DNA of 64,000 nt from Rhodoferax sp. (lineage in GTDB: Bacteria > Pseudomonadota > Gammaproteobacteria > Burkholderiales > Burkholderiaceae_C): NCBI RefSeq assembly GCF_028689295.1, contig NZ_JAQTWL010000011.1, positions 53,580-117,579 on the forward strand, given 5' to 3'. Positions 1 through 64,000 of the stretch are shown here, piece by piece. The translations under genes and the position numbers were made by a program. The notes under the pieces are model-generated. The model saw only the letters and a list, made by a program, of their open reading frames with translations, made no database searches and was not told where the DNA came from. Position 1 is the first letter of the stretch; each line of letters begins with the position of its first letter.

Positions 1-130
1 GCTGCGCGCCGTCTGTGCACCCCAAAGCGCATCAAAAGGCACTTCTATTGAACCAAAACTGTCGGATTCAAGGCGTGTGCGTGTCATGTTCAAAGCCTAA
101 TACATTGGCGCAAAAAATCAAGCGTCGCGC

Positions 131-3058
131 TCATTTCCCGGAGGTATTCTGCAGCAGTTGCCGCAGCACAAAAGGCAGGATGCCGCCGGCCCGGTAGTAG
201 TCAACCTCGATCGGGGTGTCGATGCGCAGTCGCACCGTGACAGCCGTGCGACTGCCATCGGCGCGGGTGACTACCAGTTGCGCATCGCTTTGCGGGTGCA
301 GATCGACATCGGCCACGATGTCGATCTGCTCATTGCCGGTCAGCCCCAGGCGCTGCCAGCTGTCTCCGGCCTTGAACTGCAGCGGCAACACACCCATGCC
401 CACCAGGTTGCTGCGGTGGATACGCTCAAAACTCTGCGCCACGACCGCCCTGATGCCCAGCAGTTGCGTGCCTTTGGCGGCCCAGTCGCGGCTGGAGCCG
501 GTGCCATATTCCTCACCGGCGAACACCACGGTCGGCGTGCCTGCGGCCAGATAGCGGGTGGCTGCGTCAAAAATGGACATCTTCTCGGCACTGGCCGCAG
601 CGCCCTGCTGGCCGGCGGTCGCATGGTACAGCGTCCAGCCGCCTTCGATGCGCGAACCATCCGCCTGGGCGGGAAGCATCAGGTTCTTGATGCGCACATT
701 GGCAAAGGTGCCGCGCACCATGACGTCATGGTTACCGCGCCGTGCTCCGTATGAGTTGAAGTCGGCTTGTTGCACGCCGTGCGCCAGCAGCCACTGGCCA
801 GCGGGTGAACTCGCCGCAATGTTGCCCGCCGGAGAAATATGGTCGGTGGTGATTGAATCGCCAAACAGCGCCATGATGCGTGCACCGCGCACCGACTCGG
901 CGTTTTCCGGCGCTGCGGCGTCCGCATTCACGGTGTCAGATGCACCCTCTTGCAGGCTGAATGCGGCAAAGAACGGCGGCTCGGCAATGTAGGTGCTCCT
1001 GGGCCAGCTGTAGCAGGTGCCGGTGACGCCGGTGATGGCTTCCCACAGTGGGCCGGGCTCGGTGGCAATGCGCGCGTAGTTTTCCCGATACGCCTTGCCA
1101 TTCATGGCGTAGGCCAGCAGGGCCTGGATCTCGTCGCTGCCGGGCCAGATGTCGGCCAGGTACACGTCTTTGCCGCCGCTGCCCTGCCCGACCGGCTCGG
1201 TCATCAGGTCGCGCAGCACCGTGCCGGCAATCGCATAAGCCACCACCAGCGGCGGGCTGGCCAGAAAATTGGCTTTGATGCTGGGGTGAATGCGCGCCTC
1301 GAAGTTGCGGTTGCCCGACAGCACTGCCGCGCAGACCAGGTCGTGCTGGCTAATGGCGGCGTTGAACTCGGGCGTCAGGTCGCCAGAATTGCCGATGCAG
1401 GTGGTGCAGCCGTAGCCCGCCAGGGCAAAGCCGAGCTTCTCGAGGTAGGGCAGCAAGCCGGTATGCGTGAGGTATTCGGTGACGATGCGCGAACCCGGCG
1501 CGAGCGAGGTCTTGATGTGCGGCTGCACCGTGATGCCCGCCTCGACCGCCTTTTTGGCCAACAGGCCTGCCGCCAGCAGGACACTGGGGTTGGAGGTGTT
1601 GGTGCAACTGGTGATGGCGGCGATCAGCACGTCGCCATGGCCCAAGGTGAACCCGGCTTTTGCCGACGCCTTGATGTCGCACACCACCGAAGATGGCACC
1701 TCTACCGCCGCCAGCGCTGGCCGGTTGCTCACCATCTCTTCGACGTCACGCCGGGCGCCGGGTGCCAGCGGCGGCGCCTGGCCCGCCGACTCGCCCGCGC
1801 CACAATTCACCGGGTAGCGCTGCGTGAGGCGCTCGGCGCTCTGGTTGAACCCGATCTCGGCATTCGGCTTGCTAAAGAGCGAGGCGAACTGGCTGGCCAC
1901 CTGGCCCAGCTCGATGCGGTCTTGTGGGCGCTTGGGGCCGGCCAGGCTGGGGGTGACAGCACTCAGGTCGAGCTTGACCACCTCCGAATAGTCGATCTCG
2001 CCGGCCAACGGTACGCCGAACAGGCCCTGCGCCTTGAAGTAGGCCTCAAAAGCCTCAACCTCATCCGTCGTGCGGCCAGTGCCCAAGAAGTAGTCGATGG
2101 TCTTGTCGTCCACCGGGAAGAAGCCCATGGTGGCGCCATATTCGGGCGCCATGTTGCCGATGGTGGCGCGGTCGGGCACGGCCAGGGTACGCGTGCCTGC
2201 GCCAAAAAATTCGACAAACTTGCCTACCACCTTGCGCTGGCGCAGCATCTGCGTGACAGTGAGCACCAAGTCGGTGGCGGTCACGCCCGCGCGCAGGCAA
2301 CCGGTCAATTCAACGCCCACCACGTCGGGCGTGAGCAGGTACACCGGCTGGCCCAGCATGGCGGCCTCGGCCTCGATGCCACCCACGCCCCAGCCGACCA
2401 CGCCAATACCGTTGATCATGGTGGTGTGGCTGTCGGTGCCGACCAGCGTGTCGGGGTAATAGACATTGGCCGGACCCTTGTGGACGCCACGCGCCAGGTA
2501 CTCCAGATTGATCTGGTGCACGATGCCAAAGCCCGGTGGCACCACGCGAAATGTGTCAAAGGCCTGCATGCCCCATTTCATGAACTCGTAGCGCTCGCGG
2601 TTGCGCTGAAACTCCAGCTTCATGTTCAGGTCGAGCGCGTCTTTCGTGCCATAGTGGTCCACCATGACCGAGTGGTCCACCACCAGGTCCACCGGCACCA
2701 GCGGCTCGATGCGCTTGGGGTCGAGCCCGAGGCGCTGCGCCGTGCTGCGCATGGCCGCCAGGTCCGCCAGCAGTGGCACCCCGGTGAAGTCTTGCAGCAC
2801 CACGCGCGAGACGACCAACGGGATTTCGTCGGTGCGCGCCGCATTGGCCTGCCAATTGGCCACCTGGGCCACATGTTCGGCGGTGACTTTGCGGCCGTCG
2901 CAGTGGCGCAGCACGGCTTCGAGCACAATGCGCATCGACACCGGCAGGCGGCTCACGGCGGGAAATTGTCCGGCCAGCGCCGGCAACGAATAACACTGGC
3001 CAATCTTGCCCGAATCGGTGGTGAAAGGTTTGAGGGTGGAGGCAAAAGCATGCGACAT
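131..3058 (-). CDS. acnA: Aconitate hydratase AcnA
   Basis: Cytosolic [4Fe-4S] enzyme isomerising citrate to isocitrate in the TCA and glyoxylate cycles. The protein shows the aconitase signatures [30 protein letters not shown] with the first cluster cysteine, [11 protein letters not shown] with the other two, and the swivel-domain motif [17 protein letters not shown] with an active-site serine. I use the ATG giving [12 protein letters not shown] rather than the longer track start, because AGGAG lies a short distance upstream of it. The 975 residues exceed the roughly 890 of typical AcnA; part of the excess is a linker ([19 protein letters not shown]) before the cluster domain. It stands alone, with the next minus-strand gene ending 75 bp upstream. 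AcnA rather than AcnB is supported by domain order and the motifs. Very sure of function. Confidence 0.97.
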
Positions 3059-3133
3059 GATGGACTCCTGGAAGGGTTGGCAAGAGAAATTCTGGCAGTT
3101 GGTCAATGGCCCTGACGATGATGTTGCTTCACG

Positions 3134-5566
3134 TCAACGCCTGCGCTTGCGCCCCGTCTTGGAGTGATCGGCCAGTTGGCAGGCTTGGCGGTATGCCTGC
3201 AGCGTATTCTGGGCCAGGCCCAACACCGTGTCCGGCGCGTAGCCGCTGGCCGTGCCGGGCAGGCCGCTGGCTTGGCCGGTCAGCAATTCAATGCCTTCGC
3301 TCACATGCTCTGCCGTGTAGATGTGAAACCGGCCCTGCGCCACGGCTTGTGTCACATCGCCGGACAGCATCAGGTGGCGCCGGTTGCGCTGGGGAATCAG
3401 CACGCCCTGCTGGCCGGTGAGCCCGGCGGTATTGCAAATCCTGAAGAACCCCTCAATTTTTTCGTTGATGCCGCCCACCGGCAGCACCTCGCCGTGCTGG
3501 TTGACGGCGCCGGTCACGGCAATGCCTTGCTTGAGCGCCAGCCCGGACAGGCACGACAGCAGCGCGTACAGCTCGGCGCACGACGCCGAGTCGCCCTCGA
3601 TGCCGTGGTACTCCTGCTCGAACACGAGGGTGGCATTGAGCGCCAGCGGCGCCTGGGCGGCAAAGAGGGTGGACAGGTAGCTTTGCAGAATCAGCACGCC
3701 CTTGTCGTGGATCGGGCCAGACAGCGCCACCTCGCGCTCGACGTTGATCAGGCCGTCCTCGCCGGCCGAGGTGTGCGCCGTGACCCGCACCGGAAAACCA
3801 AAGCGGTAGTCGCCCAGGTCGATCTGCGTCAGGCCGTTGATCTGGCCGGTCTTTTCGCCCTGCAGGCTGATCAGCCGCTCGCCGTCGGTGATGGTCTCCT
3901 GCATGCGCTGGTCGGGGTAGTTGTGACGCCACTGGCGCGCCTGCAACGCGGCGCTCACATCGGAGCCGTCCACTCTTGTGCCCGCGCGAGCCCTGCAAAC
4001 CGCCGCTGATTCCATTACCAGCGCCTCCATGCGGGCAAAGGTGGCGCTTTGGCGCGTTTGGTCATCGACCTCGCGGTGCGCGTCCTGCAGCAATTGCGCC
4101 ACGGCGGCGGCCGTGAAATGGGGCAGGCCCAGGCGCTGGCAGGTGTGCGAGACAAACACGGCAGAGGCGGCATAGGTTTGCGCGCTGGCGGCAAAGCTCT
4201 CGGCAAAATCCACCTTGACGCGAAAGCGCCGGGCGAACTCGGGATCGGCCTCCTGGAGCAGGTAGTACTCCTCGGTGGCGCCAATCAGCACGATCTTGAC
4301 ACTGATGTCAAGCGCCTCCGGCACCAGCGACACGCTGGCCATGGGGGCGATCATTTGCATCGGTTCTTCGATCTGCAAGCGCCCGGTGCGCGAAAAGCGG
4401 CGCAATTTTTCCCACACCAGCTCGTCGCTCAGCAGGTCGCGCACATGCAGCATGAGAAAACCACCGTGCGCCTTGAGCAGGCTGCCGGCGCGGATGCGCG
4501 AGAAATCGGTGAGCAGCACGTCCTCTTCGGCCTGGTACTCGATGCTGCCGAACAGGCTGTGGAACGAGGGGTTGTCTTCGATGATCACCGGCGCGCCACG
4601 CAATTCCTCATTGTCCACCACCAGGTTGACCCGGTAGCGCGCCAACACAGTGGCCAGTTCCTCCTGGCGCAGCTCGTCGTCCAGCCCGGCATCGGCATCG
4701 GCCACGCGAAAGGCGTCCAGGTTGTCCAGCACGTCCTGCATCACCCGGTCGAGGTAATGGCCCAGCTTGACCGCGTCCTTGATCTGCTTCTTGAGCTCCA
4801 GCTTTATCTCTTGCAACTCGTGTTCCAGCAGCGGCTTGATGGTCTGGCGCCGCAGCGCGGCCAGACCATCGTTCTTGAGTCGTTCAATGGGACGGATCCT
4901 GTCAAGGTAGCGGGCAATCTCGGAACGCAGTTCCTGCTCGGCCTGCTCGACCTGGGCGCGTTGCTCCTTGGGCAGCGAGCGCGCCTCGCTTTCGGTCAGC
5001 GCCCGGCCCTTGGCGCCCAGCAGGGTAAAGATCAGGTGCCCGTCCTCCCGGTACAGCGCAAAGTTTCTGGCCTCGGCAAACGCGTCGAGTTCGGCGTAGG
5101 CTTCGGATTCCTCCCGTTTATAGGATTTTTCAAGGTGCTCACTTTCGGCCTTGAAATCAGGGCCGTCAAGCCGTTGCGGAATCTCCTTTTGCAGCGTCTT
5201 GCTCATTTGTGCCATGAGCTGGCGCAGCAGCTTGCCCTGGCCGGGCGGCATGCGCAACGCGCGCGGCTTCTCTGGCGCGTCGAAGTTGTGCAGGTAGCAC
5301 AGATCGGGTGGCACCGCCTTGGTGGCCGCCACCTCGCGCATCACCTGCTGCAGCAGCGTCGAGCGGCCGCTGCCGACCTCACCCAGCACAAACAGGTTGT
5401 AGTCGGGCTGGTCCATGGTCAGGCCAAAGCGCGCCGCGGTCTCGGCCCGCGCCTGCCCGATCCAGGGCAGCGGTTGCTGCAGCAGCTCGGAGGTGTCCGC
5501 GAAGCCGAGCGCTTCGGGGGCAATGGTGAGGGCCAGGTCAGATGGGGCCAGGTTGGCAAGGGCCAT
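3134..5566 (-). CDS. Lon-family ATP-dependent protease with AAA domain (LonB/YcbZ-like)
   Basis: Predicted cytoplasmic Lon-type protease, distinct from the housekeeping Lon at 20.2 kb. Walker A is GEVGSGRST at about residues 62-70. A long coiled-coil-rich insertion follows (charged stretch around residues 130-300), then a C-terminal Lon S16 domain with the Ser in EGDSASCAE (about residue 660) and the Lys in GGINEKIEGFF (about 45 residues later), the spacing expected of the Ser-Lys dyad. It lacks the Lon N-terminal substrate domain and has the arrangement of AAA_32/Lon_C proteins. The track ORF starts at 5920, but that would overlap the divergent gene. I choose MALANLAPSD because homology-like sequence begins there; no strong ribosome site is visible. 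Substrates are unknown. Confidence 0.88.
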   Translation of the reverse strand: MALANLAPSDLALTIAPEALGFADTSELLQQPLPWIGQARAETAARFGLTMDQPDYNLFVLGEVGSGRSTLLQQVMREVAATKAVPPDLCYLHNFDAPEKPRALRMPPGQGKLLRQLMAQMSKTLQKEIPQRLDGPDFKAESEHLEKSYKREESEAYAELDAFAEARNFALYREDGHLIFTLLGAKGRALTESEARSLPKEQRAQVEQAEQELRSEIARYLDRIRPIERLKNDGLAALRRQTIKPLLEHELQEIKLELKKQIKDAVKLGHYLDRVMQDVLDNLDAFRVADADAGLDDELRQEELATVLARYRVNLVVDNEELRGAPVIIEDNPSFHSLFGSIEYQAEEDVLLTDFSRIRAGSLLKAHGGFLMLHVRDLLSDELVWEKLRRFSRTGRLQIEEPMQMIAPMASVSLVPEALDISVKIVLIGATEEYYLLQEADPEFARRFRVKVDFAESFAASAQTYAASAVFVSHTCQRLGLPHFTAAAVAQLLQDAHREVDDQTRQSATFARMEALVMESAAVCRARAGTRVDGSDVSAALQARQWRHNYPDQRMQETITDGERLISLQGEKTGQINGLTQIDLGDYRFGFPVRVTAHTSAGEDGLINVEREVALSGPIHDKGVLILQSYLSTLFAAQAPLALNATLVFEQEYHGIEGDSASCAELYALLSCLSGLALKQGIAVTGAVNQHGEVLPVGGINEKIEGFFRICNTAGLTGQQGVLIPQRNRRHLMLSGDVTQAVAQGRFHIYTAEHVSEGIELLTGQASGLPGTASGYAPDTVLGLAQNTLQAYRQACQLADHSKTGRKRRR

Positions 5567-5624
5567 GGTTCGTGTCAGGAAGATGATCAGGCGCTCAGTC
5601 TTGATCCAATTTGCAATCAAAACA

Positions 5625-5649
5625 TTGACATGTCGCATGCTTGTGTCAA
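5625..5649. promoter_or_regulatory. Imperfect palindrome TTGACA...TGTCAA between divergent genes
   Basis: In the 171-bp gap between the divergent Lon-like and GGDEF-EAL genes, TTGACATG and a facing TGTCAA form a 25-bp imperfect palindrome centred on GCATGC. Each arm reads TTGACA in its own direction, so it could be a pair of -35 boxes or a repressor operator. No convincing -10 box was identified for either direction, so this is a weak call. Confidence 0.3.
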
Positions 5650-5737
5650 CTTGCTGCCGCCGTAGCGGCGCGACAGTGTTGCGGTCTAGAATGCTCCACA
5701 TCTCAAAAACGGCAGGGAAACCAACGAACAACACTGA

Positions 5738-8011
5738 ATGTTCACACGGCCTGATTCTCAACCCTCGACAGATAACGAGAAGTCGCTTCGCCAACGCGCC
5801 GAGGCGCACTTTGCCGAGCGGTGGGCGCGCGTGCCGGCGAGCGAGACCATGCGCACCGCCGAAGCCACGCAGCAGTTGCTTCATGAACTGCAAGTGCACC
5901 AGATCGAACTGGAGATGCAAAACGACGAGTTGCAGCGCGCGCTACAGGCGCTGGACAGGTCGCAGGCGCGTTATTTCGACTTTTATGACATGGCCCCGGT
6001 GGGCTATTGCACGGTCAATGCCGAGGGACTGATCAGCCAGGCCAACCTCACCATGGCGAGCATGTTGGGTGTCACGCGCGACAAGCTGATTCTTCAGAAC
6101 ATGCACCACTTCATTCAGCATGAAGACCAGGACAGCTTTTACCTGTTTCGCAAACAGTTGCTGGCGTACGGTGGGTCACTGGTGATCGAGCTGCGCATGT
6201 TTCGCGCGGATGGCGCGCTCTTTTGGGCCAACCTGGCCGCGATGGCGGTGCCCGGCGACGACGGCGCCACAATGCTGCGCCTGGTGCTGAGCGACATCAC
6301 CGAGCGCAGGCAGGTGGCTGACAAGCTGCAACAGGCAGCCAGCGTGTTCAGGCATGCCGGCGAGGGCATTGTGGTGACCGATTCGCAGGGCAAGATCACC
6401 GAAGTCAATGAAGCCTTTTGCCGCATCACCGGGTATGCCAGCGCCGACGTTCTCGGGCACAACCCGCACCTGTTGAACTCGGGCCGGCAGAGCCCGGACT
6501 TCTACGTCAGGATGTGGCATGAACTGACAAGCTGCGGCTACTGGCACGGTGAGATCTGGAACCGGCGCAAGAACGGCGAGGTCTATGCCGAGTTGCTGAC
6601 CATCAGCGCTGTGCGCGACGCCCAAGGCGAGGTGCAGCGTTATGTGGGACTGTTTTTTGACATCACAGGCATCAAGTCGCACGAGCAACAGCTTGTACAC
6701 ATGGCCTACTACGATGTGTTGACCGGCCTGCCCAACCGAGCGCTGAATGCCGACCGCTTGAAGCAGGCCATGGCGCTGGCGCGGCGCAGCGGAAAAAGCC
6801 TGGCGGTGGTATTTATTGACCTGGACGGCTTCAAGACCATCAACGACCGTTTTGGCCATGAGGCTGGCGACCTGTTGCTGGTCGATATTGCCCGGCGCAT
6901 GCAGCAGGTGGTGCGCGAGGGTGATACGCTGGCGCGCATTGGCGGTGATGAGTTTGTTGCCGTGCTGGTCAACCTCGACAGCATGACGGCGAGCCTGCCG
7001 CTGCTGGAGCGCCTGCTCGACGCCGCCGCCCAAGCCCTGACCTATGGCGAGCAGCCGATTCAGGTTTCGGCCAGCCTGGGGGTCACCTTTTACCCGCAGG
7101 CCCAGGAGATCGAGGCCGACCAGTTGCTGCGCCAGGCCGACCAGGCCATGTACCAGGCCAAGCTGGCGGGCAAAAACCGCTACCAGTTGTTCGATGTCAA
7201 GCAGGAAGCCAGCCTGCGCGACCTGCACGAAGACCTGGTCCGCGGGCGCCAGGCCCTGCTCGAGCACGAATTTGTCTTGTACTACCAGCCCAAGGTGAAC
7301 ATGCGTAGCGGCCAGCTGGTGGGCGCCGAGGCGCTGATTCGCTGGCAACATCCCACCCGCGGGTTGCTGCCGCCGGCTGCGTTCTTGCCGGTGTTTGAAG
7401 ATCACCCGCTGGCCGTTGAGGTGGGTGAATGGGTGATCGACACCGCCCTGACCCAAATCGGCGCGTGGCAGGCCCAGGGGCTGCAACTGCCTGTCAGCGT
7501 GAACGTGGGTGCCTACCAATTGCAGCAGCCGGACTTTGTGGTGCGCCTGGCGGCCCTGCTCGCGGGCCACCCCGAGGTGCGCCCGGCAGATCTGACGCTG
7601 GAAATACTCGAAACCAGCGCCTTGCAGGACGTGGTCTATGTGGCGCAGCTGATCGAGACCTGCCGCCAGATGGGGGTGAAGTTTGCCCTCGATGACTTTG
7701 GCACCGGTTACTCTTCGCTGACCTATTTGAGGCGCTTGCGGGTGGCGCTGCTCAAGATCGACCAGAGCTTTGTGCGCGGCGTCATCGACGACCCGGAGGA
7801 CCAGGCGATTCTGGAAGGCATCATCCGGCTGGCCGGTGCCTTTCGCTGCGCGGTGATTGCCGAGGGCGTCGAAACCATCGCGCACGGCACCCTGCTGCTG
7901 CAAATGGGCTGCGAGCTGGCGCAGGGCTTCGGGATTGCGCGTCCCATGCCCGCGGCCGATCTGCCCGCCTGGGCCGCCAGTTGGCAGCCCGAAGCCGCCT
8001 GGCGCGAATAA
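5738..8011 (+). CDS. PAS-PAS-GGDEF-EAL cyclic-di-GMP signalling protein
   Basis: Soluble 757-residue c-di-GMP turnover protein with no membrane segment. A short coiled-coil start (LHELQVHQIELEMQNDELQRAL region) is followed by PAS domains at about 75-190 and 200-315. The GGDEF domain has an intact RIGGDEF near residue 400 and the EAL domain carries EALIRW near 530, EILET, DDFGTGYSSL, LLKIDQSFV and AEGVET. Both catalytic sites look intact, so it may be bifunctional or switched by ligands of the PAS domains. No inhibitory-site RxxD is seen just before GGDEF. It lies upstream of a receiver-PAS gene and a Crp/Fnr gene on the same strand, suggesting a signalling group. The start uses the ATG after GGGAAACC; its 5' end faces the Lon-like gene. 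Confidence 0.93.
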   Translation: MFTRPDSQPSTDNEKSLRQRAEAHFAERWARVPASETMRTAEATQQLLHELQVHQIELEMQNDELQRALQALDRSQARYFDFYDMAPVGYCTVNAEGLISQANLTMASMLGVTRDKLILQNMHHFIQHEDQDSFYLFRKQLLAYGGSLVIELRMFRADGALFWANLAAMAVPGDDGATMLRLVLSDITERRQVADKLQQAASVFRHAGEGIVVTDSQGKITEVNEAFCRITGYASADVLGHNPHLLNSGRQSPDFYVRMWHELTSCGYWHGEIWNRRKNGEVYAELLTISAVRDAQGEVQRYVGLFFDITGIKSHEQQLVHMAYYDVLTGLPNRALNADRLKQAMALARRSGKSLAVVFIDLDGFKTINDRFGHEAGDLLLVDIARRMQQVVREGDTLARIGGDEFVAVLVNLDSMTASLPLLERLLDAAAQALTYGEQPIQVSASLGVTFYPQAQEIEADQLLRQADQAMYQAKLAGKNRYQLFDVKQEASLRDLHEDLVRGRQALLEHEFVLYYQPKVNMRSGQLVGAEALIRWQHPTRGLLPPAAFLPVFEDHPLAVEVGEWVIDTALTQIGAWQAQGLQLPVSVNVGAYQLQQPDFVVRLAALLAGHPEVRPADLTLEILETSALQDVVYVAQLIETCRQMGVKFALDDFGTGYSSLTYLRRLRVALLKIDQSFVRGVIDDPEDQAILEGIIRLAGAFRCAVIAEGVETIAHGTLLLQMGCELAQGFGIARPMPAADLPAWAASWQPEAAWRE

Positions 8012-8129
8012 CGGCTGTCGTTGACGCAGCCTGTGTGCGCCAGCGCACAGAACAGCCGGACTGGGCCGGGCACCATGGTCAATCTGGAAAATACTGTTCC
8101 AATCGAGGCCGGACAACAAGGAAAAAACC

Positions 8130-8951
8130 ATGCCCATGACCGTTGATATTCTCAAGGCACGCATCCTGATCGTGGACGATCAGCCGGCCAATGTGCAATT
8201 GCTGGAGCAGCTGCTGGCCGACGCCGGCTATACCCAGGTGACCTCGACCATGAAGCCCGAGGAAGTCTGCGCGCTGCATCGCCAAAACGCTTTCGATGTG
8301 ATTTTGCTCGACCTGCAAATGCCGGTGATGGACGGTTTTCAGGTGATGGAAGGGCTCAAGACCAGCCTCACCGACGACTACCTGCCGGTGATCGTGCTGA
8401 CCGCCCAGCCCGGTCACAAGCTGCGCGCCTTGCAGGCCGGTGCCAAAGACTTCATCAGCAAGCCGTTCGACCTGGTCGAGGTCAAAACGCGCATCCACAA
8501 CATGCTCGAAGTGCGCCTGCTGTACCGCAAGCTGGCCGACTACAACAGGCTGCTCGAAGCCACCGTGGCCGAGCGCACCGCCGAGTTGCGCGAGAGCGAG
8601 GCGCGTTACCGCAGCCTGACCGAACTGGCCTCGGACTGGTATTGGGAGCAGGACGAGAATGGCCAGTTCAGCAAGGTGTCGGGCCCGGTGCTGGAGATGC
8701 TGGGCATTCAGGTGGAGACGCTCAATGGCGACAAGAAAAGCATGCTGGTGAGCGGCTGGAACGAGGCCGAGCGCAACAAGCTGCGCGCCACCATTGCCGA
8801 GCGGCAGCCTTTTCTGGACTTTGTCTTTCACCGCGTCAATGCCGATGGCAGCCAGCAGACGTTTCAGGTCAGCGGCGAGCCCATGTTCAACAGCAACAGC
8901 CGCTTTGTCGGCTACCGGGGCATCGGCGTGGAACTGACTGCCAGATCATAA
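8130..8951 (+). CDS. Response regulator receiver protein with C-terminal PAS domain
   Basis: 273-residue two-domain signalling protein. The N-terminal receiver has the acidic pair D16-D17 in ILIVDDQPAN, the phospho-acceptor D61 in ILLDLQMPVMDGF, and the conserved Lys in FISKPFD near 113. A coiled coil (LEATVAERTAELRESEARYR) leads to a PAS domain at about 150-265 (DWYWEQDENGQF). There is no DNA-binding, kinase or GGDEF output, so it probably acts through protein contacts, perhaps with the upstream GGDEF-EAL protein or a separate histidine kinase. The ATG is preceded by AAGGAAAAAA. No partner histidine kinase is in the window. Confidence 0.9.
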   Translation: MPMTVDILKARILIVDDQPANVQLLEQLLADAGYTQVTSTMKPEEVCALHRQNAFDVILLDLQMPVMDGFQVMEGLKTSLTDDYLPVIVLTAQPGHKLRALQAGAKDFISKPFDLVEVKTRIHNMLEVRLLYRKLADYNRLLEATVAERTAELRESEARYRSLTELASDWYWEQDENGQFSKVSGPVLEMLGIQVETLNGDKKSMLVSGWNEAERNKLRATIAERQPFLDFVFHRVNADGSQQTFQVSGEPMFNSNSRFVGYRGIGVELTARS

Positions 8952-8973
8952 ATAAAACAACATAAACCCGACC

Positions 8974-9699
8974 ATGCCATCACTTCACAACCCCAGTCAA
9001 AATCACCTGCTGGCCGCCTTGCCGCCAAAAGACTTTGAACTACTGGCAGCGCACCTGGAACTGGTGCCGCTGCCCCTGGGCCAAATGCTGTACGACCCCG
9101 GCACCCAGATGCGCCACGCTTTCTTTCCCACCACCTCCATCGTGTCGCTGCACTATGTGACCGAAACCGGGGCGTCAGCCGAGACCGCTGGCGTGGGCAA
9201 CGAAGGTGTGGTGGGCATTTCATTGTTCATGGGCGGCGACACCACGTCCAGCTCGGCCGTGGTGCAAACTGCTGGCCAGGCTTACAGGCTGGATCGCCAT
9301 GTGTTGAAAGAGGCGTTTGACCAAGGCGGTGCGCTGCAGCGCCTGCTGCTGCGCTACACCCAGGCCCTGATGACGCAAATGGCGCAAACCGCCGCCTGCA
9401 ACCGCCACCATTCGGTCGAGCAGCAACTGTGCCGATGGCTGCTGCTGACGCAAGACCGCCTGCCCGAGCGCGAGCTGGTCATGACACAGGAACTGGTGGC
9501 CAGCATGCTGGGCGTGCGCCGCGAAAGCGTGACCGACGCGGCCGGACACCTGCAAATCCTGGGATACATCCGCTACCGCCGCGGCCACATTGGCGTGCTC
9601 GACCGTGCCGGGCTGGAGTCACACGCCTGCGAATGCTACGGCGTGGTCAAAAAGGAAATCAACCGCCTGCTCAGTGACGTGCGCCACCGGCAAGTCTGA
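8974..9699 (+). CDS. Crp/Fnr-family transcriptional regulator
   Basis: 241-residue cytoplasmic regulator. An N-terminal cyclic-nucleotide-binding-like beta-roll (residues about 20-140, with LGQMLYDPGTQMRHAFFPTTSIVSL) is joined to a C-terminal winged helix. The recognition segment is TQELVASMLGVRRESVTDAAGHLQ. No FNR-type N-terminal cysteine cluster is present, and the cAMP-contact residues of Crp (RSE in FGE..L..) are not conserved. The ligand is therefore unknown, as in many stand-alone members of this group. It starts 22 bp after the receiver-PAS gene and could be co-transcribed. Two REP-like hairpins follow its stop. Confidence 0.88.
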   Translation: MPSLHNPSQNHLLAALPPKDFELLAAHLELVPLPLGQMLYDPGTQMRHAFFPTTSIVSLHYVTETGASAETAGVGNEGVVGISLFMGGDTTSSSAVVQTAGQAYRLDRHVLKEAFDQGGALQRLLLRYTQALMTQMAQTAACNRHHSVEQQLCRWLLLTQDRLPERELVMTQELVASMLGVRRESVTDAAGHLQILGYIRYRRGHIGVLDRAGLESHACECYGVVKKEINRLLSDVRHRQV

Positions 9700-9701
9700 T
9701 T

Positions 9702-9747
9702 AGTTGGGGTCAGAGCACGTCGCTTCGCGAGTGGTCTGACCCGCAAG
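9702..9747. repeat. REP-like palindromic repeat, copy 1
   Basis: 46-bp unit beginning AGTTGGGGTCAGAG. Outer arms GGGTCAGA and TCTGACCC enclose a second stem (CAC/GTG, then TCGC-TTC-GCGA), so the unit can fold almost end to end as a hairpin. A copy differing at one base lies 56 bp downstream. The pair sits between convergent genes and could serve as a bidirectional terminator. The sequence type matches the GGGGTCAGA palindromes I know from beta-proteobacterial intergenic regions. Confidence 0.8.
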
Positions 9748-9757
9748 ACCTCTAATC

Positions 9758-9803
9758 AGTTGGGGTCAGAGCACGTCGCTTCGCGAGTGGTCTGACCCAC
9801 AAG
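9758..9803. repeat. REP-like palindromic repeat, copy 2
   Basis: Second 46-bp copy of the palindromic unit, in the same orientation and differing at one position (CCCAC instead of CCCGC). The ten bases between the copies are unrelated. It ends 3 bp before the stop codon of the minus-strand glycine-zipper gene. Confidence 0.8.
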
Positions 9804-9806
9804 GTC

Positions 9807-10283
9807 TCAGTAGCGCTGCGCCACACCGTTGTCGATGCGCACGCTGTCGCCGACACGGATGTCGTTGTTGGCGGTTTGCGTCAGGGTTTGGTAGCTGCCG
9901 TTGTTCAGGCGAATTGACAACTGGTAAACGTTGCCCTGCTGGGTCTGGTTGCGTTTCTCCAGCTCATGGCCGACGTAGGCGCCACCCGCCGCACCCAGCA
10001 CGGTGGCAGCCGTGTTGCCCGTGCCACCGCCCACCTGGTGACCCAGAACCCCACCCACCACGGCGCCGACAATGGTGCCCGCGCCAATGGGGGCGCTGGG
10101 GCTTTCCTGTTGCACCAGCGCAATGGATTGCACCACGCCATACTGCGTGTAGGAACTGGTGTTCTGCTGCGGGTAGGCCGTGCCCGCGTTGGTATTGGCG
10201 AGTGGGGTCGTGCCGGCGCAGGCGCCAAGCATCAAGGTACCCACCACAGCGGCAAGCGCTGTCAATTTGTTCAATGTTTGCAT
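9807..10283 (-). CDS. Glycine-zipper 2TM outer-membrane lipoprotein
   Basis: 158-residue predicted lipoprotein of the 17-kDa antigen/SlyB-like class. The signal peptide ends in the lipobox MLGAC, followed by a Gln/Asn-rich stretch. The glycine-zipper segment is GTIVGAVVGGVLGHQVGGGTGN, then GAAGGAYVGHELEKRNQ, and the C-terminal half is a small beta domain. Such proteins sit in the outer membrane and affect envelope integrity; the exact role is unknown. I use the second ATG (MQTLNK) because CGGAG is 7 nt upstream of it but only 1 nt from the first ATG. It starts 13 bp after the BON lipoprotein gene and is probably co-transcribed with it. Confidence 0.85.
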   Translation of the reverse strand: MQTLNKLTALAAVVGTLMLGACAGTTPLANTNAGTAYPQQNTSSYTQYGVVQSIALVQQESPSAPIGAGTIVGAVVGGVLGHQVGGGTGNTAATVLGAAGGAYVGHELEKRNQTQQGNVYQLSIRLNNGSYQTLTQTANNDIRVGDSVRIDNGVAQRY

Positions 10284-10296
10284 TTTCATACTCCGG

Positions 10297-10878
10297 TTAG
10301 TGTTTGATCGTCATCTCGTTGTTGATGCGGATCACGCCCTTGATGCTGCCAGCCACGGCGAGGGCGCGGTCAATTTGCGGCTGGTTATTGACAAAGCCGC
10401 TGAGCTGGACGATGCCGTCACGGGTCACGGCGGCAATGTCGGCGCTTTTGACGCTGGCGTCAGCCATCAGGGCGGTCTTCACCTGGGCGGTGATGACGGC
10501 GTCGTCGATCTTGGTGCCGATCGTGGTGGGCGCACCCTTGAGGTTGACGCCGTTGCTGACGCTGATCACGCCGGGCACGGCGCGGGCAATGGCCACCGCA
10601 TGGTCGATTTGGGTCTGGTTATCGACAAATCCGCTCAGCATCACTTCGCCCTTGCGGGTTTCGACCTTGAGGTCGAGGCTCTTGATGTCGATGTTGTCCA
10701 GCAGCGCCGCCTTGACCCGGGTGGTCAGCAGGCTGTCGTCAATTTCAGTGCCGATGGTGGTATTGGCCGACGGGGCGCGAATTGGCTCTTCTGCCTTGCT
10801 GCAGCCCGCCATGTAAATCGTCATCACACCGGCCAAAGTGGTGCTTGCAATGCGCAGGCCAAGAGGGTTTCGTGTCAT
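10297..10878 (-). CDS. Dual BON-domain lipoprotein (OsmY-like)
   Basis: 193-residue periplasmic or outer-membrane-anchored protein. A signal peptide ends in IYMAGC (lipobox). Two tandem BON domains follow (about 45-115 and 120-190), recognisable by the repeated pattern ITAQVKTALM...VQLSGFVNNQPQID and TTRVKAALL...VMLSGFVDNQTQID. BON domains bind phospholipid or support outer-membrane stability, and OsmY-type proteins are osmotic and stationary-phase induced. The start has GGAGAAC just upstream. It lies 5' of the glycine-zipper lipoprotein in a likely two-gene operon. Three other BON proteins (14.6 and 19.2 kb included) cluster within 10 kb. Confidence 0.9.
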   Translation of the reverse strand: MTRNPLGLRIASTTLAGVMTIYMAGCSKAEEPIRAPSANTTIGTEIDDSLLTTRVKAALLDNIDIKSLDLKVETRKGEVMLSGFVDNQTQIDHAVAIARAVPGVISVSNGVNLKGAPTTIGTKIDDAVITAQVKTALMADASVKSADIAAVTRDGIVQLSGFVNNQPQIDRALAVAGSIKGVIRINNEMTIKH

Positions 10879-10979
10879 CTGTTCTCCAGTTCTTCAATCG
10901 TTGAAACAAAGGCCACTGTCGCTGGATGGCGAGATTTTTTCTGTGCGATAGCGAACGCTTGAGATGAAAAAGATTCTCC

Positions 10980-12371
10980 CTACAGCAAGCGCCCCCAATG
11001 CTGCGCCAGCCACTCCTTGACCTTGAATTCCAGCGGCCGTCCGGCCCAGGCTTGCGGCGTGATGCGCTGTGAGGCGTCCAGGTCCTGCTGGTGCATGGCC
11101 TGCATCCTGGCGGCAAATTCGTGCCCCAGCACCACCGCATTGACCTCGTCGTTGTCCAGAAAGCTGCGCCAGTCAAGGTTGGTGGAGCCTACCGTGGACC
11201 AGACACTGTCGATCACGGCGGTCTTGGCGTGCAACAGGGCGCCCTGGCGCTCGAAAATTTGCACGCCGCCGGCCAGCAGCTCGGCGTAATGGGCGCGGCC
11301 GGCGTGAAACACCAGCTCGGAATCGGAGTAGCTGGGCAGGATCAGTTGCACCTGCACCCCGCGCGCGGCGGCGTCGGTGAGCGCCTTCAGCAATTGCGGG
11401 TCAGGCACAAAGTAGGCGTTGGTCAGGTGGACCGTTTTTTCGGCATTGCCGATGGCCGAAATCAGCGTCAGGTAAATCAGGCTGTAGGGATCGTCGGGCG
11501 TGCTGCCAATGGCGCGCACGATGTCCTGGCCCTGCGGTGCGAGCTTGGGGAAATAGGCTTTGGCGGCCAGCGCCGGGCCATGCTGTTTTTCCCAGGTCTG
11601 CAAAAAGAGCTTCTGGAATTCCGCCACCACCGGGCCCTCAATTTGCAAGTCGGTATCGCGCCACACCACGCCGTCGGTTGGTGACTTGAGGAGGCGTTGC
11701 AGCACCGCCGACCCCGAGGTATAGACATTGCTGATGTTGATGCCGCCCAGAATGACGGAGCGGCCATCGACGATCAGCTGCTTGCGGTGATCCCGGTTGT
11801 TGATTTGCCAGGAGCCTTTGGCGGTGAGGGGATTGACGGGGTTGAACTCCAGTACCGCAATGCCGGCTTTTGACAGACGCTCAAAAAATGCCCTGGGCGT
11901 GTTGATGGCGCCCACGCTGTCATAGATCAGGTTGACCTGCACGCCGCGCGCCTGGGCTTGCATCAACAAGTCGGAAAACTCCTGCCCGGTGGCATCGTCT
12001 TCGATGATGTAGGTCTCAAGGTTGATGTGGTCCTTGGCCTGGCGGATGGCACCGAACATGGCGGCGTAGGTGGCCGCACCGTCCTGCAGCAGGCTGACCT
12101 TGTTGCCCAGCACGAGAGGGCTGTCGCTGATGGCCTGCTCCAGTGCCATTTGCTTGTCCAGGATGTCGATGTCGCCCGATTTGCCTTGCAGGGACGCCAG
12201 GATGGCGGCGTTGCGCTTGGCCGACACCGGGCCGCGCGCGGTCTCGAAGTTGGCCTCCTGCGCGCTGTGGCGCTCGATGAGGGCATCGGTGTCGGGCAGG
12301 GTGGCGCAACCCACCGTGCCCATGCTGGCCAGCAGCACCAGCAACAGTTGATTGAGAATTTTCCGCATCAT
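10980..12371 (-). CDS. Phospholipase D-family cardiolipin synthase-like protein
   Basis: 463-residue phosphatidyltransferase-type protein with two HKD motifs: HRKQLIVDG in the middle and HAKTAVID in the C-terminal half, each followed by the GG.N or GSTN element. This layout matches cardiolipin synthases (ClsA/ClsB type) acting on phosphatidylglycerol or phosphatidylethanolamine. The N-terminus is a signal-like helix ending in MGTVGCATLP, a possible though imperfect lipobox, rather than the paired membrane helices of ClsA. Its ATG overlaps the stop of the upstream AsmA gene as ATGA, with AGGGG 5 nt before it, so the two are translationally coupled. The longer track start lies inside asmA and is rejected. 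Substrate is inferred from family only. Confidence 0.88.
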   Translation of the reverse strand: MMRKILNQLLLVLLASMGTVGCATLPDTDALIERHSAQEANFETARGPVSAKRNAAILASLQGKSGDIDILDKQMALEQAISDSPLVLGNKVSLLQDGAATYAAMFGAIRQAKDHINLETYIIEDDATGQEFSDLLMQAQARGVQVNLIYDSVGAINTPRAFFERLSKAGIAVLEFNPVNPLTAKGSWQINNRDHRKQLIVDGRSVILGGINISNVYTSGSAVLQRLLKSPTDGVVWRDTDLQIEGPVVAEFQKLFLQTWEKQHGPALAAKAYFPKLAPQGQDIVRAIGSTPDDPYSLIYLTLISAIGNAEKTVHLTNAYFVPDPQLLKALTDAAARGVQVQLILPSYSDSELVFHAGRAHYAELLAGGVQIFERQGALLHAKTAVIDSVWSTVGSTNLDWRSFLDNDEVNAVVLGHEFAARMQAMHQQDLDASQRITPQAWAGRPLEFKVKEWLAQHWGRLL

Positions 12372-14308
12372 TTTTTCCCCTGTAGCCATTTCACACAATC
12401 GCTGTCCTGGCCCGGTCCGGCATCGATCAACGGGATCAGGGCCAGCAGCGGGTTGATTGCGCCCAGTGCCAGGGCGCCCAGCGCGCGCGCAGCCATGCGG
12501 GTTTGATCGACCTTGATGATGGGCTTGGCGAAATTGCCACCAATATGGATCGGGCTGCGCAGCGACAGCGGGCTGGTGTTTTTGGTTTTTTGGGTCAGGG
12601 TCAGATCCAGTTTTTCCTGCGCCAGGTCGATGCTGCCACTGCACAGCAACGTGGTCACTTCGGTGTCGAGCAGCAAGATGTTGGCGTGCATAAAGCCGGA
12701 TTTGACATCAAACTTGGCCACGGCACAGCTTAATTTGATTTGTTTGTCGCCGGAGAGCGTCAGCCGGAAAATTTCCCAAAGGTGCACGCCGGCTTTTTCC
12801 ATCGCCATCTGACTGATCTGGCCACCCGACACCAGCAGCGCGACCGAGCCATCGGCATGGGCCAGCATGCTGCCCACCGAATTGCCGCTGCCGGCAAGCG
12901 CGATCTGGCCACCGATCTGGCTGGTGCTGGCCTTGCCTTTTTGATCGGCTGGCAGCAATTTGGCCAGGGCCAGCCGTTTGAGTCGTAACTGGGCCTTGGC
13001 CGCAATCGGGTTGTGGCGGCCGTCCAGCGTGATGGCCGCATCCAGGTGTCCGCCAGCCACGCCAAACTGGAGCGGGTCCAGCGTCAGCACCGAGTTCTTC
13101 AGGCTCAAATGGGCGGTGAGGGCTTCCAGCGGCATGTAACTGGCCTGGCGCGTCGATTGGGCGCTGAACTTGACGTCGGCATCGACCGTATCCCAGTGCT
13201 CAAATTTGAAGGGCATGTCAGGAATCACGCGCTTGGCTCTGGGCGTGACTGCCCCGGCGGCGCCGGTCTGGGTCACCGCCTTGATGGCGGCTTCCAGATG
13301 GCCGGGGCGTGCGCCAATGACCGGGCCCAGGTCCTCCAGCGTGAGTCGGTTCGAGACCAGGTCAGCCGTCAGCAACGGCCGTTTGCCACCGGTTTCAACC
13401 TGCCACCATCCGGACAAGTCGCTGGTGCCCACGCGCCCCGAGAATTCGTCGTAGCGCAGCGTGTTGCCCTTTCGCACCAGATGCCCATGGGCGACATAGT
13501 CGCGCGTGGCGGGCAGGGCGATGCCGGTCAGGGTGAAAAGTTGGTTCAGGTTGTCGCCACTAAGCGCCAGCTGCATGTCGATGGCCGAAAACTTGAGCAG
13601 GCTGGTGATATGGCCCTCAGCCTGAACGTGGGTGTTGCCCACCGTGGTGTCGATGGTCAGGCCGAAGGGTGTGCTTTCGTCGCGCAAGGCCAGCACCGAG
13701 TCACCCGTGCCGTTGGCGATGAGTGGCAGGCCTTTGTATTTGCCTTCCGCTTTGAACGAGACACCCGCTGTCTGCTCCCCGTCGGCAGGCTTGGCCAGGG
13801 TCGAGAGTTCGGCGCGAATGCTGGTTTTGCCTGCCGCGTCGTCGTAGCCAATGACGCCCTGGTCGAGCGTGAGGCGGTCGATGGCGACGCGGGCGTTTTC
13901 GTCCTTCTGGTCGCGGTCCAGCAGCCAGGTCTTGCGGCCATCGGCCCCAACTTCCAGAAATACCACGGGTTTGACCAGGTGCAGGTCGGATAAGGACAGG
14001 CGCTGCGCCAAGAGTTGCGGCACGTGGATGGAAAACGCCACTTCTTCGGCCGTCAGCATCTGCGCTTGCGCCGCCCAGGCCGGGTTGGCGAAGCTGACCT
14101 GACGGGCTTGTACGCGCGGCCAGGGCCAGCCAAAACGGACATCAAGGTCACCCTGGATCAGCAGCACCCGGCCGGTTTGCCCGAGTACCTTTTGCTGCAG
14201 CGGCGCACGCAGCCAGTTCCAGCCGAACACGGCAACAAACAGGACAGCCACGATGACGAGTGCCAGCACGGCACTGAGCATCCATTTGAGCGCACGCAGC
14301 AAGGTCAT
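12368..14308 (-). CDS. AsmA-family protein
   Basis: 646-residue inner-membrane-anchored protein with a large periplasmic part. The N-terminus has one transmembrane helix (ALKWMLSAVLALVIVAVLFVAV) followed by the AsmA domain (FGWPWPRVQARQVSFANP, FLEVGADGRKTWLLDR). The C-terminal part has the AsmA-like_C pattern (DLTLTQKTKNTSPLSLRSPIHIGGNFAKPIIKVD). AsmA-like proteins are proposed to bridge the envelope and carry phospholipid or tune outer-membrane assembly. Coupling to a phospholipase D/cardiolipin synthase gene by an ATGA overlap supports a lipid-related task. No clear Shine-Dalgarno is seen before the chosen ATG. Confidence 0.9.
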   Translation of the reverse strand: MTLLRALKWMLSAVLALVIVAVLFVAVFGWNWLRAPLQQKVLGQTGRVLLIQGDLDVRFGWPWPRVQARQVSFANPAWAAQAQMLTAEEVAFSIHVPQLLAQRLSLSDLHLVKPVVFLEVGADGRKTWLLDRDQKDENARVAIDRLTLDQGVIGYDDAAGKTSIRAELSTLAKPADGEQTAGVSFKAEGKYKGLPLIANGTGDSVLALRDESTPFGLTIDTTVGNTHVQAEGHITSLLKFSAIDMQLALSGDNLNQLFTLTGIALPATRDYVAHGHLVRKGNTLRYDEFSGRVGTSDLSGWWQVETGGKRPLLTADLVSNRLTLEDLGPVIGARPGHLEAAIKAVTQTGAAGAVTPRAKRVIPDMPFKFEHWDTVDADVKFSAQSTRQASYMPLEALTAHLSLKNSVLTLDPLQFGVAGGHLDAAITLDGRHNPIAAKAQLRLKRLALAKLLPADQKGKASTSQIGGQIALAGSGNSVGSMLAHADGSVALLVSGGQISQMAMEKAGVHLWEIFRLTLSGDKQIKLSCAVAKFDVKSGFMHANILLLDTEVTTLLCSGSIDLAQEKLDLTLTQKTKNTSPLSLRSPIHIGGNFAKPIIKVDQTRMAARALGALALGAINPLLALIPLIDAGPGQDSDCVKWLQGKK

Positions 14309-14377
14309 GGTGAGAATTGCAAAGGGAATATCTGCAGGGGTTGAGTTGTTGGCAACGAACGCCGGGGGGCCAAAATG

Positions 14378-14413
14378 AAGCCCCGTGATCCGATAGGCAG
14401 ATCCGGGGCTTTG
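14378..14413 (-). terminator. Hairpin terminator downstream of the short CsbD gene
   Basis: AGCCCCG and CGGGGCT form the stem with GATC pairing inside and a short loop. Read on the minus strand it is followed by a T-rich CATTTT. It lies about 40 bp after the stop of the CsbD-like gene and before the AsmA start, so it probably ends the BON-CsbD transcripts. It may also work in the other direction. Confidence 0.6.
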
Positions 14414-14452
14414 AGCTTGTGGGTTAAGCCCAGGCGCAGGTCGATTTCACTG

Positions 14453-14575
14453 CTACTTCTTGGAAAACCACGCATCGGTGGCTTTGCGTTCCCATTCGCT
14501 GATTTGTTTTTCAGCGTCATCTTTGGCAACGCCGTAGCGTTCCTGAATTTTGCCGGCGAGTTGGTCCCAGTTCAT
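14453..14575 (-). CDS. Short CsbD/YjbJ-family stress protein (C-terminal half only)
   Basis: 40-residue ORF too short for the track. It starts with MNWDQLAGKIQERYGVAKDD, with AAGGACG 6-7 nt upstream of the ATG, and ends with WFSKK. The segment DQLAGKIQERYG..KDDAEKQISEWE corresponds to the C-terminal half of YjbJ/CsbD proteins (normally 60-70 residues), starting where the second repeat-like unit begins. It therefore looks like a trimmed but properly translated family member rather than debris. CsbD-family proteins are abundant general-stress proteins of unknown mechanism. A terminator-like hairpin follows, and the small BON lipoprotein gene lies 53 bp upstream. Confidence 0.75.
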   Translation of the reverse strand: MNWDQLAGKIQERYGVAKDDAEKQISEWERKATDAWFSKK

Positions 14576-14628
14576 GGTGCGTCCTTTATGGTGTGTTGAA
14601 AAAGCTCAGTCGTGTGCCTGGATCAGGC

Positions 14629-14943
14629 TCAAGGACGGATGGCGATTTCGTTCTTGACCAACTTCACGTTGTTGACACCGCGGGCGATGTTTTCAGCTGC
14701 GCTTTTTTCAGTGGCGCTTTTGGCGAAACCTGACAGCATCACGGTGCCGTTCAGGGTTTCCACGCTGATGGAGGAGGCGCTGACCAGCTTGCTTTCGGCC
14801 ATGCGGGCTTTCACCAGAGTGGTGATGCCGGCGTCATCGACATAAGCGCCAACAGTTTCCTGGCCGCGACTGACAGCGCAGCCAGCGGTGGTGAGCAGGG
14901 CGGCGGCCATCATGGCGGCGACGAGAGTGGTTTTGATTTGCAT
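14629..14943 (-). CDS. Single BON-domain lipoprotein
   Basis: 104-residue lipoprotein: the signal peptide MQIKTTLVAAMMAAALLTTAGC carries a lipobox (TAGC) and one BON domain follows (about residues 35-104, ITTLVKARMAE...VMLSGFAKSATEKSAAE). I trim the track ORF to MQIKTTL because GGAG precedes that ATG at normal spacing. It is likely a small periplasmic stress protein related to OsmY and to the dual-BON lipoprotein at 10.3 kb. It is 53 bp upstream of the CsbD-like gene, possibly in one transcript. The 232-bp region upstream, shared with the divergent hydrolase gene, shows no feature I can name. Confidence 0.85.
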   Translation of the reverse strand: MQIKTTLVAAMMAAALLTTAGCAVSRGQETVGAYVDDAGITTLVKARMAESKLVSASSISVETLNGTVMLSGFAKSATEKSAAENIARGVNNVKLVKNEIAIRP

Positions 14944-15175
14944 AGAAAACTCCAAAGGATATTGATGGTGAAAGCCCCACCACCGATGGGCGAAACGCCG
15001 GGCCGATCCCGGTCGATGACTTGACTTTACGAGTTGGCAATTTCGGCGTCGGTGCGCTGGCGCACCAAGGAGCAAAAGTGGGTAGATTGGGTGTTTTTTT
15101 CGCGCACAAGCTTTGATAACTCACAAGTCATGCTGATCGACCGCGCGTTAAGCTTTTGAGTCAAAGGAGCTTGCA

Positions 15176-15841
15176 ATGAAGTCAATCCATCCAACCGAAC
15201 TCTCGCAACTGGTCAGCATCCCGGTTGATCATGTGTTGATCGAGGGCATGCTGGAACTCCCTGCCAAGCCATCGGGTCTGGTGCTGTTCGCCCACGGCAG
15301 CGGCAGCAGCCGGCACAGCCCGCGCAACAATTTTGTCGCCAGGGAATTGCGTGAAAAGGGTTTGGGCACGCTGTTGATGGACCTGCTGACCCCGCAGGAA
15401 GACCTGGTCTATCAGACGCGTTTCGACATCACGCTATTGACCCGGCGCCTGCTGCTGGCCAGTCAATGGGTCAAAGACAACGTTCAGACGGCGCTTCTGC
15501 CGATCGGCTACTTTGGTGCCAGCACCGGTGCGGCAGCGGCCTTGCGGGCAGCGGCTGCCATGGGTGACGGGGTGCGGGTTGTGGTCTCGCGCGGTGGCCG
15601 CCCGGACTTGGCCGGGCAGGCTGATCTGGTGAGGGTGAGCGCCCCCACCTTGTTGCTGGTGGGGGGCCTGGATACACAGGTGATTGAACTCAACCAGGCC
15701 GCCTATGCCTTGCTGTCGTGCACCAAGAAGTTGAGCATCGTGCCCGGTGCCACGCATCTGTTCGAGGAAGCCGGCACGCTGGAGCAGGTGGCCAGCCAGG
15801 CGGCGGCCTGGTTTGACCACCATCTGGTGGTTAAAGACTAG
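15176..15841 (+). CDS. Alpha/beta hydrolase, dienelactone hydrolase-like
   Basis: 221-residue cytoplasmic hydrolase. The nucleophile elbow is GYFGASTGAAAAL (Ser about 120), the oxyanion segment LFAHGSGSSRHSPRN, the likely acid LLVGGLDTQV and the His in VPGATHLFEE, giving a complete Ser-Asp-His triad. These small esterase-like proteins often sit next to phosphoribosyltransferase domains; here it is alone. The substrate cannot be told from sequence. AAAGGAG lies 6-7 nt before the ATG. Its stop overlaps the stop of the convergent OmpA-like gene by 4 bp. Confidence 0.85.
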   Translation: MKSIHPTELSQLVSIPVDHVLIEGMLELPAKPSGLVLFAHGSGSSRHSPRNNFVARELREKGLGTLLMDLLTPQEDLVYQTRFDITLLTRRLLLASQWVKDNVQTALLPIGYFGASTGAAAALRAAAAMGDGVRVVVSRGGRPDLAGQADLVRVSAPTLLLVGGLDTQVIELNQAAYALLSCTKKLSIVPGATHLFEEAGTLEQVASQAAAWFDHHLVVKD

Positions 15842-16998
15842 CGTTTGCCGCTGACCTCGACGTCCACCCGGCGGTCGGGTTGCAGGCAGGCGATCAACGC
15901 CGGGGACACTTTGGTGCCGACGCAGTCACCGGGCTTGGTGACGGGGTCGGAACCATTGACGCCCCTGGCGTTGATCTTGTTGGCCGGAATGCCTGCCGAG
16001 CTCACCAGGTAGGCGCTGACCGCTTCGGCGCGCCGGGTGGATAGCTTCTGGTTATAGGCTTGTCGGCCAATGCGGTCGGTGTGTCCAGTGACGTTGATCA
16101 CGTCGAAGTCAACCCCGCGCAAATCTGCGGCCAACTTGTCGAGCTCGCCACGACCCGTGGGCTTGAGGGCGGCGCTGTCGAAGTCAAACAGCGAGTCAGC
16201 CGAAAAACTTACTTTTTGTGGCATGGGTGCAGGAGGAGGTGGTGGCGGCGGCGGTGCCACGTACACGGGTGCTGGCGCCTGGGCGACGATCACGGGTGCA
16301 GGCCTGTAGGTCTGCGCCACCGGGGTCGGTGTTTTGCCGCCAAAGCGATAGACCAGGCCGATGGAGGCCAGATCGATGTCGCCCTTGTTGCCCACGGCAT
16401 CATTGATGCGGTAGCGTTCGATCTCGGCGCGCAGGCTCAGCGCCTCGGTGAAGGCGTATTGCACGCCCAGGCCGACCTTGAGGTTGGTGTCGCGTGCGCT
16501 CGGGCTGGGGTCGAGCACGTTGACCGCGCCGGTGCCGGCAAAGGCGCCTTTGGTGTCCGCATACGTGACACCAACGCGACCGAAGGCGGAAAACTTGTCG
16601 GTGATCGGAAGGATGCCCACGGCATCCAGATTGAAACCCCTGGCCTTGATGTCGCCGCTCAAGGTGCCGGTGGGAGAGGTGTTGGCGACAAAGCCGAACC
16701 GGCCCAGGTCGAAATATCCCGCTTCCACTGCCAAATACTTGTTGTACTGGAAGCCGCCAAAGAGCTTGTAGCCACGGTCGCGGTCATTGTCTTCAATCGA
16801 GGTGACGGTCAGGCCGCTGCCGAGCAGTCCGCTGGTGATGCGGGCGTCGTCAATGGTGGCCTCGGTCACGCCGTAATTGGCGCCGGCGTACCAGCCCGAG
16901 ATGTCCTGAGCCATGGCGCAAGGGGCCGCCATGAGCGCGAGGGTCAGCAGGCTGAGCTTGCCAGCGGTGCGGACGGATTTGCTTTTGTTAAGTGTCAT
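15838..16998 (-). CDS. OmpA-family outer-membrane porin/peptidoglycan anchor
   Basis: 386-residue protein. A cleavable signal peptide ends in CAMA-Q and an eight-stranded OmpA-like beta-barrel follows (DISGWYAGANYGVTEA to IGLVYRFGG). A proline-rich hinge (APPPPPPPPAP) leads to a C-terminal OmpA/MotB domain with the peptidoglycan-binding motif NVTGHTDRIGRQAYNQKLSTRRAEAV. A C-terminal Cys pair (GDC...IAC) is present as in many beta-proteobacterial OmpA proteins. It should link outer membrane and cell wall. CGGAG precedes the chosen ATG; the longer track ORF runs into the upstream gene. It starts 13 bp after the DUF3494 gene, so the two are probably co-transcribed. Confidence 0.92.
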   Translation of the reverse strand: MTLNKSKSVRTAGKLSLLTLALMAAPCAMAQDISGWYAGANYGVTEATIDDARITSGLLGSGLTVTSIEDNDRDRGYKLFGGFQYNKYLAVEAGYFDLGRFGFVANTSPTGTLSGDIKARGFNLDAVGILPITDKFSAFGRVGVTYADTKGAFAGTGAVNVLDPSPSARDTNLKVGLGVQYAFTEALSLRAEIERYRINDAVGNKGDIDLASIGLVYRFGGKTPTPVAQTYRPAPVIVAQAPAPVYVAPPPPPPPPAPMPQKVSFSADSLFDFDSAALKPTGRGELDKLAADLRGVDFDVINVTGHTDRIGRQAYNQKLSTRRAEAVSAYLVSSAGIPANKINARGVNGSDPVTKPGDCVGTKVSPALIACLQPDRRVDVEVSGKR

Positions 16999-17011
16999 GT
17001 TGCGCTCCGGG

Positions 17012-18886
17012 TTATTGGGCTGGCACGTTGACGACGGTATTGACCATCGTGACCGAGGCGCCCAGAGACAAGGCCCGGCCTTCCAGCGTGACGATGTTGA
17101 CGTTGTCAGCGGTCGAGATATTGACTCCGGCTTGTGCAATGATGGTGCCCACCATGGTGCCGCCGCCGGCCGCGTTGATGGTGGCCGTGGAGCCGACTTG
17201 CCAGAACACGTTCCTGGCCAGTGCGCCGCCCGCCAGGATGATGCTTTGCGGTGCGGCTGCACCCGGGCCGCCGACGGTCAGCGTGGAAGCCATCTGGAAT
17301 ACCCAGGTGGCATTGGCGTCACCTTGCGCATCGAGGGTCAGGTTGCCACCTTCGATCAGGAACGAGCCACCAGGCGCCACATAGGTGCCAGGCTGCAGCG
17401 TAACACCGGCCAGATTGGCACCCGGTGCCGGGCTTGCGCCACCCACTGGTGTTGCCACCAGGGCCAGGTAAGCGGTTTGGGCATCCAGGCGCGCCTGGGT
17501 GGCGGCAGCGCAGGCAACAGCGTTAGGGCCGGTTGACGTGGGGCCTGTCACTGAGTTGGTGCAGGTGTAGATTTTGCCGTTGACAAAGCCCTTGTTGAGG
17601 GTTGTTTCGGTGTAGATGTCGCCCAGTTTGTCATGAAAACCCGTGATCATCGAGGTGCCGGTGGCAATGGTACCGATGTCGCCATTGATGATGGTCAGCG
17701 TACCCATGTTGGTCATGCCGGCGCTGCCGCCAAACGTGCCAAATGGTGCGACTGTGTTCAAGGTGATGAGAGGCACATCAACCGGCGTGGCAACCGTGGT
17801 GAATTGCCACACTTTGCTGGCTGCCAGCGTGTTGCCAGCCAGATCAGCCACATCCGTGGTGACGGTTGCGGTGTAGGTGGTGTTTTCAGCGAGATTTACA
17901 TTGGGTTTGAAGGTCGCAATTTTGCTCTGCGCGTTGTAGCTGACCGTGCCCGTGACGCCAGCCACCTTGAAGTTGGCAAAAGTGATGGTCAACGGGTCCA
18001 TGGCTTCGTTGAAGGTGGCATTCACCGAGGTGGTGACCGCAACACCGGGCGCTGATTCAGCAGGGTTGACCAGAATCACCAAGGGGGCGGTTGTGTCTGC
18101 CACAGCAGCTGTGGTCCAACTCCAGCTGTAATCTGCTGCCATCGGATTGGCGGCCAGGTCAGTGGCCACGGTGGTGATCGTGGCGGTGTATCGGGTATTG
18201 GCAGTCAACACGCTGCTGGGGTCAAAGAGGGCATTCACGCCAGAATAGCTGGTGTTGCCAGATACCGCGGCGCCACTGACCGTTTGTTTCAAAGTGAAAC
18301 TGGTGTTGGTGATGGTCAAGGGATCCATGGCTTCACTGAACGTGGCACCCACCTTGGTGTTGATGGCTACGTTGCTGGCACCGTTGGCATTGATCGTGTC
18401 GATGACCCTTGGCGCGGTGGTGTCAAGTGCCGCTCCGGTGCTGAATTGCCAGGAGAAGTTTTCGGCAATGGCAATGCCCGTGCTGTCATGGGCCGACGTT
18501 GTGATGGTCGCAACACACCATGTATTTATGGCCAGCGCGGTGTTGGCAGGCAAGGTCAAGGTGGCAGTTTTGCTGCTGGCTTGGTAACTGACGATGCCAC
18601 CAGTGATGGCTGTTGCCGTCGGGCAGGCCAGCATAAAGCTGTCCCCGGTGAGTGTGGCCGGGTCCATCGCTTTGCTAAACGTTGCGGTGATGGTTTTGGT
18701 GTTGCTGGCAACGCCCGTGGCATTGGGCAGTGGTGTGACACTGGTGACCGTGGGAGCCACGGCCGCAATGCCACCAGTTCCCAGAATGGGCTCTTGCCCA
18801 CCGCCGCCGCAAGCGGCCAGAAAAACGCTCAGAACCGGTGCCATGAGCCATGGCAGTGGCCTGAAATTGAGTTGTGATTTGTTCAT
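17012..18886 (-). CDS. Secreted lipoprotein with three Ig-like (Big_5) domains and a DUF3494 ice-binding-type domain
   Basis: 624-residue surface or secreted protein. The signal peptide ends in FLAACGGGG, a lipobox with a glycine tail. Three SbsA-like Ig domains follow, each with VTP..(N/G)A.(G/N)VA.NT...ATFSEAMDP and a closing SWQF/SWSW/WQFTT strand. The last 230 residues form a DUF3494 domain: FGTFGGSAGMTNMG start, TYVAPGGSFLIEGGNLTLDA, ATWVFQMASTLTVG, and NVFWQVGSTATINA. DUF3494 is the fold of bacterial and microalgal ice-binding proteins, but many members in non-polar bacteria have no proven ice activity. I use the second ATG (MNKSQL) since AGAGG is 7 nt before it. It is followed by the OmpA-like gene. 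Confidence 0.88.
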   Translation of the reverse strand: MNKSQLNFRPLPWLMAPVLSVFLAACGGGGQEPILGTGGIAAVAPTVTSVTPLPNATGVASNTKTITATFSKAMDPATLTGDSFMLACPTATAITGGIVSYQASSKTATLTLPANTALAINTWCVATITTSAHDSTGIAIAENFSWQFSTGAALDTTAPRVIDTINANGASNVAINTKVGATFSEAMDPLTITNTSFTLKQTVSGAAVSGNTSYSGVNALFDPSSVLTANTRYTATITTVATDLAANPMAADYSWSWTTAAVADTTAPLVILVNPAESAPGVAVTTSVNATFNEAMDPLTITFANFKVAGVTGTVSYNAQSKIATFKPNVNLAENTTYTATVTTDVADLAGNTLAASKVWQFTTVATPVDVPLITLNTVAPFGTFGGSAGMTNMGTLTIINGDIGTIATGTSMITGFHDKLGDIYTETTLNKGFVNGKIYTCTNSVTGPTSTGPNAVACAAATQARLDAQTAYLALVATPVGGASPAPGANLAGVTLQPGTYVAPGGSFLIEGGNLTLDAQGDANATWVFQMASTLTVGGPGAAAPQSIILAGGALARNVFWQVGSTATINAAGGGTMVGTIIAQAGVNISTADNVNIVTLEGRALSLGASVTMVNTVVNVPAQ

Positions 18887-19126
18887 ATACATACCTCTTG
18901 AGTTTCCAAAAACTTACTGCAGCCGGGTCAACACGGGGTTGACGAGGGAACTGTTGCGGTGCGCCAACCCAAAGGCTGGCTGCATTGCAGGTTTCAGTAT
19001 CGACAGCTGGCGGCGCTGTGTCTGTGTGCTGAACCACACAAGGGGAAACGGGGATGTCTTTGATGGCAGCTGAATGGAGGATTGATTATTCGCAATGCAC
19101 TGCCGCCGGGCATGGCTATTCTGAAG

Positions 19127-19153
19127 AAAGTGATTATTTTGTTGTCACTTTCT
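19127..19153 (+). promoter_or_regulatory. 8-bp inverted repeat in the leader of the BON-hsp20-lon operon
   Basis: GAAAGTGA and TCACTTTC are separated by 11 nt and end 4 bp before the CGGGAG ribosome site of the BON gene. It could be an operator or an mRNA stem near the ribosome site. No T-run follows, so it is not a terminator. Function is a guess. Confidence 0.35.
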
Positions 19154-19166
19154 ACCGGGAGATGCC

Positions 19167-19820
19167 ATGAAGACCGATGCAGAAATCAAGAAAGACGTGC
19201 TGGCCGAGTTGTTGTGGGATCCGCTGATTTCCGAAACCAAAGTCGGTGTGACCGTCAAGGAAGGTGTTGTCACCTTGACCGGACACCTTGACAGCTACGC
19301 TGAAAAGGTGGCGGCCAAGCGGGCCACCGAGCGCGTCAGCGGTGTCAAGGCGATTGCGGTCGAGCTCGACGTGATCCCGAGCGGGGTGCACCAGCGCACC
19401 GACACCGAAATTGCGCTGGCCGTGGAACACGCGCTGGGCTGGAACACCTCGGTGCCGCAGGGCTGCGTCAAGGTGGCGGTGGAGAAGGGTTGGGTCACCC
19501 TGACGGGCGAGCTCGACTGGAACTTCCAGCGCCGCGCAGTGGAGCGCATGGTGCGTCCGCTCAAGGGGGTGGTGGGCATCACCGACAACATCCAGCTCAA
19601 GACGCTGCCGATCCCGCTCAAGCTGTCGGAGCGCATCCAGGACGCGCTGACGCGCCAGGCCATGCGCGAAGCGCGCCGCATCGATGTCATCGTGGAGGGC
19701 AGCGAGGTAACCCTGCGCGGCCGCGTGCACTCGTGGGCCGAGAAGAATGCGGCCGAAGGTGTGACCTGGTCTGCACCCGGTGTGAGCCGCGTCAACAACC
19801 AGCTGACGGTGGAGGCCTAG
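19167..19820 (+). CDS. Triple BON-domain protein (cytoplasmic OsmY-like)
   Basis: 217-residue protein without signal peptide, made of three BON domains (about 3-70, 78-148 and 150-217). Each carries the V.V..G.VTL(T/R)G.(V/L) strand pattern: VTVKEGVVTLTGHLDS, VAVEKGWVTLTGELDW and VIVEGSEVTLRGRVHS. Absence of an export signal contrasts with the lipidated BON proteins nearby and suggests a cytoplasmic role. It heads an apparent operon with an Hsp20-like gene 3 bp downstream and lon, so it is probably part of a protein-quality or heat response. A GGGAG site precedes the ATG. Confidence 0.88.
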   Translation: MKTDAEIKKDVLAELLWDPLISETKVGVTVKEGVVTLTGHLDSYAEKVAAKRATERVSGVKAIAVELDVIPSGVHQRTDTEIALAVEHALGWNTSVPQGCVKVAVEKGWVTLTGELDWNFQRRAVERMVRPLKGVVGITDNIQLKTLPIPLKLSERIQDALTRQAMREARRIDVIVEGSEVTLRGRVHSWAEKNAAEGVTWSAPGVSRVNNQLTVEA

Positions 19821-19823
19821 CCT

Positions 19824-20228
19824 GTGCGACCCGCTGACCCGCATGCCTGGATGCTGACGCAGGCCATCGAGCTGTTGCAGGGCGCGCATCGGCTGCACCG
19901 GCAGTTTTTTCAACTGGGCCGCTCCGGCGACGTGCCGCGCTGGGAGCCGCCGGTGGACATGTACGGCGACGAGCAGATGCTTTGCCTGCTCATCGCGCTG
20001 CCGGGTGTCACGCCAGAGCGGCTTGATGTGCGGCTGGAGCAGCAGGTGCTGGTGGTGTATGGCGAGCGCTCTCTTGCCGCCGATTTTGGCAGCGGCACGA
20101 TCCTGCAACTCGAAATCCCTTATGGTCGCTTCGAGCGCCGTGTGCCCTTGCCACATGCCGATTACGCTGTGGCTGACATGTTGTTGCAGAACGGCTGTCT
20201 GCGCCTCACGCTTGAAAGAGAATCATGA
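19824..20228 (+). CDS. Hsp20/alpha-crystallin-type small heat-shock protein
   Basis: 134-residue predicted ATP-independent holdase. The alpha-crystallin core is recognisable from PPVDMYGDEQMLCLLIALPGVTPERLDV, VLVVYGERS and the closing YGRFERRVPLP and NGCLRLTLERES strands. It uses a GTG start, chosen because GGAGG sits 8 nt upstream. The stop overlaps the lon ATG as ATGA. The N-terminal arm is short and a C-terminal I-x-I oligomerisation motif is missing, so its assembly may be unusual. Placement directly before lon suggests that bound clients are handed to degradation. Confidence 0.85.
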   Translation: MRPADPHAWMLTQAIELLQGAHRLHRQFFQLGRSGDVPRWEPPVDMYGDEQMLCLLIALPGVTPERLDVRLEQQVLVVYGERSLAADFGSGTILQLEIPYGRFERRVPLPHADYAVADMLLQNGCLRLTLERES

Positions 20229-22609
20229 ATCTGGTCGAACCCTCGTCCGGCGTGCCTGAGCTGCAGCGCGCGCTGCCCGACGATGCCATGGTCATCGTGC
20301 CGGTGCGCAACATGGTGCTGTTTCCCGGCATGATCATGCCCATCAGCATTGGCCGTGAGCGCTCGATCAACGCGGCCCAGTATGCGGTCAAGGCCGAGTT
20401 GCCGGTCGGCATTGTGATGCAGCGCAACCCCGAGGCCGACGCGCCCACGCCCGAAGACTTGGCGCCCATGGGCACGGTGGCCGCCATATTGCGCTACGTC
20501 ACCACGCCCGATGGCTCGCACCACATTATTTGCCAGGGGCAACAGCGCTTTCGGGCGCTGGCTTACCTGGACGGCTTTGATTTCATGGTGGCCCGCGTCG
20601 AGCGCGTGGCCGATGCGGGCGGCGAGGACGACCGCGACATCGAGGCCCGCTTTTTCCAGCTCAAGGAGCGCGCGGTGGAGCTCCTGCAACTGCTGCCCAA
20701 GGTGCCCCAGGAGATGCTGCTGGCGGTGCAGGAGGTGGACAGCCCCGGCATGCTGGCCGATCTGGTGGCCGGTTATGTGGACATCAAACCCGCAGAAAAA
20801 CAGGAGCTGCTCGAAGAGGTCAACCTGCGCGCGCGGCTGGACCGTGTCATTGACATGCTGGTGCACCGAATCGAGGTGCTGAACCTGTCGCGCGACATTG
20901 ACCAGCGCACCAAGGCCAGCATCGGCCAGCGCGAGCGCGAATTTTTGTTGCGCGAGCAGATCAAGGAAATCCAGAAAAAGCTGGGCGAGGAGGGCGGAGA
21001 CAACGCGGCCGAACTGGCCGACCTCGGCAAGGCGATCATTGATGCCGACATGCCCGAGGAGGTGGCCAAACAGGCCAGAAAAGAACTCAAAAGGCTGGAG
21101 CGCATGCCGGACAGCTCGACCGAATATTCGATGGTGCGCACCTACCTGGAATGGCTGCTGGAAATCCCCTGGAAAGCACCCGAGCCTGATGCCATTGACG
21201 TGGCGCAGGCGCGCCAGGTGCTTGACGACGACCACTTCGGGCTGGAGCAGGTCAAGAAGCGCATTGTCGAATTCCTGGCGGTGCGCAAGCTCAAACCGGG
21301 TGGCCACGGCCCCATCCTGTGCCTGGTGGGTCCGCCGGGCGTCGGCAAGACCTCGCTGGGTCAGTCCATCGCGCGCGCACTCGGGCGCAAATTTGCCCGG
21401 GTGTCGCTGGGTGGCGTGCACGACGAGGCCGAAATTCGCGGGCACCGGCGCACCTACATTGGCGCGCTGCCGGGCAACATCATCCAGGCGCTGAAAAAAG
21501 CCGGCACCCGCGGCTGCGTCATGATGCTCGATGAGATCGACAAACTCGGCACCGGCGTGCACGGCGACCCGTCGGCGGCGCTGCTGGAGGTGCTCGACCC
21601 GCAGCAGAACAACACGTTCCGCGACAACTACCTGGGCGTGCCCTACGACCTGTCGCAGGTGATTTTCATCGCCACCGCCAACATGCTCGACACCATTCCC
21701 GGGCCGCTGCGCGACCGCATGGAGGTGCTGCATCTGGCGGGTTACACGCAGGAAGAAAAGCGAGAGATTGCCAAGCGTTACCTGGTGCAGCGCCAGCTCG
21801 ACGAGACCGGCCTCTCGCCGGCGCAGTTCACGCTTACCGACGCCGCGCTGATGGACATCATCCGCCACTACACGCGCGAGGCCGGTGTGCGCAATCTGGA
21901 GCGCCAGATTGGCGCCGTTTGCCGCCATGTGGCGGTGCGCATTGCCGAGGGCAAGGCCACGGCGCAGACGATTGATGCGCCCGACCTTGGCGAGATCCTG
22001 GGTCAGTCGAAGTTCGAGAACGAAGTGGCCTTGCGCACCGGCATGGCCGGGGTCGCCACCGGCCTGGCCTGGACGCCGGTGGGCGGCGACATTTTGTTCA
22101 TCGAGGCCAGCCGCACGCCCGGCAGCGGCCGTTTGATCCTGACCGGCCAGCTCGGCGATGTGATGAAGGAGTCCGCCCAGGCGGCGCTGACCCTGGTGAA
22201 ATCACGGGTCTCCGCCCTCAAGCTGGAGCCTGCTGCCTTTGAAAAGGTGGACGTGCACATCCATGTGCCTGCGGGCGCCGTGCCCAAGGACGGACCCAGC
22301 GCCGGGGTCGCGATGTTCATTGCGCTGGCCTCCCTGTTCATGGACCGGCCGGTGCGCAGCCAGGTGGCCATGACCGGTGAAATCAGCCTGCGCGGCTTGG
22401 TGATGCCGGTCGGTGGCATCAAGGAAAAAGTGCTGGCGGCGCTGGCAGCCGGCATCAGCACCGTGATGCTGCCTGCGCGCAACCGCAGGGACCTGGAAGA
22501 AGTGCCGGAGCAGACCAGGGCGCAGCTGGCGTTCATCTTTCTCGACGATGTGGAGCAGGCCTTGGCGGGCGCCATCGACATGGGTCTTGCGCAAGCGCCA
22601 GCGACCTGA
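20225..22609 (+). CDS. lon: ATP-dependent protease Lon
   Basis: 794-residue Lon with the full domain set. The N-terminal LON substrate domain starts IVPVRNMVLFPGMIMPI and a coiled-coil segment follows (REQIKEIQKKLGEE). Walker A is GPPGVGKTS near residue 370, and the S16 protease domain has Ser in KDGPSAGVAMF (about 691) and Lys in GGIKEKVLAAL (about 734), the normal 43-residue spacing. It should degrade damaged and regulatory proteins in the cytosol. The ATG overlaps the hsp20 stop. Whether this is the only housekeeping lon of the genome or an extra copy cannot be seen here; Burkholderiales normally have lon next to clpX, so this may be a second one. Confidence 0.96.
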   Translation: MNLVEPSSGVPELQRALPDDAMVIVPVRNMVLFPGMIMPISIGRERSINAAQYAVKAELPVGIVMQRNPEADAPTPEDLAPMGTVAAILRYVTTPDGSHHIICQGQQRFRALAYLDGFDFMVARVERVADAGGEDDRDIEARFFQLKERAVELLQLLPKVPQEMLLAVQEVDSPGMLADLVAGYVDIKPAEKQELLEEVNLRARLDRVIDMLVHRIEVLNLSRDIDQRTKASIGQREREFLLREQIKEIQKKLGEEGGDNAAELADLGKAIIDADMPEEVAKQARKELKRLERMPDSSTEYSMVRTYLEWLLEIPWKAPEPDAIDVAQARQVLDDDHFGLEQVKKRIVEFLAVRKLKPGGHGPILCLVGPPGVGKTSLGQSIARALGRKFARVSLGGVHDEAEIRGHRRTYIGALPGNIIQALKKAGTRGCVMMLDEIDKLGTGVHGDPSAALLEVLDPQQNNTFRDNYLGVPYDLSQVIFIATANMLDTIPGPLRDRMEVLHLAGYTQEEKREIAKRYLVQRQLDETGLSPAQFTLTDAALMDIIRHYTREAGVRNLERQIGAVCRHVAVRIAEGKATAQTIDAPDLGEILGQSKFENEVALRTGMAGVATGLAWTPVGGDILFIEASRTPGSGRLILTGQLGDVMKESAQAALTLVKSRVSALKLEPAAFEKVDVHIHVPAGAVPKDGPSAGVAMFIALASLFMDRPVRSQVAMTGEISLRGLVMPVGGIKEKVLAALAAGISTVMLPARNRRDLEEVPEQTRAQLAFIFLDDVEQALAGAIDMGLAQAPAT

Positions 22610-22619
22610 ACCGGCACAC

Positions 22620-23624
22620 TCAGACGTGCAAAAACTGAATGGCCGCGTTGAGTAAATACAAGGCCAGCAGCGCCAGGCTGGACCAGGTGGCCACGCCTGC
22701 GACGCGCCGAGTGGGGCGGCTGGCCAGCGAAACAATCACAATGGCGCTCATCACACACGCTGAGAAGGCCGAGGCCGCATGCACTTGTGACACCTTGGTG
22801 TAAATCGGCCCCGTCACATAGGCCACGTCGTCGAGCGCCAGGATCAGCACGTCAAACAGGTTGCTGCCCAGCAGGTTGCCAACCGCCATGTCCAGCGCTC
22901 CAATACGCACCGCCCCCCAGGTGGTGGCCAGCTCGGGCACCGAGGTGGCAAAGGCAATGAAGAGGGTACCCACAAAGGAGTGGGTCCAACCCATCAGCCG
23001 GGCCAGCTCAACGCCAATGATGGGCAGCCAGATGCCGGCGCCCACAATCACGATGGAAGCCATGCCGTAGCCCATCAAGGCGACTTTGAGCGTCATGCTT
23101 GTTGGCTCGGCCTCGTCGGCGCGCGCCGGGTGGCGTTGCTCGATCACGTAAACGGTGCGCATGGCCACCAGATAAATGCCGAGCAAGAGCATGCTGGTGA
23201 GGCTGATGTGGCCCAAGGCAGGCATCATGCCCTGCGCGCCAAGCACCACCGCCAGCCCGGCACCGGCGAGCAAAATGACACCGAACCCGGCCGAAACCAG
23301 ATGACCCGGGCCGACCTCCTTGTAAAGGCTGCCTTTTCGGTAAAGGACGTCGATGAGGGCAAGAATCATCAGGTTAAAGACACAACTGCCCAGTACGTCG
23401 CCCACGGCAATGTCGGGCGCGTGAGTCACGGTGACCGCGCTCAAGCCCGTGACCAGCTCGGGCAGCGAGGTTACGGTGGCCAGCAAAATCAGGCCCACCC
23501 AGTTGCGCGACAGACCGGTGCGGGTGGCAATGGCGTCGCCATAGCGGCTCAGGCGCACGCCGGCAAAGCCGATCAGGCCGGCGCACAGCAGAAATTGCAG
23601 CCAGACCAAGGCGACTGGGTTCAT
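22620..23624 (-). CDS. CaCA-family Na+/Ca2+ exchanger-like transporter
   Basis: 334-residue inner-membrane protein with about ten hydrophobic segments and the two alpha-repeats of the cation/Ca2+ antiporter family. The first is LATVTSLPELVTG with GDVLGSCVFNLMILAL, the second FIAFATSVPELATTWGAV with GNLLGSNLFDVLILALDD. The acidic residues in SLPEL and SVPEL are the expected ion ligands. It is likely a Ca2+/cation antiporter using the proton or sodium gradient. Its ATG overlaps the stop of the upstream P-type ATPase gene (ATGA), making a two-gene ion-export operon. It converges on lon with a 10-bp gap. Confidence 0.92.
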   Translation of the reverse strand: MNPVALVWLQFLLCAGLIGFAGVRLSRYGDAIATRTGLSRNWVGLILLATVTSLPELVTGLSAVTVTHAPDIAVGDVLGSCVFNLMILALIDVLYRKGSLYKEVGPGHLVSAGFGVILLAGAGLAVVLGAQGMMPALGHISLTSMLLLGIYLVAMRTVYVIEQRHPARADEAEPTSMTLKVALMGYGMASIVIVGAGIWLPIIGVELARLMGWTHSFVGTLFIAFATSVPELATTWGAVRIGALDMAVGNLLGSNLFDVLILALDDVAYVTGPIYTKVSQVHAASAFSACVMSAIVIVSLASRPTRRVAGVATWSSLALLALYLLNAAIQFLHV

Positions 23625-26329
23625 GTTGCAATCCCCCCGGTTGCCGGGCTTTGACTCTTTCGGCGGCGCCAGGCTTTTTCAAGCTCAACCGCCACGCCCA
23701 CCAGTGCCGCGGCGCCCAGACAAATGCCCAACTCAGCCACGCTCAGCGGCTGGGTCTTGAAGATGGGGTTCAGCACCGGCACGTAAATGGTGGCCATCTG
23801 CAGCACAAAGGTGAGCAGCACGGCGCCGAGCAAGGGTTTGTTGCTACCCAGGCCGAGTTGCCACAGCGAATCGCGCTCGGATCGGATCGTCATCACATGG
23901 GCCATTTGCGACAGCGTGAGCACGGTGAACACCATGGTTTGCCAGTGTGCGTGGCCGGTGGCCAGCGCCCAGGCCTGCACGCCCAGACACAGGCCGGCAA
24001 TCAGCAGGCCAATGCCCAGAATATGCTGCCACATGCCGTTGGCAAACAGGCTCTCGGTGTGCGCACGCGGCGGGCGTTGCATGACGCCGCGCTCGGCGGG
24101 CTCGGCCGCCAGCGCCAGACCGGGCAGGCCGTCGGTGACCAGGTTGACCCACAGGATGTGGATCGGCAAGAGCGGAATCGGCAGAAAAACGAGCGGCGCC
24201 AGAAACAGGGTCCAGATTTCGCCCGAATTCCCGGTCATGGCATAGCGCACAAATTTTCGGATGTTGTCGAAGATGCGCCGACCTTCGCGCACCGCCGCCA
24301 CTATTGTTGCAAAGTTGTCATCGAGCAGCACCATGCTGGCGGCCTCGCGGGCCACGTCGGTGCCACCCTTGCCCATGGCCACGCCGATGTCGGCGCGTTT
24401 GAGGGCCGGGGCATCGTTCACCCCATCGCCGGTCATGGCCACGATCTCGCCCTGCGCCTGCAAGGCTTCGACAATGCGGATTTTCTGCGCCGGGTCCACC
24501 CGGGCATAGACCTGCACCTGCGATACGCGCAGCAGCAGCGCGGCGTCGTCAAGCGCCGCCAGATCCTGCCCGGTCAACACCTCGGCTTGGGCGTCAGCCA
24601 CAATGCCAAGCCGTTGGGCAATGGCGCGTGCGGTGGCGGGGTGGTCGCCGGTGATCATGACCGGCATGATGCCTGCCGTGATGCAGTCGCGCACAGCGGC
24701 GGCTGCCTCAGGGCGCGGCGGGTCGATGAGCGCGATCAAGCCGAGAAACTGCAGCTTCTGCTCGATTTGGCCGGGCGCCAGCACATCGGGCAACGCGGAG
24801 AGGTCACGCCGCGCCAGCGCCAGCACACGCAGACCCTGGGCCGCCAGTGTGTCGGCCCGGGCAATTGCCGCGGCTGAGTCCAGCGGCCGTGCGCCACCCG
24901 GTGACCATTGCGCGTCGCAGCAGGGCAGCACCGATTCGGGGGCGCCCTTGGTGTAGCCGGTAACGCCTTCGGCACTGGGATGCAGCGTGGTCATGCGCTT
25001 GCGCTCGGAGTCGAACGGCAACTCTTTCAGGCGGGGCCATTCAGCGTCGAGCGCCGCCTTGTCAATGCCAATGGCAAGGGCCACCTCGACCAGTGCCGTC
25101 TCGGTGGGGTCGCCTTGCCATTCTGGCGCCGGTTCTGTGCCGTCACCTTGCGGGGCTTGATTGCCATGCGCGTCGTTGCATAGCGCGGCGGCGCGCAGGG
25201 TTTCCTGGAGCACCGGCCCGGCTTGCGATCCACCGGGCAGCCAGCTTTGACCGTCGGACCAGACCAGCTCGGCGCGCATCTTGTTTTGTGTCAGGGTGCC
25301 GGTTTTGTCCGAGCAAATGGTGGTGACCGAACCCAGCGTTTCCACCGAAGGCAAGCGCCGCACCAGTGCATTCACTGCGACCATGCGTCGCGCGCCCAGC
25401 GCCAGCAGCACCGACACCACGGCCGGCAGGGCTTCGGGGATGGCGGCCACCGCCAGACTGATGGCGGTGAGTGCCATCAGCAGCGCCTGCTCGCCGCGCC
25501 AGATGCCGGCGACAAAAATCACCACGCAGATGCCGATCACCACCAGCGCCAGTCGTTTGCCGAAGGCGGCCAGCCGCCGTTGCAGCGGCGTGGTGCGGTC
25601 TTCGGGGTCGAGCAGCTGCGCCACCTTGCCCAATTCGGTTTTTGCACCGGTGGCCACCACCAGGCCGCGCCCGCGACCCAACGTGGCGGTGGTGCCCTTG
25701 AAAGCCATGTTGAGGCGGTCGCCCAGGGCGCTGTCAGCCGCATCGGGCAAGGCCGCAGTGTGTTTGGCCACCGTGACCGACTCGCCGGTGAGCGCAGACT
25801 CATCCACATGCAGTTGTGCGCTATGGATCAGCCGAATGTCGGCGGGCACCTTGTTGCCTGCCTCCAGCAGCACGATGTCACCCGGCACCAGGTCGCGCGC
25901 CGGCACTTCCTGGCGTTCGCTGCTGCGCAGCACGGTGGCCCGGGCCGCGGCGAGCTGTTTGAGCGCCGCCATGGCGCGGTCGGCGCGCCAGGTTTGCAGA
26001 AAGCCAATCACGGCATTCAGCACCACGATCACCAGAATTGCCACGGTGTCGATCAGGTCGCCAATCAGCCCTGACACCACGGCAGCGGCCAGCAGCACCA
26101 GCACCATGAAGTCGGTGAACTGCGCCGCCAGAATGGCCAGCGGACCGCGCTGCGCCCTGCTCGGCAGCTCGTTAGGGCCATGCAGCGCCTGACGCCGCTC
26201 GACCTCGGCCGCATGCAGGCCGTGCTCGGGATCCACCGCGTGCTCGGCGGTGAGCTCGTGCACCTCGCGCTGGTGCCAGGATCGTGGGTCGGCGGGGTGC
26301 GTCGAAGGGGAGTCTTTGCTGGTCTGCAT
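23621..26329 (-). CDS. P2-type Ca2+-like cation-transporting ATPase
   Basis: 902-residue P-type ATPase with an N-terminal cation-ATPase domain (ELTAEHAVDPEHGL), actuator loop (DESALTGESVTV), phosphorylation site ICSDKTGTLTQNKM, nucleotide domain TKGAPESVLP, and hinge motifs MITGDHPATA and MTGDGVNDAPALKRADIG. Ten transmembrane helices can be placed. M4 carries AIPEALPAVVS, the PEALP/PEGLP element of Ca2+ pumps, so Ca2+ or Mn2+ efflux is most likely. It overlaps the CaCA exchanger gene. MQTSKDSP is used as the start; the flank is ordinary. CbpM ends 51 bp upstream on the same strand. Confidence 0.95.
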   Translation of the reverse strand: MQTSKDSPSTHPADPRSWHQREVHELTAEHAVDPEHGLHAAEVERRQALHGPNELPSRAQRGPLAILAAQFTDFMVLVLLAAAVVSGLIGDLIDTVAILVIVVLNAVIGFLQTWRADRAMAALKQLAAARATVLRSSERQEVPARDLVPGDIVLLEAGNKVPADIRLIHSAQLHVDESALTGESVTVAKHTAALPDAADSALGDRLNMAFKGTTATLGRGRGLVVATGAKTELGKVAQLLDPEDRTTPLQRRLAAFGKRLALVVIGICVVIFVAGIWRGEQALLMALTAISLAVAAIPEALPAVVSVLLALGARRMVAVNALVRRLPSVETLGSVTTICSDKTGTLTQNKMRAELVWSDGQSWLPGGSQAGPVLQETLRAAALCNDAHGNQAPQGDGTEPAPEWQGDPTETALVEVALAIGIDKAALDAEWPRLKELPFDSERKRMTTLHPSAEGVTGYTKGAPESVLPCCDAQWSPGGARPLDSAAAIARADTLAAQGLRVLALARRDLSALPDVLAPGQIEQKLQFLGLIALIDPPRPEAAAAVRDCITAGIMPVMITGDHPATARAIAQRLGIVADAQAEVLTGQDLAALDDAALLLRVSQVQVYARVDPAQKIRIVEALQAQGEIVAMTGDGVNDAPALKRADIGVAMGKGGTDVAREAASMVLLDDNFATIVAAVREGRRIFDNIRKFVRYAMTGNSGEIWTLFLAPLVFLPIPLLPIHILWVNLVTDGLPGLALAAEPAERGVMQRPPRAHTESLFANGMWQHILGIGLLIAGLCLGVQAWALATGHAHWQTMVFTVLTLSQMAHVMTIRSERDSLWQLGLGSNKPLLGAVLLTFVLQMATIYVPVLNPIFKTQPLSVAELGICLGAAALVGVAVELEKAWRRRKSQSPATGGIAT

Positions 26330-26380
26330 GCGCCCTATTCTGTCTCTGCTTTTATCAGTGGTGCTGCGCGCCGCGACGCT

Positions 26381-26710
26381 TCAAGTCTGCCGCAGGTGGG
26401 CCGGCACCAGCGCCTGCAGTGCCTGCACCTGGCGCTCCAGCAGCTCGATCTGGATCAGCTTTTCAAGCAGCATGGCCACGGTAAACAGGTCAAGGTCAAA
26501 GTCGAGCCGCAGCTTGGCAGCGGTGCGCATGGGGGTCACCCAATGGGCGCTGAAGGCGCGCTCAGGCAGGCTGGTCAGCGGCACCAGGGCGTTGTAGTCC
26601 ACCAGCTCGTCGAGCTCGGCCGGGCTCATGCCGCAGCACTGGGCGAGTTCCGTCAACGAGATGATCTCGGTGGTGTCGAGACTGAAACTCTCGAAGCTTG
26701 CTTGTGTCAT
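26381..26710 (-). CDS. cbpM: Chaperone modulator CbpM
   Basis: 109-residue MerR-like helix-turn-helix protein that in enterics binds CbpA and inhibits its co-chaperone and DNA-binding activities. The pattern ISLTELAQCCGMSPAELDELVDYNALVP is followed by the second half TAAKLRLDFDLDLFTVAMLLEKLIQIELLERQVQALQ, typical of the family. I trimmed the track start to MTQASFES, preceded by AGGAGGAAATCC. It lies 16 bp downstream of cbpA on the same strand, the standard arrangement. Assignment rests on both sequence and neighbour. Confidence 0.9.
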   Translation of the reverse strand: MTQASFESFSLDTTEIISLTELAQCCGMSPAELDELVDYNALVPLTSLPERAFSAHWVTPMRTAAKLRLDFDLDLFTVAMLLEKLIQIELLERQVQALQALVPAHLRQT

Positions 26711-26726
26711 GGATTTCCTCCTGGGG

Positions 26727-27611
26727 TCAGGCCCCTCGGGGCTTGAAGGTTGAGACTTTGGCCAGTTCCTGGAACAGCTCGTGTTCACGCGCTGACAGCG
26801 TGGCGGGCACGTCGATGTGGACGATGGCGTACAGGTCGCTGTGGTCCGCCGCCAGACCGCGCCCGCGCAGGCGCAATTTGCGCCCGCTGCGGGTGCCCGG
26901 CGGCACCGTCAGCAGCACGGGGTCGTCGAGCGTCGGCACTTCGACCTCGGCGCCCAGAGCGGCTTCCCAGGGCGCCAGCGCCAGGTTGAAGTACAGGTCG
27001 TGGTGATCGGGCCGGAACACCGCATGCGGCGCCAGCTTGATGTGCAGGTAAATGTCGCCATCTGGCCCGCCGTTGCGGCCCTTGCCGCCTTGGCCGCGCA
27101 GGCGCAATTTCTGATCCTGGCAGGCGCCCGGCGGGATGGTGACTTGCAGCGTGCGCTCGCCGGTGCCCTCGGCCAGCGTCAGGTTGACCGTGGTGCCGCG
27201 GCGGGCGTGTTCGAGTGGAATGGTGACCGAGGTCTCGAAATCCTGGCCCTTGAGGGGCATGGCCTGGCGCGATTGACCGCGTTGACCCTGCCCCATGGCG
27301 GCCAGCAAATCGGCCAGGTCAAGGTCTTCGAACGACATGCCGCCCGGCGCAAAATCCTGCTGCCATTGCGGTGGCGGTTTGAAGTCTGCGCCACTGGCGG
27401 GGTGGCCGAGTTCGTCGTAGGCGGCGCGCTTGGCTTGGTCTTTCAGCGTGGCGTATGCCTCGCCAATTTCCTTGAATCGCACCTCGGCGTCCGGCGCCTT
27501 GGACATGTCCGGATGGTGGGTGCGCGCCAGTTTGCGGTAGGCCTTTTTGATGTCATCCAGGCTGGCTGTGCGCGGCACGCCCAGGATGGCGTAATAGTCT
27601 TTGTATTTCAT
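26727..27611 (-). CDS. cbpA: DnaJ-type co-chaperone / curved-DNA-binding protein CbpA
   Basis: 294-residue class B J-protein. The J domain spans residues 3-70 with HPD at 33-35 ([12 protein letters not shown]). A glycine/methionine-rich linker ([24 protein letters not shown]) leads to two C-terminal substrate-binding beta domains ([36 protein letters not shown]). No zinc-finger cysteines are present, distinguishing it from DnaJ. It stimulates DnaK and can bind curved DNA in E. coli. The start is set at MKYKDYY, the canonical first residues, rather than 17 residues earlier. It is followed by cbpM. Confidence 0.94.
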
Positions 27612-27668
27612 GATGCTGTCAGTTTGCGTGGTGCCTGATGACCATGCCTTGCGATTGCGCAAACGTTG

Positions 27669-28742
27669 TCAACGCGTGGTGTCAAAAATATGCCAGACCG
27701 CCATGAACATGGCTGCAATCAGCGGGCCGAGCACAAAACCGTTGATGCCAAACACCGCCATGCCGCCCACCGTGGTGATCATCACCACGTAGTCGGGCAT
27801 GCGGGTGTCCTTGCCCACCAGCACCGGCCGCAGCAGGTTGTCCACCAGGCCGATGACCAGCACCCCGTAGGCAGCCAGCGCCAGGCCCTGCCAGATGGCG
27901 CCGGTGATCAGAAAGTAAAGCGCCACCGGCCCCCACACCAGCGCGGCGCCAATGGCCGGCAACAGCGATAAAGCAGCCATCAACACGGCCCATAACAAGG
28001 CGCCTTTGACACCCAGCGCCAAAAATGCCAAACCGCCCAGGGCGCCCTGAATCAGGGCCACCAGCAGATTGCCCTTGACGGTGGCGCGAACCACGGTGGC
28101 GAACTTGTGCCACAGTTGTTGCCGGTGCACAGGGGTCAGCGGAATCATGCGCCCGATGGCCCGCACCGTGCTGTCGCCATCGCGGATCAAAAAGAACGCC
28201 AGATACAGCGCAATGAACAGGCCCACCACGAATTCAAACGTGTTTTGGCCGATATTGAAGACCTGGGTGGCGGCAAACTGGGAACCCTGCGCCAGCGTCG
28301 TTGACAGCCGGCGTTGCAAAGTGGAAAAGTTGACCAGGCCAAAGCGGTCCAGGATGGCGCCTACCCAGTCCGGCAGCCGGTTGAATGCGCGATGGAAATA
28401 CAAGCTTGGATTGATGTCGCCCGACTGCAAGCCCTGGTAAAGCCAGGCGGCTTCCTGCGCCAGCAGCAGCAGCACCAGGATCATCGGCAAAATCACGATC
28501 AATAGCACGATCGACAGCGTGCACAGGGCGGCCAGCGTTGGCCGATGGCCGAGGCGCGGCAACAGCCAACGGTGCAGCGGGGTGAACAGCAGCGACAAAA
28601 TCAGGCCCCACATGATGGCCGCATAGAGCGGCAGCAGAATGCTGCCCAGCGCCAGGGTGACCAGCGCCAGCAGGATCAGCAACGCCCAGTGTTCACGCGG
28701 CGAGGACTGGGTGTTGGTCGCTGCGGTCTCATGCGTGGACAT
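27669..28742 (-). CDS. AI-2E/PerM-family transporter
   Basis: 357-residue inner-membrane protein with about eight transmembrane helices in the AI-2E family layout: an N-terminal helix pair (LALGSILLPLYAAIMWGLILSLLFTPL), a middle extramembrane segment, and the conserved C-terminal block GALLWAVLMAALSLLPAIGAALVWGPVALYFL and DNLLRPVLVGKDTRMPDYVVMITTVGGM. Members export AI-2 (TqsA), or act as Na+/H+ antiporters or uncharacterised permeases (PerM, YdiK), so the substrate is open. It begins 1 bp after the stop of the hypothetical YqjK-like gene and is therefore in that operon. Confidence 0.9.
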   Translation of the reverse strand: MSTHETAATNTQSSPREHWALLILLALVTLALGSILLPLYAAIMWGLILSLLFTPLHRWLLPRLGHRPTLAALCTLSIVLLIVILPMILVLLLLAQEAAWLYQGLQSGDINPSLYFHRAFNRLPDWVGAILDRFGLVNFSTLQRRLSTTLAQGSQFAATQVFNIGQNTFEFVVGLFIALYLAFFLIRDGDSTVRAIGRMIPLTPVHRQQLWHKFATVVRATVKGNLLVALIQGALGGLAFLALGVKGALLWAVLMAALSLLPAIGAALVWGPVALYFLITGAIWQGLALAAYGVLVIGLVDNLLRPVLVGKDTRMPDYVVMITTVGGMAVFGINGFVLGPLIAAMFMAVWHIFDTTR

Positions 28743-28743
28743 T

Positions 28744-29163
28744 TCAGGCTTTCTGTTGGGTGCCCAGCGCCTTGATCAGTTTCGGCGCGAGTCCGGCGAA
28801 CACGGCAGACACCGACAGCCAGCGCCAAGCCTTGGTGCGCATCAACAAGGCGCCTGCCAGCCCGGCGCCAAGGACCAACGCGATGGGGTGTTTTTGGGCC
28901 ACTGGCGTGGCCACCACCTCGGCTGTTTGCGCAGAGACCTGCAAAGCCAAGCGCAGCGGGTGCTGGTGCCACCAGTTTTGGAGGACGGCGGTAAAAATAT
29001 TCGCGCTGGTGCTGCCTTTGAGCTTGGCCCAAGCTTCTGCGGTGGTGGCTCCGAAGGGCTGCCTTGGACGGTCATCGCCTGGACTCGCGTCTTGGTTTAA
29101 GGCCTGGCGCAAGCGGTCACGCGAGCGAATCAGCCGGTCACAACTTGTTTGGGTGTTGTTCAT
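28744..29163 (-). CDS. Hypothetical protein, position of a YqjK-like gene
   Basis: 139 residues. The N-terminal half is polar (MNNTQTSCDRLIRSRDRLRQAL, with a proline-rich stretch). The C-terminal half has one or two hydrophobic segments (PIALVLGAGLAGALLMRTKAWRWLSVSAVFAGLAPKLIKAL). The pattern and the gene order DUF883-membrane protein-this gene mirror the yqjD-yqjE-yqjK order of enterics, but sequence similarity is not visible enough to name it. It is probably a small inner-membrane protein of a stress-induced ribosome or membrane-associated module. The start codon is as in the track, with no strong ribosome site. Confidence 0.7.
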   Translation of the reverse strand: MNNTQTSCDRLIRSRDRLRQALNQDASPGDDRPRQPFGATTAEAWAKLKGSTSANIFTAVLQNWWHQHPLRLALQVSAQTAEVVATPVAQKHPIALVLGAGLAGALLMRTKAWRWLSVSAVFAGLAPKLIKALGTQQKA

Positions 29164-29166
29164 GAT

Positions 29167-29550
29167 TCAGGGCGATGGTCTGGCTGCGCGCAGCATGGCC
29201 ATGTCCGCATTCATCTGGCCGCGCATCAGGGCAAAAGCCTGGGGCGAGCCCCGTTGCTGAGCAACTCCCCAGCAGCTCAGTGCCGCCGCCAAGGGCAGCA
29301 TGGGCGTCAGCAGCAACAGCCAGGGCATCGGCATGCCGCTAGCGGGCAGCGCTGCCCATAACATCAGCGCCACACCGGCCAGCAGGGTTGCCAACAACAG
29401 ACCGCACAAGGCGGCGGCCCGCCACAGCGCCCAGCGCTGCCAGGCGCTACGCGCCTGGGCCAATTCTTCGGTGAAAAGCTCGCCATAAGCCAGCGCATGG
29501 TCGGCCAGTAATTGCGGCCGCGCCAGCAACAGTTCAAGCAGCGGGTGCAT
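29167..29550 (-). CDS. YqjE-like/holin-superfamily small membrane protein
   Basis: 127 residues. An amphipathic N-terminal helix (MHPLLELLLARPQLLADHALAYGELFTEELAQARSAW) is followed by two transmembrane helices (ALCGLLLATLLAGVALMLWAAL and PWLLLLTPMLPLAAALSCWG) and a basic tail. This is the topology of YqjE/phage-holin-III-like proteins encoded next to DUF883 genes. I use the ATG; the track ORF begins three codons earlier at a TTG. It is 3 bp upstream of the YqjK-position gene and 21 bp downstream of the DUF883 gene. Confidence 0.72.
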   Translation of the reverse strand: MHPLLELLLARPQLLADHALAYGELFTEELAQARSAWQRWALWRAAALCGLLLATLLAGVALMLWAALPASGMPMPWLLLLTPMLPLAAALSCWGVAQQRGSPQAFALMRGQMNADMAMLRAARPSP

Positions 29551-29571
29551 GGACGGCAATCGGGTGCCGGG

Positions 29572-29853
29572 TCAGTGGTGGCTGCGTGAGCGGCTGATCA
29601 GACTGACCAGGGCCATCAGGGCGGCACCGGTGGCGGCGGCCATCAGCATGGCTTTGACCGGCTCGTGCTGGATGTAACGCACCGTGTTGTCAGATGCGTG
29701 CTCGGCCTTGACGCGCAGTTGGTGCGAGGTGTCGCGCACGCCGTCCATCACATCGTGTGCCAGCTGCTGGCTGGACTTGGCCACTTGATCGGCGGCATTG
29801 GTGGCCTGGTCTGCAAGTGCGTTGGCAATGTCGGTGGCTTTATTATTAAACAT
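29572..29853 (-). CDS. DUF883 (ElaB/YqjD-like) membrane-anchored protein
   Basis: 93 residues. A long amphipathic helix (KATDIANALADQATNAADQVAKSSQQLAHDVMDGVRDTSHQLRVKAEHA) precedes YIQHEPVKAMLMAAATGAALMALVSLISRSRSHH. The C-terminal transmembrane helix with a short basic tail is the DUF883 signature. ElaB and YqjD in E. coli tether inactive ribosomes to the membrane in stationary phase and are RpoS-dependent; transfer of that role here is inference. GGAG precedes the chosen ATG. It heads the yqjDE-like group. Confidence 0.88.
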   Translation of the reverse strand: MFNNKATDIANALADQATNAADQVAKSSQQLAHDVMDGVRDTSHQLRVKAEHASDNTVRYIQHEPVKAMLMAAATGAALMALVSLISRSRSHH

Positions 29854-29927
29854 GAGAGCTCCTTCAATCTTTGATCGTGTTAAAAAAATGGACAAGGGAG
29901 AGACTGGTTTTTGGCTGCTCTGATCAA

Positions 29928-30092
29928 TCAGCGCTTCTTGATCATGCCGAACAGAAAACTGGCAATGGCCAACACCAGAAAGATGAAGAACAGCGTCTTG
30001 GCAATACTGACAGCACCAGCGGCGATGCCGCCAAAGCCGAACAAGGCGGCAATCAGGGCGATAACGAAAAATACAACAGCGTAGTGCAGCAT
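29928..30092 (-). CDS. DUF1328/UPF0391 small membrane protein
   Basis: 54 residues, absent from the ORF track because of length. It reads [20 protein letters not shown], then [20 protein letters not shown] and [14 protein letters not shown]: two transmembrane helices separated by a glycine-rich turn, with a basic tail. This is the full DUF1328 (YtjA-like) pattern. AGGAG lies 7 nt before the ATG. Members are common next to CsbD, BON and DUF883 stress genes; molecular function is unknown. The 75-bp gap to the DUF883 start suggests a separate or shared stress transcript. Confidence 0.88.
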
Positions 30093-30273
30093 ATGAGGCT
30101 CCTGGTGAACAGGCCGGGTGGCCTTGGAAGCCTCAATTTAAGTGAATCGAGCCGCGACGTCTGTTCGCTGACGTACAGAACCGGGGTTGACTTGTCACTG
30201 AAAGAAGGGCGGGCAGTCTTTAACGACAATGTGTCAGGGCTCTCCCATCGAACCCATCACAGAAGCCACCTGC

Positions 30274-31323
30274 ATGCCACTGACTGAATTGATATCGAAT
30301 CTGCGTAACGCGCTTGCCCAGACGCTGGGGCAGGCCCCCGAACTGCGACTGCTCAACGACAAAGGTCTGGCACATTGGCATGTGCGCCTGCAAGGCACCG
30401 GCTTATTGGTTCGCATTCCCAAACAAAGCCAGATGGCGCTTGGCGCAGTGGACAACCTGCGCTACGAAGCTGCCTGCTTCGAGCGGGCGGCGCCGTCCAG
30501 CCACGTGCCCCGGCTGGCGCATGTGATTGCGCCATCGCCGGGACTGCCCTGGGGTGCGCTGCTGGTCGAGGACATCGACGGTGTTTCCGCCGACGGCCCG
30601 GCGCACATCGACGCCATCATGCGGGCCCTGGCTGCGATACACGCCTTGCCGGTGGCGCCTGGCCCGGCGCGGGCGCCGCTGCTCAATGACCGCGATCCGC
30701 TGGCGGGCATGCTGACTGAGGTGCGGGCGCAGGCGCGCTACCTTGACGATCCGTGCATCGCGGCGCCAACGCGTCGCTTGCTGCAACAGCGCCTGCAGCT
30801 GGTGCAAGGCACGCTCGCTCAAGCCTGCCAGGGGCTTGCGCCACGCCTGATCACCTTCGACGCGCATCCGGGCAATTTTTTGATCACGCCCAACGGCAAG
30901 GCGGTGCTGGTTGACTTGGAGAAGTGCCGATACAGCTACCCGCCGCTGGATCTGGCACACGCCACGCTATACACCTCGACCAGCTGGGATGTGAGCGCTG
31001 CCTTCGCGCTTTCGCCCGCCCAAGTTGCCAGCGCCTACGTGACCTGGATGCTCGGCGCTGGCGACATGGCCGCGGCTTATGCCCCTGCGTTCGTGCCGCT
31101 GCGTGAATTGATGTGGTTGTGGTCCGTGACCTGGTGCGCCAAATGGCTGGTCCAATCGACCCGGCCGCGCAGCCATAGCGCGGGCGGCGAAGACTGGTCG
31201 CAGGACAACAGCGAAGCTGTGTTGATTGCGCATGTTCGGGCGCGCGTAGCCGACTATTTGTCGATTCCAACGATTGAGCGTGTCCAGGCCGAGCTGCACA
31301 CCTTGACAGGTCTTTTTGCCTGA
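30274..31323 (+). CDS. Aminoglycoside phosphotransferase-like kinase family protein
   Basis: About 349 residues with the APH/choline-kinase-like fold. The C-terminal lobe has the catalytic loop ITFDAHPGNFLI (Asp, His and Asn of the D-x-H-x2-N motif) and the metal-binding LVDLEKC in place of DFG/IDWE. The N-lobe has LLVRIPK with a likely ATP-site Lys. Substrate is unknown; homologues phosphorylate small hydroxylated molecules or are antibiotic-resistance enzymes, and nothing here points to resistance. I start at MPLTELISN, 15 codons inside the track ORF, with modest support. The 181-bp gap before it holds no named feature. Confidence 0.75.
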   Translation: MPLTELISNLRNALAQTLGQAPELRLLNDKGLAHWHVRLQGTGLLVRIPKQSQMALGAVDNLRYEAACFERAAPSSHVPRLAHVIAPSPGLPWGALLVEDIDGVSADGPAHIDAIMRALAAIHALPVAPGPARAPLLNDRDPLAGMLTEVRAQARYLDDPCIAAPTRRLLQQRLQLVQGTLAQACQGLAPRLITFDAHPGNFLITPNGKAVLVDLEKCRYSYPPLDLAHATLYTSTSWDVSAAFALSPAQVASAYVTWMLGAGDMAAAYAPAFVPLRELMWLWSVTWCAKWLVQSTRPRSHSAGGEDWSQDNSEAVLIAHVRARVADYLSIPTIERVQAELHTLTGLFA

Positions 31324-31377
31324 ACGTTCCAGTGGGCGTGGTTTGGCTTTGCGAGAGTCCGGGGGGTGCCAGCCCGA

Positions 31378-32256
31378 TCAAGTGCCCGGTTTTTTGTCGA
31401 GCACCACCAGGGCAATGCCACCCAGAACGGCCAGCGAGGTGAGCACAAACTGCAACGTGATGGGTTCTTGCGCAAACGCTGCGCCCGCCAGAGCGGCCAG
31501 TACCGGCACGCTCAATTGCACCGTTGCGGCGCGTGTCCGGGTCATGTGGGGCAGCACTGCGTACCAGAGCGCGTAGCCCACGCCAGAGGTGATGGCACCC
31601 GACAGCAGCGCATACAGCACACCCACGGCATCGAACTGAAGGCGTGCCAGAAACAGGCTGCCGAGCAACACGGACAAGGCTGCCGCCCGCAAAAAATTGC
31701 CTGCCGTGTCGCGGGTTGGATCGCCCACGCCGCGACCGCGCAACGAGTAAACGCCCCATGCCGCTCCGGAGGCCAGCATCAGCGCCGCGCTGCCCAGCGG
31801 TGGCGCATCCAGAGCGGGCAACAGGATGGCCACAACGCCAATCAGCGCCACCAGCATGCCCACCATTTGGCGGCTGCTGAGCCGCTCGCCAAAGCACAGT
31901 CCGGTGGCAATCATGGTGGCTTGCACCGCACCAAATAACAGCAGGGCGCCAATACCCGTGGACAGGTCAGCGTAAGAAAAAGACAAGGCAGCGGCATACA
32001 CAAACAAGGCAAGCGCTGAAATCCAGTTTCCTCCCAATAAAGGCGCGTGGCTTGATGCGGCGCTTGCCCTGGGCCGCAGACGTTGCTTGGCGTAAACCAG
32101 ACAGGCAAGCATCACGGCACCCGAGATCAGGCGCAACGACGTAAAACTGGCGGCATCAAGGGTCGTGTGCTTCAGCGCCAGCCGGCACAGTATGGAATTG
32201 CCTGCAAAACACAGCATGGTCACCAGGGAGAGCAAGCCCAGTCGGATCAACGTCAT
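31378..32256 (-). CDS. DMT-superfamily (EamA) transporter
   Basis: 292-residue inner-membrane protein with ten hydrophobic helices and two EamA repeats, each opening with a helix pair (FAGNSILCRLALKHTTLDAASFTSLRLISGA; LASGAAWGVYSLRGRGVGDP) and ending in a G-rich helix. It is likely an exporter of metabolites or amino acids. The ATG chosen overlaps the stop of the upstream TIGR04282 gene as ATGA; the track start is five codons earlier. Coupling to two sugar-transferase genes suggests export of their product or a related metabolite, which is inference. Confidence 0.85.
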   Translation of the reverse strand: MTLIRLGLLSLVTMLCFAGNSILCRLALKHTTLDAASFTSLRLISGAVMLACLVYAKQRLRPRASAASSHAPLLGGNWISALALFVYAAALSFSYADLSTGIGALLLFGAVQATMIATGLCFGERLSSRQMVGMLVALIGVVAILLPALDAPPLGSAALMLASGAAWGVYSLRGRGVGDPTRDTAGNFLRAAALSVLLGSLFLARLQFDAVGVLYALLSGAITSGVGYALWYAVLPHMTRTRAATVQLSVPVLAALAGAAFAQEPITLQFVLTSLAVLGGIALVVLDKKPGT

Positions 32257-32855
32257 ACGGCTGCCAGCCATTTCAGATCTTCGGGTTCGTCGATGTCATG
32301 CAGCGCGGGCTGCGTGCTGACGCGCCAGTTCAGCTTGTTAAAGCGAAGCAGCGTCTCTGCAGCCACGTCATTGGTACTCCACGCCATGCTGGAAAAAAGT
32401 GATGGATGAAACTTGTTCAGCCCCAACAGCACGTAGCCGCCATCGAAAGCCGGCACCAGCGTGGCATCGGCGTGCTTTAGCGCCGCCGCGGCCTGTTGCA
32501 GCCGCAGAGCATCGAGTGCCGGGCAATCGGTGCCGATCAGCAGGACTGATTCACCGCCTTCGAGCACGCGTCGGGCGGCGCGCGCCATGCGCGCGCCCAG
32601 GTCGCCTTCGCCCTGATCGGTCAACTGCACGCCGCGCGGCAGAGCAAATGTCTGCCACACCGGGTCAGCGGTGTCGGGCGTGACGCACAACTCAACCGGC
32701 CCGACCCGGGCCGCCAAAGCGCGCACAAGTGCATCCGCCACCAAACGCCGGGCGAGTTCGGCCGCACCGTGGGCGCCCAGGGCCGGTATCAAACGGGTTT
32801 TGGCGAAACCGGGCAGCGCCGCCTTGGCAAAAATCACGATGCGCAGGAGTTTCAT
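32253..32855 (-). CDS. TIGR04282-family (DUF2064) glycosyltransferase
   Basis: 200-residue nucleotidyl/glycosyltransferase-like protein: MKLLRIVIFAKAALPGFAKTRL start with the KTRL motif, LLIGTDCPALD, and LVPAFDGGYVLLGL. These are the marks of the family named for arsenosugar biosynthesis context. The start is fixed by the ATGA overlap with the stop of the TIGR04283 gene; the 52-residue N-terminal extension in the track is rejected. The two glycosyltransferases always travel together but their reaction is not settled; no ArsS radical SAM or ArsM gene is in this window. Confidence 0.88.
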   Translation of the reverse strand: MKLLRIVIFAKAALPGFAKTRLIPALGAHGAAELARRLVADALVRALAARVGPVELCVTPDTADPVWQTFALPRGVQLTDQGEGDLGARMARAARRVLEGGESVLLIGTDCPALDALRLQQAAAALKHADATLVPAFDGGYVLLGLNKFHPSLFSSMAWSTNDVAAETLLRFNKLNWRVSTQPALHDIDEPEDLKWLAAV

Positions 32856-33526
32856 CGGTACGCCTTGGCCAATTGCTCTGCGGGCACGCCGCGCCAGTAG
32901 TGCCAACGCAGGCGCCACATCAGCAGCATCGTGCGCCAAACACCATGGGTTTCCCAGCGCCTGCCGGAGGTGATCACGCAGGATCTGATACAGGCCGGTC
33001 GGGAGATGCGGCACAAGCGTTTGCTGAGTTCGATGTCCTCCATCACCGGTTGCGCGGGAAAGCCGCCGACCGACGCGAACACGGCGCGGCTGACAAACAT
33101 GGCCTGGTCACCGGTGGCAATGCCACTCCAGCGCGAGCGCAGGTTCATCATGGTGCCAATGACGCGCAGCATGGCATGGCGGCCTGCGATGCGCACATCA
33201 AAACGCCCCCAGCAATGCGCCTTGCCAGACAGGGCGCGCGTGACCAGGTCTGGCGCGCCCTCAGGCAAGCGGGTGTCGGCATGGAGGAACAACAGCACCT
33301 CCCCCGTGGCCTGCGCTGCCCCCGCATTCATCTGCAGTGCCCGGCCGCGCTGCGAGCGAATCAGTTGCAGGCCGGCGCGCTCGGCCAGGCCCGTTGAGTT
33401 GTCCGAACTGCCACCATCGACGAGCAGCACCTCGCAGCCGTCATGCTGCAGCGGCAACAATTGCGCCAGCAAATCGGGCAAGGTAGTTGCTTCGTTGATC
33501 ACCGGGACGATGATGGAAAGTTTCAT
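32852..33526 (-). CDS. TIGR04283-family GT2 glycosyltransferase
   Basis: 224-residue GT-A glycosyltransferase of family 2. It starts MKLSIIVPVINEATTLPDLL, with LLVDGGSSDNST as the nucleotide site, FLHADTRLP as the DxD-like metal motif, and GGFPAQPVMEDIELSKRL as the acceptor/catalytic ED motif. It is the usual partner of the TIGR04282 gene directly downstream (ATGA overlap), then the DMT transporter, forming a three-gene operon. It is probably cytoplasmic with a membrane-associated C-terminus. The sugar and acceptor are unknown. Confidence 0.9.
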   Translation of the reverse strand: MKLSIIVPVINEATTLPDLLAQLLPLQHDGCEVLLVDGGSSDNSTGLAERAGLQLIRSQRGRALQMNAGAAQATGEVLLFLHADTRLPEGAPDLVTRALSGKAHCWGRFDVRIAGRHAMLRVIGTMMNLRSRWSGIATGDQAMFVSRAVFASVGGFPAQPVMEDIELSKRLCRISRPACIRSCVITSGRRWETHGVWRTMLLMWRLRWHYWRGVPAEQLAKAYR

Positions 33527-33576
33527 GCCATCCGATTATTCATCGATCTTGATAGATCGGCTAGCAGCACCCGGAC

Positions 33577-34278
33577 TCACACACCCAGCTGATCTGCCAG
33601 TGCTACAAAGTCATCGACAACCCTATTGCAGTCCGGATGCGGTGTTGGATCCGGCGGACCCGCTGGCCCCCATTCAGCCGGTCTGCGGACAAATGCTGTC
33701 TTGAAACCGCAGGCACGGGCGGCATTCAAATCGAAATTGTGGCAGGCGACCATCAGAATCTCGGCCGGTTCCAGGCCCAGCCATTGCGCTGTTTTCAAGT
33801 AAGCCTGCGAGTTGGGTTTGTAGATGCCGATCATTTCGCACGAGATCACTGCATCCCAGTCGAGGTCATTTTTGCGGGAAACGTCCAGCACGAGCGACAG
33901 CGGCAACATGGTGAACGAAATGGCAGGAAGTTTTTTCCGGATACGGGCCAGCGCCGGTGGAAAATCCGGCCAGGCCGTGAGCTGGTGCCAAGCCTGGAAA
34001 ATGTGTTCACGGTCTTGCTGGCTGAATTGTTGAAGGCTGTATTTGGCTAACACTTCATTGAGCGCCGCGCGATGGACATCGTCCATGTTGAACGCGGGCT
34101 GCATCTGTCCGACGATGCCTTTCATCGCCAGACGCCGGTAGTCATTGGTCACCTCATCCCAGTCGAGCGACACACCATGGCGCTCCCCGATTTTCTGGAA
34201 GGCACCGCAAAGGCCACTGTGCCAGTCCAGGATGGTGCCGCCGGTATCGAAGGTGAGCGCTTTGATGTTGGTGATCAT
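33577..34278 (-). CDS. Haloacid dehalogenase type II (HAD superfamily)
   Basis: 233-residue HAD hydrolase. Motif I is ALTFDTGGTILDWHSG, with the nucleophilic Asp followed by TGGT instead of AYGT. Motif II Ser/Thr lies in ISFTMLPLSL, motif III Lys in IGIYKPNSQAYLKTAQ, and motif IV ACHNFDLNAARACGFKTAFVRRPAEWG is close to haloacid dehalogenases. It may dehalogenate 2-haloacids or act as a phosphatase. It is a single gene on the minus strand between the glycosyltransferase group and the AhpD-like gene. The ATG gives MITNIKALTFD, the standard short N-terminus. Confidence 0.85.
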   Translation of the reverse strand: MITNIKALTFDTGGTILDWHSGLCGAFQKIGERHGVSLDWDEVTNDYRRLAMKGIVGQMQPAFNMDDVHRAALNEVLAKYSLQQFSQQDREHIFQAWHQLTAWPDFPPALARIRKKLPAISFTMLPLSLVLDVSRKNDLDWDAVISCEMIGIYKPNSQAYLKTAQWLGLEPAEILMVACHNFDLNAARACGFKTAFVRRPAEWGPAGPPDPTPHPDCNRVVDDFVALADQLGV

Positions 34279-34319
34279 GGGTTTTTGGTATTCAAATTGG
34301 GCGGCATGGGAGTGTGTGA

Positions 34320-34889
34320 TCAGACTATTTTGTAGGCAGCAAATTTTTCATCGACTGTGGTGCCGAACGCCTGGTTGCTGTAGTTGCTCAATGCCTTGAC
34401 CGCCGCGGCGAGGATGATGTAGAGCAGGTCTTGCTCGCGGTAACCGGCGTCCAGAAAAGTCTGCACGACTGCGCGATCGGGCTGGCCGTGTTTGGCGACC
34501 ATCTCCACCGCCATGGCCGCCAGCGCGGCGAGCTTAGCGTCGGGAATCGACTGGCGCGTGCGGATGGCCTGCAAGACATCTTTTGGCACACCCGACATCT
34601 TGTCGGCAATCATGCTGTGGGCGGCCGTGCAGTAGTTACAGCCGTTGTATTGGCTCACAGACAGAAACACCACTTCCTGCTCGGCCGGGCTGAAGCCCGA
34701 TTCGCTGCGAAACAGCGCGTAACCATGCAGGTAGGTGCTAAGCATGGCGGGCGCGTTGGCCATGTTGGCGTACATGTTGGGGATGAAGCCGACCTGCTTG
34801 AGGGCGATGTCGAGTATTTCCTTGGGCTTGCCCTGTGCGCTGGCATGGTCGATTGGGTGCAGGTTTTTGATGATGGGGGTGGTTGACAC
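34320..34889 (-). CDS. Carboxymuconolactone decarboxylase/AhpD-like protein
   Basis: 189-residue all-helical protein with the redox motif C84-NY-C87-TAAH91 of AhpD-type peroxidases, preceded by EVVFLSVSQYNG. A GTG start (M/VSTTPIIKNLHP) is chosen since AGGAG sits 7 nt upstream; the 43-residue extension in the track lies in intergenic sequence. It may reduce peroxides using a thiol partner or protect against electrophiles. It stands alone, with a 238-bp gap upstream that holds no other gene I can support. A second AhpD-like gene is at 53.4 kb. Confidence 0.88.
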   Translation of the reverse strand: MSTTPIIKNLHPIDHASAQGKPKEILDIALKQVGFIPNMYANMANAPAMLSTYLHGYALFRSESGFSPAEQEVVFLSVSQYNGCNYCTAAHSMIADKMSGVPKDVLQAIRTRQSIPDAKLAALAAMAVEMVAKHGQPDRAVVQTFLDAGYREQDLLYIILAAAVKALSNYSNQAFGTTVDEKFAAYKIV

Positions 34890-35127
34890 GGGGTTTCTCC
34901 TGAAGGGTTGACAAGTTTTACCGTGCGACGCGCATAAAGCGCCACAGGCTTTCATGCTAGGGCTTGCTGACGCTGGCAAAGTGTTTGTGCGTCTCGGCTT
35001 TGCTACCCGTCGTTTCATTTCTTCTGCTTGCGCTGAAAAAAATGTTTGTCACGTTTTCCGACGGACATGCGACCAAGGCTATGACGGCACTGCATACCGT
35101 AGCGTCGCAAACCCGAAAGGAAACATC

Positions 35128-35430
35128 ATGAAAACCGTATTTATCGCCGCTGCCCTGGTCGCCACCTCATTTGCCGCCTTGGCCGACCACAATGACTACG
35201 TTCCTCAGCAAGGCGCTTCCGACCCCGGAAAAGCGCGTGCCGAAGTCATCGCCGTGTCGCAGGAGGCGAAAGCTACAGGCCAGATCAACATCACCGAGCA
35301 TGCAATGCGGCAGGCAGAGCGACTCAGCCGCCAGCAAAGCACATCCAAGCTGACTCGGCAGCAGGTTCAACAGGAAGTCGTCGCGATGCGCGAGCAAACC
35401 AGGTTCGACATTCAGGGTGAACACCGTTGA
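35128..35430 (+). CDS. Small secreted protein of unknown function
   Basis: 100 residues. The signal peptide MKTVFIAAALVATSFAALA is followed by a polar, helical mature region rich in Gln, Glu and Arg (SDPGKARAEVIAVSQEAKATGQINITEHAMRQAERLSRQQSTSKLTRQQVQQEVVAM). Organisation resembles the short DUF4148-type secreted proteins of Burkholderiales but I cannot match it firmly. AAAGGAAA precedes the ATG; the ORF-track N-terminal extension is rejected. It lies 80 bp upstream of the ECF promoter motif and transcription of the two is probably separate. Confidence 0.75.
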   Translation: MKTVFIAAALVATSFAALADHNDYVPQQGASDPGKARAEVIAVSQEAKATGQINITEHAMRQAERLSRQQSTSKLTRQQVQQEVVAMREQTRFDIQGEHR

Positions 35431-35509
35431 AAGCGGGGTGTTCATTGCGCCGACGGGATCAGGTCTGACGTGTTCAGGCCTGATCAACCCGCGCACTGGT
35501 TCACGAAGT

Positions 35510-35536
35510 GTAAGAAACAGCTTTACGCGACGACTA
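35510..35536 (+). promoter_or_regulatory. Predicted ECF sigma promoter of the sigma/anti-sigma operon
   Basis: GTAAGAA, then exactly 14 bases, then CGACTA, about 35 bp before the sigma-factor ATG. The same two boxes with the same spacing precede the cysteine-repeat cytochrome (48217-48243) and the bufferin precursor (56983-57009). The bipartite form (GTAA-type -35, CGWC-type -10) is the usual shape of ECF promoters, so the sigma factor probably activates itself. Confidence 0.7.
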
Positions 35537-35572
35537 CTTTGCATCGTGTTCAGGAATCCGGCATCTCAGCCC

Positions 35573-36226
35573 ATGTCGAATCTTCAAAGCTACCAAAGTG
35601 TGTCCATGAATCACCAGACCGAATCCATTGCGCTGCCAGCCTCTGCCACGCACCCTGATGCCTCGGGTGCCTCTTGGGTCAGACTGCGGCAACGCCTGTT
35701 GCGCCACGCCCGCATGATGGTGTTTGAGCCTGCGCAAGCTGAAGACCTGGTGCAGGAATCGCTGGTGGCGGTGCTGGAAAAGCCCGAAGCCCATCGCGGC
35801 GAGGCCTCCCTCATGACATGGGCCGTGGCCATCCTCAAGCACAAAATTGCCGACTGGTACCGCTCGCCACATCAGCGCCGACGCGCTTGGGTTGAGATCG
35901 ATGAAAATGAAGTTGATGTCGATTCAACCGAAGACCTTTATGATGAGCAGGGCAGCTACAAGGAAGCCGTGCCGTCCTGGCAGCAACCTGAAAGGCAGGA
36001 GACCCAGCGCCAGATGATGTCCGTCATGGAGGGATGTCTGAAGCGCCTGCCTTCCCAGGCCGGCAGGGTCTTCATGATGCGCGAGTGGCTCGGATTCGAA
36101 ACGTCGGAAATTTGTGAGCGCCTGAGCCTGAGCGCTGAAAATTGCCGCATGATCCTGCATCGGGCTCGCATGGGCCTGCGCCAGTGCATGACCACCCAAG
36201 GACACACTACCGGGAGCCTCCAATGA
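35573..36226 (+). CDS. ECF RNA polymerase sigma factor
   Basis: 217-residue sigma-70 family factor with only regions 2 and 4. Region 2 spans WVRLRQRLLRHARMMVFEPAQAEDLVQESLVAVLEKPEAHRGEASLMTWAVAILKHKIADWYR, and region 4 is GCLKRLPSQAGRVFMMREWLGFETSEICERLSLSAENCRMILHRAR, a complete helix-turn-helix. A long acidic linker (IDENEVDVDSTEDLYDEQG) joins them. It resembles the Neisseria-type RpoE paired with a small zinc anti-sigma. The ATG at MSNLQSYQ is chosen, since the track start lies upstream of the predicted promoter. The stop overlaps the anti-sigma start (ATGA). Two operons in this window carry the same promoter motif. Confidence 0.92.
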   Translation: MSNLQSYQSVSMNHQTESIALPASATHPDASGASWVRLRQRLLRHARMMVFEPAQAEDLVQESLVAVLEKPEAHRGEASLMTWAVAILKHKIADWYRSPHQRRRAWVEIDENEVDVDSTEDLYDEQGSYKEAVPSWQQPERQETQRQMMSVMEGCLKRLPSQAGRVFMMREWLGFETSEICERLSLSAENCRMILHRARMGLRQCMTTQGHTTGSLQ

Positions 36227-36450
36227 CACTTCTTCATTCATGCCAAAAAGCGGCTGAACTGATTTCCCAGTCACTGGATGAACCCCTTGACATGGTTGAC
36301 AAGCTGCGTTTGCGTGTGCATCTGAGCATGTGCGGCAATTGCCGCAACGTGCAGGAGCAACTCAACCTGATCCACAAAATGGGCTCGCAAATTGGTACGC
36401 TCGATTTGTGTGATGACTCCGGGGAAGCACCATTTCCGCAAGGAAATTGA
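36223..36450 (+). CDS. Zinc-type anti-sigma factor (zf-HC2, MseR-like)
   Basis: 75-residue soluble protein beginning MTLLHSCQKAAELISQSLDE with H33-x3-C37-x2-C40 (RVHLSMCGNC), the ZAS/zf-HC2 signature; an earlier Cys at position 7 may be the fourth ligand. It lacks a transmembrane helix, so it should be a cytoplasmic anti-sigma that releases its partner on thiol oxidation or metal exchange. It is translationally coupled to the sigma gene by ATGA with GGGAG upstream. It ends 82 bp before the selenoneine operon; co-transcription with senA is possible but not shown. Confidence 0.88.
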   Translation: MTLLHSCQKAAELISQSLDEPLDMVDKLRLRVHLSMCGNCRNVQEQLNLIHKMGSQIGTLDLCDDSGEAPFPQGN

Positions 36451-36532
36451 CCGTGCCGGGTGACACAGGAAAGCCCATGATCCAATAGAGTCATGAACTT
36501 GCCAAACGCAGCACCTTGTCGGAGCGACTCTC

Positions 36533-37729
36533 GTGTCTGACTCGCGCCAACTCTGCGGTGCCGAGCTGGTCGCGGCCCTGCGCGAGAGCCGCCAACGCAC
36601 GCTGTTGCTGGTGGACGACTTGAGCCCCGCGCAGTGGAGTCCGATTAGACAGATTGGCATCAACCCGGTGGCGTGGGAGCTGGCGCACATCGCCTGGTTT
36701 GCAGAGTTCTGGATATTGCGAGGCCCCCATCATTGCGACGCGCAGGGCCTGGTGCACGCGGCGCGTCCAGCGCGCTTTGCCGGGCCGGATGGTTTGTTTG
36801 ACTCGGCGCGGCTGGCGCACGCCCAGCGCTGGAATGAGGCCATGCCAACACGCGCGGAACTGGAACCGATGCTGTCGGGCCAGTTGGAGACCTGCATCGC
36901 GTCGGTAGCGGCTGGCGCGGCCGAGTCCACCGATGCCGCGCAAGACCCGCTGTACTTCCATCGCCTGGCCCTGTTCCATGAGGATATGCACGCCGAAGCC
37001 CTTTGCTGGATGCGCTCTGCGCTGGAATACCACGTGCCTGTCGGGTTGACCATACCCCAGTTGCCAACCAGCCAGCCGCTGGCCGTGCCGGGTGCCGACA
37101 CCTGCGTCGGATGGCCCCCCGCGCAACCCGGTTTTGCTTTCGACAACGAATGCCCCGCCATGGCCGTTCGGGTGGACGGTTTCGAGATCGACAGCGCGCC
37201 GGTGAGCGCGGGCGCTTTTGCCCGCTTCGTCGAGGCCGGGGGCTATGACAACGCGCTGTATTGGCCAGAGGAGGCCGGGGCGTGGCGCGCGCAGTCGCGG
37301 CTGGCGCATCCGCAACAGTGGCGGCGCGCCTCGGGCGGCGGATGGCAGGCGCGCTGGTTCGACCAATGGCTGGCGCTGGACGGCACGGCACCGGTCATGC
37401 ACATCAACGCCTTCGAAGCGCAGGCCTACTGCCTGTGGGCCGGGCGGCGCCTGCCCAGCGCCAGCGAATGGGAATACGCGGCCAGCTCGCAATGCGACTT
37501 TCACTGGGGCCACAGCGTGTGGGAGTGGACATCGAGCGCCTTTGCGCCTTACCCCGGCTTCATGCCCGGCCCATATCACGCTTACTCGCAACCCTGGTTC
37601 GGCAACCACCGCGAGCTGCGCGGCGGTGCGTTCTCCAGCCACGCCCGCATGCACCATCCGCGCTACCGCAATTTTTTTGAGCCGCACCGCACGGATGTGT
37701 TTGCAGGTTTTCGAACGGTGACACTGTGA
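36533..37729 (+). CDS. senA: Selenoneine synthase SenA (EgtB-like nonheme iron enzyme)
   Basis: 398-residue C-Se bond-forming enzyme. The N-terminal DinB-like domain supplies the iron ligands H52 (ELAHIAWF) and H149-x3-H153-x-E (HEDMHAE). The C-terminal FGE-sulfatase/EgtB domain has FEIDSAPVSAGAFARFVEAGGY, NAFEAQAYCLWAGRRLPSASEWEYA, VWEWTSSAFAPYPGF and a closing YRNFFEPHRTDVFAGFR. In characterised systems SenA joins hercynine with a selenosugar to give selenoneine. The assignment rests on sequence differing from the true EgtB at 41.1 kb and on senB and senC directly downstream. The GTG start has CGGAG 8 nt upstream. Its stop overlaps the senB GTG (GTGA). Confidence 0.9.
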   Translation: MSDSRQLCGAELVAALRESRQRTLLLVDDLSPAQWSPIRQIGINPVAWELAHIAWFAEFWILRGPHHCDAQGLVHAARPARFAGPDGLFDSARLAHAQRWNEAMPTRAELEPMLSGQLETCIASVAAGAAESTDAAQDPLYFHRLALFHEDMHAEALCWMRSALEYHVPVGLTIPQLPTSQPLAVPGADTCVGWPPAQPGFAFDNECPAMAVRVDGFEIDSAPVSAGAFARFVEAGGYDNALYWPEEAGAWRAQSRLAHPQQWRRASGGGWQARWFDQWLALDGTAPVMHINAFEAQAYCLWAGRRLPSASEWEYAASSQCDFHWGHSVWEWTSSAFAPYPGFMPGPYHAYSQPWFGNHRELRGGAFSSHARMHHPRYRNFFEPHRTDVFAGFRTVTL

Positions 37730-38745
37730 GTTCAATTGAGCGCATGGCTCAGCGCATGACCCGTCCCCGCGTGCTCATCATCAGCCCAGCGGCTGCCTCT
37801 GCCAACAATGGCAATTGGCACACCGCGTGGCGCTGGTCGCGCATGTTGCGCCCGGCGTTCGATGCCACGATTGCCCTGGGATGGAACGGCGAACCTTTTG
37901 ACGTGATGCTGGCCCTGCATGCCCGGCGATCTGCCGAGTCCATCGCACGTTGGGCACGGTCCAAGGGCGCCGCGGAAAATGCACAAGGTCTTGGCGTGGT
38001 GTTGACCGGCACCGATTTGTACCGAGACATCCAATCCGACACTCAAGCGCAGGCCTCTTTGCAGTATGCCCGCCAGCTCGTGGTGCTGCAGGAGTGCGGT
38101 GCAGAAGCGCTTCCCCCTGCCTTGCGCCACAAGGCAAGGGTGATTTTTCAGTCCGCCGCAGCGCAAGAGGCGCTACCCAAGCCCACCACTGAGTTGCGGG
38201 TGCTGATGGCGGGACATTTGCGCGATGAGAAATCGCCACGAACCCTGTGGGATGCAGCCCGCATCCTCCAACCGCACACAGACATCTTTATCGACCACAT
38301 TGGCGAAGCGCTGGAGCCCGCGTTAGGCGCGCAAGCCCGCGCCTGCATGGTGGCGTGCCCGCAGTACCGCTGGCTGGGCGGCATGGCGCATGACACCACG
38401 CTGCAGGCAATTGCGCAGGCGCACGTGCTGGTGCACACCAGCCGTATGGAAGGCGGCGCGCAAGTGATTTTGGAGGCAGTGTGCAGTGGCACGCCGGTGC
38501 TGGCATCAAACATTCCCGGCAACGTGGGCATGCTGGGGGCGGACTATCGCGGTTACTTTGCGCTGGGCGACGCAACCGCACTGGCGGACTTGCTGCTGCG
38601 CTGCCGCGCGGAACTTGATCACGACAATGGCTTTTGTGCCCAGTTGTCCCGGCAGTGCGCCCTGCGCGTACCCCTGTTTTCACCCGCCACCGAGCAAGCC
38701 GCCGTGCGGGATTTGGTGAATGATTTACTCGATGCAAACCCCTGA
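37726..38745 (+). CDS. senB: Selenosugar synthase SenB (TIGR04348-family glycosyltransferase)
   Basis: 339-residue GT-B glycosyltransferase. The N-terminal Rossmann half starts RVLIISPAAASANNGNWHTAWRW with a donor-binding NNGN segment. The C-terminal half has the sugar-nucleotide region HTSRMEGGAQVILEAVCSGTPVLASNIPGN, typical of GT4-like enzymes (E-x7-E). Characterised SenB makes 1-seleno-GlcNAc-type sugar from a UDP-sugar and selenophosphate, which SenA then uses. The GTG start overlaps the senA stop; an ATG 18 nt later (MAQRMTRP) is an alternative. It is cytosolic with no signal. The 3' end overlaps senC by 26 bp. Confidence 0.9.
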   Translation: MSSIERMAQRMTRPRVLIISPAAASANNGNWHTAWRWSRMLRPAFDATIALGWNGEPFDVMLALHARRSAESIARWARSKGAAENAQGLGVVLTGTDLYRDIQSDTQAQASLQYARQLVVLQECGAEALPPALRHKARVIFQSAAAQEALPKPTTELRVLMAGHLRDEKSPRTLWDAARILQPHTDIFIDHIGEALEPALGAQARACMVACPQYRWLGGMAHDTTLQAIAQAHVLVHTSRMEGGAQVILEAVCSGTPVLASNIPGNVGMLGADYRGYFALGDATALADLLLRCRAELDHDNGFCAQLSRQCALRVPLFSPATEQAAVRDLVNDLLDANP

Positions 38746-41029
38746 ACAACCCATCCTGCGCGACATTGTTTTGGTCGGTGGCGGTCACAGCCATGTGGGG
38801 GTCATCAAAAGCTTTGGCATGCAGCCGATTCCCTGCGTGCGCCTGACCGTGATTTGTACCGACGTGCATACGCCTTATTCGGGCATGTTGCCGGGTTACG
38901 TGGCCGGGCATTACAGCTATGACGACGTGCACATCGACCTCAGTCGCCTGGCGGTGTTCGCCGGCGCGCGCCTGTACCGCGACGAGGTGATCGGGCTCGA
39001 CCGCGTCAACCGCCGTGTGCTGTGCCGCAACCGCCCGCCGGTGCCCTACGACGTGTTGTCGATCAACACCGGCTCCACGCCGCAACTCCACGATGTGCCG
39101 GGCGCTTTGCAAAACGCCATTGCCGTCAAGCCCATCACCCGCTTCAATGCGCGCTGGCTGGCGCTGCTTGAGCGCGTGCAGAAACACGTTGGCACAACCA
39201 CGGTCGCGGTGGTGGGCGCAGGTGCGGGCGGTGTGGAGTTGCTGCTGGCCATGCAATACCGCCTGCGCCATGAACTGCGCACACTGGGGCGCAACCCGAA
39301 TGATCTGGTGTTTCACCTGTTCACCAACAACGCCCACATTTTGCCCACCCATAACGCCCGCGTGCGCCGCACCTTTGACACGGTTTTGGCCGCGCGCGGT
39401 GTGCAGGTGCACTGCGATGCGGCGGTCACGCAAGTCTCGGCGGGGCAGGTGCAAACGGGCTCGGGCGAGGTGGTGCAGGCCGACGAGATCATTTGGGTCA
39501 CTCGTGCCGGTGGTGCCGCATGGCTCAAAGACACCGGCCTGGCACTGGATGCCGATGGTTTCATACAGGTCACAGATACCTTGCAAACCGTCACCGACCC
39601 CGTCATTTTTGCTGCTGGCGACATTGCCGCCATGGTGAACCATCCGCTGGAAAAAGCTGGCGTGTTTGCCGTGCGCCAAGGCCCCCCGCTGGCGCGCAAC
39701 CTGCGCATGAGTGTGCAGGGCGCGGCGCTCAAACCCTACCATCCGCAGCGGCGCTGGCTGGCGCTCATCAGCACTGGCAACCAGTACGCCGTGGCCTCGC
39801 GCGGCTGGCTCGGGTTTGCCGGGGCCTGGGTGTGGCGTTGGAAGGACTGGATCGACCGGGACTTTATGCGCAAGTTTCAGGACTTGGCGCCTATGGACGC
39901 CCACGCAAGGGGTGCGCACGCTGCATCGGCTAACATACCCGGCGCGGTGCAGCTCACCTCAGAAGAGTCTTTGCAAGCCATCTCCGCCATGGCCATGCGC
40001 TGCGGCGGCTGCGGCGCCAAGGTGGGGGCCACCGTGCTGTCGCGCGCGCTGGGCCAGTTGCACCCGGTGCAGCACGACGATGTGCTGATAGGCCTGAGCG
40101 ACCCCGACGATGCGGCGGTGGTGCGCGTGCCGCCGGGCAAGGCCATGGTGCATTCGGTGGACTTCTTCCGATCGTTCATTGACGATCCCTACCTGTTTGG
40201 CAAGGTTGCCGCCAACCACGCGCTGGGCGACCTCTGGGCCATGGGCGCGCAGGCGCAATCGGCCACGGCCATCGCCACCGTGCCCCCGGGCCTGGAGAGC
40301 AAGGTGGAAGACCTGCTGTTTCAGATGATGACCGGCGCGCTGGAGGTCTTGAACGAGGCCAACTGCGCGCTGGTGGGTGGCCACACCGGCGAGGGCAAGG
40401 AACTGGCGCTGGGCTTTGCCGTCAACGGCCTGATCGACGACGACCCGGCGCAGATTTTGCGCAAAAACGGCATGCGCGCGGGCGATGTGCTGATTCTGAC
40501 CAAACCGATTGGCACCGGCACCCTGTTTGCCGCCCACGCCCGCCTGGCCGCCAAGGGTCGCTGGATTGACGCCGCACTGCAGTCGATGGTGCTGTCCAAC
40601 CAGCGTGGCGCGCAGTGCCTGCGCGAATTCGGCGCTACCGCCTGCACCGACCTGACCGGTTTTGGTCTGCTGGGTCACCTGGTGGAAATGACTCGCCCCT
40701 CGGGTGTGGATGCAGAGATTGATTTGAACGCGCTGCCCCTGCTCGATGGCGCACAGGAATGCGTGGCTGCTGGCATCGTCAGCTCTCTGCAAAGCGCCAA
40801 TGTGCGGCTGCGCCACGCCCTGCGCAACCAGCAGGCGAAGGCGCACCACCCGCGTTACCCGCTGATTTTTGACCCGCAAACCGCAGGCGGACTGTTGGCC
40901 AGTGTTCCCGCAGACAGGGCAGATGCCTGCATTGCAGCACTGCGTGAACTGGGCTACGTTCATACGGCGGCAATTGGGCGGGTATTGACGCAAAGCGATG
41001 CGATGGAGCCGATCACGTTGTGCGGGTGA
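38720..41029 (+). CDS. senC: Selenophosphate synthetase fused to an FAD oxidoreductase (SenC/SelD)
   Basis: 769-residue two-part enzyme. Residues about 15-400 form an NDH-2-like FAD/NAD(P) oxidoreductase (IVLVGGGHSHVGVIKSF; VAVVGAGAGGVELLLAM; VIFAAGDIAAM). Residues about 420-769 form selenide, water dikinase with the catalytic C431-G-A-K434 (RCGGCGAKVGA), ALGDLWAMGAQ, LVGGHTGEGKELALG and DPQTAGGLLASVP. SelD makes selenophosphate from selenide and ATP; the reductase part may generate selenide or supply electrons. E. coli SelD has CGCK where this has CGAK, so the essential Cys and Lys remain. It overlaps senB, and an alternative start 12 nt later gives MQTPEQ. It may serve other selenium pathways too. 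Confidence 0.93.
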   Translation: MIYSMQTPEQPILRDIVLVGGGHSHVGVIKSFGMQPIPCVRLTVICTDVHTPYSGMLPGYVAGHYSYDDVHIDLSRLAVFAGARLYRDEVIGLDRVNRRVLCRNRPPVPYDVLSINTGSTPQLHDVPGALQNAIAVKPITRFNARWLALLERVQKHVGTTTVAVVGAGAGGVELLLAMQYRLRHELRTLGRNPNDLVFHLFTNNAHILPTHNARVRRTFDTVLAARGVQVHCDAAVTQVSAGQVQTGSGEVVQADEIIWVTRAGGAAWLKDTGLALDADGFIQVTDTLQTVTDPVIFAAGDIAAMVNHPLEKAGVFAVRQGPPLARNLRMSVQGAALKPYHPQRRWLALISTGNQYAVASRGWLGFAGAWVWRWKDWIDRDFMRKFQDLAPMDAHARGAHAASANIPGAVQLTSEESLQAISAMAMRCGGCGAKVGATVLSRALGQLHPVQHDDVLIGLSDPDDAAVVRVPPGKAMVHSVDFFRSFIDDPYLFGKVAANHALGDLWAMGAQAQSATAIATVPPGLESKVEDLLFQMMTGALEVLNEANCALVGGHTGEGKELALGFAVNGLIDDDPAQILRKNGMRAGDVLILTKPIGTGTLFAAHARLAAKGRWIDAALQSMVLSNQRGAQCLREFGATACTDLTGFGLLGHLVEMTRPSGVDAEIDLNALPLLDGAQECVAAGIVSSLQSANVRLRHALRNQQAKAHHPRYPLIFDPQTAGGLLASVPADRADACIAALRELGYVHTAAIGRVLTQSDAMEPITLCG

Positions 41030-41077
41030 GGCCTTGCGTTTGAAAATCAATCCATCAAGCCCAGGCGGCTCTATGGC

Positions 41078-42295
41078 CTACACCGGCGAACCCCTGCCCC
41101 CCGTGCCAGTCTGAACGTCGCTCGCCAGCCGGATACCGGTGAACTGCCAACAGGCGCTGGCCGCAAAGAAGTTGCGGTAAGTGGCGCGCGAGTGACCCGC
41201 AGGCGTGGCCACCGAGCCGCCACGCAGCACGTATTGATTGACCATGAATTTGCCGTTGTACTCACCCACTGCACCGGCCGCAGTGTGAAATCCGGGGTAG
41301 GGAGCATAGCTTGATGCCGTCCATTGCCACGCCGTGTCAAACAACTGGTTCAGCGCCGATGCAGAGTGGCTCAGTGCGGCGTGTTCCCACTCAAACTCGG
41401 TCGGCAAACGCGCACTGGCCCAGCGCGCATAGGCATCGGCCTCGTAATACGACACATGGCGCACTGGTTGGTGCGGGTCGAGTGCAATCATCCCCTGCAG
41501 CGTGAACGCCTGCCAGGTTGTTGCGCAGCTGCGCCAATAGAGTGGGTGCGCACGGTTTTGCGCCGTGCGCCAATCCCAGCCTTCGGCCAGCCAGTAAACC
41601 GGGTCGTCATACCCGCCAGCGGCAACGAAAACTGCGAATTCATCGTTGCTCACCAACCGGCTGGCCAATTGATAAGGCTGCAAAAACACCCGATGTTGTG
41701 GACGCTCATTGTCAAAACAAAAACCGTCGCCGACATGTCCTACGTCCACCAAACCCCCATCAAATCGCAACCAGGACAAAGGCGTTGCCTCGCCTGGCAC
41801 GATGGATCCGACTTGATAGGAGGGCTGCATCGGGTTGCACGACAGCAGGTGCAGCATGTCGGTCAGCAGCAGCTCCTGGTGCTGTTGTTCATGCTGCAGG
41901 CCGAGCGTGACCATTGTCAGCAGCTCGGCATCCGGTCCACAGTCTGTCAACAATTGCACTATTCGTTGATCAACATCGGCACGATAGGCCAGCACCTGAT
42001 CGAGACCGGGGCGGGTGAGCAGGCCGCGTTGCGCGCGCGGGTGTTTGTCGCCCACCGCGTTGTAGTAAGAATTGAACAGCACCCTGAAGAGGGCATCAAA
42101 AGGCTTGAAGCCCGCCTGCCAGCGCTCCAGCACAAAGGTTTCAAAAAACCAGGTGGTGTGCGCCAGATGCCATTTGGCAGGACTGGCCTCAAGCATGGAC
42201 TGTACACAACAGTCTTCGGCACTCAGCGGGGCAGCCAGTGCCAGCGTGTGCTGGCGCACCGCCTGATAGTCTGAAGCCAATGACGCAAGATTCAC
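41078..42295 (-). CDS. egtB: Ergothioneine biosynthesis protein EgtB (sulfoxide synthase)
   Basis: 405-residue nonheme iron enzyme forming the C-S bond between hercynine and cysteine or gamma-glutamylcysteine. Iron ligands are in KWHLAHTTWFFETF (H46) and LGLQHEQQHQELLLTD (H135, H139). The FGE-type catalytic domain follows (CFDNERPQHRVFLQPYQLASRLVSNDEFAVF; WQWTASSYAPYPGFHTAAGA). It ends with ATYRNFFAASACWQFTGIRLA. The GTG start has GGAG 7 nt upstream. It lies 21 bp downstream of egtD and converges on senC. No egtA, egtC or egtE is in the window; the C-S lyase must lie elsewhere. Confidence 0.94.
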   Translation of the reverse strand: MNLASLASDYQAVRQHTLALAAPLSAEDCCVQSMLEASPAKWHLAHTTWFFETFVLERWQAGFKPFDALFRVLFNSYYNAVGDKHPRAQRGLLTRPGLDQVLAYRADVDQRIVQLLTDCGPDAELLTMVTLGLQHEQQHQELLLTDMLHLLSCNPMQPSYQVGSIVPGEATPLSWLRFDGGLVDVGHVGDGFCFDNERPQHRVFLQPYQLASRLVSNDEFAVFVAAGGYDDPVYWLAEGWDWRTAQNRAHPLYWRSCATTWQAFTLQGMIALDPHQPVRHVSYYEADAYARWASARLPTEFEWEHAALSHSASALNQLFDTAWQWTASSYAPYPGFHTAAGAVGEYNGKFMVNQYVLRGGSVATPAGHSRATYRNFFAASACWQFTGIRLASDVQTGTGGRGSPV

Positions 42296-42316
42296 TTTGA
42301 GACTCCAGAAAGTACC

Positions 42317-43228
42317 TCATGGGTGTGCCAGGATCACGGCAAACCAGTTGTCCGGATCGGTCCAGACTTGGGTTTGCGACAGTCCCGCACGCTTGAGTAG
42401 TTCAACGAAATCCGCTACCTGGTACTTGTAGCTGTTCTCGGTATGGATGCGCTCACCTTGGGCAAAGCTGCGCCCGCCCCCTGGCCAGTGCACATCGGTG
42501 GCAGTGCTGGCTTGAAGGTGCATCTCAATACGCGACGCTACCGGGTTAAAAAAGGCCAGGTGCTGCCACTGCGTTACATCAAAATCACTGCCGACGACCC
42601 GATTGACGTGCTTGAGCACATTCAGGTTGAAAGCGGCGGTGACCCCTTGCGCGTCGTCGTAGGCAGCGTGCAGAACCGCCATGTCTTTGACCAAGTCAAC
42701 GCCGATCAGCAATGCGCCGTCGTCGGCAAGCAAACCGCGCAAACGGGTGACTAAGGCTAGGGCCTGCGGTGGATCAAAGTTGCCGATGGACGAGCCGGGG
42801 TAAAACACCAGTCGCTGCGCCATTGGCAAATCCACGGGTAGTGTGATTGCACGCGTCAGGTCTGCCACCACAGCGCTGACTTCAACACCCGGCAAAGCAG
42901 CGCGCAAACCAGCCACGGCTTGATGCAGAAAATCTTCCGAGATATCCAGCGCCACAAAAAGTCTGGGGTGAATCAGCTCACACAACGCACGCGCTTTTTC
43001 GCAATTGCCCGCACCCGGCTCGATCACCGTCACACCCGCACCCATGCGGCAGGCAATGTCTGAAGCATGCGTGGTCATGATCTGGCGCTCGACTCGCGTC
43101 GGGTAATACTCTGGCAGCAGGGTGATCTGCTCAAACAGCGCAGAGCCTGCTGCATCGTAAAAATACTTGGGTGAAATGCTGGCCTGTGGCAGCAGCAGGC
43201 CCTGCAAAATTTCGGCTTGTGGTGTCAT
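42317..43228 (-). CDS. egtD: L-histidine N-alpha-methyltransferase EgtD
   Basis: 303-residue SAM-dependent enzyme that trimethylates histidine to hercynine, the common precursor for ergothioneine and selenoneine. It shows PKYFYDAAGSALFEQITLLPEYYPTRVE, the SAM site VTVIEPGAGNCEKA, FYPGSSIGNFDPPQA, and the histidine-pocket region AYDDAQGVTAAFNLNVLKHVNR and IHTENSYKYQ. The ATG overlaps the stop of the upstream glutathione reductase-like gene (ATGA). Its position between gor and egtB shows a three-gene operon. Since senA is convergent on the other side, this gene plausibly feeds both pathways. Confidence 0.95.
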   Translation of the reverse strand: MTPQAEILQGLLLPQASISPKYFYDAAGSALFEQITLLPEYYPTRVERQIMTTHASDIACRMGAGVTVIEPGAGNCEKARALCELIHPRLFVALDISEDFLHQAVAGLRAALPGVEVSAVVADLTRAITLPVDLPMAQRLVFYPGSSIGNFDPPQALALVTRLRGLLADDGALLIGVDLVKDMAVLHAAYDDAQGVTAAFNLNVLKHVNRVVGSDFDVTQWQHLAFFNPVASRIEMHLQASTATDVHWPGGGRSFAQGERIHTENSYKYQVADFVELLKRAGLSQTQVWTDPDNWFAVILAHP

Positions 43229-44622
43229 GCGCTTGCTTGGTCCGATCGGCTGCGGGTGGTTTTGTCTTTCAGGGTCACAAACTCCTCCGCCGAAGTCGGG
43301 TGCAGCGCCACGGTGGCGTCAAAGTCGGCTTTGGTGGCACCCATGCGGATAGCCACCGCCAGGCTCTGGATGATTTCGGCCGCGTCGTCGCCGACCATGT
43401 GCGCGCCCAGCACGCGCTGGCTGGCGCTGTCCACGATCAATTTGACCAGCGTGCGCTCTTTGCCACCGGCCAGGCCACGGCCCAGGGCGCGAAAATTGGT
43501 ACGGTAGATGTCGATTTGCGGCACTGCTTGGAGCGCCTGCGCTTCGGTCAGGCCCACCGTGCCAATCTGCGGCTGGCTGAACACGGCGGATGGCACCGTA
43601 GTCAGGTCGGCGGTCGTGGGCGCGGTGCCAAACAGCGTCTGCGCCAGCGCGGCACCTTCGCGAATCGCCACGGGCGTGAGCGCAATGCGGTTGGTGACAT
43701 CGCCCACGGCGTGGATGCTGGGCACGTTGCTGTGGCCATAGGCATCGACGATGATGCCCCCGGTTTTGTCCAACGCCACCCCCGCCTCAGCCAAGCCCAT
43801 GCCCTGCGTGTTGGGCAAGCGGCCGGTGGCGTAGAGCACGGTGTCAAAACTGTGTTGGGTTGCTGTGCCCTCGCTTCCGCTACGCAAACCCACTTGCAGA
43901 CTGCCGTCGCCTGATTTTTCGATCTGGGTCACCTCGCTGTGCAGCAGAATGCGCACGCCGTTTTGTGCCATCTCGTCGTGCAGGTGGGCGCGCAGGTCGT
44001 CGTCAAAACCGCGCAGAATCTGCTCGCCGCGGTAGGCTAGTGTCACTTCACTTCCCAGCCCGTGGAAGATACCGGCAAATTCGACCGCGATGTAGCCGCC
44101 GCCCACAATCAGCACCCGCCTCGGTTGCTCGGGCAGGTTGAACACTTCGTTGGACGTGATGGCATGTTCGATGCCGGGCAACGCGGGCAAAAACGGCGTG
44201 CCGCCCGTGGCCACCAGGATGTGCTCGGTGCGAATACGCTGGTCATTCACTTCCACGGTGTGGGCATCGATCACGCGGGCGGCACCCTGCAGCACCTGCA
44301 CGCCCGAGTTCAGCAGGTTTTTTTCGTACATGGCACTGAGCTTGCCGATCTCGGCGTCCATGGCCGCGATCAGTTTGGGCCACGAAAAAGTGGCGGGCGG
44401 CACGCTCCAGCCAAAGCCCGCGGCGTCGCGAAATTCCTGCGCGTAGTGCGACGCGTAAACCAGCAGCTTTTTGGGCACGCAGCCGCGGATGACGCAGGTG
44501 CCGCCATAACGAAAGCTTTCGGCAATCGTCACGTGCGCGCCCAGGCTGGCCGCTATGCGCGCGGCGCGCACGCCGCCTGAGCCGCCACCGATGACAAAGA
44601 GCTGGGTGTCGAATGAAGTCAT
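43225..44622 (-). CDS. gor: Glutathione-disulfide reductase-like flavoenzyme
   Basis: 465-residue FAD/NADPH disulfide reductase. The FAD site is LFVIGGGSGGVRAARIAASLG, the redox-active disulfide GGTCVIRGCVPKKLLVYAS, the NADPH site VLIVGGGYIAVEFAGIFHGLG and the C-terminal active-site His VALHPTSAEEF, all intact. It matches glutathione reductase, which keeps reduced glutathione. Being first in an operon with egtD and egtB, it could also reduce disulfides or diselenides of ergothioneine and selenoneine, which is inference. I use MTSFDTQLF with AGGAACC upstream instead of the track start 25 codons earlier. Confidence 0.93.
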   Translation of the reverse strand: MTSFDTQLFVIGGGSGGVRAARIAASLGAHVTIAESFRYGGTCVIRGCVPKKLLVYASHYAQEFRDAAGFGWSVPPATFSWPKLIAAMDAEIGKLSAMYEKNLLNSGVQVLQGAARVIDAHTVEVNDQRIRTEHILVATGGTPFLPALPGIEHAITSNEVFNLPEQPRRVLIVGGGYIAVEFAGIFHGLGSEVTLAYRGEQILRGFDDDLRAHLHDEMAQNGVRILLHSEVTQIEKSGDGSLQVGLRSGSEGTATQHSFDTVLYATGRLPNTQGMGLAEAGVALDKTGGIIVDAYGHSNVPSIHAVGDVTNRIALTPVAIREGAALAQTLFGTAPTTADLTTVPSAVFSQPQIGTVGLTEAQALQAVPQIDIYRTNFRALGRGLAGGKERTLVKLIVDSASQRVLGAHMVGDDAAEIIQSLAVAIRMGATKADFDATVALHPTSAEEFVTLKDKTTRSRSDQASA

Positions 44623-44641
44623 GAAGGTTCCTGTTGCTTGT

Positions 44642-45598
44642 TCAATGCTGTGCCGCGTGAAATACCGCCGTGTCCGGATGAAACGTGTACCAGGCAAACC
44701 AATACGCTACCACGCCCGGCAATTTCCGGCCGTCCGCCGCATGCACCGTGGCTCGCGATGCGGCACGGTCAAAACGGATTGTCAAGCGGGTGCCAGCGAG
44801 TTGGTCGGTCACGAGGCCATTGGTTTTGCCCAGTTCGACAAACGGATAAGCCTTGGTGGCAGTGCCAATCTGAACCCCGAGCACGCGCTCCTTGGGATGA
44901 AAACCGGCCGAGCGGAAGGCCAGTGGAAACATGATCTGGGTGCTGCTGTCATAGCCCGCGTAGGGGTCGCGATCGTAAGAGCGGCTGTTGCCGGTGTCGG
45001 TTGACAGCACCTGGGTTGTTGCATGGCTGGCGCGCCAGTCGCTCCAGTTGGTGTGCGTGACCGGCAACGGGGCCAGGCGCTGGCCTTTCAAGGGGCCGCT
45101 GATCGCCTGGGCCAACAGTTGGGACCACAGCGAGCCGGTTTCCCGGTCGTACAGCAGCACGTCGTTGTTGTAGAGCAGGCCTGACACGCCAAAGCTGAGC
45201 ACCCGGCCTTTGACGCGCCGCTCGAACACCATGCCGGTGCCGCACAAGGGGCAATAGGTGATGGTGATGGGCTCAGCGCCGAACTGGTCGTTCACCACTT
45301 CATGCCAGTTCAGGATGCGCAGCGGATAGGCCCGCGCCACCCCCTGATGCGCCAGGCCCAAAACCATGTCGTTGGCCTGCAAAAAGCCGGCCTCTTTCGC
45401 GCTGATGAAGCGCGGCCGGTCGATGGCCGGGATGCCGTCCTTGGCCGGCCCGCCCGAGACGATCTGGTCCGGCGCGATCAGTGGATCTTTCAAGTCGACG
45501 CCGTTCATGACCTGCGCATGCAACGTGCTGCTGACCAGCCAGGCAGACAGCATGAAAAAATGGCAAAGGAGGCACCACTTGGCCAATGCGGGTTTCAT
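44642..45598 (-). CDS. DUF3179 domain-containing exported protein
   Basis: 318-residue protein with a signal peptide (MKPALAKWCLLCHFFMLSAWLVSSTLHAQ). The DUF3179 domain has YPLRILNWHEVVNDQFG, ITYCPLCGTGMVFERRVKGRVLSFGVSGLLYNNDVLLYDRETGSLW and DPYAGYDSS. The paired cysteines of YCPLCG may bind metal or form a disulfide. Function is unknown; members are periplasmic or extracytoplasmic. The start is the ATG giving the signal peptide, with AAGGCAGAAG upstream; the 56-residue N-terminal extension is rejected. It follows the patatin-like gene by 13 bp and precedes gor by 19 bp, so these may share a transcript. Confidence 0.88.
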   Translation of the reverse strand: MKPALAKWCLLCHFFMLSAWLVSSTLHAQVMNGVDLKDPLIAPDQIVSGGPAKDGIPAIDRPRFISAKEAGFLQANDMVLGLAHQGVARAYPLRILNWHEVVNDQFGAEPITITYCPLCGTGMVFERRVKGRVLSFGVSGLLYNNDVLLYDRETGSLWSQLLAQAISGPLKGQRLAPLPVTHTNWSDWRASHATTQVLSTDTGNSRSYDRDPYAGYDSSTQIMFPLAFRSAGFHPKERVLGVQIGTATKAYPFVELGKTNGLVTDQLAGTRLTIRFDRAASRATVHAADGRKLPGVVAYWFAWYTFHPDTAVFHAAQH

Positions 45599-45611
45599 TC
45601 TTCTGCCTTCG

Positions 45612-46742
45612 CTATTTGTGCACCACGATGCCCGTGACCGCGTTAACGGGCTGGTTCCACGGCGCTGCTGCAATCTGCCGCTGGGCAAATTCCACACCGG
45701 CTTGCCAACGCGCCCGAATGCCATCCGGGGTGAAGTCGATGTCCTTGGTGTGGTCTTCGTCGTCAAGCGCGGGTGCCTGCATCGGCAGCAAGTGCATCAC
45801 GGTGCTGCAGCCCCAGGCCAGCAACGCCTTGGCCTCTGGTTTGGCGCGCGTCGCCGGTGGCAACAGGCAGCCCAGCTCGCGCACGATATGGCGCAGGTGA
45901 TGAAGCTGCTGCTGGCGCTCGGTGTGGCTCTCCGCCCGGCTGGCAAACTGGATGTCTTTGAGTCGGCTGCTGACCTGGGCGATGGTTTCGGGCACGGCAC
46001 CTTCCTGCTGCCACAACTGGGCGGCGAAAATGACCGAATCCTGCCGCGGGTTGTCGTCCATCACCACTTCAAGTGGTGTGTTCGAATAGATGCCACCGTC
46101 CCAATAGGGTTCGCCGTCGATCATCACTGCCGGAAAAGCTGGCGGCAGTGCGCCCGAGGCCATCACGTGGTCTGGCGTCAGGGCGGTGTCACGGCTGTCA
46201 AAGTAGCGCATCCGGCCGCTGCGCGCGTTGACAGCGCCCAGCGTCAACCGGGTGGCGCCGGCGCTGATGCGCTCAAAGTTGGCCAGCGCGTCCAGCGTCT
46301 CGCGCAGCGGCTCGGTACTGTAATAACTGGCCTGTGTCACACCAGCCGGGTTGTGCGTGCCCAGCAGCGCGTAGGGGTTGGCTTTGAAAAAGCCCGGAAT
46401 GCCCAGGCCGAGCGTGACCAGGTTATGCACCATGTTGCGCTTGCCAAAGGTGTTCCAGAGTGACGAAGAGGTGTTGGCGCTGCCGACCAGATGCCAGAAT
46501 CCGCGCAGGCGCTCGAGCCGGTGCTCGGGCGTGTTGCCGGCGATGATGGCGGCATTGATGGCCCCAATCGAGGTGCCCACCACCCAGTCGGGCTCGATGC
46601 CTGCGCGGTGCATGGCTTCATACACGCCAGCCTGAAAAGCGCCCAGCGCGCCGCCGCCCTGCATGACAAGCACCACGCGGCCAGGTAATTCGCAGCCGGG
46701 GCTAGTGCTGGACGGTTTGGGTTGGGTTTTGGTATTTGCCAT
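45612..46742 (-). CDS. Patatin-like phospholipase family protein
   Basis: 376-residue Ser-Asp dyad hydrolase. It shows the oxyanion loop VMQGGGALGAFQAGVYE, nucleophile VVGTSIGAINAAIIAG (G-x-S-x-G) and the acid in YWDGGIYSNTPLEVV. The C-terminal third (DUF3734-like, RAESHTERQQQLHHLRHIVRELG) is typical of a bacterial subgroup whose members act on acyl lipids; some are linked to polyhydroxyalkanoate metabolism. No signal peptide is evident. It is upstream of the DUF3179 gene by 13 bp. The start is the track ATG, giving a polar N-terminus of about 20 residues before the domain. Confidence 0.9.
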   Translation of the reverse strand: MANTKTQPKPSSTSPGCELPGRVVLVMQGGGALGAFQAGVYEAMHRAGIEPDWVVGTSIGAINAAIIAGNTPEHRLERLRGFWHLVGSANTSSSLWNTFGKRNMVHNLVTLGLGIPGFFKANPYALLGTHNPAGVTQASYYSTEPLRETLDALANFERISAGATRLTLGAVNARSGRMRYFDSRDTALTPDHVMASGALPPAFPAVMIDGEPYWDGGIYSNTPLEVVMDDNPRQDSVIFAAQLWQQEGAVPETIAQVSSRLKDIQFASRAESHTERQQQLHHLRHIVRELGCLLPPATRAKPEAKALLAWGCSTVMHLLPMQAPALDDEDHTKDIDFTPDGIRARWQAGVEFAQRQIAAAPWNQPVNAVTGIVVHK

Positions 46743-46768
46743 GGTTCAATCTCCTGGTTGCCTTGCGA

Positions 46769-47257
46769 TCACGACGCCAGCAAGCGCAAGGCCACAATGG
46801 CCAGGCCAAAGGTGCTGATGACCGCGCCATACAGCAGGCCGCGCCAAGTTTGGTGGCCATTCAGCGCGCACGCCATATAACCGGCGGCAAACAACGCCAA
46901 CACCAGCAACCAGCAGGCCGCGGCAAACGCCATGCCCAGCGACAGCCAGCCCAGTGCGACGGCTGCGAACGCCAGGGCGGGAACGACGGCAGGCAGCACG
47001 ACCACCAGCGATCGGCGCAACAAATGGAGCCCCTCCGGCCATGTCAGGCGCCGCTTGAAGGTGATTTCATCGGCGAGTCCGCGCGCGAAGGCCTCGGCCA
47101 CGGCATTGGCGCCGAGCGTGATGAAGATGGTGGCCATGGCGCTCCATTCGGTGAGCGCGGAACCCTCCAGCACGGTCAGCAACGCCAGCACAATTATCGC
47201 GCCGTTGAGCAGTTTGTAGAGCTTGTGGCCGGCCTCTTCGGTGGCAGTTGTCTGCAT
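46769..47257 (-). CDS. Hypothetical membrane protein
   Basis: 162 residues with four predicted transmembrane helices: KLLNGAIIVLALLTVLEGSAL, MATIFITLGANAVAEAF, SLVVVLPAVVPALAFAAVALGWLSLGMAF and AACWLLVLALFAAGYMACAL, with a further C-terminal segment LYGAVISTFGLAIVAL. I do not recognise the family. The start MQTTATEEAG has GAGG upstream at 8 nt; an earlier Met would add 17 residues. It sits just upstream of the patatin-like gene (26 bp), so may be co-transcribed. Function cannot be assigned. Confidence 0.7.
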   Translation of the reverse strand: MQTTATEEAGHKLYKLLNGAIIVLALLTVLEGSALTEWSAMATIFITLGANAVAEAFARGLADEITFKRRLTWPEGLHLLRRSLVVVLPAVVPALAFAAVALGWLSLGMAFAAACWLLVLALFAAGYMACALNGHQTWRGLLYGAVISTFGLAIVALRLLAS

Positions 47258-47361
47258 CTGGCGTTCCTCGACGGTCAATGGATTGGCGGGAAATTCCCGC
47301 GGCATTCCATAGTTTGTCGGGCTTGGCCGCCAATGCTTACAGTGCTGGCGCAATGGGCGCG

Positions 47362-48189
47362 CTACTGCGCCTGTGTGCCCTTGAGCCATTCACCAGGGGC
47401 GCAACCCAATTTGCGCTGGAAGGCGCGGGTGAGGGCGCTTGGACTGCCATACCCCACTTCACCAGCGACATGCTTGAGCGCCAGCCCGCGTTGCAGCAAG
47501 CCCTGCGCCAGCAGGACGCGCCAGCTCGCCAGGTAGTCGGCTGGGGTTTCGCCGGTGACCTGATGGAAATGCACTGCAAAACGGGCGCGTGACATGCCTG
47601 CCAGAGCGGCCATGTCCTCCAGTCGCCACGCCTGTTCCGGTTTCAGGTGCATGGCATTGAGCGCCTTGGCCAGGCGGGCATCGGCCAAGCCCGCGAGCGC
47701 GCCGCCGCGCGTCAGGTGTTGCGCAATACAGTAGCGCAGCAGCTGAATCATCAGCACCTCACACAAGCGGTCGAGCACCGCCTGACGGCCGTCCTGCTCG
47801 GCAAAGGCCTCGTCGAACATCAGCCCAAGCAAGGCTTCCACGCCCGGCAACCGCCGCAATTCCACCATAACAACGGATGGCAGCGAGGCGGTGATGGGGT
47901 TGCTGCTGCCACCCCCGAACTGCACCGTGCCGCACACCACGTCGGCACCGCTGCGCTCGTCAGCGATCAGCCGGTGGGTGTCGGGGCGCGGCAAAAATAA
48001 CAGCGCCGGCTCAGTGATGGTGAAGCTCCCGGGGCGCACCCCCATGACTAGCACCGGACCGCGCCGGATCAGGTGCAGGTGGCCGCGCACGCTGTCTTGC
48101 TGGAAATCGTGGATGCCGCAGATGTTGCCGGTATAAAACACACCGGCGTGCAACGAGAAGCGGTTGAGTAGGGTGGTGAGTTGGTCCAT
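47362..48189 (-). CDS. AraC-family regulator with cupin-like sensor domain (paralogue 1)
   Basis: 275 residues. The N-terminal AraC_binding_2/cupin-type domain (FSLHAGVFYTGNICGIHDF, GHLHLIRRGPVLVMGV, LLFLPRPDTHRLIADE) contains a Cys and several His that may bind a ligand or metal. The C-terminal two helix-turn-helix units cover DMAALAGMSRARFAVHFHQVTGETPADYLASWR and HVAGEVGYGSPSALTRAFQRKLGCAPGEWLKG. It is divergent from the cysteine-repeat cytochrome gene. It is closely similar end to end to the AraC gene at 55.0 kb, which is divergent from the YHS gene, pointing to duplication of a regulator within one functional group. Confidence 0.9.
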   Translation of the reverse strand: MDQLTTLLNRFSLHAGVFYTGNICGIHDFQQDSVRGHLHLIRRGPVLVMGVRPGSFTITEPALLFLPRPDTHRLIADERSGADVVCGTVQFGGGSSNPITASLPSVVMVELRRLPGVEALLGLMFDEAFAEQDGRQAVLDRLCEVLMIQLLRYCIAQHLTRGGALAGLADARLAKALNAMHLKPEQAWRLEDMAALAGMSRARFAVHFHQVTGETPADYLASWRVLLAQGLLQRGLALKHVAGEVGYGSPSALTRAFQRKLGCAPGEWLKGTQAQ

Positions 48190-48216
48190 CGCAAATAAGA
48201 ATTTTTATATCACAGT

Positions 48217-48243
48217 GTAAGAAGTTGATGCCTACCACGTCTA
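48217..48243 (+). promoter_or_regulatory. Predicted ECF sigma promoter of the cysteine-repeat cytochrome operon
   Basis: GTAAGAA, 14 bases, CGTCTA, 67 bp before the cytochrome ATG. It matches the motif upstream of the sigma-factor gene in both boxes and spacing. The GTGTAAGAAGTTGATG part (48215-48230) also resembles a sequence in the promoter of the second AraC gene, so the site may overlap a regulator-binding site. Confidence 0.7.
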
Positions 48244-48309
48244 AGCAAACAGGGAAGCATCACTTTGCGCCCCCCCCATTGCCACCACTTACCAACTGAG
48301 GAGTCGTCC

Positions 48310-49023
48310 ATGAACGCACAACCTTCCGCCATCCGCTCTGCCATTCTGGCTTCTGTTTTTGGTATGGCCTTCGGCGCTCCTGCCGCCTTTGCCCAAAGCC
48401 CCTGCGCGCCGCGCAACCCATGTGCGCCACGCAAGATGAACCCATGTGCAGCCAAAAATCCATGCGCCGCGAAAAACCCGTGTGCTGCCAAGAACCCTTG
48501 CGCAGCCAGTGGCAAAGTGGATGTCAAGCTGGTGACTCGTCCAGCCGGCACGCAGCTAGCCAAAGGCAATTCGGCCGAGCTCATCGCCGAGGGTAAAAAA
48601 CTGTTTTCCGACACCAAGCTCAGCACCAACGGGCTGTCGTGCAATTCATGCCACTTCAATGGCAACTCTTACCTCAACACGTTCGCCAAGCCCTATCCGC
48701 ACTTTGTGCAAATGGCCGATGACCGTGGCGGCATGAAAAAAATCGCCCTTGATGAAATGGTGCAATTCTGCATGGTGGTGCCGATGGCCGCCAAACCGCT
48801 GGCCTGGGATTCGCGTGAACTCGCTGCCTTGACCGCTTACACCGCCGAAGTGCAGAAAACCTTCAAACCCAAGAGCGGTGCCGCCGCTGCCAATCCGTGT
48901 GCTGCCAAGAACCCTTGCACTGCCAAGAACCCTTGCACTGCCAAGAACCCTTGCACTGCCAAGAACCCTTGCGCGGCAAAAAATCCGTGTGCTGCCAAAA
49001 ATCCCTGCGCCGCCAAGAAGTAA
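48310..49023 (+). CDS. Secreted c-type cytochrome flanked by NPCAAK cysteine repeats
   Basis: 237-residue exported protein. The signal peptide ends AAFA-Q. Six cysteine repeats follow (SPCAPR, NPCAPRKM, four NPCAA-type). A single-haem cytochrome c domain has CNSCH in GLSCNSCHFNGNSYL, a likely axial Met in FCMVVPM and the WDSRELAALTAYTAEVQ end. Seven more repeats (NPCAAK/NPCTAK) close the chain. Sixteen Cys in the mature protein, 13 in repeats spaced C-x5-C, suggest metal (copper?) or thiol chemistry, with the haem as electron carrier. GGAG precedes the ATG; the track start lies before the signal peptide. It heads a four-gene operon under a predicted ECF promoter. Confidence 0.88.
   Translation: MNAQPSAIRSAILASVFGMAFGAPAAFAQSPCAPRNPCAPRKMNPCAAKNPCAAKNPCAAKNPCAASGKVDVKLVTRPAGTQLAKGNSAELIAEGKKLFSDTKLSTNGLSCNSCHFNGNSYLNTFAKPYPHFVQMADDRGGMKKIALDEMVQFCMVVPMAAKPLAWDSRELAALTAYTAEVQKTFKPKSGAAAANPCAAKNPCTAKNPCTAKNPCTAKNPCAAKNPCAAKNPCAAKK
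48397..48510 (+). repeat. In-frame cysteine repeat block, N-terminal
   Basis: Six imperfect 18-bp units coding SPCAPR, NPCAPR(KM) and four NPCAAK/NPCAAS. Codon usage varies between units (CCATGT, CCATGC, CCGTGT, CCTTGC), so the protein pattern is conserved while the DNA has drifted, which argues for selection on the peptide. Confidence 0.85.
48892..49017 (+). repeat. In-frame cysteine repeat block, C-terminal
   Basis: Seven 18-bp units coding NPC(A/T)AK. Three central units are nearly identical DNA (AACCCTTGCACTGCCAAG), indicating recent slippage or duplication; the outer units differ at synonymous sites. Repeat number may vary between strains. Confidence 0.9.
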
Positions 49024-49041
49024 AGCGGCCAGTGCCCGACG

Positions 49042-49740
49042 ATGGATGATCTGCACGACCTGACAACCGACGAGCTTCTCGCCATGCGCGCAGCGGGCCA
49101 GGACGTCATGGCGTGTTACCGCGTGCTGGACAAGGGCGGACTCAACGTCGTCGGTGAGATGCTGCGCGGCCAGGGCGAGTTCATCGAGCTGAACCACTTC
49201 CCCGACGACGACGTGTTCGACCGTGACAGCCAGTCGCAGTATTACTACCACGCGCACCGCGGGCTCGACGGTGAACACGGCCACTTTCATACCTTTGTGC
49301 GCCAGCCCGGCATGCCTGAGGGCATGGTGCCCGTGGTCTGCCAGGCCAGCGAGCCCTGGCCGCAAGGGACTGACGCGCTTTGCCACCTGATTGCCATCTC
49401 GATGAACGCCTATGGTTTCCCCACGGGCTTGTTCACCACCAACCGCTGGGTGACCGACGAGGCCTGGTACAGCGCCGCTGACGCCGCCCGGTTGCTGGCG
49501 CGCTTTCGTATCGATCACGCCGCGCCGTCATGGCCGGTGAACCGCTGGATCAGCGCCATGTTCGTGCTGTTTCGCCCGCAAATGGCAAGTCTGCTGATGC
49601 AGCGCGACGTGACCGTGGCGAACTGGGCTGCGCGGCATCCGGCGGCCGACGTGTTCGAAGACCGCGCGCTCGACATCACCAGCGCAATGCCCATTTCAGT
49701 CGAACAGCAGATCAGTCGTGTCGAGGCTCTGCTGGGCTGA
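49042..49740 (+). CDS. DUF6969-type conserved hypothetical protein, His-rich core
   Basis: 232 residues without signal peptide. The core ELNHFPDDDVFDRDSQSQYYYHAHRGLDGEHGHFHTF is dense in His and Asp and looks like a metal-binding site. It is followed by LCHLIAISMNAYGFPTGLFTTNRWVTDEAWY. I associate this pattern with the DUF6969 family, from memory only. It begins 18 bp after the cysteine-repeat cytochrome and is clearly in its operon, so it may mature the cytochrome repeats or handle the same metal. No catalytic function can be stated. Confidence 0.8.
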   Translation: MDDLHDLTTDELLAMRAAGQDVMACYRVLDKGGLNVVGEMLRGQGEFIELNHFPDDDVFDRDSQSQYYYHAHRGLDGEHGHFHTFVRQPGMPEGMVPVVCQASEPWPQGTDALCHLIAISMNAYGFPTGLFTTNRWVTDEAWYSAADAARLLARFRIDHAAPSWPVNRWISAMFVLFRPQMASLLMQRDVTVANWAARHPAADVFEDRALDITSAMPISVEQQISRVEALLG

Positions 49741-49786
49741 ATCAGCATTTCATCCCGTTAACGTCTGCAAGGAAAGGAATTTCATC

Positions 49787-50269
49787 ATGTCTTACCTGAA
49801 TATTTCACAAGTTCGCGCATGGCTTTTGCCCATGGTGCTGCTAGCTGCCAGTGCCGCTTACGCGCAAGCGCCGACCGTGCCCGGCACGCAGACGCTGGCC
49901 AGCAAACATGATTTCAAAACGCTGGTTGCGCGCACGGAAGCAGCCATCGGTGCGCAAAAAATGGGTTTGGTGGCATCGGCCAGCGCCAGCGCGGGTGCTG
50001 CCGGGCGCGGTATCACCATTCCTGGCAACACGGTGCTGATGGTGTTTCGCAACGACTTCGCCGTGCGCATGTTGCAGGCCAGCGTGCCCGCCGGTATCGA
50101 GGCGCCGATCCGGCTTTATGTGACCGAAAACGCCGATGGCACGGCCAGCCTGAGCTACCGCACTCCCAGCGCGGTGTTTGCCCCCTACAAGTCAGAGCAG
50201 CTCGATGCGATGGCGGTTGAGCTCGACCCCATCTTTGAGCGCATCGTGCGCGATGCCACCGGCGGTTAG
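49787..50269 (+). CDS. Exported DUF302 domain protein
   Basis: 160 residues. The signal peptide ends in AAYA-Q. The DUF302 alpha/beta domain covers SKHDFKTLVARTEAAIGAQKMGLVASASASAGAAGRGITIPGNTVLMVFRN and RLYVTENADGTASLSYRTPSAVFAPYKSEQLDAMAVELDPIFERIV. DUF302 proteins bind small ligands or metals in several settings; one in this context has no known role. AAGGAAAGGAA precedes the ATG MSYLNISQ. It is 46 bp downstream of the DUF6969 gene and overlaps the start of the YeeE/YedE gene, so it belongs to the same operon. Confidence 0.87.
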   Translation: MSYLNISQVRAWLLPMVLLAASAAYAQAPTVPGTQTLASKHDFKTLVARTEAAIGAQKMGLVASASASAGAAGRGITIPGNTVLMVFRNDFAVRMLQASVPAGIEAPIRLYVTENADGTASLSYRTPSAVFAPYKSEQLDAMAVELDPIFERIVRDATGG

Positions 50270-51461
50270 TCAAAGTCGGGTGCTGCCAGCCTGGCCCGCC
50301 GGACGCCAGCCTATGCCACTGGTGGCGGGCCTTGCCACCTTGCTGCTGGTAGCTGTGCGCCTGGGTGCTGATGGCTGGCGACAGGTTGCCCTTTGGCTGA
50401 CCGGTCTGGTTCTGGGCGTGGCGTTGTACCACGCATCGTTCGGTTTTGCCAACGCCTACCGGCGCATGCTGCTGGCGCGCGACATGCGTGGTGTGCAGGC
50501 GCAATTGCTGTTGCTGGCATTGACCACGCTGTGCTTTGCGCCGGTTTTTGCCAATGGTACAGCCTTCGGGCAGGTGTTGGGCGGCGCCTGGGCGCCGGTG
50601 GGCGTGTCGGTGGCAGTGGGCGCGTTCATGTTCGGCATTGGCATGCAGATCGCCGGCGGTTGTGGCTCGGGCACGCTGTACACCGCGGGCGGCGGCAGCT
50701 TGCGCATGATGCTGGTGCTGGTGAGCGCCTGTGCGGGTTCGTTCTGGGCCAGCCTGCACATGGGCTGGTGGCAACAACTGCCCTCAAAAGATGCCATCGT
50801 GCTGGCCGACCTGCTGGGCTGGCGCATGGCTTTGGCGCTGCAATTGGGTATCTTCGGTTTGCTGTCATTTTTACTGTGGCGGCTGGCGCGGCCTGTCGCG
50901 CCAGTACCAAGGCCAGCGACTAACGAATCGACAACCAGCGCCGTGCTGGCGCGGGTATTTTCTGGCCCCTGGCCGGTCATGGTCGCTGCCGTGGTGCTCG
51001 CACTCGGGAACGTGAGCACGTTGCTGCTGGCGGGTCATCCGTGGTCAATCACCTGGGGTTTCACGCTCTGGGGGGCCAAGGTGGCCGGGTGGCTGGGCTG
51101 GCGGCCAGCGCCCGACGGCTTCTGGCAGGGTGACTTTCAAAGCGGCGCGCTGGCTGGCGGTGTGCTCGATGACACCACGTCGATGATGGACCTGGCCATC
51201 ATGCTGGGTGCTTTGTGTGCCGCGTCGCTGGCTGGTCGGTTCGCACCGCGCTGGGACTTTCCTTGGCGCTCGCTGCTGGCCGCGCTGCTCGGCGGTCTGC
51301 TGCTGGGTTACGGCTCGCGCATTGCCTATGGCTGCAATATTGGCGCGTTTGTGTCGGGGGTGGCCTCGGGCAGCCTGCATGGCTGGTTGTGGATTACCGC
51401 GGCCTTGCCGGGTACCTGGTTGGGCATTCGCCTGCGCCGGCGATTTGGCATGGCGGATTGA
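50253..51461 (+). CDS. YeeE/YedE (TsuA-like) sulfur-compound transporter
   Basis: About 402 residues, with nine or ten transmembrane segments. The two inverted-repeat signature loops are FGIGMQIAGGCGSGTLYTAGGG and GYGSRIAYGCNIGAFVSGVASGSLHGW, each with a conserved Cys (GGCGSG and YGCNIG). This is the thiosulfate-uptake family; a subgroup (YedE/FdhT) is linked to selenium metabolism. It could bring thiosulfate or another S/Se species into the cell. The start is uncertain: the ATG at 50253 overlaps the DUF302 gene by 17 bp, and MPLVAGL at 50313 is an alternative. Last gene of the cytochrome operon. Confidence 0.88.
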   Translation: MPPAVSQSRVLPAWPAGRQPMPLVAGLATLLLVAVRLGADGWRQVALWLTGLVLGVALYHASFGFANAYRRMLLARDMRGVQAQLLLLALTTLCFAPVFANGTAFGQVLGGAWAPVGVSVAVGAFMFGIGMQIAGGCGSGTLYTAGGGSLRMMLVLVSACAGSFWASLHMGWWQQLPSKDAIVLADLLGWRMALALQLGIFGLLSFLLWRLARPVAPVPRPATNESTTSAVLARVFSGPWPVMVAAVVLALGNVSTLLLAGHPWSITWGFTLWGAKVAGWLGWRPAPDGFWQGDFQSGALAGGVLDDTTSMMDLAIMLGALCAASLAGRFAPRWDFPWRSLLAALLGGLLLGYGSRIAYGCNIGAFVSGVASGSLHGWLWITAALPGTWLGIRLRRRFGMAD

Positions 51462-51515
51462 GTTAATGCCCGGGTCGGGTTTCTGTAGGAAGTCATAGGC
51501 ATGTCACATCGTGTT

Positions 51516-51989
51516 TCACAAGTTCAGTTCGCCCAAACTGGCGTGATCGTCGGGACGGCGCCCCAATGGCCAGTTAAGCAGGCGCTGTTCTTGCGCGATC
51601 CGTACATCATTGATGCTGGCAAAACGACGTTGCATGAGGCCTTGCCGGTTGAATTCCCAGTTTTCGTTGCCATAGCTTCGGAACCATTGACCGGAATCAT
51701 CGTGCCATTCGTAGGCAAAACGGACGGCAATACGGTCGTCGGCAAACGCCCATAATTCCTTGATCAAACGATATTCCAGCTCTTTGGCCCATTTACGCTG
51801 TAGAAATTGACGGACTTGATCGCGACCCTGCGGAAATTCACCGCGATTGCGCCAGAGCGTGTCTTCGGTATATACCAGCGACACGCGATCTGGATCGCGT
51901 GAGTTCCAGGCATCTTCGGCCATGCGAACTTTCTGCGCAGCAGAATCAGCGGTAAAGGGTGGCACAGGGGCTTTGATCTCAGAGGTCAT
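51516..51989 (-). CDS. DUF1348 (NTF2-like) protein
   Basis: 157-residue cone-like NTF2/SnoaL-fold protein with the DUF1348 pattern [63 protein letters not shown] and [27 protein letters not shown]. The fold supports small-molecule binding or isomerase/hydrolase chemistry; no known reaction. AGGAAAAC precedes the ATG. It starts 13 bp downstream of the PNPOx-reductase gene, hence one operon, and converges on the YeeE/YedE gene. Confidence 0.9.
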
Positions 51990-52002
51990 GATGTTTTCCT
52001 GG

Positions 52003-53289
52003 TTAAATAAATCGTTCAGACTGCACCCGTTCGTCGGCAATGCCGAGTCGCCGGGCGGTTTTGCGCACGTCGTCAATCAAGCGGTCCGGGCCGCAAACGT
52101 AAATGATTGCATCGGCAGATACGCTACCCAACACCAATGACACATCCAGCCGGTTTGGCTCTGACGTCTGGCTGAAATAGAACCGGCATCGACTCGGAAA
52201 ATGCCGCCGCAAATCTTCGACAAATGCCATTTCTTCAGGTGCTTTGCCAGCGTAATGCAGTTGAAAACTCAGGCCGCGTGCTGCCAGTTCGTCAGCCATT
52301 GCCTTGATTGGTGTAATACCAATGCCCCCTGCAATCAATAATGCCGGGCGACTGTCCTCGTGCAGCGGAAAATGGTTGCCAGGCACGTCGACGTTGAGGC
52401 GCGTGCCTAGTTGCCATCCGTCATGCAATGCGCGGGAGCCGCCATCGCCATTGACGATCCGGAAAACTGCAATGCGGTACTGACGCAAGTCGTCATCGGC
52501 GGTGGTCAACGAATAAGTGCGAGAGGTGATACCGCCATCAGGCATCGCAACTGGCACGCGGATATGCGCCCCAGCCCGGTACGGTGGCAACGCTTCGCCA
52601 TTGGTATGCCGTAGCTCATAGGTTCGAATGTCCGGTGTCAATTGCTGTAGGCCGACGACGGTCAATGGCAATGCGCCATTTCCAAGAGTCTCTGGGATTT
52701 TCTCGGCGGCAGGAACTGGCTGTGGCAGTTTGGCCCCAAGGAGCAGCGCATCTACTTCTTGCTGGCTGTAGCGTGGGGTGATGTATTTGGGACAATTCCA
52801 GTCAAATGCTTCAACGTGGATGACGATACCGCGCTCCACAGGCGCGCGGGACTCGGGTGATTCCAGTTGCGCCAGCAGTTCTGGCTCGTTGAGCTCGTCC
52901 ACCATTCGCGCCCGGCCCCAGATTTTCAGACGTCGTTGTTGCGGGTAGTCCATCAGCAACAGGCTGACACGGTCGTCACCGCGAAGATTTCCCACCGAGA
53001 TGTACTGCCGGTTGCCGCTGAAATCTGCGTAACCGAGGGTCCGATCGTCCAGCACCTTCAAGAATCCCGCCTGCCCGCCCCGATGCTGCACGTAGGGCCA
53101 GCCAGTCTGGCTCACGGTGGCCTGATAAAAGCTGTCGCGTTCGGTTATAAAAGCCCGCTCGACTGCACTCAGTGCTGGCACCTCAGTTTCCCCAAGCTCT
53201 GTTGACCGATACGCAGATCGGCTACCCATTTCGGTTTGAACCGCCTGTACATCCGGGGTAAAACTGATTTTTGCAAACGCCATGGCCAT
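52003..53289 (-). CDS. PNPOx-like/ferredoxin-NADP reductase fusion oxidoreductase
   Basis: 428 residues. The N-terminal pyridoxamine-phosphate-oxidase-like FMN domain covers about 40-200 ([26 protein letters not shown] to [13 protein letters not shown]). A C-terminal FAD/NAD(P) reductase unit follows: [12 protein letters not shown] (R-x-Y-S), [19 protein letters not shown] and [13 protein letters not shown]. Similar proteins have a terminal plant-type 2Fe-2S domain with four Cys; this one ends at RVQSERFI, so it lacks it. It may hand electrons from NAD(P)H through FAD to the FMN domain directly. GGAG precedes the ATG. It is paired with the DUF1348 gene and probably governed by the LysR regulator at 54.1 kb. 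Confidence 0.88.
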
Positions 53290-53448
53290 GACCTTGCTCC
53301 TTAAATTTGAATTGAAACATTGGCATTTGCCTGGGCATTGCCACCAGGCGCGCTGGATGGACATAACGCCTTGATGTGGTACCCATTGAGCAGCAATAGT
53401 CCGTGCAAGGTTCAATCTTGAACCTTGCACTTTGCGTGGGCGATTTGG

Positions 53449-53994
53449 TCAGGCTGCCAATTTCAGCGCCACTTTCGGGAAGTCGATCTCAACCCGACTG
53501 GATTTACCGAGGATGTTGGTCAGTATGTTCATGCCAACGTGGGTGATCACCTCAACGATGTCAGCATCGCTGTAGCCGACATCACGCATCGATTGCAACT
53601 CCATATTGGTGACCTCGCCATTGTGCTCAGCCAGAGCGCGGGCAAATTTGACTGCAACAGAGGCTTTGACATCCATGCTGGAGCCAGCCCGGTTGGCTTC
53701 AATTTCTGCCCCACTCAAACCAGCCTTGCGGCCAATCGCAGAGTGGGCAGACAGACAGTACTCACATTGGTTTTTTTGCGCCAGTGCCAGCGCGATGCGT
53801 TCGCGGGTGGCCGCGTCCAGTGAACCCTTGTTGGCAATGTGATGCAAGCCGAGAAAGGCCTTCAGGGCATCCGGTGAATGGGCGAACACCCGCAAGAAAT
53901 TTGGCACCATGCCCAGCTGGCTTTGAATCGCGTCCAACAAGCTGCGTTGTTCGGTGTTGGCGTTTTCGTTGCTGACGGCAGTAATACGGCTCAT
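53449..53994 (-). CDS. Carboxymuconolactone decarboxylase-family (AhpD-like) protein
   Basis: 181 residues. The AhpD-type redox motif is C77-EY-C80-LSAH84, after RERIALALAQKNQ, with the second half EVTNMELQSMRDVGYSDADIVEVITHVGMNILTNIL. It likely reduces peroxides or acts on reactive electrophiles. GGAGAATTTAT precedes the ATG. It is divergent from the LysR gene and upstream of the PNPOx-reductase on the same strand (159-bp gap). LysR control of the whole three-gene set is a reasonable inference. Compare the more distant AhpD-like protein at 34.3 kb. Confidence 0.9.
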   Translation of the reverse strand: MSRITAVSNENANTEQRSLLDAIQSQLGMVPNFLRVFAHSPDALKAFLGLHHIANKGSLDAATRERIALALAQKNQCEYCLSAHSAIGRKAGLSGAEIEANRAGSSMDVKASVAVKFARALAEHNGEVTNMELQSMRDVGYSDADIVEVITHVGMNILTNILGKSSRVEIDFPKVALKLAA

Positions 53995-54121
53995 ATAAAT
54001 TCTCCAAAAATGGTTGCTTGACCTGTGAGAAATTCAGCAGGTGGACATAGTGTGTCTTGTTCCAATAAAGTTAAGAATACATAAAATTATCAATTTACTA
54101 TTCCATTAATCGGAACACTAA

Positions 54122-55015
54122 ATGAATCGATTTCACTTGATGAGTGTGTACATCGCGGTAGTTGAGAGCCAAGGATTTGCTGGCGGTGCCCGAAAGCTGC
54201 ATATGTCACCACCCGCAGTGACGCGCGCGGTGGCAGCTCTGGAAGACCGTTTGAGCGTCAAATTGTTGAACCGCACCACCCGCTATGTGAGGATGACCGA
54301 GGCTGGCCAGAAATACTATGAGGATGCCAAACAGATCATCGCTTTGACCAATGAAGCCGATGATGCCGCTTTGGGTATCCATGCCGAGCCGCGAGGTCAA
54401 TTGACGGTCACGGCCTCGGTATTGTTTGGTCGGCTGTATGTGATGCCAGTCATCATTGAGTTCCTGCGCCGATATCCGGCAATGAAAGTCAATGCGCTGT
54501 TTGTTGACCGGGTTGTCAACATGCTGGAGGAAGGTGTGGACATGGCGATCCGCATTGCCGAACTGCCGGACTCATCGTACCGGGCGCAGCGAGTCGGCTC
54601 AGCAAGGAGGGTGTTGTGCGCATCACCCGACTATTTGGACAAGCACGGCATTCCGCAAACGCCACAGGATTTACACACGCATCAAGTTATCCTTGCGCGA
54701 GGCTTGAATCCAAATGATGAAATGCGTTTTCTGCGCGACGGCCAAACACAGACGATCAAGTTACAACCGATATTGAGTGTCAGTGACAACGACTCGGCAG
54801 CTAATGCGGCCATGGCCGGGATGGGTATTACCCGCTTGCTGACCTACCAAATTGCCGAACCGCTACACGTTGGCAAACTGAAGATCGTGCTCAGCGAATT
54901 CGAAAGCCCCCCAGTACCGATCCACATCATGCACCGTGAAGGTCGTCATTCGTCGGCGAAAGTCCGTTCGTTCGTCGATTCGATGGCCTCGCATTTGCGC
55001 ACACTGCATTTTTGA
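54122..55015 (+). CDS. LysR-family transcriptional regulator
   Basis: 297 residues. An N-terminal winged helix (residues 1-60, MSVYIAVVESQGFAGGARKLHMSPPAVTRAVAALEDRLSVKLLNRTTRYVRMTEAG) is followed by a LysR substrate-binding domain (LTVTASVLFGRLYVMPVIIEFLRRYP, GVDMAIRIAELPDSSYRAQRVGSARRVLCASPDYL). The family binds a small effector and typically controls the divergent operon. Here that is the AhpD-like gene, 127 bp away, and perhaps the PNPOx-DUF1348 pair. Base use in 52-57 kb looks more AT-rich than the flanks, consistent with later acquisition. Confidence 0.93.
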   Translation: MNRFHLMSVYIAVVESQGFAGGARKLHMSPPAVTRAVAALEDRLSVKLLNRTTRYVRMTEAGQKYYEDAKQIIALTNEADDAALGIHAEPRGQLTVTASVLFGRLYVMPVIIEFLRRYPAMKVNALFVDRVVNMLEEGVDMAIRIAELPDSSYRAQRVGSARRVLCASPDYLDKHGIPQTPQDLHTHQVILARGLNPNDEMRFLRDGQTQTIKLQPILSVSDNDSAANAAMAGMGITRLLTYQIAEPLHVGKLKIVLSEFESPPVPIHIMHREGRHSSAKVRSFVDSMASHLRTLHF

Positions 55016-55028
55016 CCTGTCGATTGTC

Positions 55029-55871
55029 TCAATCCGGATTCTGGCGTGCCATTTTTTCACCATTGAGCCACTGCGTTGGCGAACAACCTAGCTTTCGAAT
55101 AAACGCACGTGTGAGTGCATTGGCACTGCCGTAGCCGACATTGTCAGCCACGTGTTTGAGCTGTAAGCCTTGCTTGAGCAGCCGCTGCGCTGCCATGACT
55201 CGCCAAGTCGCCATATAGTTCGCCGGAGTTTCGCCGGTGATGGTACGGAACCGCACGACAAAGCGCGCACGTGACATACCTGCCAATGCGGCCAAACTCA
55301 TCAGATTGCGCTTGCTGGCGGGGTCTTCATGAATGGCTGCAATGGCTTTGGCAAGTCGCGCATCAGCCAGCCCCGCCAATGTGCCGCCCTGAGTTAAACC
55401 CTGGTCAATGCAATGGCGCAACAGCCGGATCATCAGCACCTCACACAGACGATCAAGCACTGCCTGACGGCCGTCATTGTTGGCAAAGGCTTCATCAAAC
55501 ATCAACCCCAACAGTTCGTGCGCACCTGGCAAAGCAGATAGTTCAATCATCACAAGATCGGGCAAGGAGTCGGCTACCGGATTTCTGCGCCCCCCGCCAA
55601 ACTGAACCGTCGCACACACGATGTCCGCGCCAGTGCGTTCATCCGCTATCAACCGGTGAGTATGAGGACGTGGCAAAAACAACAAGGTGGGTTCTATGAC
55701 ATCTAAAACTTGCTGTTTCACACCAATGATCCGCACCGGACCGCGCCTGATGAGATGAATATGTCCATGCAGGCTATCTTGCGCAAAGTCATGAATGCCA
55801 CAGATGTTGCCAGTGTAAAAAACACTCGCGTGCAGCGAAAAGTGCTCAAGTAATGCGGAGAGTCTGTCCAT
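55029..55871 (-). CDS. AraC-family regulator with cupin-like sensor domain (paralogue 2)
   Basis: 280 residues, closely similar throughout to the AraC gene at 47.4 kb: FSLHASVFYTGNICGIHDF, GHIHLIRRGPVRIIGV, LLFLPRPHTHRLIADE in the sensor, and two helix-turn-helix units ending in HVADNVGYGSANALTRAFIRKLGCSPTQWLNG. It is divergent from the YHS-domain gene. Its 13-bp gap from the end of the LysR gene gives convergent transcription. The upstream sequence shared with the paralogue's promoter (GTGTAAGAGTTGATG, minus strand) suggests shared regulation. Ligand unknown; a metal or copper link is plausible but unproven. Confidence 0.9.
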   Translation of the reverse strand: MDRLSALLEHFSLHASVFYTGNICGIHDFAQDSLHGHIHLIRRGPVRIIGVKQQVLDVIEPTLLFLPRPHTHRLIADERTGADIVCATVQFGGGRRNPVADSLPDLVMIELSALPGAHELLGLMFDEAFANNDGRQAVLDRLCEVLMIRLLRHCIDQGLTQGGTLAGLADARLAKAIAAIHEDPASKRNLMSLAALAGMSRARFVVRFRTITGETPANYMATWRVMAAQRLLKQGLQLKHVADNVGYGSANALTRAFIRKLGCSPTQWLNGEKMARQNPD

Positions 55872-56022
55872 GATATTTGAAACGAATAATCATATTTATG
55901 ATATTTTTAACTACTTTTCGTATCATTATGACCATTAAAGTTAACCCCGTCGATAGCGATGTTGCCTTACCGGTTTGCCTCACTAACGACCTTCATCAAC
56001 TCTTACACTTTTGGAAATCACC

Positions 56023-56529
56023 ATGTCTAATCAGTTTCGTGCGTCACGTCGTAATTTTGTTGCAGCCAGCGCGCTGATGACAATCGCATCATTTGCGCTC
56101 CCCGAGCTTGCTCTTGCTTATGACGAAAATTCAACAAGCGCCTTGAACGTTGATGCAAATGGCATCGCGTTAAAGGGGTATGACCCGGTGTCGTACTTCT
56201 CGCCAAGTGGTCCGGCTGCGGGTAAAGCGGAAATTTCTGCAAAACACGGCGGTGCGACCTACCAGTTCGCCAACTTGCAGAACCGTGACACATTCGCTGC
56301 CAACCCTGCCAAATACATTCCTGCCTATGGCGGCTTTTGCGCCATGGGGGTCGCACTGGAACAAAAGCTCGATGTCAATCCGCAACTTTGGCGTGTGGTT
56401 GACGGCAAGTTGTATCTCAACGTGCACAAAGAAGCGCAAACGCGCTGGCTCGAAGACGTGAAGGGCAACTTGGCGAAGTCCGACAAGAACTGGCTTCGCC
56501 TCAAGGACAAGGCTCCAAAAACGCTTTGA
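56023..56529 (+). CDS. Exported YHS-domain protein
   Basis: 168 residues. The N-terminus SRRNFVAASALMTIASFALPELALA looks like a Tat-type signal (S-R-R-N-F). The YHS domain follows: GIALKGYDPVSYFSPSGPAAGKAEISAKHGGATYQFANLQNRDTFAANPAKYIPAYGGFCAMGVA. YHS domains in copper pumps and similar exported proteins are thought to bind metal. The cysteine in FCAMG is the usual conserved position. It is divergent from AraC paralogue 2 and is followed by a glutaredoxin gene 60 bp downstream, so a metal or redox stress role is likely. Confidence 0.9.
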   Translation: MSNQFRASRRNFVAASALMTIASFALPELALAYDENSTSALNVDANGIALKGYDPVSYFSPSGPAAGKAEISAKHGGATYQFANLQNRDTFAANPAKYIPAYGGFCAMGVALEQKLDVNPQLWRVVDGKLYLNVHKEAQTRWLEDVKGNLAKSDKNWLRLKDKAPKTL

Positions 56530-56588
56530 TTTTCTTTGCTTCCTGCGCCGTACGAGGTCAAACCAAACAGCCATTCTCAAGGAAAAAA

Positions 56589-56849
56589 ATGATGATCAAT
56601 GTCACGATGTACAGCTCAGCGAGCTGTGGCTATTGCCAAAGTGCCGAGCACTTGCTCAGACGCAAAGGCGTTACCAAGATCGACAAAATTCTGGTCGATC
56701 AGGAGCCGGGGGCACGCGAAGTCATGATGCAAAAAACCGGCCAGCGTACTGTGCCGCAAATTTACGTCGGTGATTTTTACGTGGGTGGTTTTGATGATTT
56801 GACGACGCTGGACAAAGCAGGCAAGCTTGACGCATTGCTGTCCCAATAG
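56589..56849 (+). CDS. grxC: Glutaredoxin 3-like protein
   Basis: 86-residue glutaredoxin with the active site SSASC13-GY-C16 (CGYC; GrxC usually CPYC), the cis-Pro region QRTVPQIYVGDFYVGGFDDL and a closing LDKAGKLDALL helix. Dithiol type, reduced by glutathione. It is preceded by AAGGAAAAAA. It follows the YHS gene on the same strand. The replacement of Pro by Gly in the active site would lower the cysteine reactivity slightly and is a mild oddity. Another grxC may exist elsewhere in the genome. Confidence 0.92.
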   Translation: MMINVTMYSSASCGYCQSAEHLLRRKGVTKIDKILVDQEPGAREVMMQKTGQRTVPQIYVGDFYVGGFDDLTTLDKAGKLDALLSQ

Positions 56850-56982
56850 CACTTGTACGGCAGTGCAAATCAAAAACTTGCCCATGAATGCCCACGCCTA
56901 CCACTAGCCCATTGCCCAGTCAAAATTGAAGAGAACGCAGATGACATTTTCATGATGCCAAATTTTTTTTTATTTACACGCC

Positions 56983-57009
56983 GTAAGAAACCCGCTGCTG
57001 CTTCGACCA
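56983..57009 (+). promoter_or_regulatory. Predicted ECF sigma promoter of the bufferin operon
   Basis: GTAAGAA, 14 bases, CGACCA, 86 bp before the bufA ATG. It is the third occurrence of the shared motif and differs from the sigma-gene copy only at the fifth base of the -10 box. The 245-bp gap it lies in contains no supportable gene; the 56853-57083 ORF overlaps the motif and has no family likeness. Confidence 0.65.
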
Positions 57010-57094
57010 ATCCAGCAGCAGTGACCATCAAGTGGTCATTTGCTGAAAAGCGATCACTTTTTTATCCACCATTCATGCATTAAAGGACATCCTC

Positions 57095-57418
57095 ATGACA
57101 ACCGCATCCCAATCTCCTGTGACCCGCCGTACCGCCTCTGCCGCTGGCCTGGCCCTGGCCATGAGTGCCGCTTTGGGCATTGCCGCCGCGCCCACGGCTG
57201 CACAGGCTGCTGACACCGAAAAGTGCTTTGGCGTGGCGCTCAAAGGCAAAAACGACTGCAAAGCCGGTGCTGGCACCACGTGCGCTGGCACTTCCAAAGT
57301 GGACTACCAGGGCAACGCCTGGTCGATGGTGCCCAAGGGCACGTGCGAAAAAACCGTGTCCAAGACCTCACCCACCGGCCATGGCCAGCTCAAAGAGTTC
57401 AAGGAAGTCAAGGCCTGA
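57095..57418 (+). CDS. bufA1: Bufferin-type RiPP precursor (DUF2282)
   Basis: 107-residue precursor. A long signal peptide ends near TAAQA-AD, and four Cys at 44, 55, 63 and 84 lie in [21 protein letters not shown]...[16 protein letters not shown]. This is the DUF2282/bufferin 1 pattern: a secreted peptide whose cysteines are changed to thiooxazole-type groups by the DUF692 enzyme to bind copper. The PKGTCEK near the C-terminus is characteristic. AAAGGACATCC precedes the ATG. It heads bufA-bufB-bufC-doxX and has the predicted ECF promoter. Naming by analogy with characterised Caulobacter bufferins; modification is not visible here. Confidence 0.87.
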
Positions 57419-57447
57419 TAAGGTCACAGTCAACTGGAGCACCCGGT

Positions 57448-58344
57448 ATGGCCGCAAGCGTCATGTTGCCCCTGCTGACCCCGGGTGCAGCTGCCTCCAC
57501 TCTGCCCGCAAGGGCCGGGGTGGGGCTCAAGCCCGAGCATTTTCAGGACATTCTGGCCACCGAGCCCGACATCGGCTTCTTCGAAGTCCATGCCGAAAAT
57601 TACATGGTGGCCGGCGGGCCGTTTCACCATTACCTGACCCGTATCCGCGAGCGCTACCCGCTCTCGATCCACGGCGTCGGCCTGTCCATTGGCGCCGATG
57701 CGCCGCTGGATACCGACCATCTGGATGCGCTGGCGATGCTGCTCAAGCGTTACCAGCCGCAATCCTTTTCCGAGCACCTGGCCTGGTCCACCCATGGCAA
57801 GGCGTTTCTGAACGACCTGCTGCCGTTGCCGTACAACACGGCCAGCTTGCAGCGGGTGTGCGACCACATCGACCAGGTGCAGGTGCACCTGCAGCGGCGC
57901 ATGTTGCTGGAAAATCCGGCCACTTATGTCGAGTTTGCGGCGTCCACCTGGGAAGAGGGCGCCTTTTTGACCGAGGTGGTGCGCCGCACCGGTTGCGGTT
58001 TGCTGCTGGACGTGAACAACGTGCATGTGTGCAGCATCAACCACCAGCGTGATGCGCACGCCGCCATCCGTGCCATGCCGCTGCACGCGGTGGGCGAGAT
58101 TCACCTGGCCGGCTTTGCCGATCAAACCGATGGCAACGGCGATCCGCTGCTGATCGACAGCCACGGCGCGCCAGTGGCGCAGGCGGTGTGGGCGCTTTAT
58201 GACTTCACGCTGGGACTGACCGGCGCCCAGCCCACCTTGCTTGAGCGTGACAACGACATCCCGGTCTGGCCGGTGCTGCTCTCGGAAGCCGGTTTGGCCG
58301 AGCAGCGTTTGCAAATGCTGCTGGCTGAAGAGGTCATGGCATGA
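57448..58344 (+). CDS. bufB: DUF692 multinuclear iron oxidase, bufferin maturase
   Basis: 298-residue TIM-barrel enzyme of the MbnB/TglH-like DUF692 group, which uses an iron cluster to modify cysteines of a precursor peptide. Likely ligands lie in [50 protein letters not shown] and GEIHLAGF. The start MAASVMLPL has GGAG 9 nt upstream. It is 29 bp from bufA and overlaps bufC by ATGA. It acts on BufA before export. The longer track start lies inside bufA and is rejected. Confidence 0.93.
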
Positions 58345-59126
58345 GCTACCAGACCACCTTCGCGCAAGCCTTGCTGAACCCGGAGTTGCCTTGCCCCGGC
58401 TGCTTGACCACCTGTAACGGCTCGGACCCCGCCACGCGTTTTGCGGTCTATCGCAACAATGTCACGGTGTCGCTGATCGACGCGCTGGCTGACACCTTTC
58501 CTGTCGTGCAAGAAATGGTGGGTGAAGATTTCTTTCGCGCCATGGCCAAGGTGTTTGTGCAGGCCCAGCCGCCGCGTTCGCGCCTCATGGCGTATTACGG
58601 GGACCAGTTCGCTGATTTTGTCAGCAGCTTCCCACCTGCCGCGTTGGTGCCATATCTGGCCGATGTCGCACGCCTGGAAATGGCCCGGGTTCAGGCTTAC
58701 CACGCGGCGGATGTGCCACCCATCAACACCGACATCTTGCACCATGCGCTGGCCGAGCCGGAGCAACTCACGGTGTTGAGCCTGGTGTTGCACCCGTCGG
58801 TGCAGGTGCTGTCGTCGCCCTATGCCATTGATTCGCTGTGGGCGGCGCATCAGGGGGCGCTGTGCATCAGCACGGTCGATCCCGACGTGCCCCAGGCGGT
58901 GCTGGTCTTCAGGCACGGGCTCGACGTGGACACGCTGGCATTGGACGCTGCCACGGCGCTGTTTGTCACCCGCCTGCAAGACGGTGTGAGCCTGCTGGTG
59001 GCCACGGGCGAAGCCAGCACGATGGATGCCGAGTTCGATTTGACCCACACCCTGGGCTTGTTGCTGCGTTGGCAGCTCATCACCCACACCACCTTCGGAG
59101 CCCCACCTCATGAACACACGCACTGA
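58341..59126 (+). CDS. bufC: DUF2063 RiPP partner protein
   Basis: 261-residue DUF2063 protein, the constant partner of DUF692 enzymes, thought to help recognise the precursor. The N-terminal domain is [61 protein letters not shown]. The C-terminal half is less conserved. The ATG overlaps the bufB stop and the stop region overlaps the doxX start by 17 bp, so translation is coupled. Two Cys pairs near the N-terminus (PCPGC and TTC) may bind metal. Cytoplasmic. Confidence 0.9.
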
Positions 59127-59631
59127 ACCCTTGAGCGCCACATCAGCGCGTGGTTTGATCCCCAATTTGATGCAGCGCTTTGTCGCCGTCTGCACGCGCA
59201 TTCCCCATACGCTGGTGGCGTTGTTGGCACGCTTCTCGATTGCAGCGGTATTCTGGAAGTCCGGTGAGACCAAAATCCAGGGTTTTGCCATCGACATCGT
59301 CAACCAGGAATTCACGCTGGGCTGGCCGCGCCTGTCGGACTCGGTGGTGGATTTGTTCCGCGAAGAATACCAGCTGCCCATGATCCCGCCGGAAATTGCC
59401 GCCACAATGGCCGCCTTTGCCGAGCATTTTTTACCGCTGCTGCTCTTGCTCGGGCTGGCCACCCGCCTGTCTGCGCTGGCGCTGCTGGGCATGACGCTGA
59501 CCATCCAGTTGTTCGTTTATCCCGACGCCTATCCCACCCACGGCACCTGGGCCGCCGTGCTGTTGCTGCTGATGGTGAACGGCGCGGGCAAACTGTCGCT
59601 GGACCACTGGATCGCGCGGCGCTACACCTGA
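59110..59631 (+). CDS. DoxX-family membrane protein of the bufferin operon
   Basis: 173-residue inner-membrane protein of the DoxX/terminal-oxidase-associated family. Four helices can be drawn: VALLARFSIAAVFWKSGETK (with the conserved F-x-x-S/A-G-x-x-K), MAAFAEHFLPLLLLLGLATRLSALALLGMTLTIQLFVYP, and WAAVLLLLMVNGAGKLSLDHW. DoxX genes end most DUF2282-DUF692-DUF2063 operons; role unknown, perhaps quinone- or thiol-linked electron transfer. It overlaps bufC by 17 bp. The track start is kept. Confidence 0.88.
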   Translation: MNTRTEPLSATSARGLIPNLMQRFVAVCTRIPHTLVALLARFSIAAVFWKSGETKIQGFAIDIVNQEFTLGWPRLSDSVVDLFREEYQLPMIPPEIAATMAAFAEHFLPLLLLLGLATRLSALALLGMTLTIQLFVYPDAYPTHGTWAAVLLLLMVNGAGKLSLDHWIARRYT

Positions 59632-59641
59632 GAAAGTCACC

Positions 59642-60433
59642 ATGAACTCGGTATTGAACTGGCTCGGTGGGCGCCTTGCGCGCTACCTGGCCCGGGATGT
59701 GCACGTTCATTCAGCCGTGCCGGCCACGTCGCCAGAGCGGCTGCTGGCCACCTTGCGACCTGGCGACGTGCTGCTGGTCGAGGGCCACAGCCGCGTCAGC
59801 AGCGCCATCAAATACCTGACGCAGTCCACCTGGTCGCACGCCGCGCTGTATGTCGGGCCGGCGCTGCTTGGCGACAGCAACGCGCCCCCAGACCATTGTT
59901 TTGTGGAAGCCGACACCGTCAGCGGCGTGCGCAGCGTGGGCATTGACGCCTTTGCCGGCATGCACACGCGCATTTGTCGCCCGCTCGGCCTGAGCCCCGA
60001 AGAAAGCCAAAAACTGACCGCGTTTGCCATCGCCCGCATTGGCAGCCAATACGATTTGCGCAACGTCATCGACTTGGCGCGCTACCTGTTTCCCACGCCC
60101 CCGGTGCCGCAGCGCTTTCGGCGCAAGATGCTGGCGCTGGGCAGTGGTGACCCAACCCGCGCCATTTGCTCGACCCTGATCGCACAGGCGTTCCAGTCGA
60201 TTCGTTACCCGATCCTGCCCGTCACGGTGCTTGCAAACGACGACCGGCCCGATTGCCCGGATTGTGTCAGCGAGATTCTGAGCGTTCGCCACCACAGCCT
60301 GTTTGCGCCACGCGACTTCGACGTGTCGCCGTATTTCCAGGTGATCAAACCCACCGTCGAGGCCGGTTTTGACTTTCATGCCTTGAAGTGGGGTGAGCAG
60401 GTGGGTGGGTTGGTGGATTCGAATTTCGATTGA
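59642..60433 (+). CDS. YiiX/YebB-like permuted NlpC/P60 (papain-like) hydrolase
   Basis: 263 residues. The catalytic His is in STWSHAALYVG, the RPGDVLLVEGHSRVSSAIKYLTQ beta start is the YiiX-type fold, and the Cys is in RAICSTLIAQAF. His-before-Cys order marks the circularly permuted NlpC/P60 (PF05708) group that cleaves amide or ester bonds of peptides or lipids. No signal peptide. It begins 10 bp after doxX and may be co-transcribed, though it is not a standard bufferin gene. The C-terminal coding sequence TCGAATTTCGA recurs 325 bp later. Confidence 0.85.
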   Translation: MNSVLNWLGGRLARYLARDVHVHSAVPATSPERLLATLRPGDVLLVEGHSRVSSAIKYLTQSTWSHAALYVGPALLGDSNAPPDHCFVEADTVSGVRSVGIDAFAGMHTRICRPLGLSPEESQKLTAFAIARIGSQYDLRNVIDLARYLFPTPPVPQRFRRKMLALGSGDPTRAICSTLIAQAFQSIRYPILPVTVLANDDRPDCPDCVSEILSVRHHSLFAPRDFDVSPYFQVIKPTVEAGFDFHALKWGEQVGGLVDSNFD

Positions 60434-60754
60434 TGCGGTGGCGCCGCGGTGCCTTGCACTGGTCGGCCATGCAGCGTAACCGGAAATACGGTGATCCGAA
60501 TTGACCGCCAGATAGCGGGCATTGCTTCCAGTAGTTCAGCGACAGCAGTGTGGTCGCAAATTCAATCAAAGAGACACCCGGACTCGACCAGGAGCTGCCG
60601 CCCAAGCCAGATCCTCCATTGCCGACATTGGCGCAGACGAATTCCAGATAGCTGACATTGAACGGTGCCGACGATCTCTCACCGCCGGGTTTCCGGTGTG
60701 TCTCTTTTGTTGTCGTACGCCAGGATTCGATGAGGTTTTCAAATCGAATTTCGA
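60419..60754. other. Non-coding stretch with direct and inverted repeats, possible small insertion
   Basis: The 352 bp after the YiiX-like gene contain no gene I can support. The 11-mer TCGAATTTCGA occurs at 60419-60429 (inside the YiiX C-terminus) and at 60744-60754. Inside, AAAGAGACACCCGG (60568-60581) faces CCGGTGTGTCTCTTT (60693-60707), an inverted repeat with one indel. This could be a degenerate miniature element, or chance. Confidence 0.35.
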
Positions 60755-60785
60755 CTTCAAACTTCAAACGGCCAGTAGTGTTACC

Positions 60786-63356
60786 TCATCCCGGCTTCAC
60801 ATATTCCTCAAAGTCGACCACTGGCAGCGGCCGACTAAACAGGTAGCCCTGATAGGCATGACAGCCCTGACCGACGAGAAAGTCCCGCTGCGCTTCACTC
60901 TCCACCCCTTCGGCGATCACCGCCAGCCCCAGGCTCTGCGCCAGGGCGATGATGGTGCGGCAGATTGCGGCGTCGTTCGGGTCGGTGAGAATATCACGCA
61001 CGAAGGACTGGTCGATCTTCAGTTGAAACAGGGGCAAGCGCTTGAGGTAGGCGAGTGACGAATAACCGGTGCCAAAATCATCTAGCGAGAAACTCACCCC
61101 CCTGGCCTTGAGGGCGTTCATTTTCTCGATGATCTCTTCCACATGATCGAGCAGTAGGGTTTCCGTCAATTCCAGTTTCAGAAGGTGTGGATCAGCGCCG
61201 CTGTGATTGAGTGCGTCCATCACCTGATCGACAAAATCTGTGTGACGAATTTGACGCGCGCTGACATTCACCGCGATGGTGAGATGGGCCATCTGAGGCC
61301 GGGCAGCCCAGAGCGCCAGTTGAGCACAGGCCGTCTCCAGCACCCAGCTGCCCAGGGGCAGGATCAGGCCGGTGTCTTCGGCCAGAGGGATGAACTCTGC
61401 AGGCGACACCATGCCGCGCTCGGCATGCTGCCAGCGCACCAGCGCCTCGGCGCCGGTCGGGCGGCCATTACCGTCCACTTGTGGCTGGTAATGAAGGACG
61501 AACCGTTGCTGAGTCACCGCCTCGCGCAACTCGACCTCGAGCGCAGCGCGAGCAGTCACGACGGTTTGCATCGCCGGATCGAAAAAGCGCAACGTATTGC
61601 GGCCGGCCGCCTTGGACTGGTACATGGCCAGATCGGCCTGCTTGAGCAGTTCCTCGATGGTGTTTTGGTGGCCGCCGAACAGGGTGACGCCGATGCTGGG
61701 CGTGCTGTGGTTCACAAAATCAGCCAGAACGTAGGGCTGATTGAGGGCGGCGAGAATCTTTTCGCCCCCCTTCTTGGCCTGGCTGGCGGCCTCCTCGGAG
61801 TTCTCGGCCAGACCCTCGAGCATCACCACGAACTCATCGCCGCCCAGGCGGGCGACCGTGTCGCCCTCGCGCACGCAGTTGACCAGGCGTTGCGCCACTT
61901 GTTGCAGCAGCAGATCGCCCTTGTCGTGGCCCAGGGTATCGTTCAAGGTTTTGAAGTTATCCAGGTCGATCAGCAGTACCGCCCCGCGGCGGCGGCGGCG
62001 CGCGCTGGAGGCCAGCGCCTGATGCAGGCGGTCCATCAGCAGGCGCCGGTTAGGCAGTGCAGTGAGCGGATCAGAGAAAGCCAGGAGCTCGATCCGGTCC
62101 TGCGCCTGTTTGTGCAGTGTGATGTCGGAGAAGCTGCCGACGTAGTTGGTGACGCTTTCGTTCTCATCGAGTACCGCTGTGATAGCGAGCCACAGGGGGA
62201 AGACCTCGCCATTTTTACGCCGGTCCCAGATTTCGCCCTGCCAGTACTTGTCGCGATGGATGATTTCCCACATGGTCTGGTAGAACGCATCGTCGTGACG
62301 CCCGGACCCGAGCATAGAAGGCGTCTGGCCGACCGCCTCATTTTGAGTGTAGCCGGTGATTTGGGTGAACGCCCTGTTAGCCCGCAGAATGCGCTTGTTG
62401 GCATCGGTGATGACCATGCCTTCCTGGGATTCAAAGGCGGTGGCGGCGACGCGCAGATCGGCCTGCGCCTGCTTGTGGGCACTAATATCGGAAATGGTAC
62501 CGATGAACAGCTTCCGGTCATTTAACTGGGTTTCATAAACCCTCAGTTCGATGTCAAAGCAGGAACCGTCTTTGCGCTGCCCCATCACCTCGTTTCGGTG
62601 GTCGATGATCTTCTTGATGCCGGTCTGACCGTAATTGGCGAGGTAGCCGTCGTGTTCGCCCCGGAAAGGCTCGGGCATCAGCATCTTGACGTTATTGCCA
62701 ACGACTTCCGCGGCGCAGTAACCGAACATCTGTTGGGCTGACTGATTGAAGGACTCGACGATGCCCCGTTCGGACATCGTAATCACCCCGCTCTGAACGC
62801 CTTCCAGGACCACGCGCTGACGTGTTTTGATGTCGCGCAACTGGAGATTGCGCTTAAATCCAACATTGACCACATTAAGAACGTAGCCGAAAACTCCAGC
62901 GACGCAAATGAGCGTTGCCGGCCACTCGGTATGCGGTGACAGCTGAAATCCGTAGACACCGATCCACATGAGTGCGCCAACCAGCAAGGCCAGGACGGAT
63001 TGCGCTGCGCCACGCCAGCCCTTGGCTGCCACGCTATTGATCAGATTGGCCAGAATTGCGGCGAAGCTCAACCAGATCGAGAACTTCAGGGCCGCGGCAA
63101 ACATGCCAAGGAGTACGGAGTCAATCAGCAGATTGTTGGCCTCAGTTTCAACCGGTTTGTCCGCCCTGCTGGCACGCCAATACTGAACATGGGGGTAGAC
63201 CAGAAAAAACAGTCCCAGAAAAATCCATACAGAAGGGCTGTAGCCCTTGCCGTGGATGTGTAGACCTGCCGCCACAAATGCCAGTGCGAAAGAAATCGCG
63301 CGCGCACGATAGTGCATGCGCACCAACCAAGATTTCCTGACTGGTGGCGCTGTCAC
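60786..63356 (-). CDS. MASE2-PAS-PAS-GGDEF-EAL cyclic-di-GMP signalling protein
   Basis: About 856 residues. The N-terminal MASE2 membrane sensor (RARAISFALAFVAAGLHIHGKGYSP through LLGMFAAALKFSIWLSFAAILANLI, about five helices) is followed by PAS domains (VLEGVQSGVITMSERGIVESF and ATAFESQEGMVITDANKRI). A GGDEF domain with RLGGDEF near 504 and an EAL domain with EALVRW near 638, ELTETLLLDH, DDFGTGYSSL, QLKIDQSFV and AEGVES complete it. Both catalytic cores look intact. The upstream end offers TTG, GTG (used here, GGAAG 8 nt away) or ATG (63317) starts; the choice is uncertain. It is a membrane protein responding to unknown signals. Confidence 0.92.
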   Translation of the reverse strand: MTAPPVRKSWLVRMHYRARAISFALAFVAAGLHIHGKGYSPSVWIFLGLFFLVYPHVQYWRASRADKPVETEANNLLIDSVLLGMFAAALKFSIWLSFAAILANLINSVAAKGWRGAAQSVLALLVGALMWIGVYGFQLSPHTEWPATLICVAGVFGYVLNVVNVGFKRNLQLRDIKTRQRVVLEGVQSGVITMSERGIVESFNQSAQQMFGYCAAEVVGNNVKMLMPEPFRGEHDGYLANYGQTGIKKIIDHRNEVMGQRKDGSCFDIELRVYETQLNDRKLFIGTISDISAHKQAQADLRVAATAFESQEGMVITDANKRILRANRAFTQITGYTQNEAVGQTPSMLGSGRHDDAFYQTMWEIIHRDKYWQGEIWDRRKNGEVFPLWLAITAVLDENESVTNYVGSFSDITLHKQAQDRIELLAFSDPLTALPNRRLLMDRLHQALASSARRRRRGAVLLIDLDNFKTLNDTLGHDKGDLLLQQVAQRLVNCVREGDTVARLGGDEFVVMLEGLAENSEEAASQAKKGGEKILAALNQPYVLADFVNHSTPSIGVTLFGGHQNTIEELLKQADLAMYQSKAAGRNTLRFFDPAMQTVVTARAALEVELREAVTQQRFVLHYQPQVDGNGRPTGAEALVRWQHAERGMVSPAEFIPLAEDTGLILPLGSWVLETACAQLALWAARPQMAHLTIAVNVSARQIRHTDFVDQVMDALNHSGADPHLLKLELTETLLLDHVEEIIEKMNALKARGVSFSLDDFGTGYSSLAYLKRLPLFQLKIDQSFVRDILTDPNDAAICRTIIALAQSLGLAVIAEGVESEAQRDFLVGQGCHAYQGYLFSRPLPVVDFEEYVKPG

Positions 63357-63880
63357 CAAACTGGCTTCCAGTAACAGGAGTTCGGCTTTGTTTGGCGATC
63401 TGCTTCAGGCAGGCAGACCAAGTCAGGATGACGTCGGTGAAATGCGATGGCCATGGCCCATACGAAAACTGGAGTTGACACTTCTACTGCCCGAATTTTG
63501 AGGATTGATCCGTGTTGAGATGAGCTTGAAGCACGGGTGCTTTCCTTGCATGCAGTTTCAATTCTAAACCGGTGAGCCGAAAAACAGCATCGCACTGAAG
63601 TCTCGGCTGCAAAGGACTGTAGATGATCAGGACTTGCCTCACAGTCAGAAACTGCGATGAACAGATTAAGCGCTGCGCTGCAGTCCGTCAGCGGGAGAAA
63701 TGGGCCACCTGCAGCGAACAGCCGCTTTGGCTTCTGCGACGACGCCGCCGAATGTCAGGTTCGCCTGCAACCTGTGTCAGCTCCGGGCACGTTGCCGAAT
63801 GCCACGAACGACTTCTGTCTGGGGTTGAGTTGGCCCACCGTAAAGCTGCCTGTCATTTGCACCCGTTTTGGGTCTTGGAT
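63357..63880. other. Intergenic region without a supportable gene
   Basis: 524 bp between the MASE2 protein and the IS30-type transposase end. ORFs in the track here are short, overlap each other and show no family motif. Part of it probably belongs to the IS30-type element's non-coding end, but its terminal inverted repeat could not be fixed without the other end. Confidence 0.6.
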
Positions 63881-64000
63881 TCAACCGGTCGATGCAACAA
63901 GTTGGCTGAATTGTTCAGCAGGCGTTTCGTAGTTTAGAGTTTTCCGAGGCCTCTCATTGAGCTTCCTGGCCACTGCATTTAGCTGTGCTTGTGTGTAATT
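63881..64000 (-). CDS. IS30-family transposase, C-terminal fragment cut by window edge
   Basis: Open reading frame missing from the track because it runs off the window. The last 39 codons read NYTQAQLNAVARKLNERPRK then TLNYETPAEQFSQLVASTG and stop. The pattern LN.VA..LN.RPRKTL.Y.TP.E is the C-terminus of IS30-family DDE transposases. The rest lies beyond position 64000, so intactness cannot be judged. It marks the right edge of the window as a mobile-element boundary. Confidence 0.85.
   Translation of the reverse strand, partial: NYTQAQLNAVARKLNERPRKTLNYETPAEQFSQLVASTG

Follow-up and report, generated by a model that had tools for sequence, protein, structure and literature searches.

Gene organization of the locus

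The locus lies in a 64,000-nucleotide stretch of DNA from Rhodoferax sp. (contig NZ_JAQTWL010000011.1), which we refer to as the window. An exported monohaem cytochrome of 237 amino acids is encoded at 48310–49023 (+), followed by a DUF6969 protein at 49042–49740 (+; PF22308, E 9.5e-83), an exported DUF302 protein at 49787–50269 (+; PF03625), and a YeeE/YedE-family (Sulf_transp) sulfur-compound transporter that starts at 50253 or 50313 and ends at 51461 (+; PF04143, E 6e-62). An AraC regulator with a Cupin_6 domain is encoded divergently at 47362–48189 (−); it is RclR-like but scores well below the RclR cut-off. Antisense open reading frames over the repeats of the cytochrome gene, for example 48646–49518 (−), are mechanical and were rejected.

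The cytochrome gene is preceded by an ECF-type promoter, TGTAAG-N16-CGTCTAA, at 48216–48244 (+; TGTAAGAAGTTGATGCCTACCACGTCTAA), which is the only exact match in the window and one of two in the genome. A motif with a 17-base spacer does not detect this promoter. The general form TGTAAG-N16/17-CGWCYAA recurs in relatives. Of 83 cytochrome genes, 47 score ≥10, compared with 4 of 83 after shuffling. Within the window we found four hits of ≥12/13 against 0.17 expected, three of which lie before the cytochrome gene, an ECF sigma factor gene, and bufA.

The ECF gene (35606–36226, +; TIGR02943 family) has its promoter at 35509–35537 (+), from which autoregulation is predicted. It is followed by a gene for a small zinc-binding anti-sigma factor (zf-HC2; 36223–36450, +) with the sequence C7-x25-H33-x3-C37-x2-C40, which fulfills the C-x23–26-H-x3-C-x2-C motif of ZAS anti-sigma factors. 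This pair (35606–36450) is the candidate regulator of the cytochrome operon. We also considered SigF/NrsF as the controlling pair; NrsF is encoded on contig C5 of the assembly. However, the published SigF motif is GTAACC-N16-CGAA (PMC3511200), and the ECF/ZAS pair in the window carries the better-matching promoter.

The promoter upstream of bufA (56982–57010, +; 12/13) precedes a complete bufferin operon at 57095–59631. This operon encodes the BufA bufferin precursor (DUF2282; 57095–57418, +), the BufB MNIO enzyme (PF05114; 57448–58344, +), which is the only copy in the genome, the BufC partner protein (DUF2063; 58341–59126, +), and a DoxX membrane protein (59110–59631, +). Close to it lie a second AraC/Cupin_6 regulator (55029–55871, −), 69% identical to the one at 47362, and a glutaredoxin (56589–56849, +), whose homologue sits directly before the cytochrome gene in sister loci.

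Architecture of the cytochrome

The cytochrome contains 16 cysteines: six in an N-terminal and seven in a C-terminal repeat arm, two in the haem motif CNSCH (residues 111–115; Cys111 and Cys114), and Cys154. The spacing within the arms is C-x5-C except for one x7 gap. The first-pass annotation had described thirteen repeat cysteines flanking a single haem domain, and this observation is confirmed. The repeats are tandem arrays also at the DNA level. The further claim that repeat units vary at synonymous sites while the peptide is kept holds for the NPCAAK units (2.7 synonymous against 0.86 non-synonymous differences per pair in the C-terminal arm), but three NPCTAK units of the C-terminal arm are identical in DNA, indicating recent duplication, and the first units of the N-terminal arm differ in peptide sequence. 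In the structure model both arms are predicted to be disordered (pLDDT about 50 or below).

The haem domain matches the Pfam family SoxA-TsdA_cyt-c (PF21342; E 1.8e-9, 37.9 bits over a cut-off of 27), and in a Foldseek search of its predicted fold the best matches were TsdA (PDB code 4wqd; E 4.5e-4, probability 1.00), corresponding to the TsdA haem-1 domain, followed by SoxAX. Cys154 is invariant in 67 of 67 aligned proteins and aligns with Cys96 of TsdA, the haem ligand that forms the S-thiosulfonate intermediate (PMC4423706); that Cys154 likewise ligates the haem is inferred from this alignment. In contrast, the thiosulfate-binding residues of TsdA (mature Arg82, Arg92, and Ser100; PMC4423706, offset of 27 applied) are not retained. 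Arg92 and Ser100 are replaced by the invariant Met150 and Pro158, and the position of Arg82 is not conserved. The protein has only one CxxCH motif and thus no second haem domain. It is therefore not a thiosulfate dehydrogenase.

Conservation of the cytochrome and its neighbors

Our scan found 160 relatives of the cytochrome, which occurs in many environmental Pseudomonadota. Of 83 loci studied, 75 keep repeat arms on both sides of the haem domain, across Alpha-, Beta-, and Gammaproteobacteria, although copy number varies. The architecture is therefore not a chance feature of one genome. A weak second hit in the same genome is an out-of-frame reading of another tandem repeat with an internal stop. 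Plasmid hits were few: one partial, repeat-less relative in Cupriavidus.

Within six genes of the cytochrome, DUF6969 is found in 39 of 83 loci, a separate NPC peptide in 28, an ECF factor in 24, YeeE in 23, thioredoxin in 20 (with CcdA in 19), and DUF302 in 16. An absence of conserved operon partners had been named beforehand as refuting the proposed system, and the comparison did not show it. Marinobacter sp. F4216 and Stutzerimonas chloritidismutans AW-1, for example, both have the cytochrome followed by DUF6969. In this genome, thioredoxin/CcdA lies with another Cys-peptide/DUF6969 operon on a different contig. In three genomes of one genus in the window's order, and in one further genome, the compact operon is YeeE, NPC or SPC peptide, DUF6969, and rhodanese, in the three followed by a BigR-like ArsR repressor.

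An MNIO gene was found within six genes in only 6 of 83 loci, mostly with its own BufA nearby, and the cytochrome itself contains no DUF2282. Judged by these two features, rather than by other bufferin signatures such as Buf2, EGKCG, or CxxxxC profiles, the cytochrome is not a bufferin.

DUF6969 is present in 20 of 399 genomes, and 19 of those 20 also carry an exported or anchored cysteine-repeat protein (as read by eye). The overlap with NPC repeats is far above chance (10 against 0.65 expected). DUF6969 is adjacent to a Cys-repeat protein in 15 of 22 loci against 10 of 92 control segments (P 1.3e-7), a conservative contrast because the controls contain a few genuine Cys-repeat peptides. The co-occurrence persists when the genes are unlinked, and the repeat sequence varies (NPCAAK, KPCAAK, CGAKC, and AEGC) while DUF6969 is kept. 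DUF6969 has no signal peptide, is modeled as a confident globular protein with an invariant His/Asp/Glu set, and gave no match in a fold search of the PDB (best E 0.39). It thus looks like a cytosolic metalloenzyme whose partners are Cys-repeat peptides in general. Literature searches returned no paper on NPCAAK repeats or on DUF6969.

A possible envelope thiol-stress system

The interpretation given in the first-pass annotation, a previously undescribed periplasmic buffering system for metal (copper?) or reactive sulfur, is partly supported. The conserved operon partners, the ECF promoter, and the divergent AraC regulator were confirmed, no earlier description was found in the literature searched, and metal or reactive-sulfur buffering is a fair class of hypothesis. 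However, DUF6969, which had been read as a His/Asp-rich metal-binding protein, does not look like a metal sponge. Moreover, the SoxA/TsdA type of the haem domain, which tilts the reading toward sulfur chemistry, had not been noticed, and the bufferin operon, which had been missed, and the likely controlling ECF/anti-sigma pair lie in the same window.

We tentatively favor an envelope thiol-stress system. In this view, thiophilic or oxidative stress would cause the zinc anti-sigma factor to release the ECF factor, which would turn on the cytochrome operon together with the bufferin operon. The exported cytochrome would be a fused carrier and redox head, whose flexible NPC arms offer 13 thiols that pick up thiophilic cargo, most likely sulfane sulfur (persulfide), and whose His/Cys-ligated haem takes the electrons when sulfur is conjugated to, or released from, those thiols. 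In other genomes a thioredoxin/CcdA pair would keep the arms reduced, and YeeE and, elsewhere, rhodanese would pass the sulfur to the cytosol, with DUF6969 as a cytosolic partner of the Cys-repeat proteins. Our analysis establishes the protein architecture and its conservation, the haem-domain family with its conserved cysteine, the shared promoter, and the gene linkage and co-occurrence. In the absence of biochemical and expression data, the identity of the cargo (copper, gold, or sulfur), metal binding, haem ligation by Cys154, electron flow, the redox state of the arms, any cysteine modification, the activity of DUF6969, and which ECF factor acts are inferences.

The sulfur reading is supported by the haem-domain family and by the YeeE/rhodanese operons, as YeeE-like SoxT proteins import sulfur (PMC11582611). 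The ZAS motif matches systems that control bufferin-type DoxX clusters under HOCl stress (PMC7907618). On the other hand, thioredoxin/CcdA is beside the cytochrome only in part of the family, and the regulation shared with bufferins and the mer genes near some members fit a metal role at least as well.

The cytochrome shares with TsdA and SoxAX the domain family, the CxxCH motif, and the conserved cysteine, but differs in its single haem, the replaced Arg/Ser residues, the Cys-repeat arms fused on both sides, and its operon and regulation. With bufferins, which are copper-binding RiPPs, it shares export, cysteines, the ECF promoter type, and proximity in this window and in sister genomes, whereas its partner is DUF6969 and NPC proteins are not DUF2282 and are rarely next to an MNIO. 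The SoxY(Z)/SoxT/SoxVW logic likewise combines a flexible Cys carrier, a YeeE-type transporter, a thioredoxin/CcdA reductant, and a SoxA-like haem, but here carrier and haem are in one chain with many cysteines, and no other sox gene was seen in the clusters compared. Compared with the ECF13/ZAS systems as published (Neisseria SigE-MseR and Haemophilus RpoE2-HrsE), which also pair a sigma factor with a small zinc anti-sigma factor and have the bufferin-type DoxX cluster in their regulon, the predicted regulon here also includes the Cys-armed cytochrome operon. MrpX-type methionine-rich hypochlorite scavengers are periplasmic, sacrificial proteins rich in a sulfur amino acid and under ECF control, from which the cytochrome differs by cysteine in place of methionine, the haem domain, and DUF6969.

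The findings give a first functional context to DUF6969 and NPC-repeat proteins, link both to the bufferin stress regulon, and suggest that bacteria answer thiophilic stress with a whole set of exported cysteine arrays rather than bufferins alone. If the arms carry sulfane sulfur, SoxA/SoxY-like chemistry would exist in one self-contained protein in iron-oxidising, nitrifying, and freshwater bacteria.

Alternative explanations

A further possibility, compatible with either cargo and judged separately, is that DUF6969 chemically modifies the Cys repeats in the cytosol before export, in a RiPP-like maturation, and that the modified residues then bind metal or sulfur. The strong linkage and co-occurrence, the enzyme kept with varying repeats, the invariant His/Asp/Glu set, and the lack of a known PDB fold fit this reading. 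However, several NPC cytochromes occur in genomes without DUF6969, no leader-binding element was identified, and no chemistry is predicted. We hold this reading with low confidence. In its widest form, which we hold to be slightly less likely still, DUF6969 would found a new class of peptide-maturing metalloenzymes, independent of MNIO, that modifies cysteines in exported repeat proteins. The NPC cytochrome would be among its largest substrates, and a haem protein would carry a modified cysteine array as a sulfur or metal buffer.

Among the alternatives for the cargo, the least doubtful is a periplasmic thiophilic-metal sponge, in which the reduced NPC arms bind Cu(I) (or Hg, Au, Ag) beside bufferins and the haem domain is an electron outlet or sensor. 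Bufferins chelate copper (PMC12452194), and the bufferin operon lies 8 kb away with the same promoter and is close by in five sister loci. A mercuric reductase (over cut-off) is encoded near one member and merR-like genes near a few. However, C-x5-C with proline is not a classic thiolate metal motif, the YeeE/rhodanese/BigR operons point to sulfur, and few loci carry metal-resistance genes.

It is less likely that the thiols are a sacrificial antioxidant, oxidised by hypochlorous acid or disulfide stress and re-reduced by thioredoxin/CcdA, as a cysteine counterpart of methionine-rich scavenging peptides. The ZAS motif with its HOCl-responsive relatives, the RclR-like domain of the AraC regulator, and the thioredoxin/CcdA pair in 19–20 of 83 loci would fit, but this role does not need a Cys-ligated haem, YeeE, rhodanese, or DUF6969, and the RclR score is far below its cut-off.

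An ordinary electron-transfer cytochrome whose tails are low-complexity drift or plain disulfide linkers would agree with the predicted disorder and variable copy number of the arms, but is disfavored by their retention in 75 of 83 loci, by the separate NPC peptides near 28, and by one locus in which the cytochrome lacks arms and a KCAPKCAPK peptide is encoded next door.

Architecture and Conservation

The gene at 48310-49023 of the window encodes a protein with an N-terminal signal sequence (cleavage expected after AFA-28, by inspection), six NPC/SPC repeats, a one-haem domain, and seven more NPC repeats. It is followed by genes for DUF6969, DUF302, and a YeeE-type transporter, whereas an AraC regulator with a Cupin_6 domain faces away. 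All this agrees with the first-pass annotation, which described this protein and its neighbors.

The genome itself holds one copy, and genus relatives hold orthologues in a minority of genomes. We scanned one genome per species with the core alignment and confirmed 160 stretches that encode relatives. The best 80 of these came mostly from Betaproteobacteria (Rhodoferax, Gallionella, Sideroxydans, Accumulibacter, Sulfuritalea, and Nitrosomonas), together with Gammaproteobacteria (Marinobacter, Stutzerimonas, and Pseudomonas), Alphaproteobacteria (Rhodospirillales), and a few records labeled Rokubacteria or Tectomicrobia. Of 83 loci compared, 75 carry at least two PC repeats on both sides of the haem domain, 79 in the N arm and 77 in the C arm. 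One locus (L020) has none, but it encodes a separate exported KCAPKCAPK peptide next to a diverged DUF6969. Twenty-eight loci carry a separate exported NPC peptide close by. In a diverged family of small genomes (loci L145, L147–L150, and L174), the NPC cytochromes have N-terminal arms only (NPCNPC or NPCAAP repeats), several with a separate NPC peptide, and no DUF6969 was found in those genomes.

Other neighbors recur as well. An exported ∼156-residue protein ending GEYLYSCPLNTTPDYKL, cupredoxin-like by eye but without any Pfam match, lies near the cytochrome in 15 loci (L064, L041, L042, and others), and a multihaem cytochrome (C554/ExtKL-like; 5672-6952 of locus L041) lies near it in 28 loci. 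In the window, the region beyond the AraC gene encodes a glutathione reductase above its NCBIfam cut-off (43225-44697, minus strand), with a DUF3179 protein beside it; a DUF3179 neighbor recurs in several sister loci.

The Haem Domain

Pfam assigns the haem domain to SoxA-TsdA_cyt-c. The AlphaFold model has a confident core (pLDDT mostly above 90) and disordered arms (about 50 or below), and its best solved matches are TsdA and then SoxAX. Cys-154, in the motif LDEMVQFC, is invariant in all 67 aligned sequences and pairs with Cys-96 of TsdA in the sequence alignment (numbering counted from the printed chain). In TsdA, this cysteine ligates the catalytic haem and forms the S-thiosulfonate intermediate, and in SoxA the adduct is proposed to be resolved by the carrier cysteine of SoxYZ (PMC4423706). 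However, the thiosulfate-binding Arg-92 and Ser-100 of TsdA are replaced by Met-150 and Pro-158, both invariant, and there is no second haem. Thus, the protein is a relative but not a TsdA.

A Shared ECF-type Promoter

The promoter TGTAAG-N16/17-CGWCYAA stands before 47 of 83 cytochrome genes at a score of 10 or more, against 4 of 83 shuffled, and before 18 of 33 NPC peptides and 19 of 21 thioredoxin genes. In the 64-kb window, four sites reach 12 of 13 where 0.17 are expected: before the cytochrome (48216), before bufA (56982), before an ECF sigma gene (35509), and on the minus strand (47341-47313). The last site lies about 56 bases before a possible start (about 47257) of a small membrane protein gene ending at 46769, which has no Pfam family.

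The ECF gene is followed by a 75-residue anti-sigma factor with the ZAS zinc motif. This pair (35509-36450 including the promoter) is predicted to be autoregulated and is the likely controller of the cytochrome and bufferin operons, although which sigma factor acts is inferred, and the genome also has SigF/NrsF and a second ECF/anti-sigma pair on contig C5. Related ECF and anti-sigma genes stand beside the cytochrome in Gallionella and Sideroxydans. In published work on Haemophilus and Neisseria, such pairs control a DoxX cluster whose genes correspond to the bufferin operon, induced by HOCl in Haemophilus (PMC7907618, PMC3240639). The bufferin operon of the window (55029-59631) is complete, with its own AraC/Cupin_6 paralogue, a YHS-like protein (56023-56529), and a glutaredoxin, under the same ECF promoter type. 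In five sister loci, it lies within a few genes of the cytochrome operon.

DUF6969 and Cysteine-repeat Proteins

Sampled independently of NPC repeats, DUF6969 occurs in 20 of 399 genomes of the phylum. A three-repeat NPC DNA pattern occurs in 13 of the same 399 genomes, and ten are shared where 0.65 are expected (P 2e-12). Because genomes are related, this P value overstates independence, but the shared genomes span seven families. By automatic scan, 15 of 22 DUF6969 loci have an exported Cys-rich ORF within 1.5 kb, against 10 of 92 control segments (P 1.3e-7). When the rest were read by eye, 19 of 20 genomes have one, some unlinked (loci L162 and L164–L166) and one fused to a P460-like cytochrome (locus L110). 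The latter (213-1358 of L110; assigned by eye) carries a long NPCAPANPCAA repeat arm near DUF6969 and represents a second haem-protein type with NPC repeats.

The repeat motif differs among these proteins (NPCAAK, NPCGPKK, KPCAAK, CGAKC, and AEGC), whereas DUF6969 keeps His-52, Asp-57, Asp-60, His-70, His-72, Arg-73, Glu-78, His-81, and His-83 in the first 33 members. DUF6969 lacks a signal peptide, models at pLDDT 92.5, and matches no PDB fold. This is what would be expected of a modifying or loading enzyme for Cys-repeat proteins, but such a role is inferred, and no reaction is shown by these data. In this genome, a second DUF6969 (33% identical) lies between two CGAKC peptides and a thioredoxin/CcdA pair, with a promoter of the same type before the peptides. 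These genes belong to one cluster on contig C5 (positions 1-8000 of locus L131) that comprises SigF/NrsF, the second ECF/zf-HC2 pair, HD-GYP, a SelD-type FAD oxidoreductase, the two exported CGAKC-repeat peptides, the second DUF6969, thioredoxin, and CcdA.

Possible Cargo

A sulfur cargo is suggested by the haem family, by YeeE in 23 of 83 loci, by DUF302 and thioredoxin/CcdA, and above all by the operons YeeE–Cys peptide–DUF6969–rhodanese, with a BigR-like repressor in three genomes. YeeE-like SoxT proteins import sulfur (PMC11582611). A metal cargo is suggested by the promoter and neighborhood shared with bufferins, a mercuric reductase near one member, and merR-like genes near a few. We place sulfur slightly ahead, but only tentatively; both possibilities share the same anatomy. 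The first-pass proposal of a metal or reactive-sulfur buffering system is partly supported. Taken together, the system is real, widespread, and, as far as the literature examined shows, undescribed. The regulon and the pairing of DUF6969 with Cys-repeat proteins are the new results, whereas mechanism and cargo are inferred. Elsewhere in the window, a two-copy 56-base tandem repeat (94% match) is found at 9695-9803.
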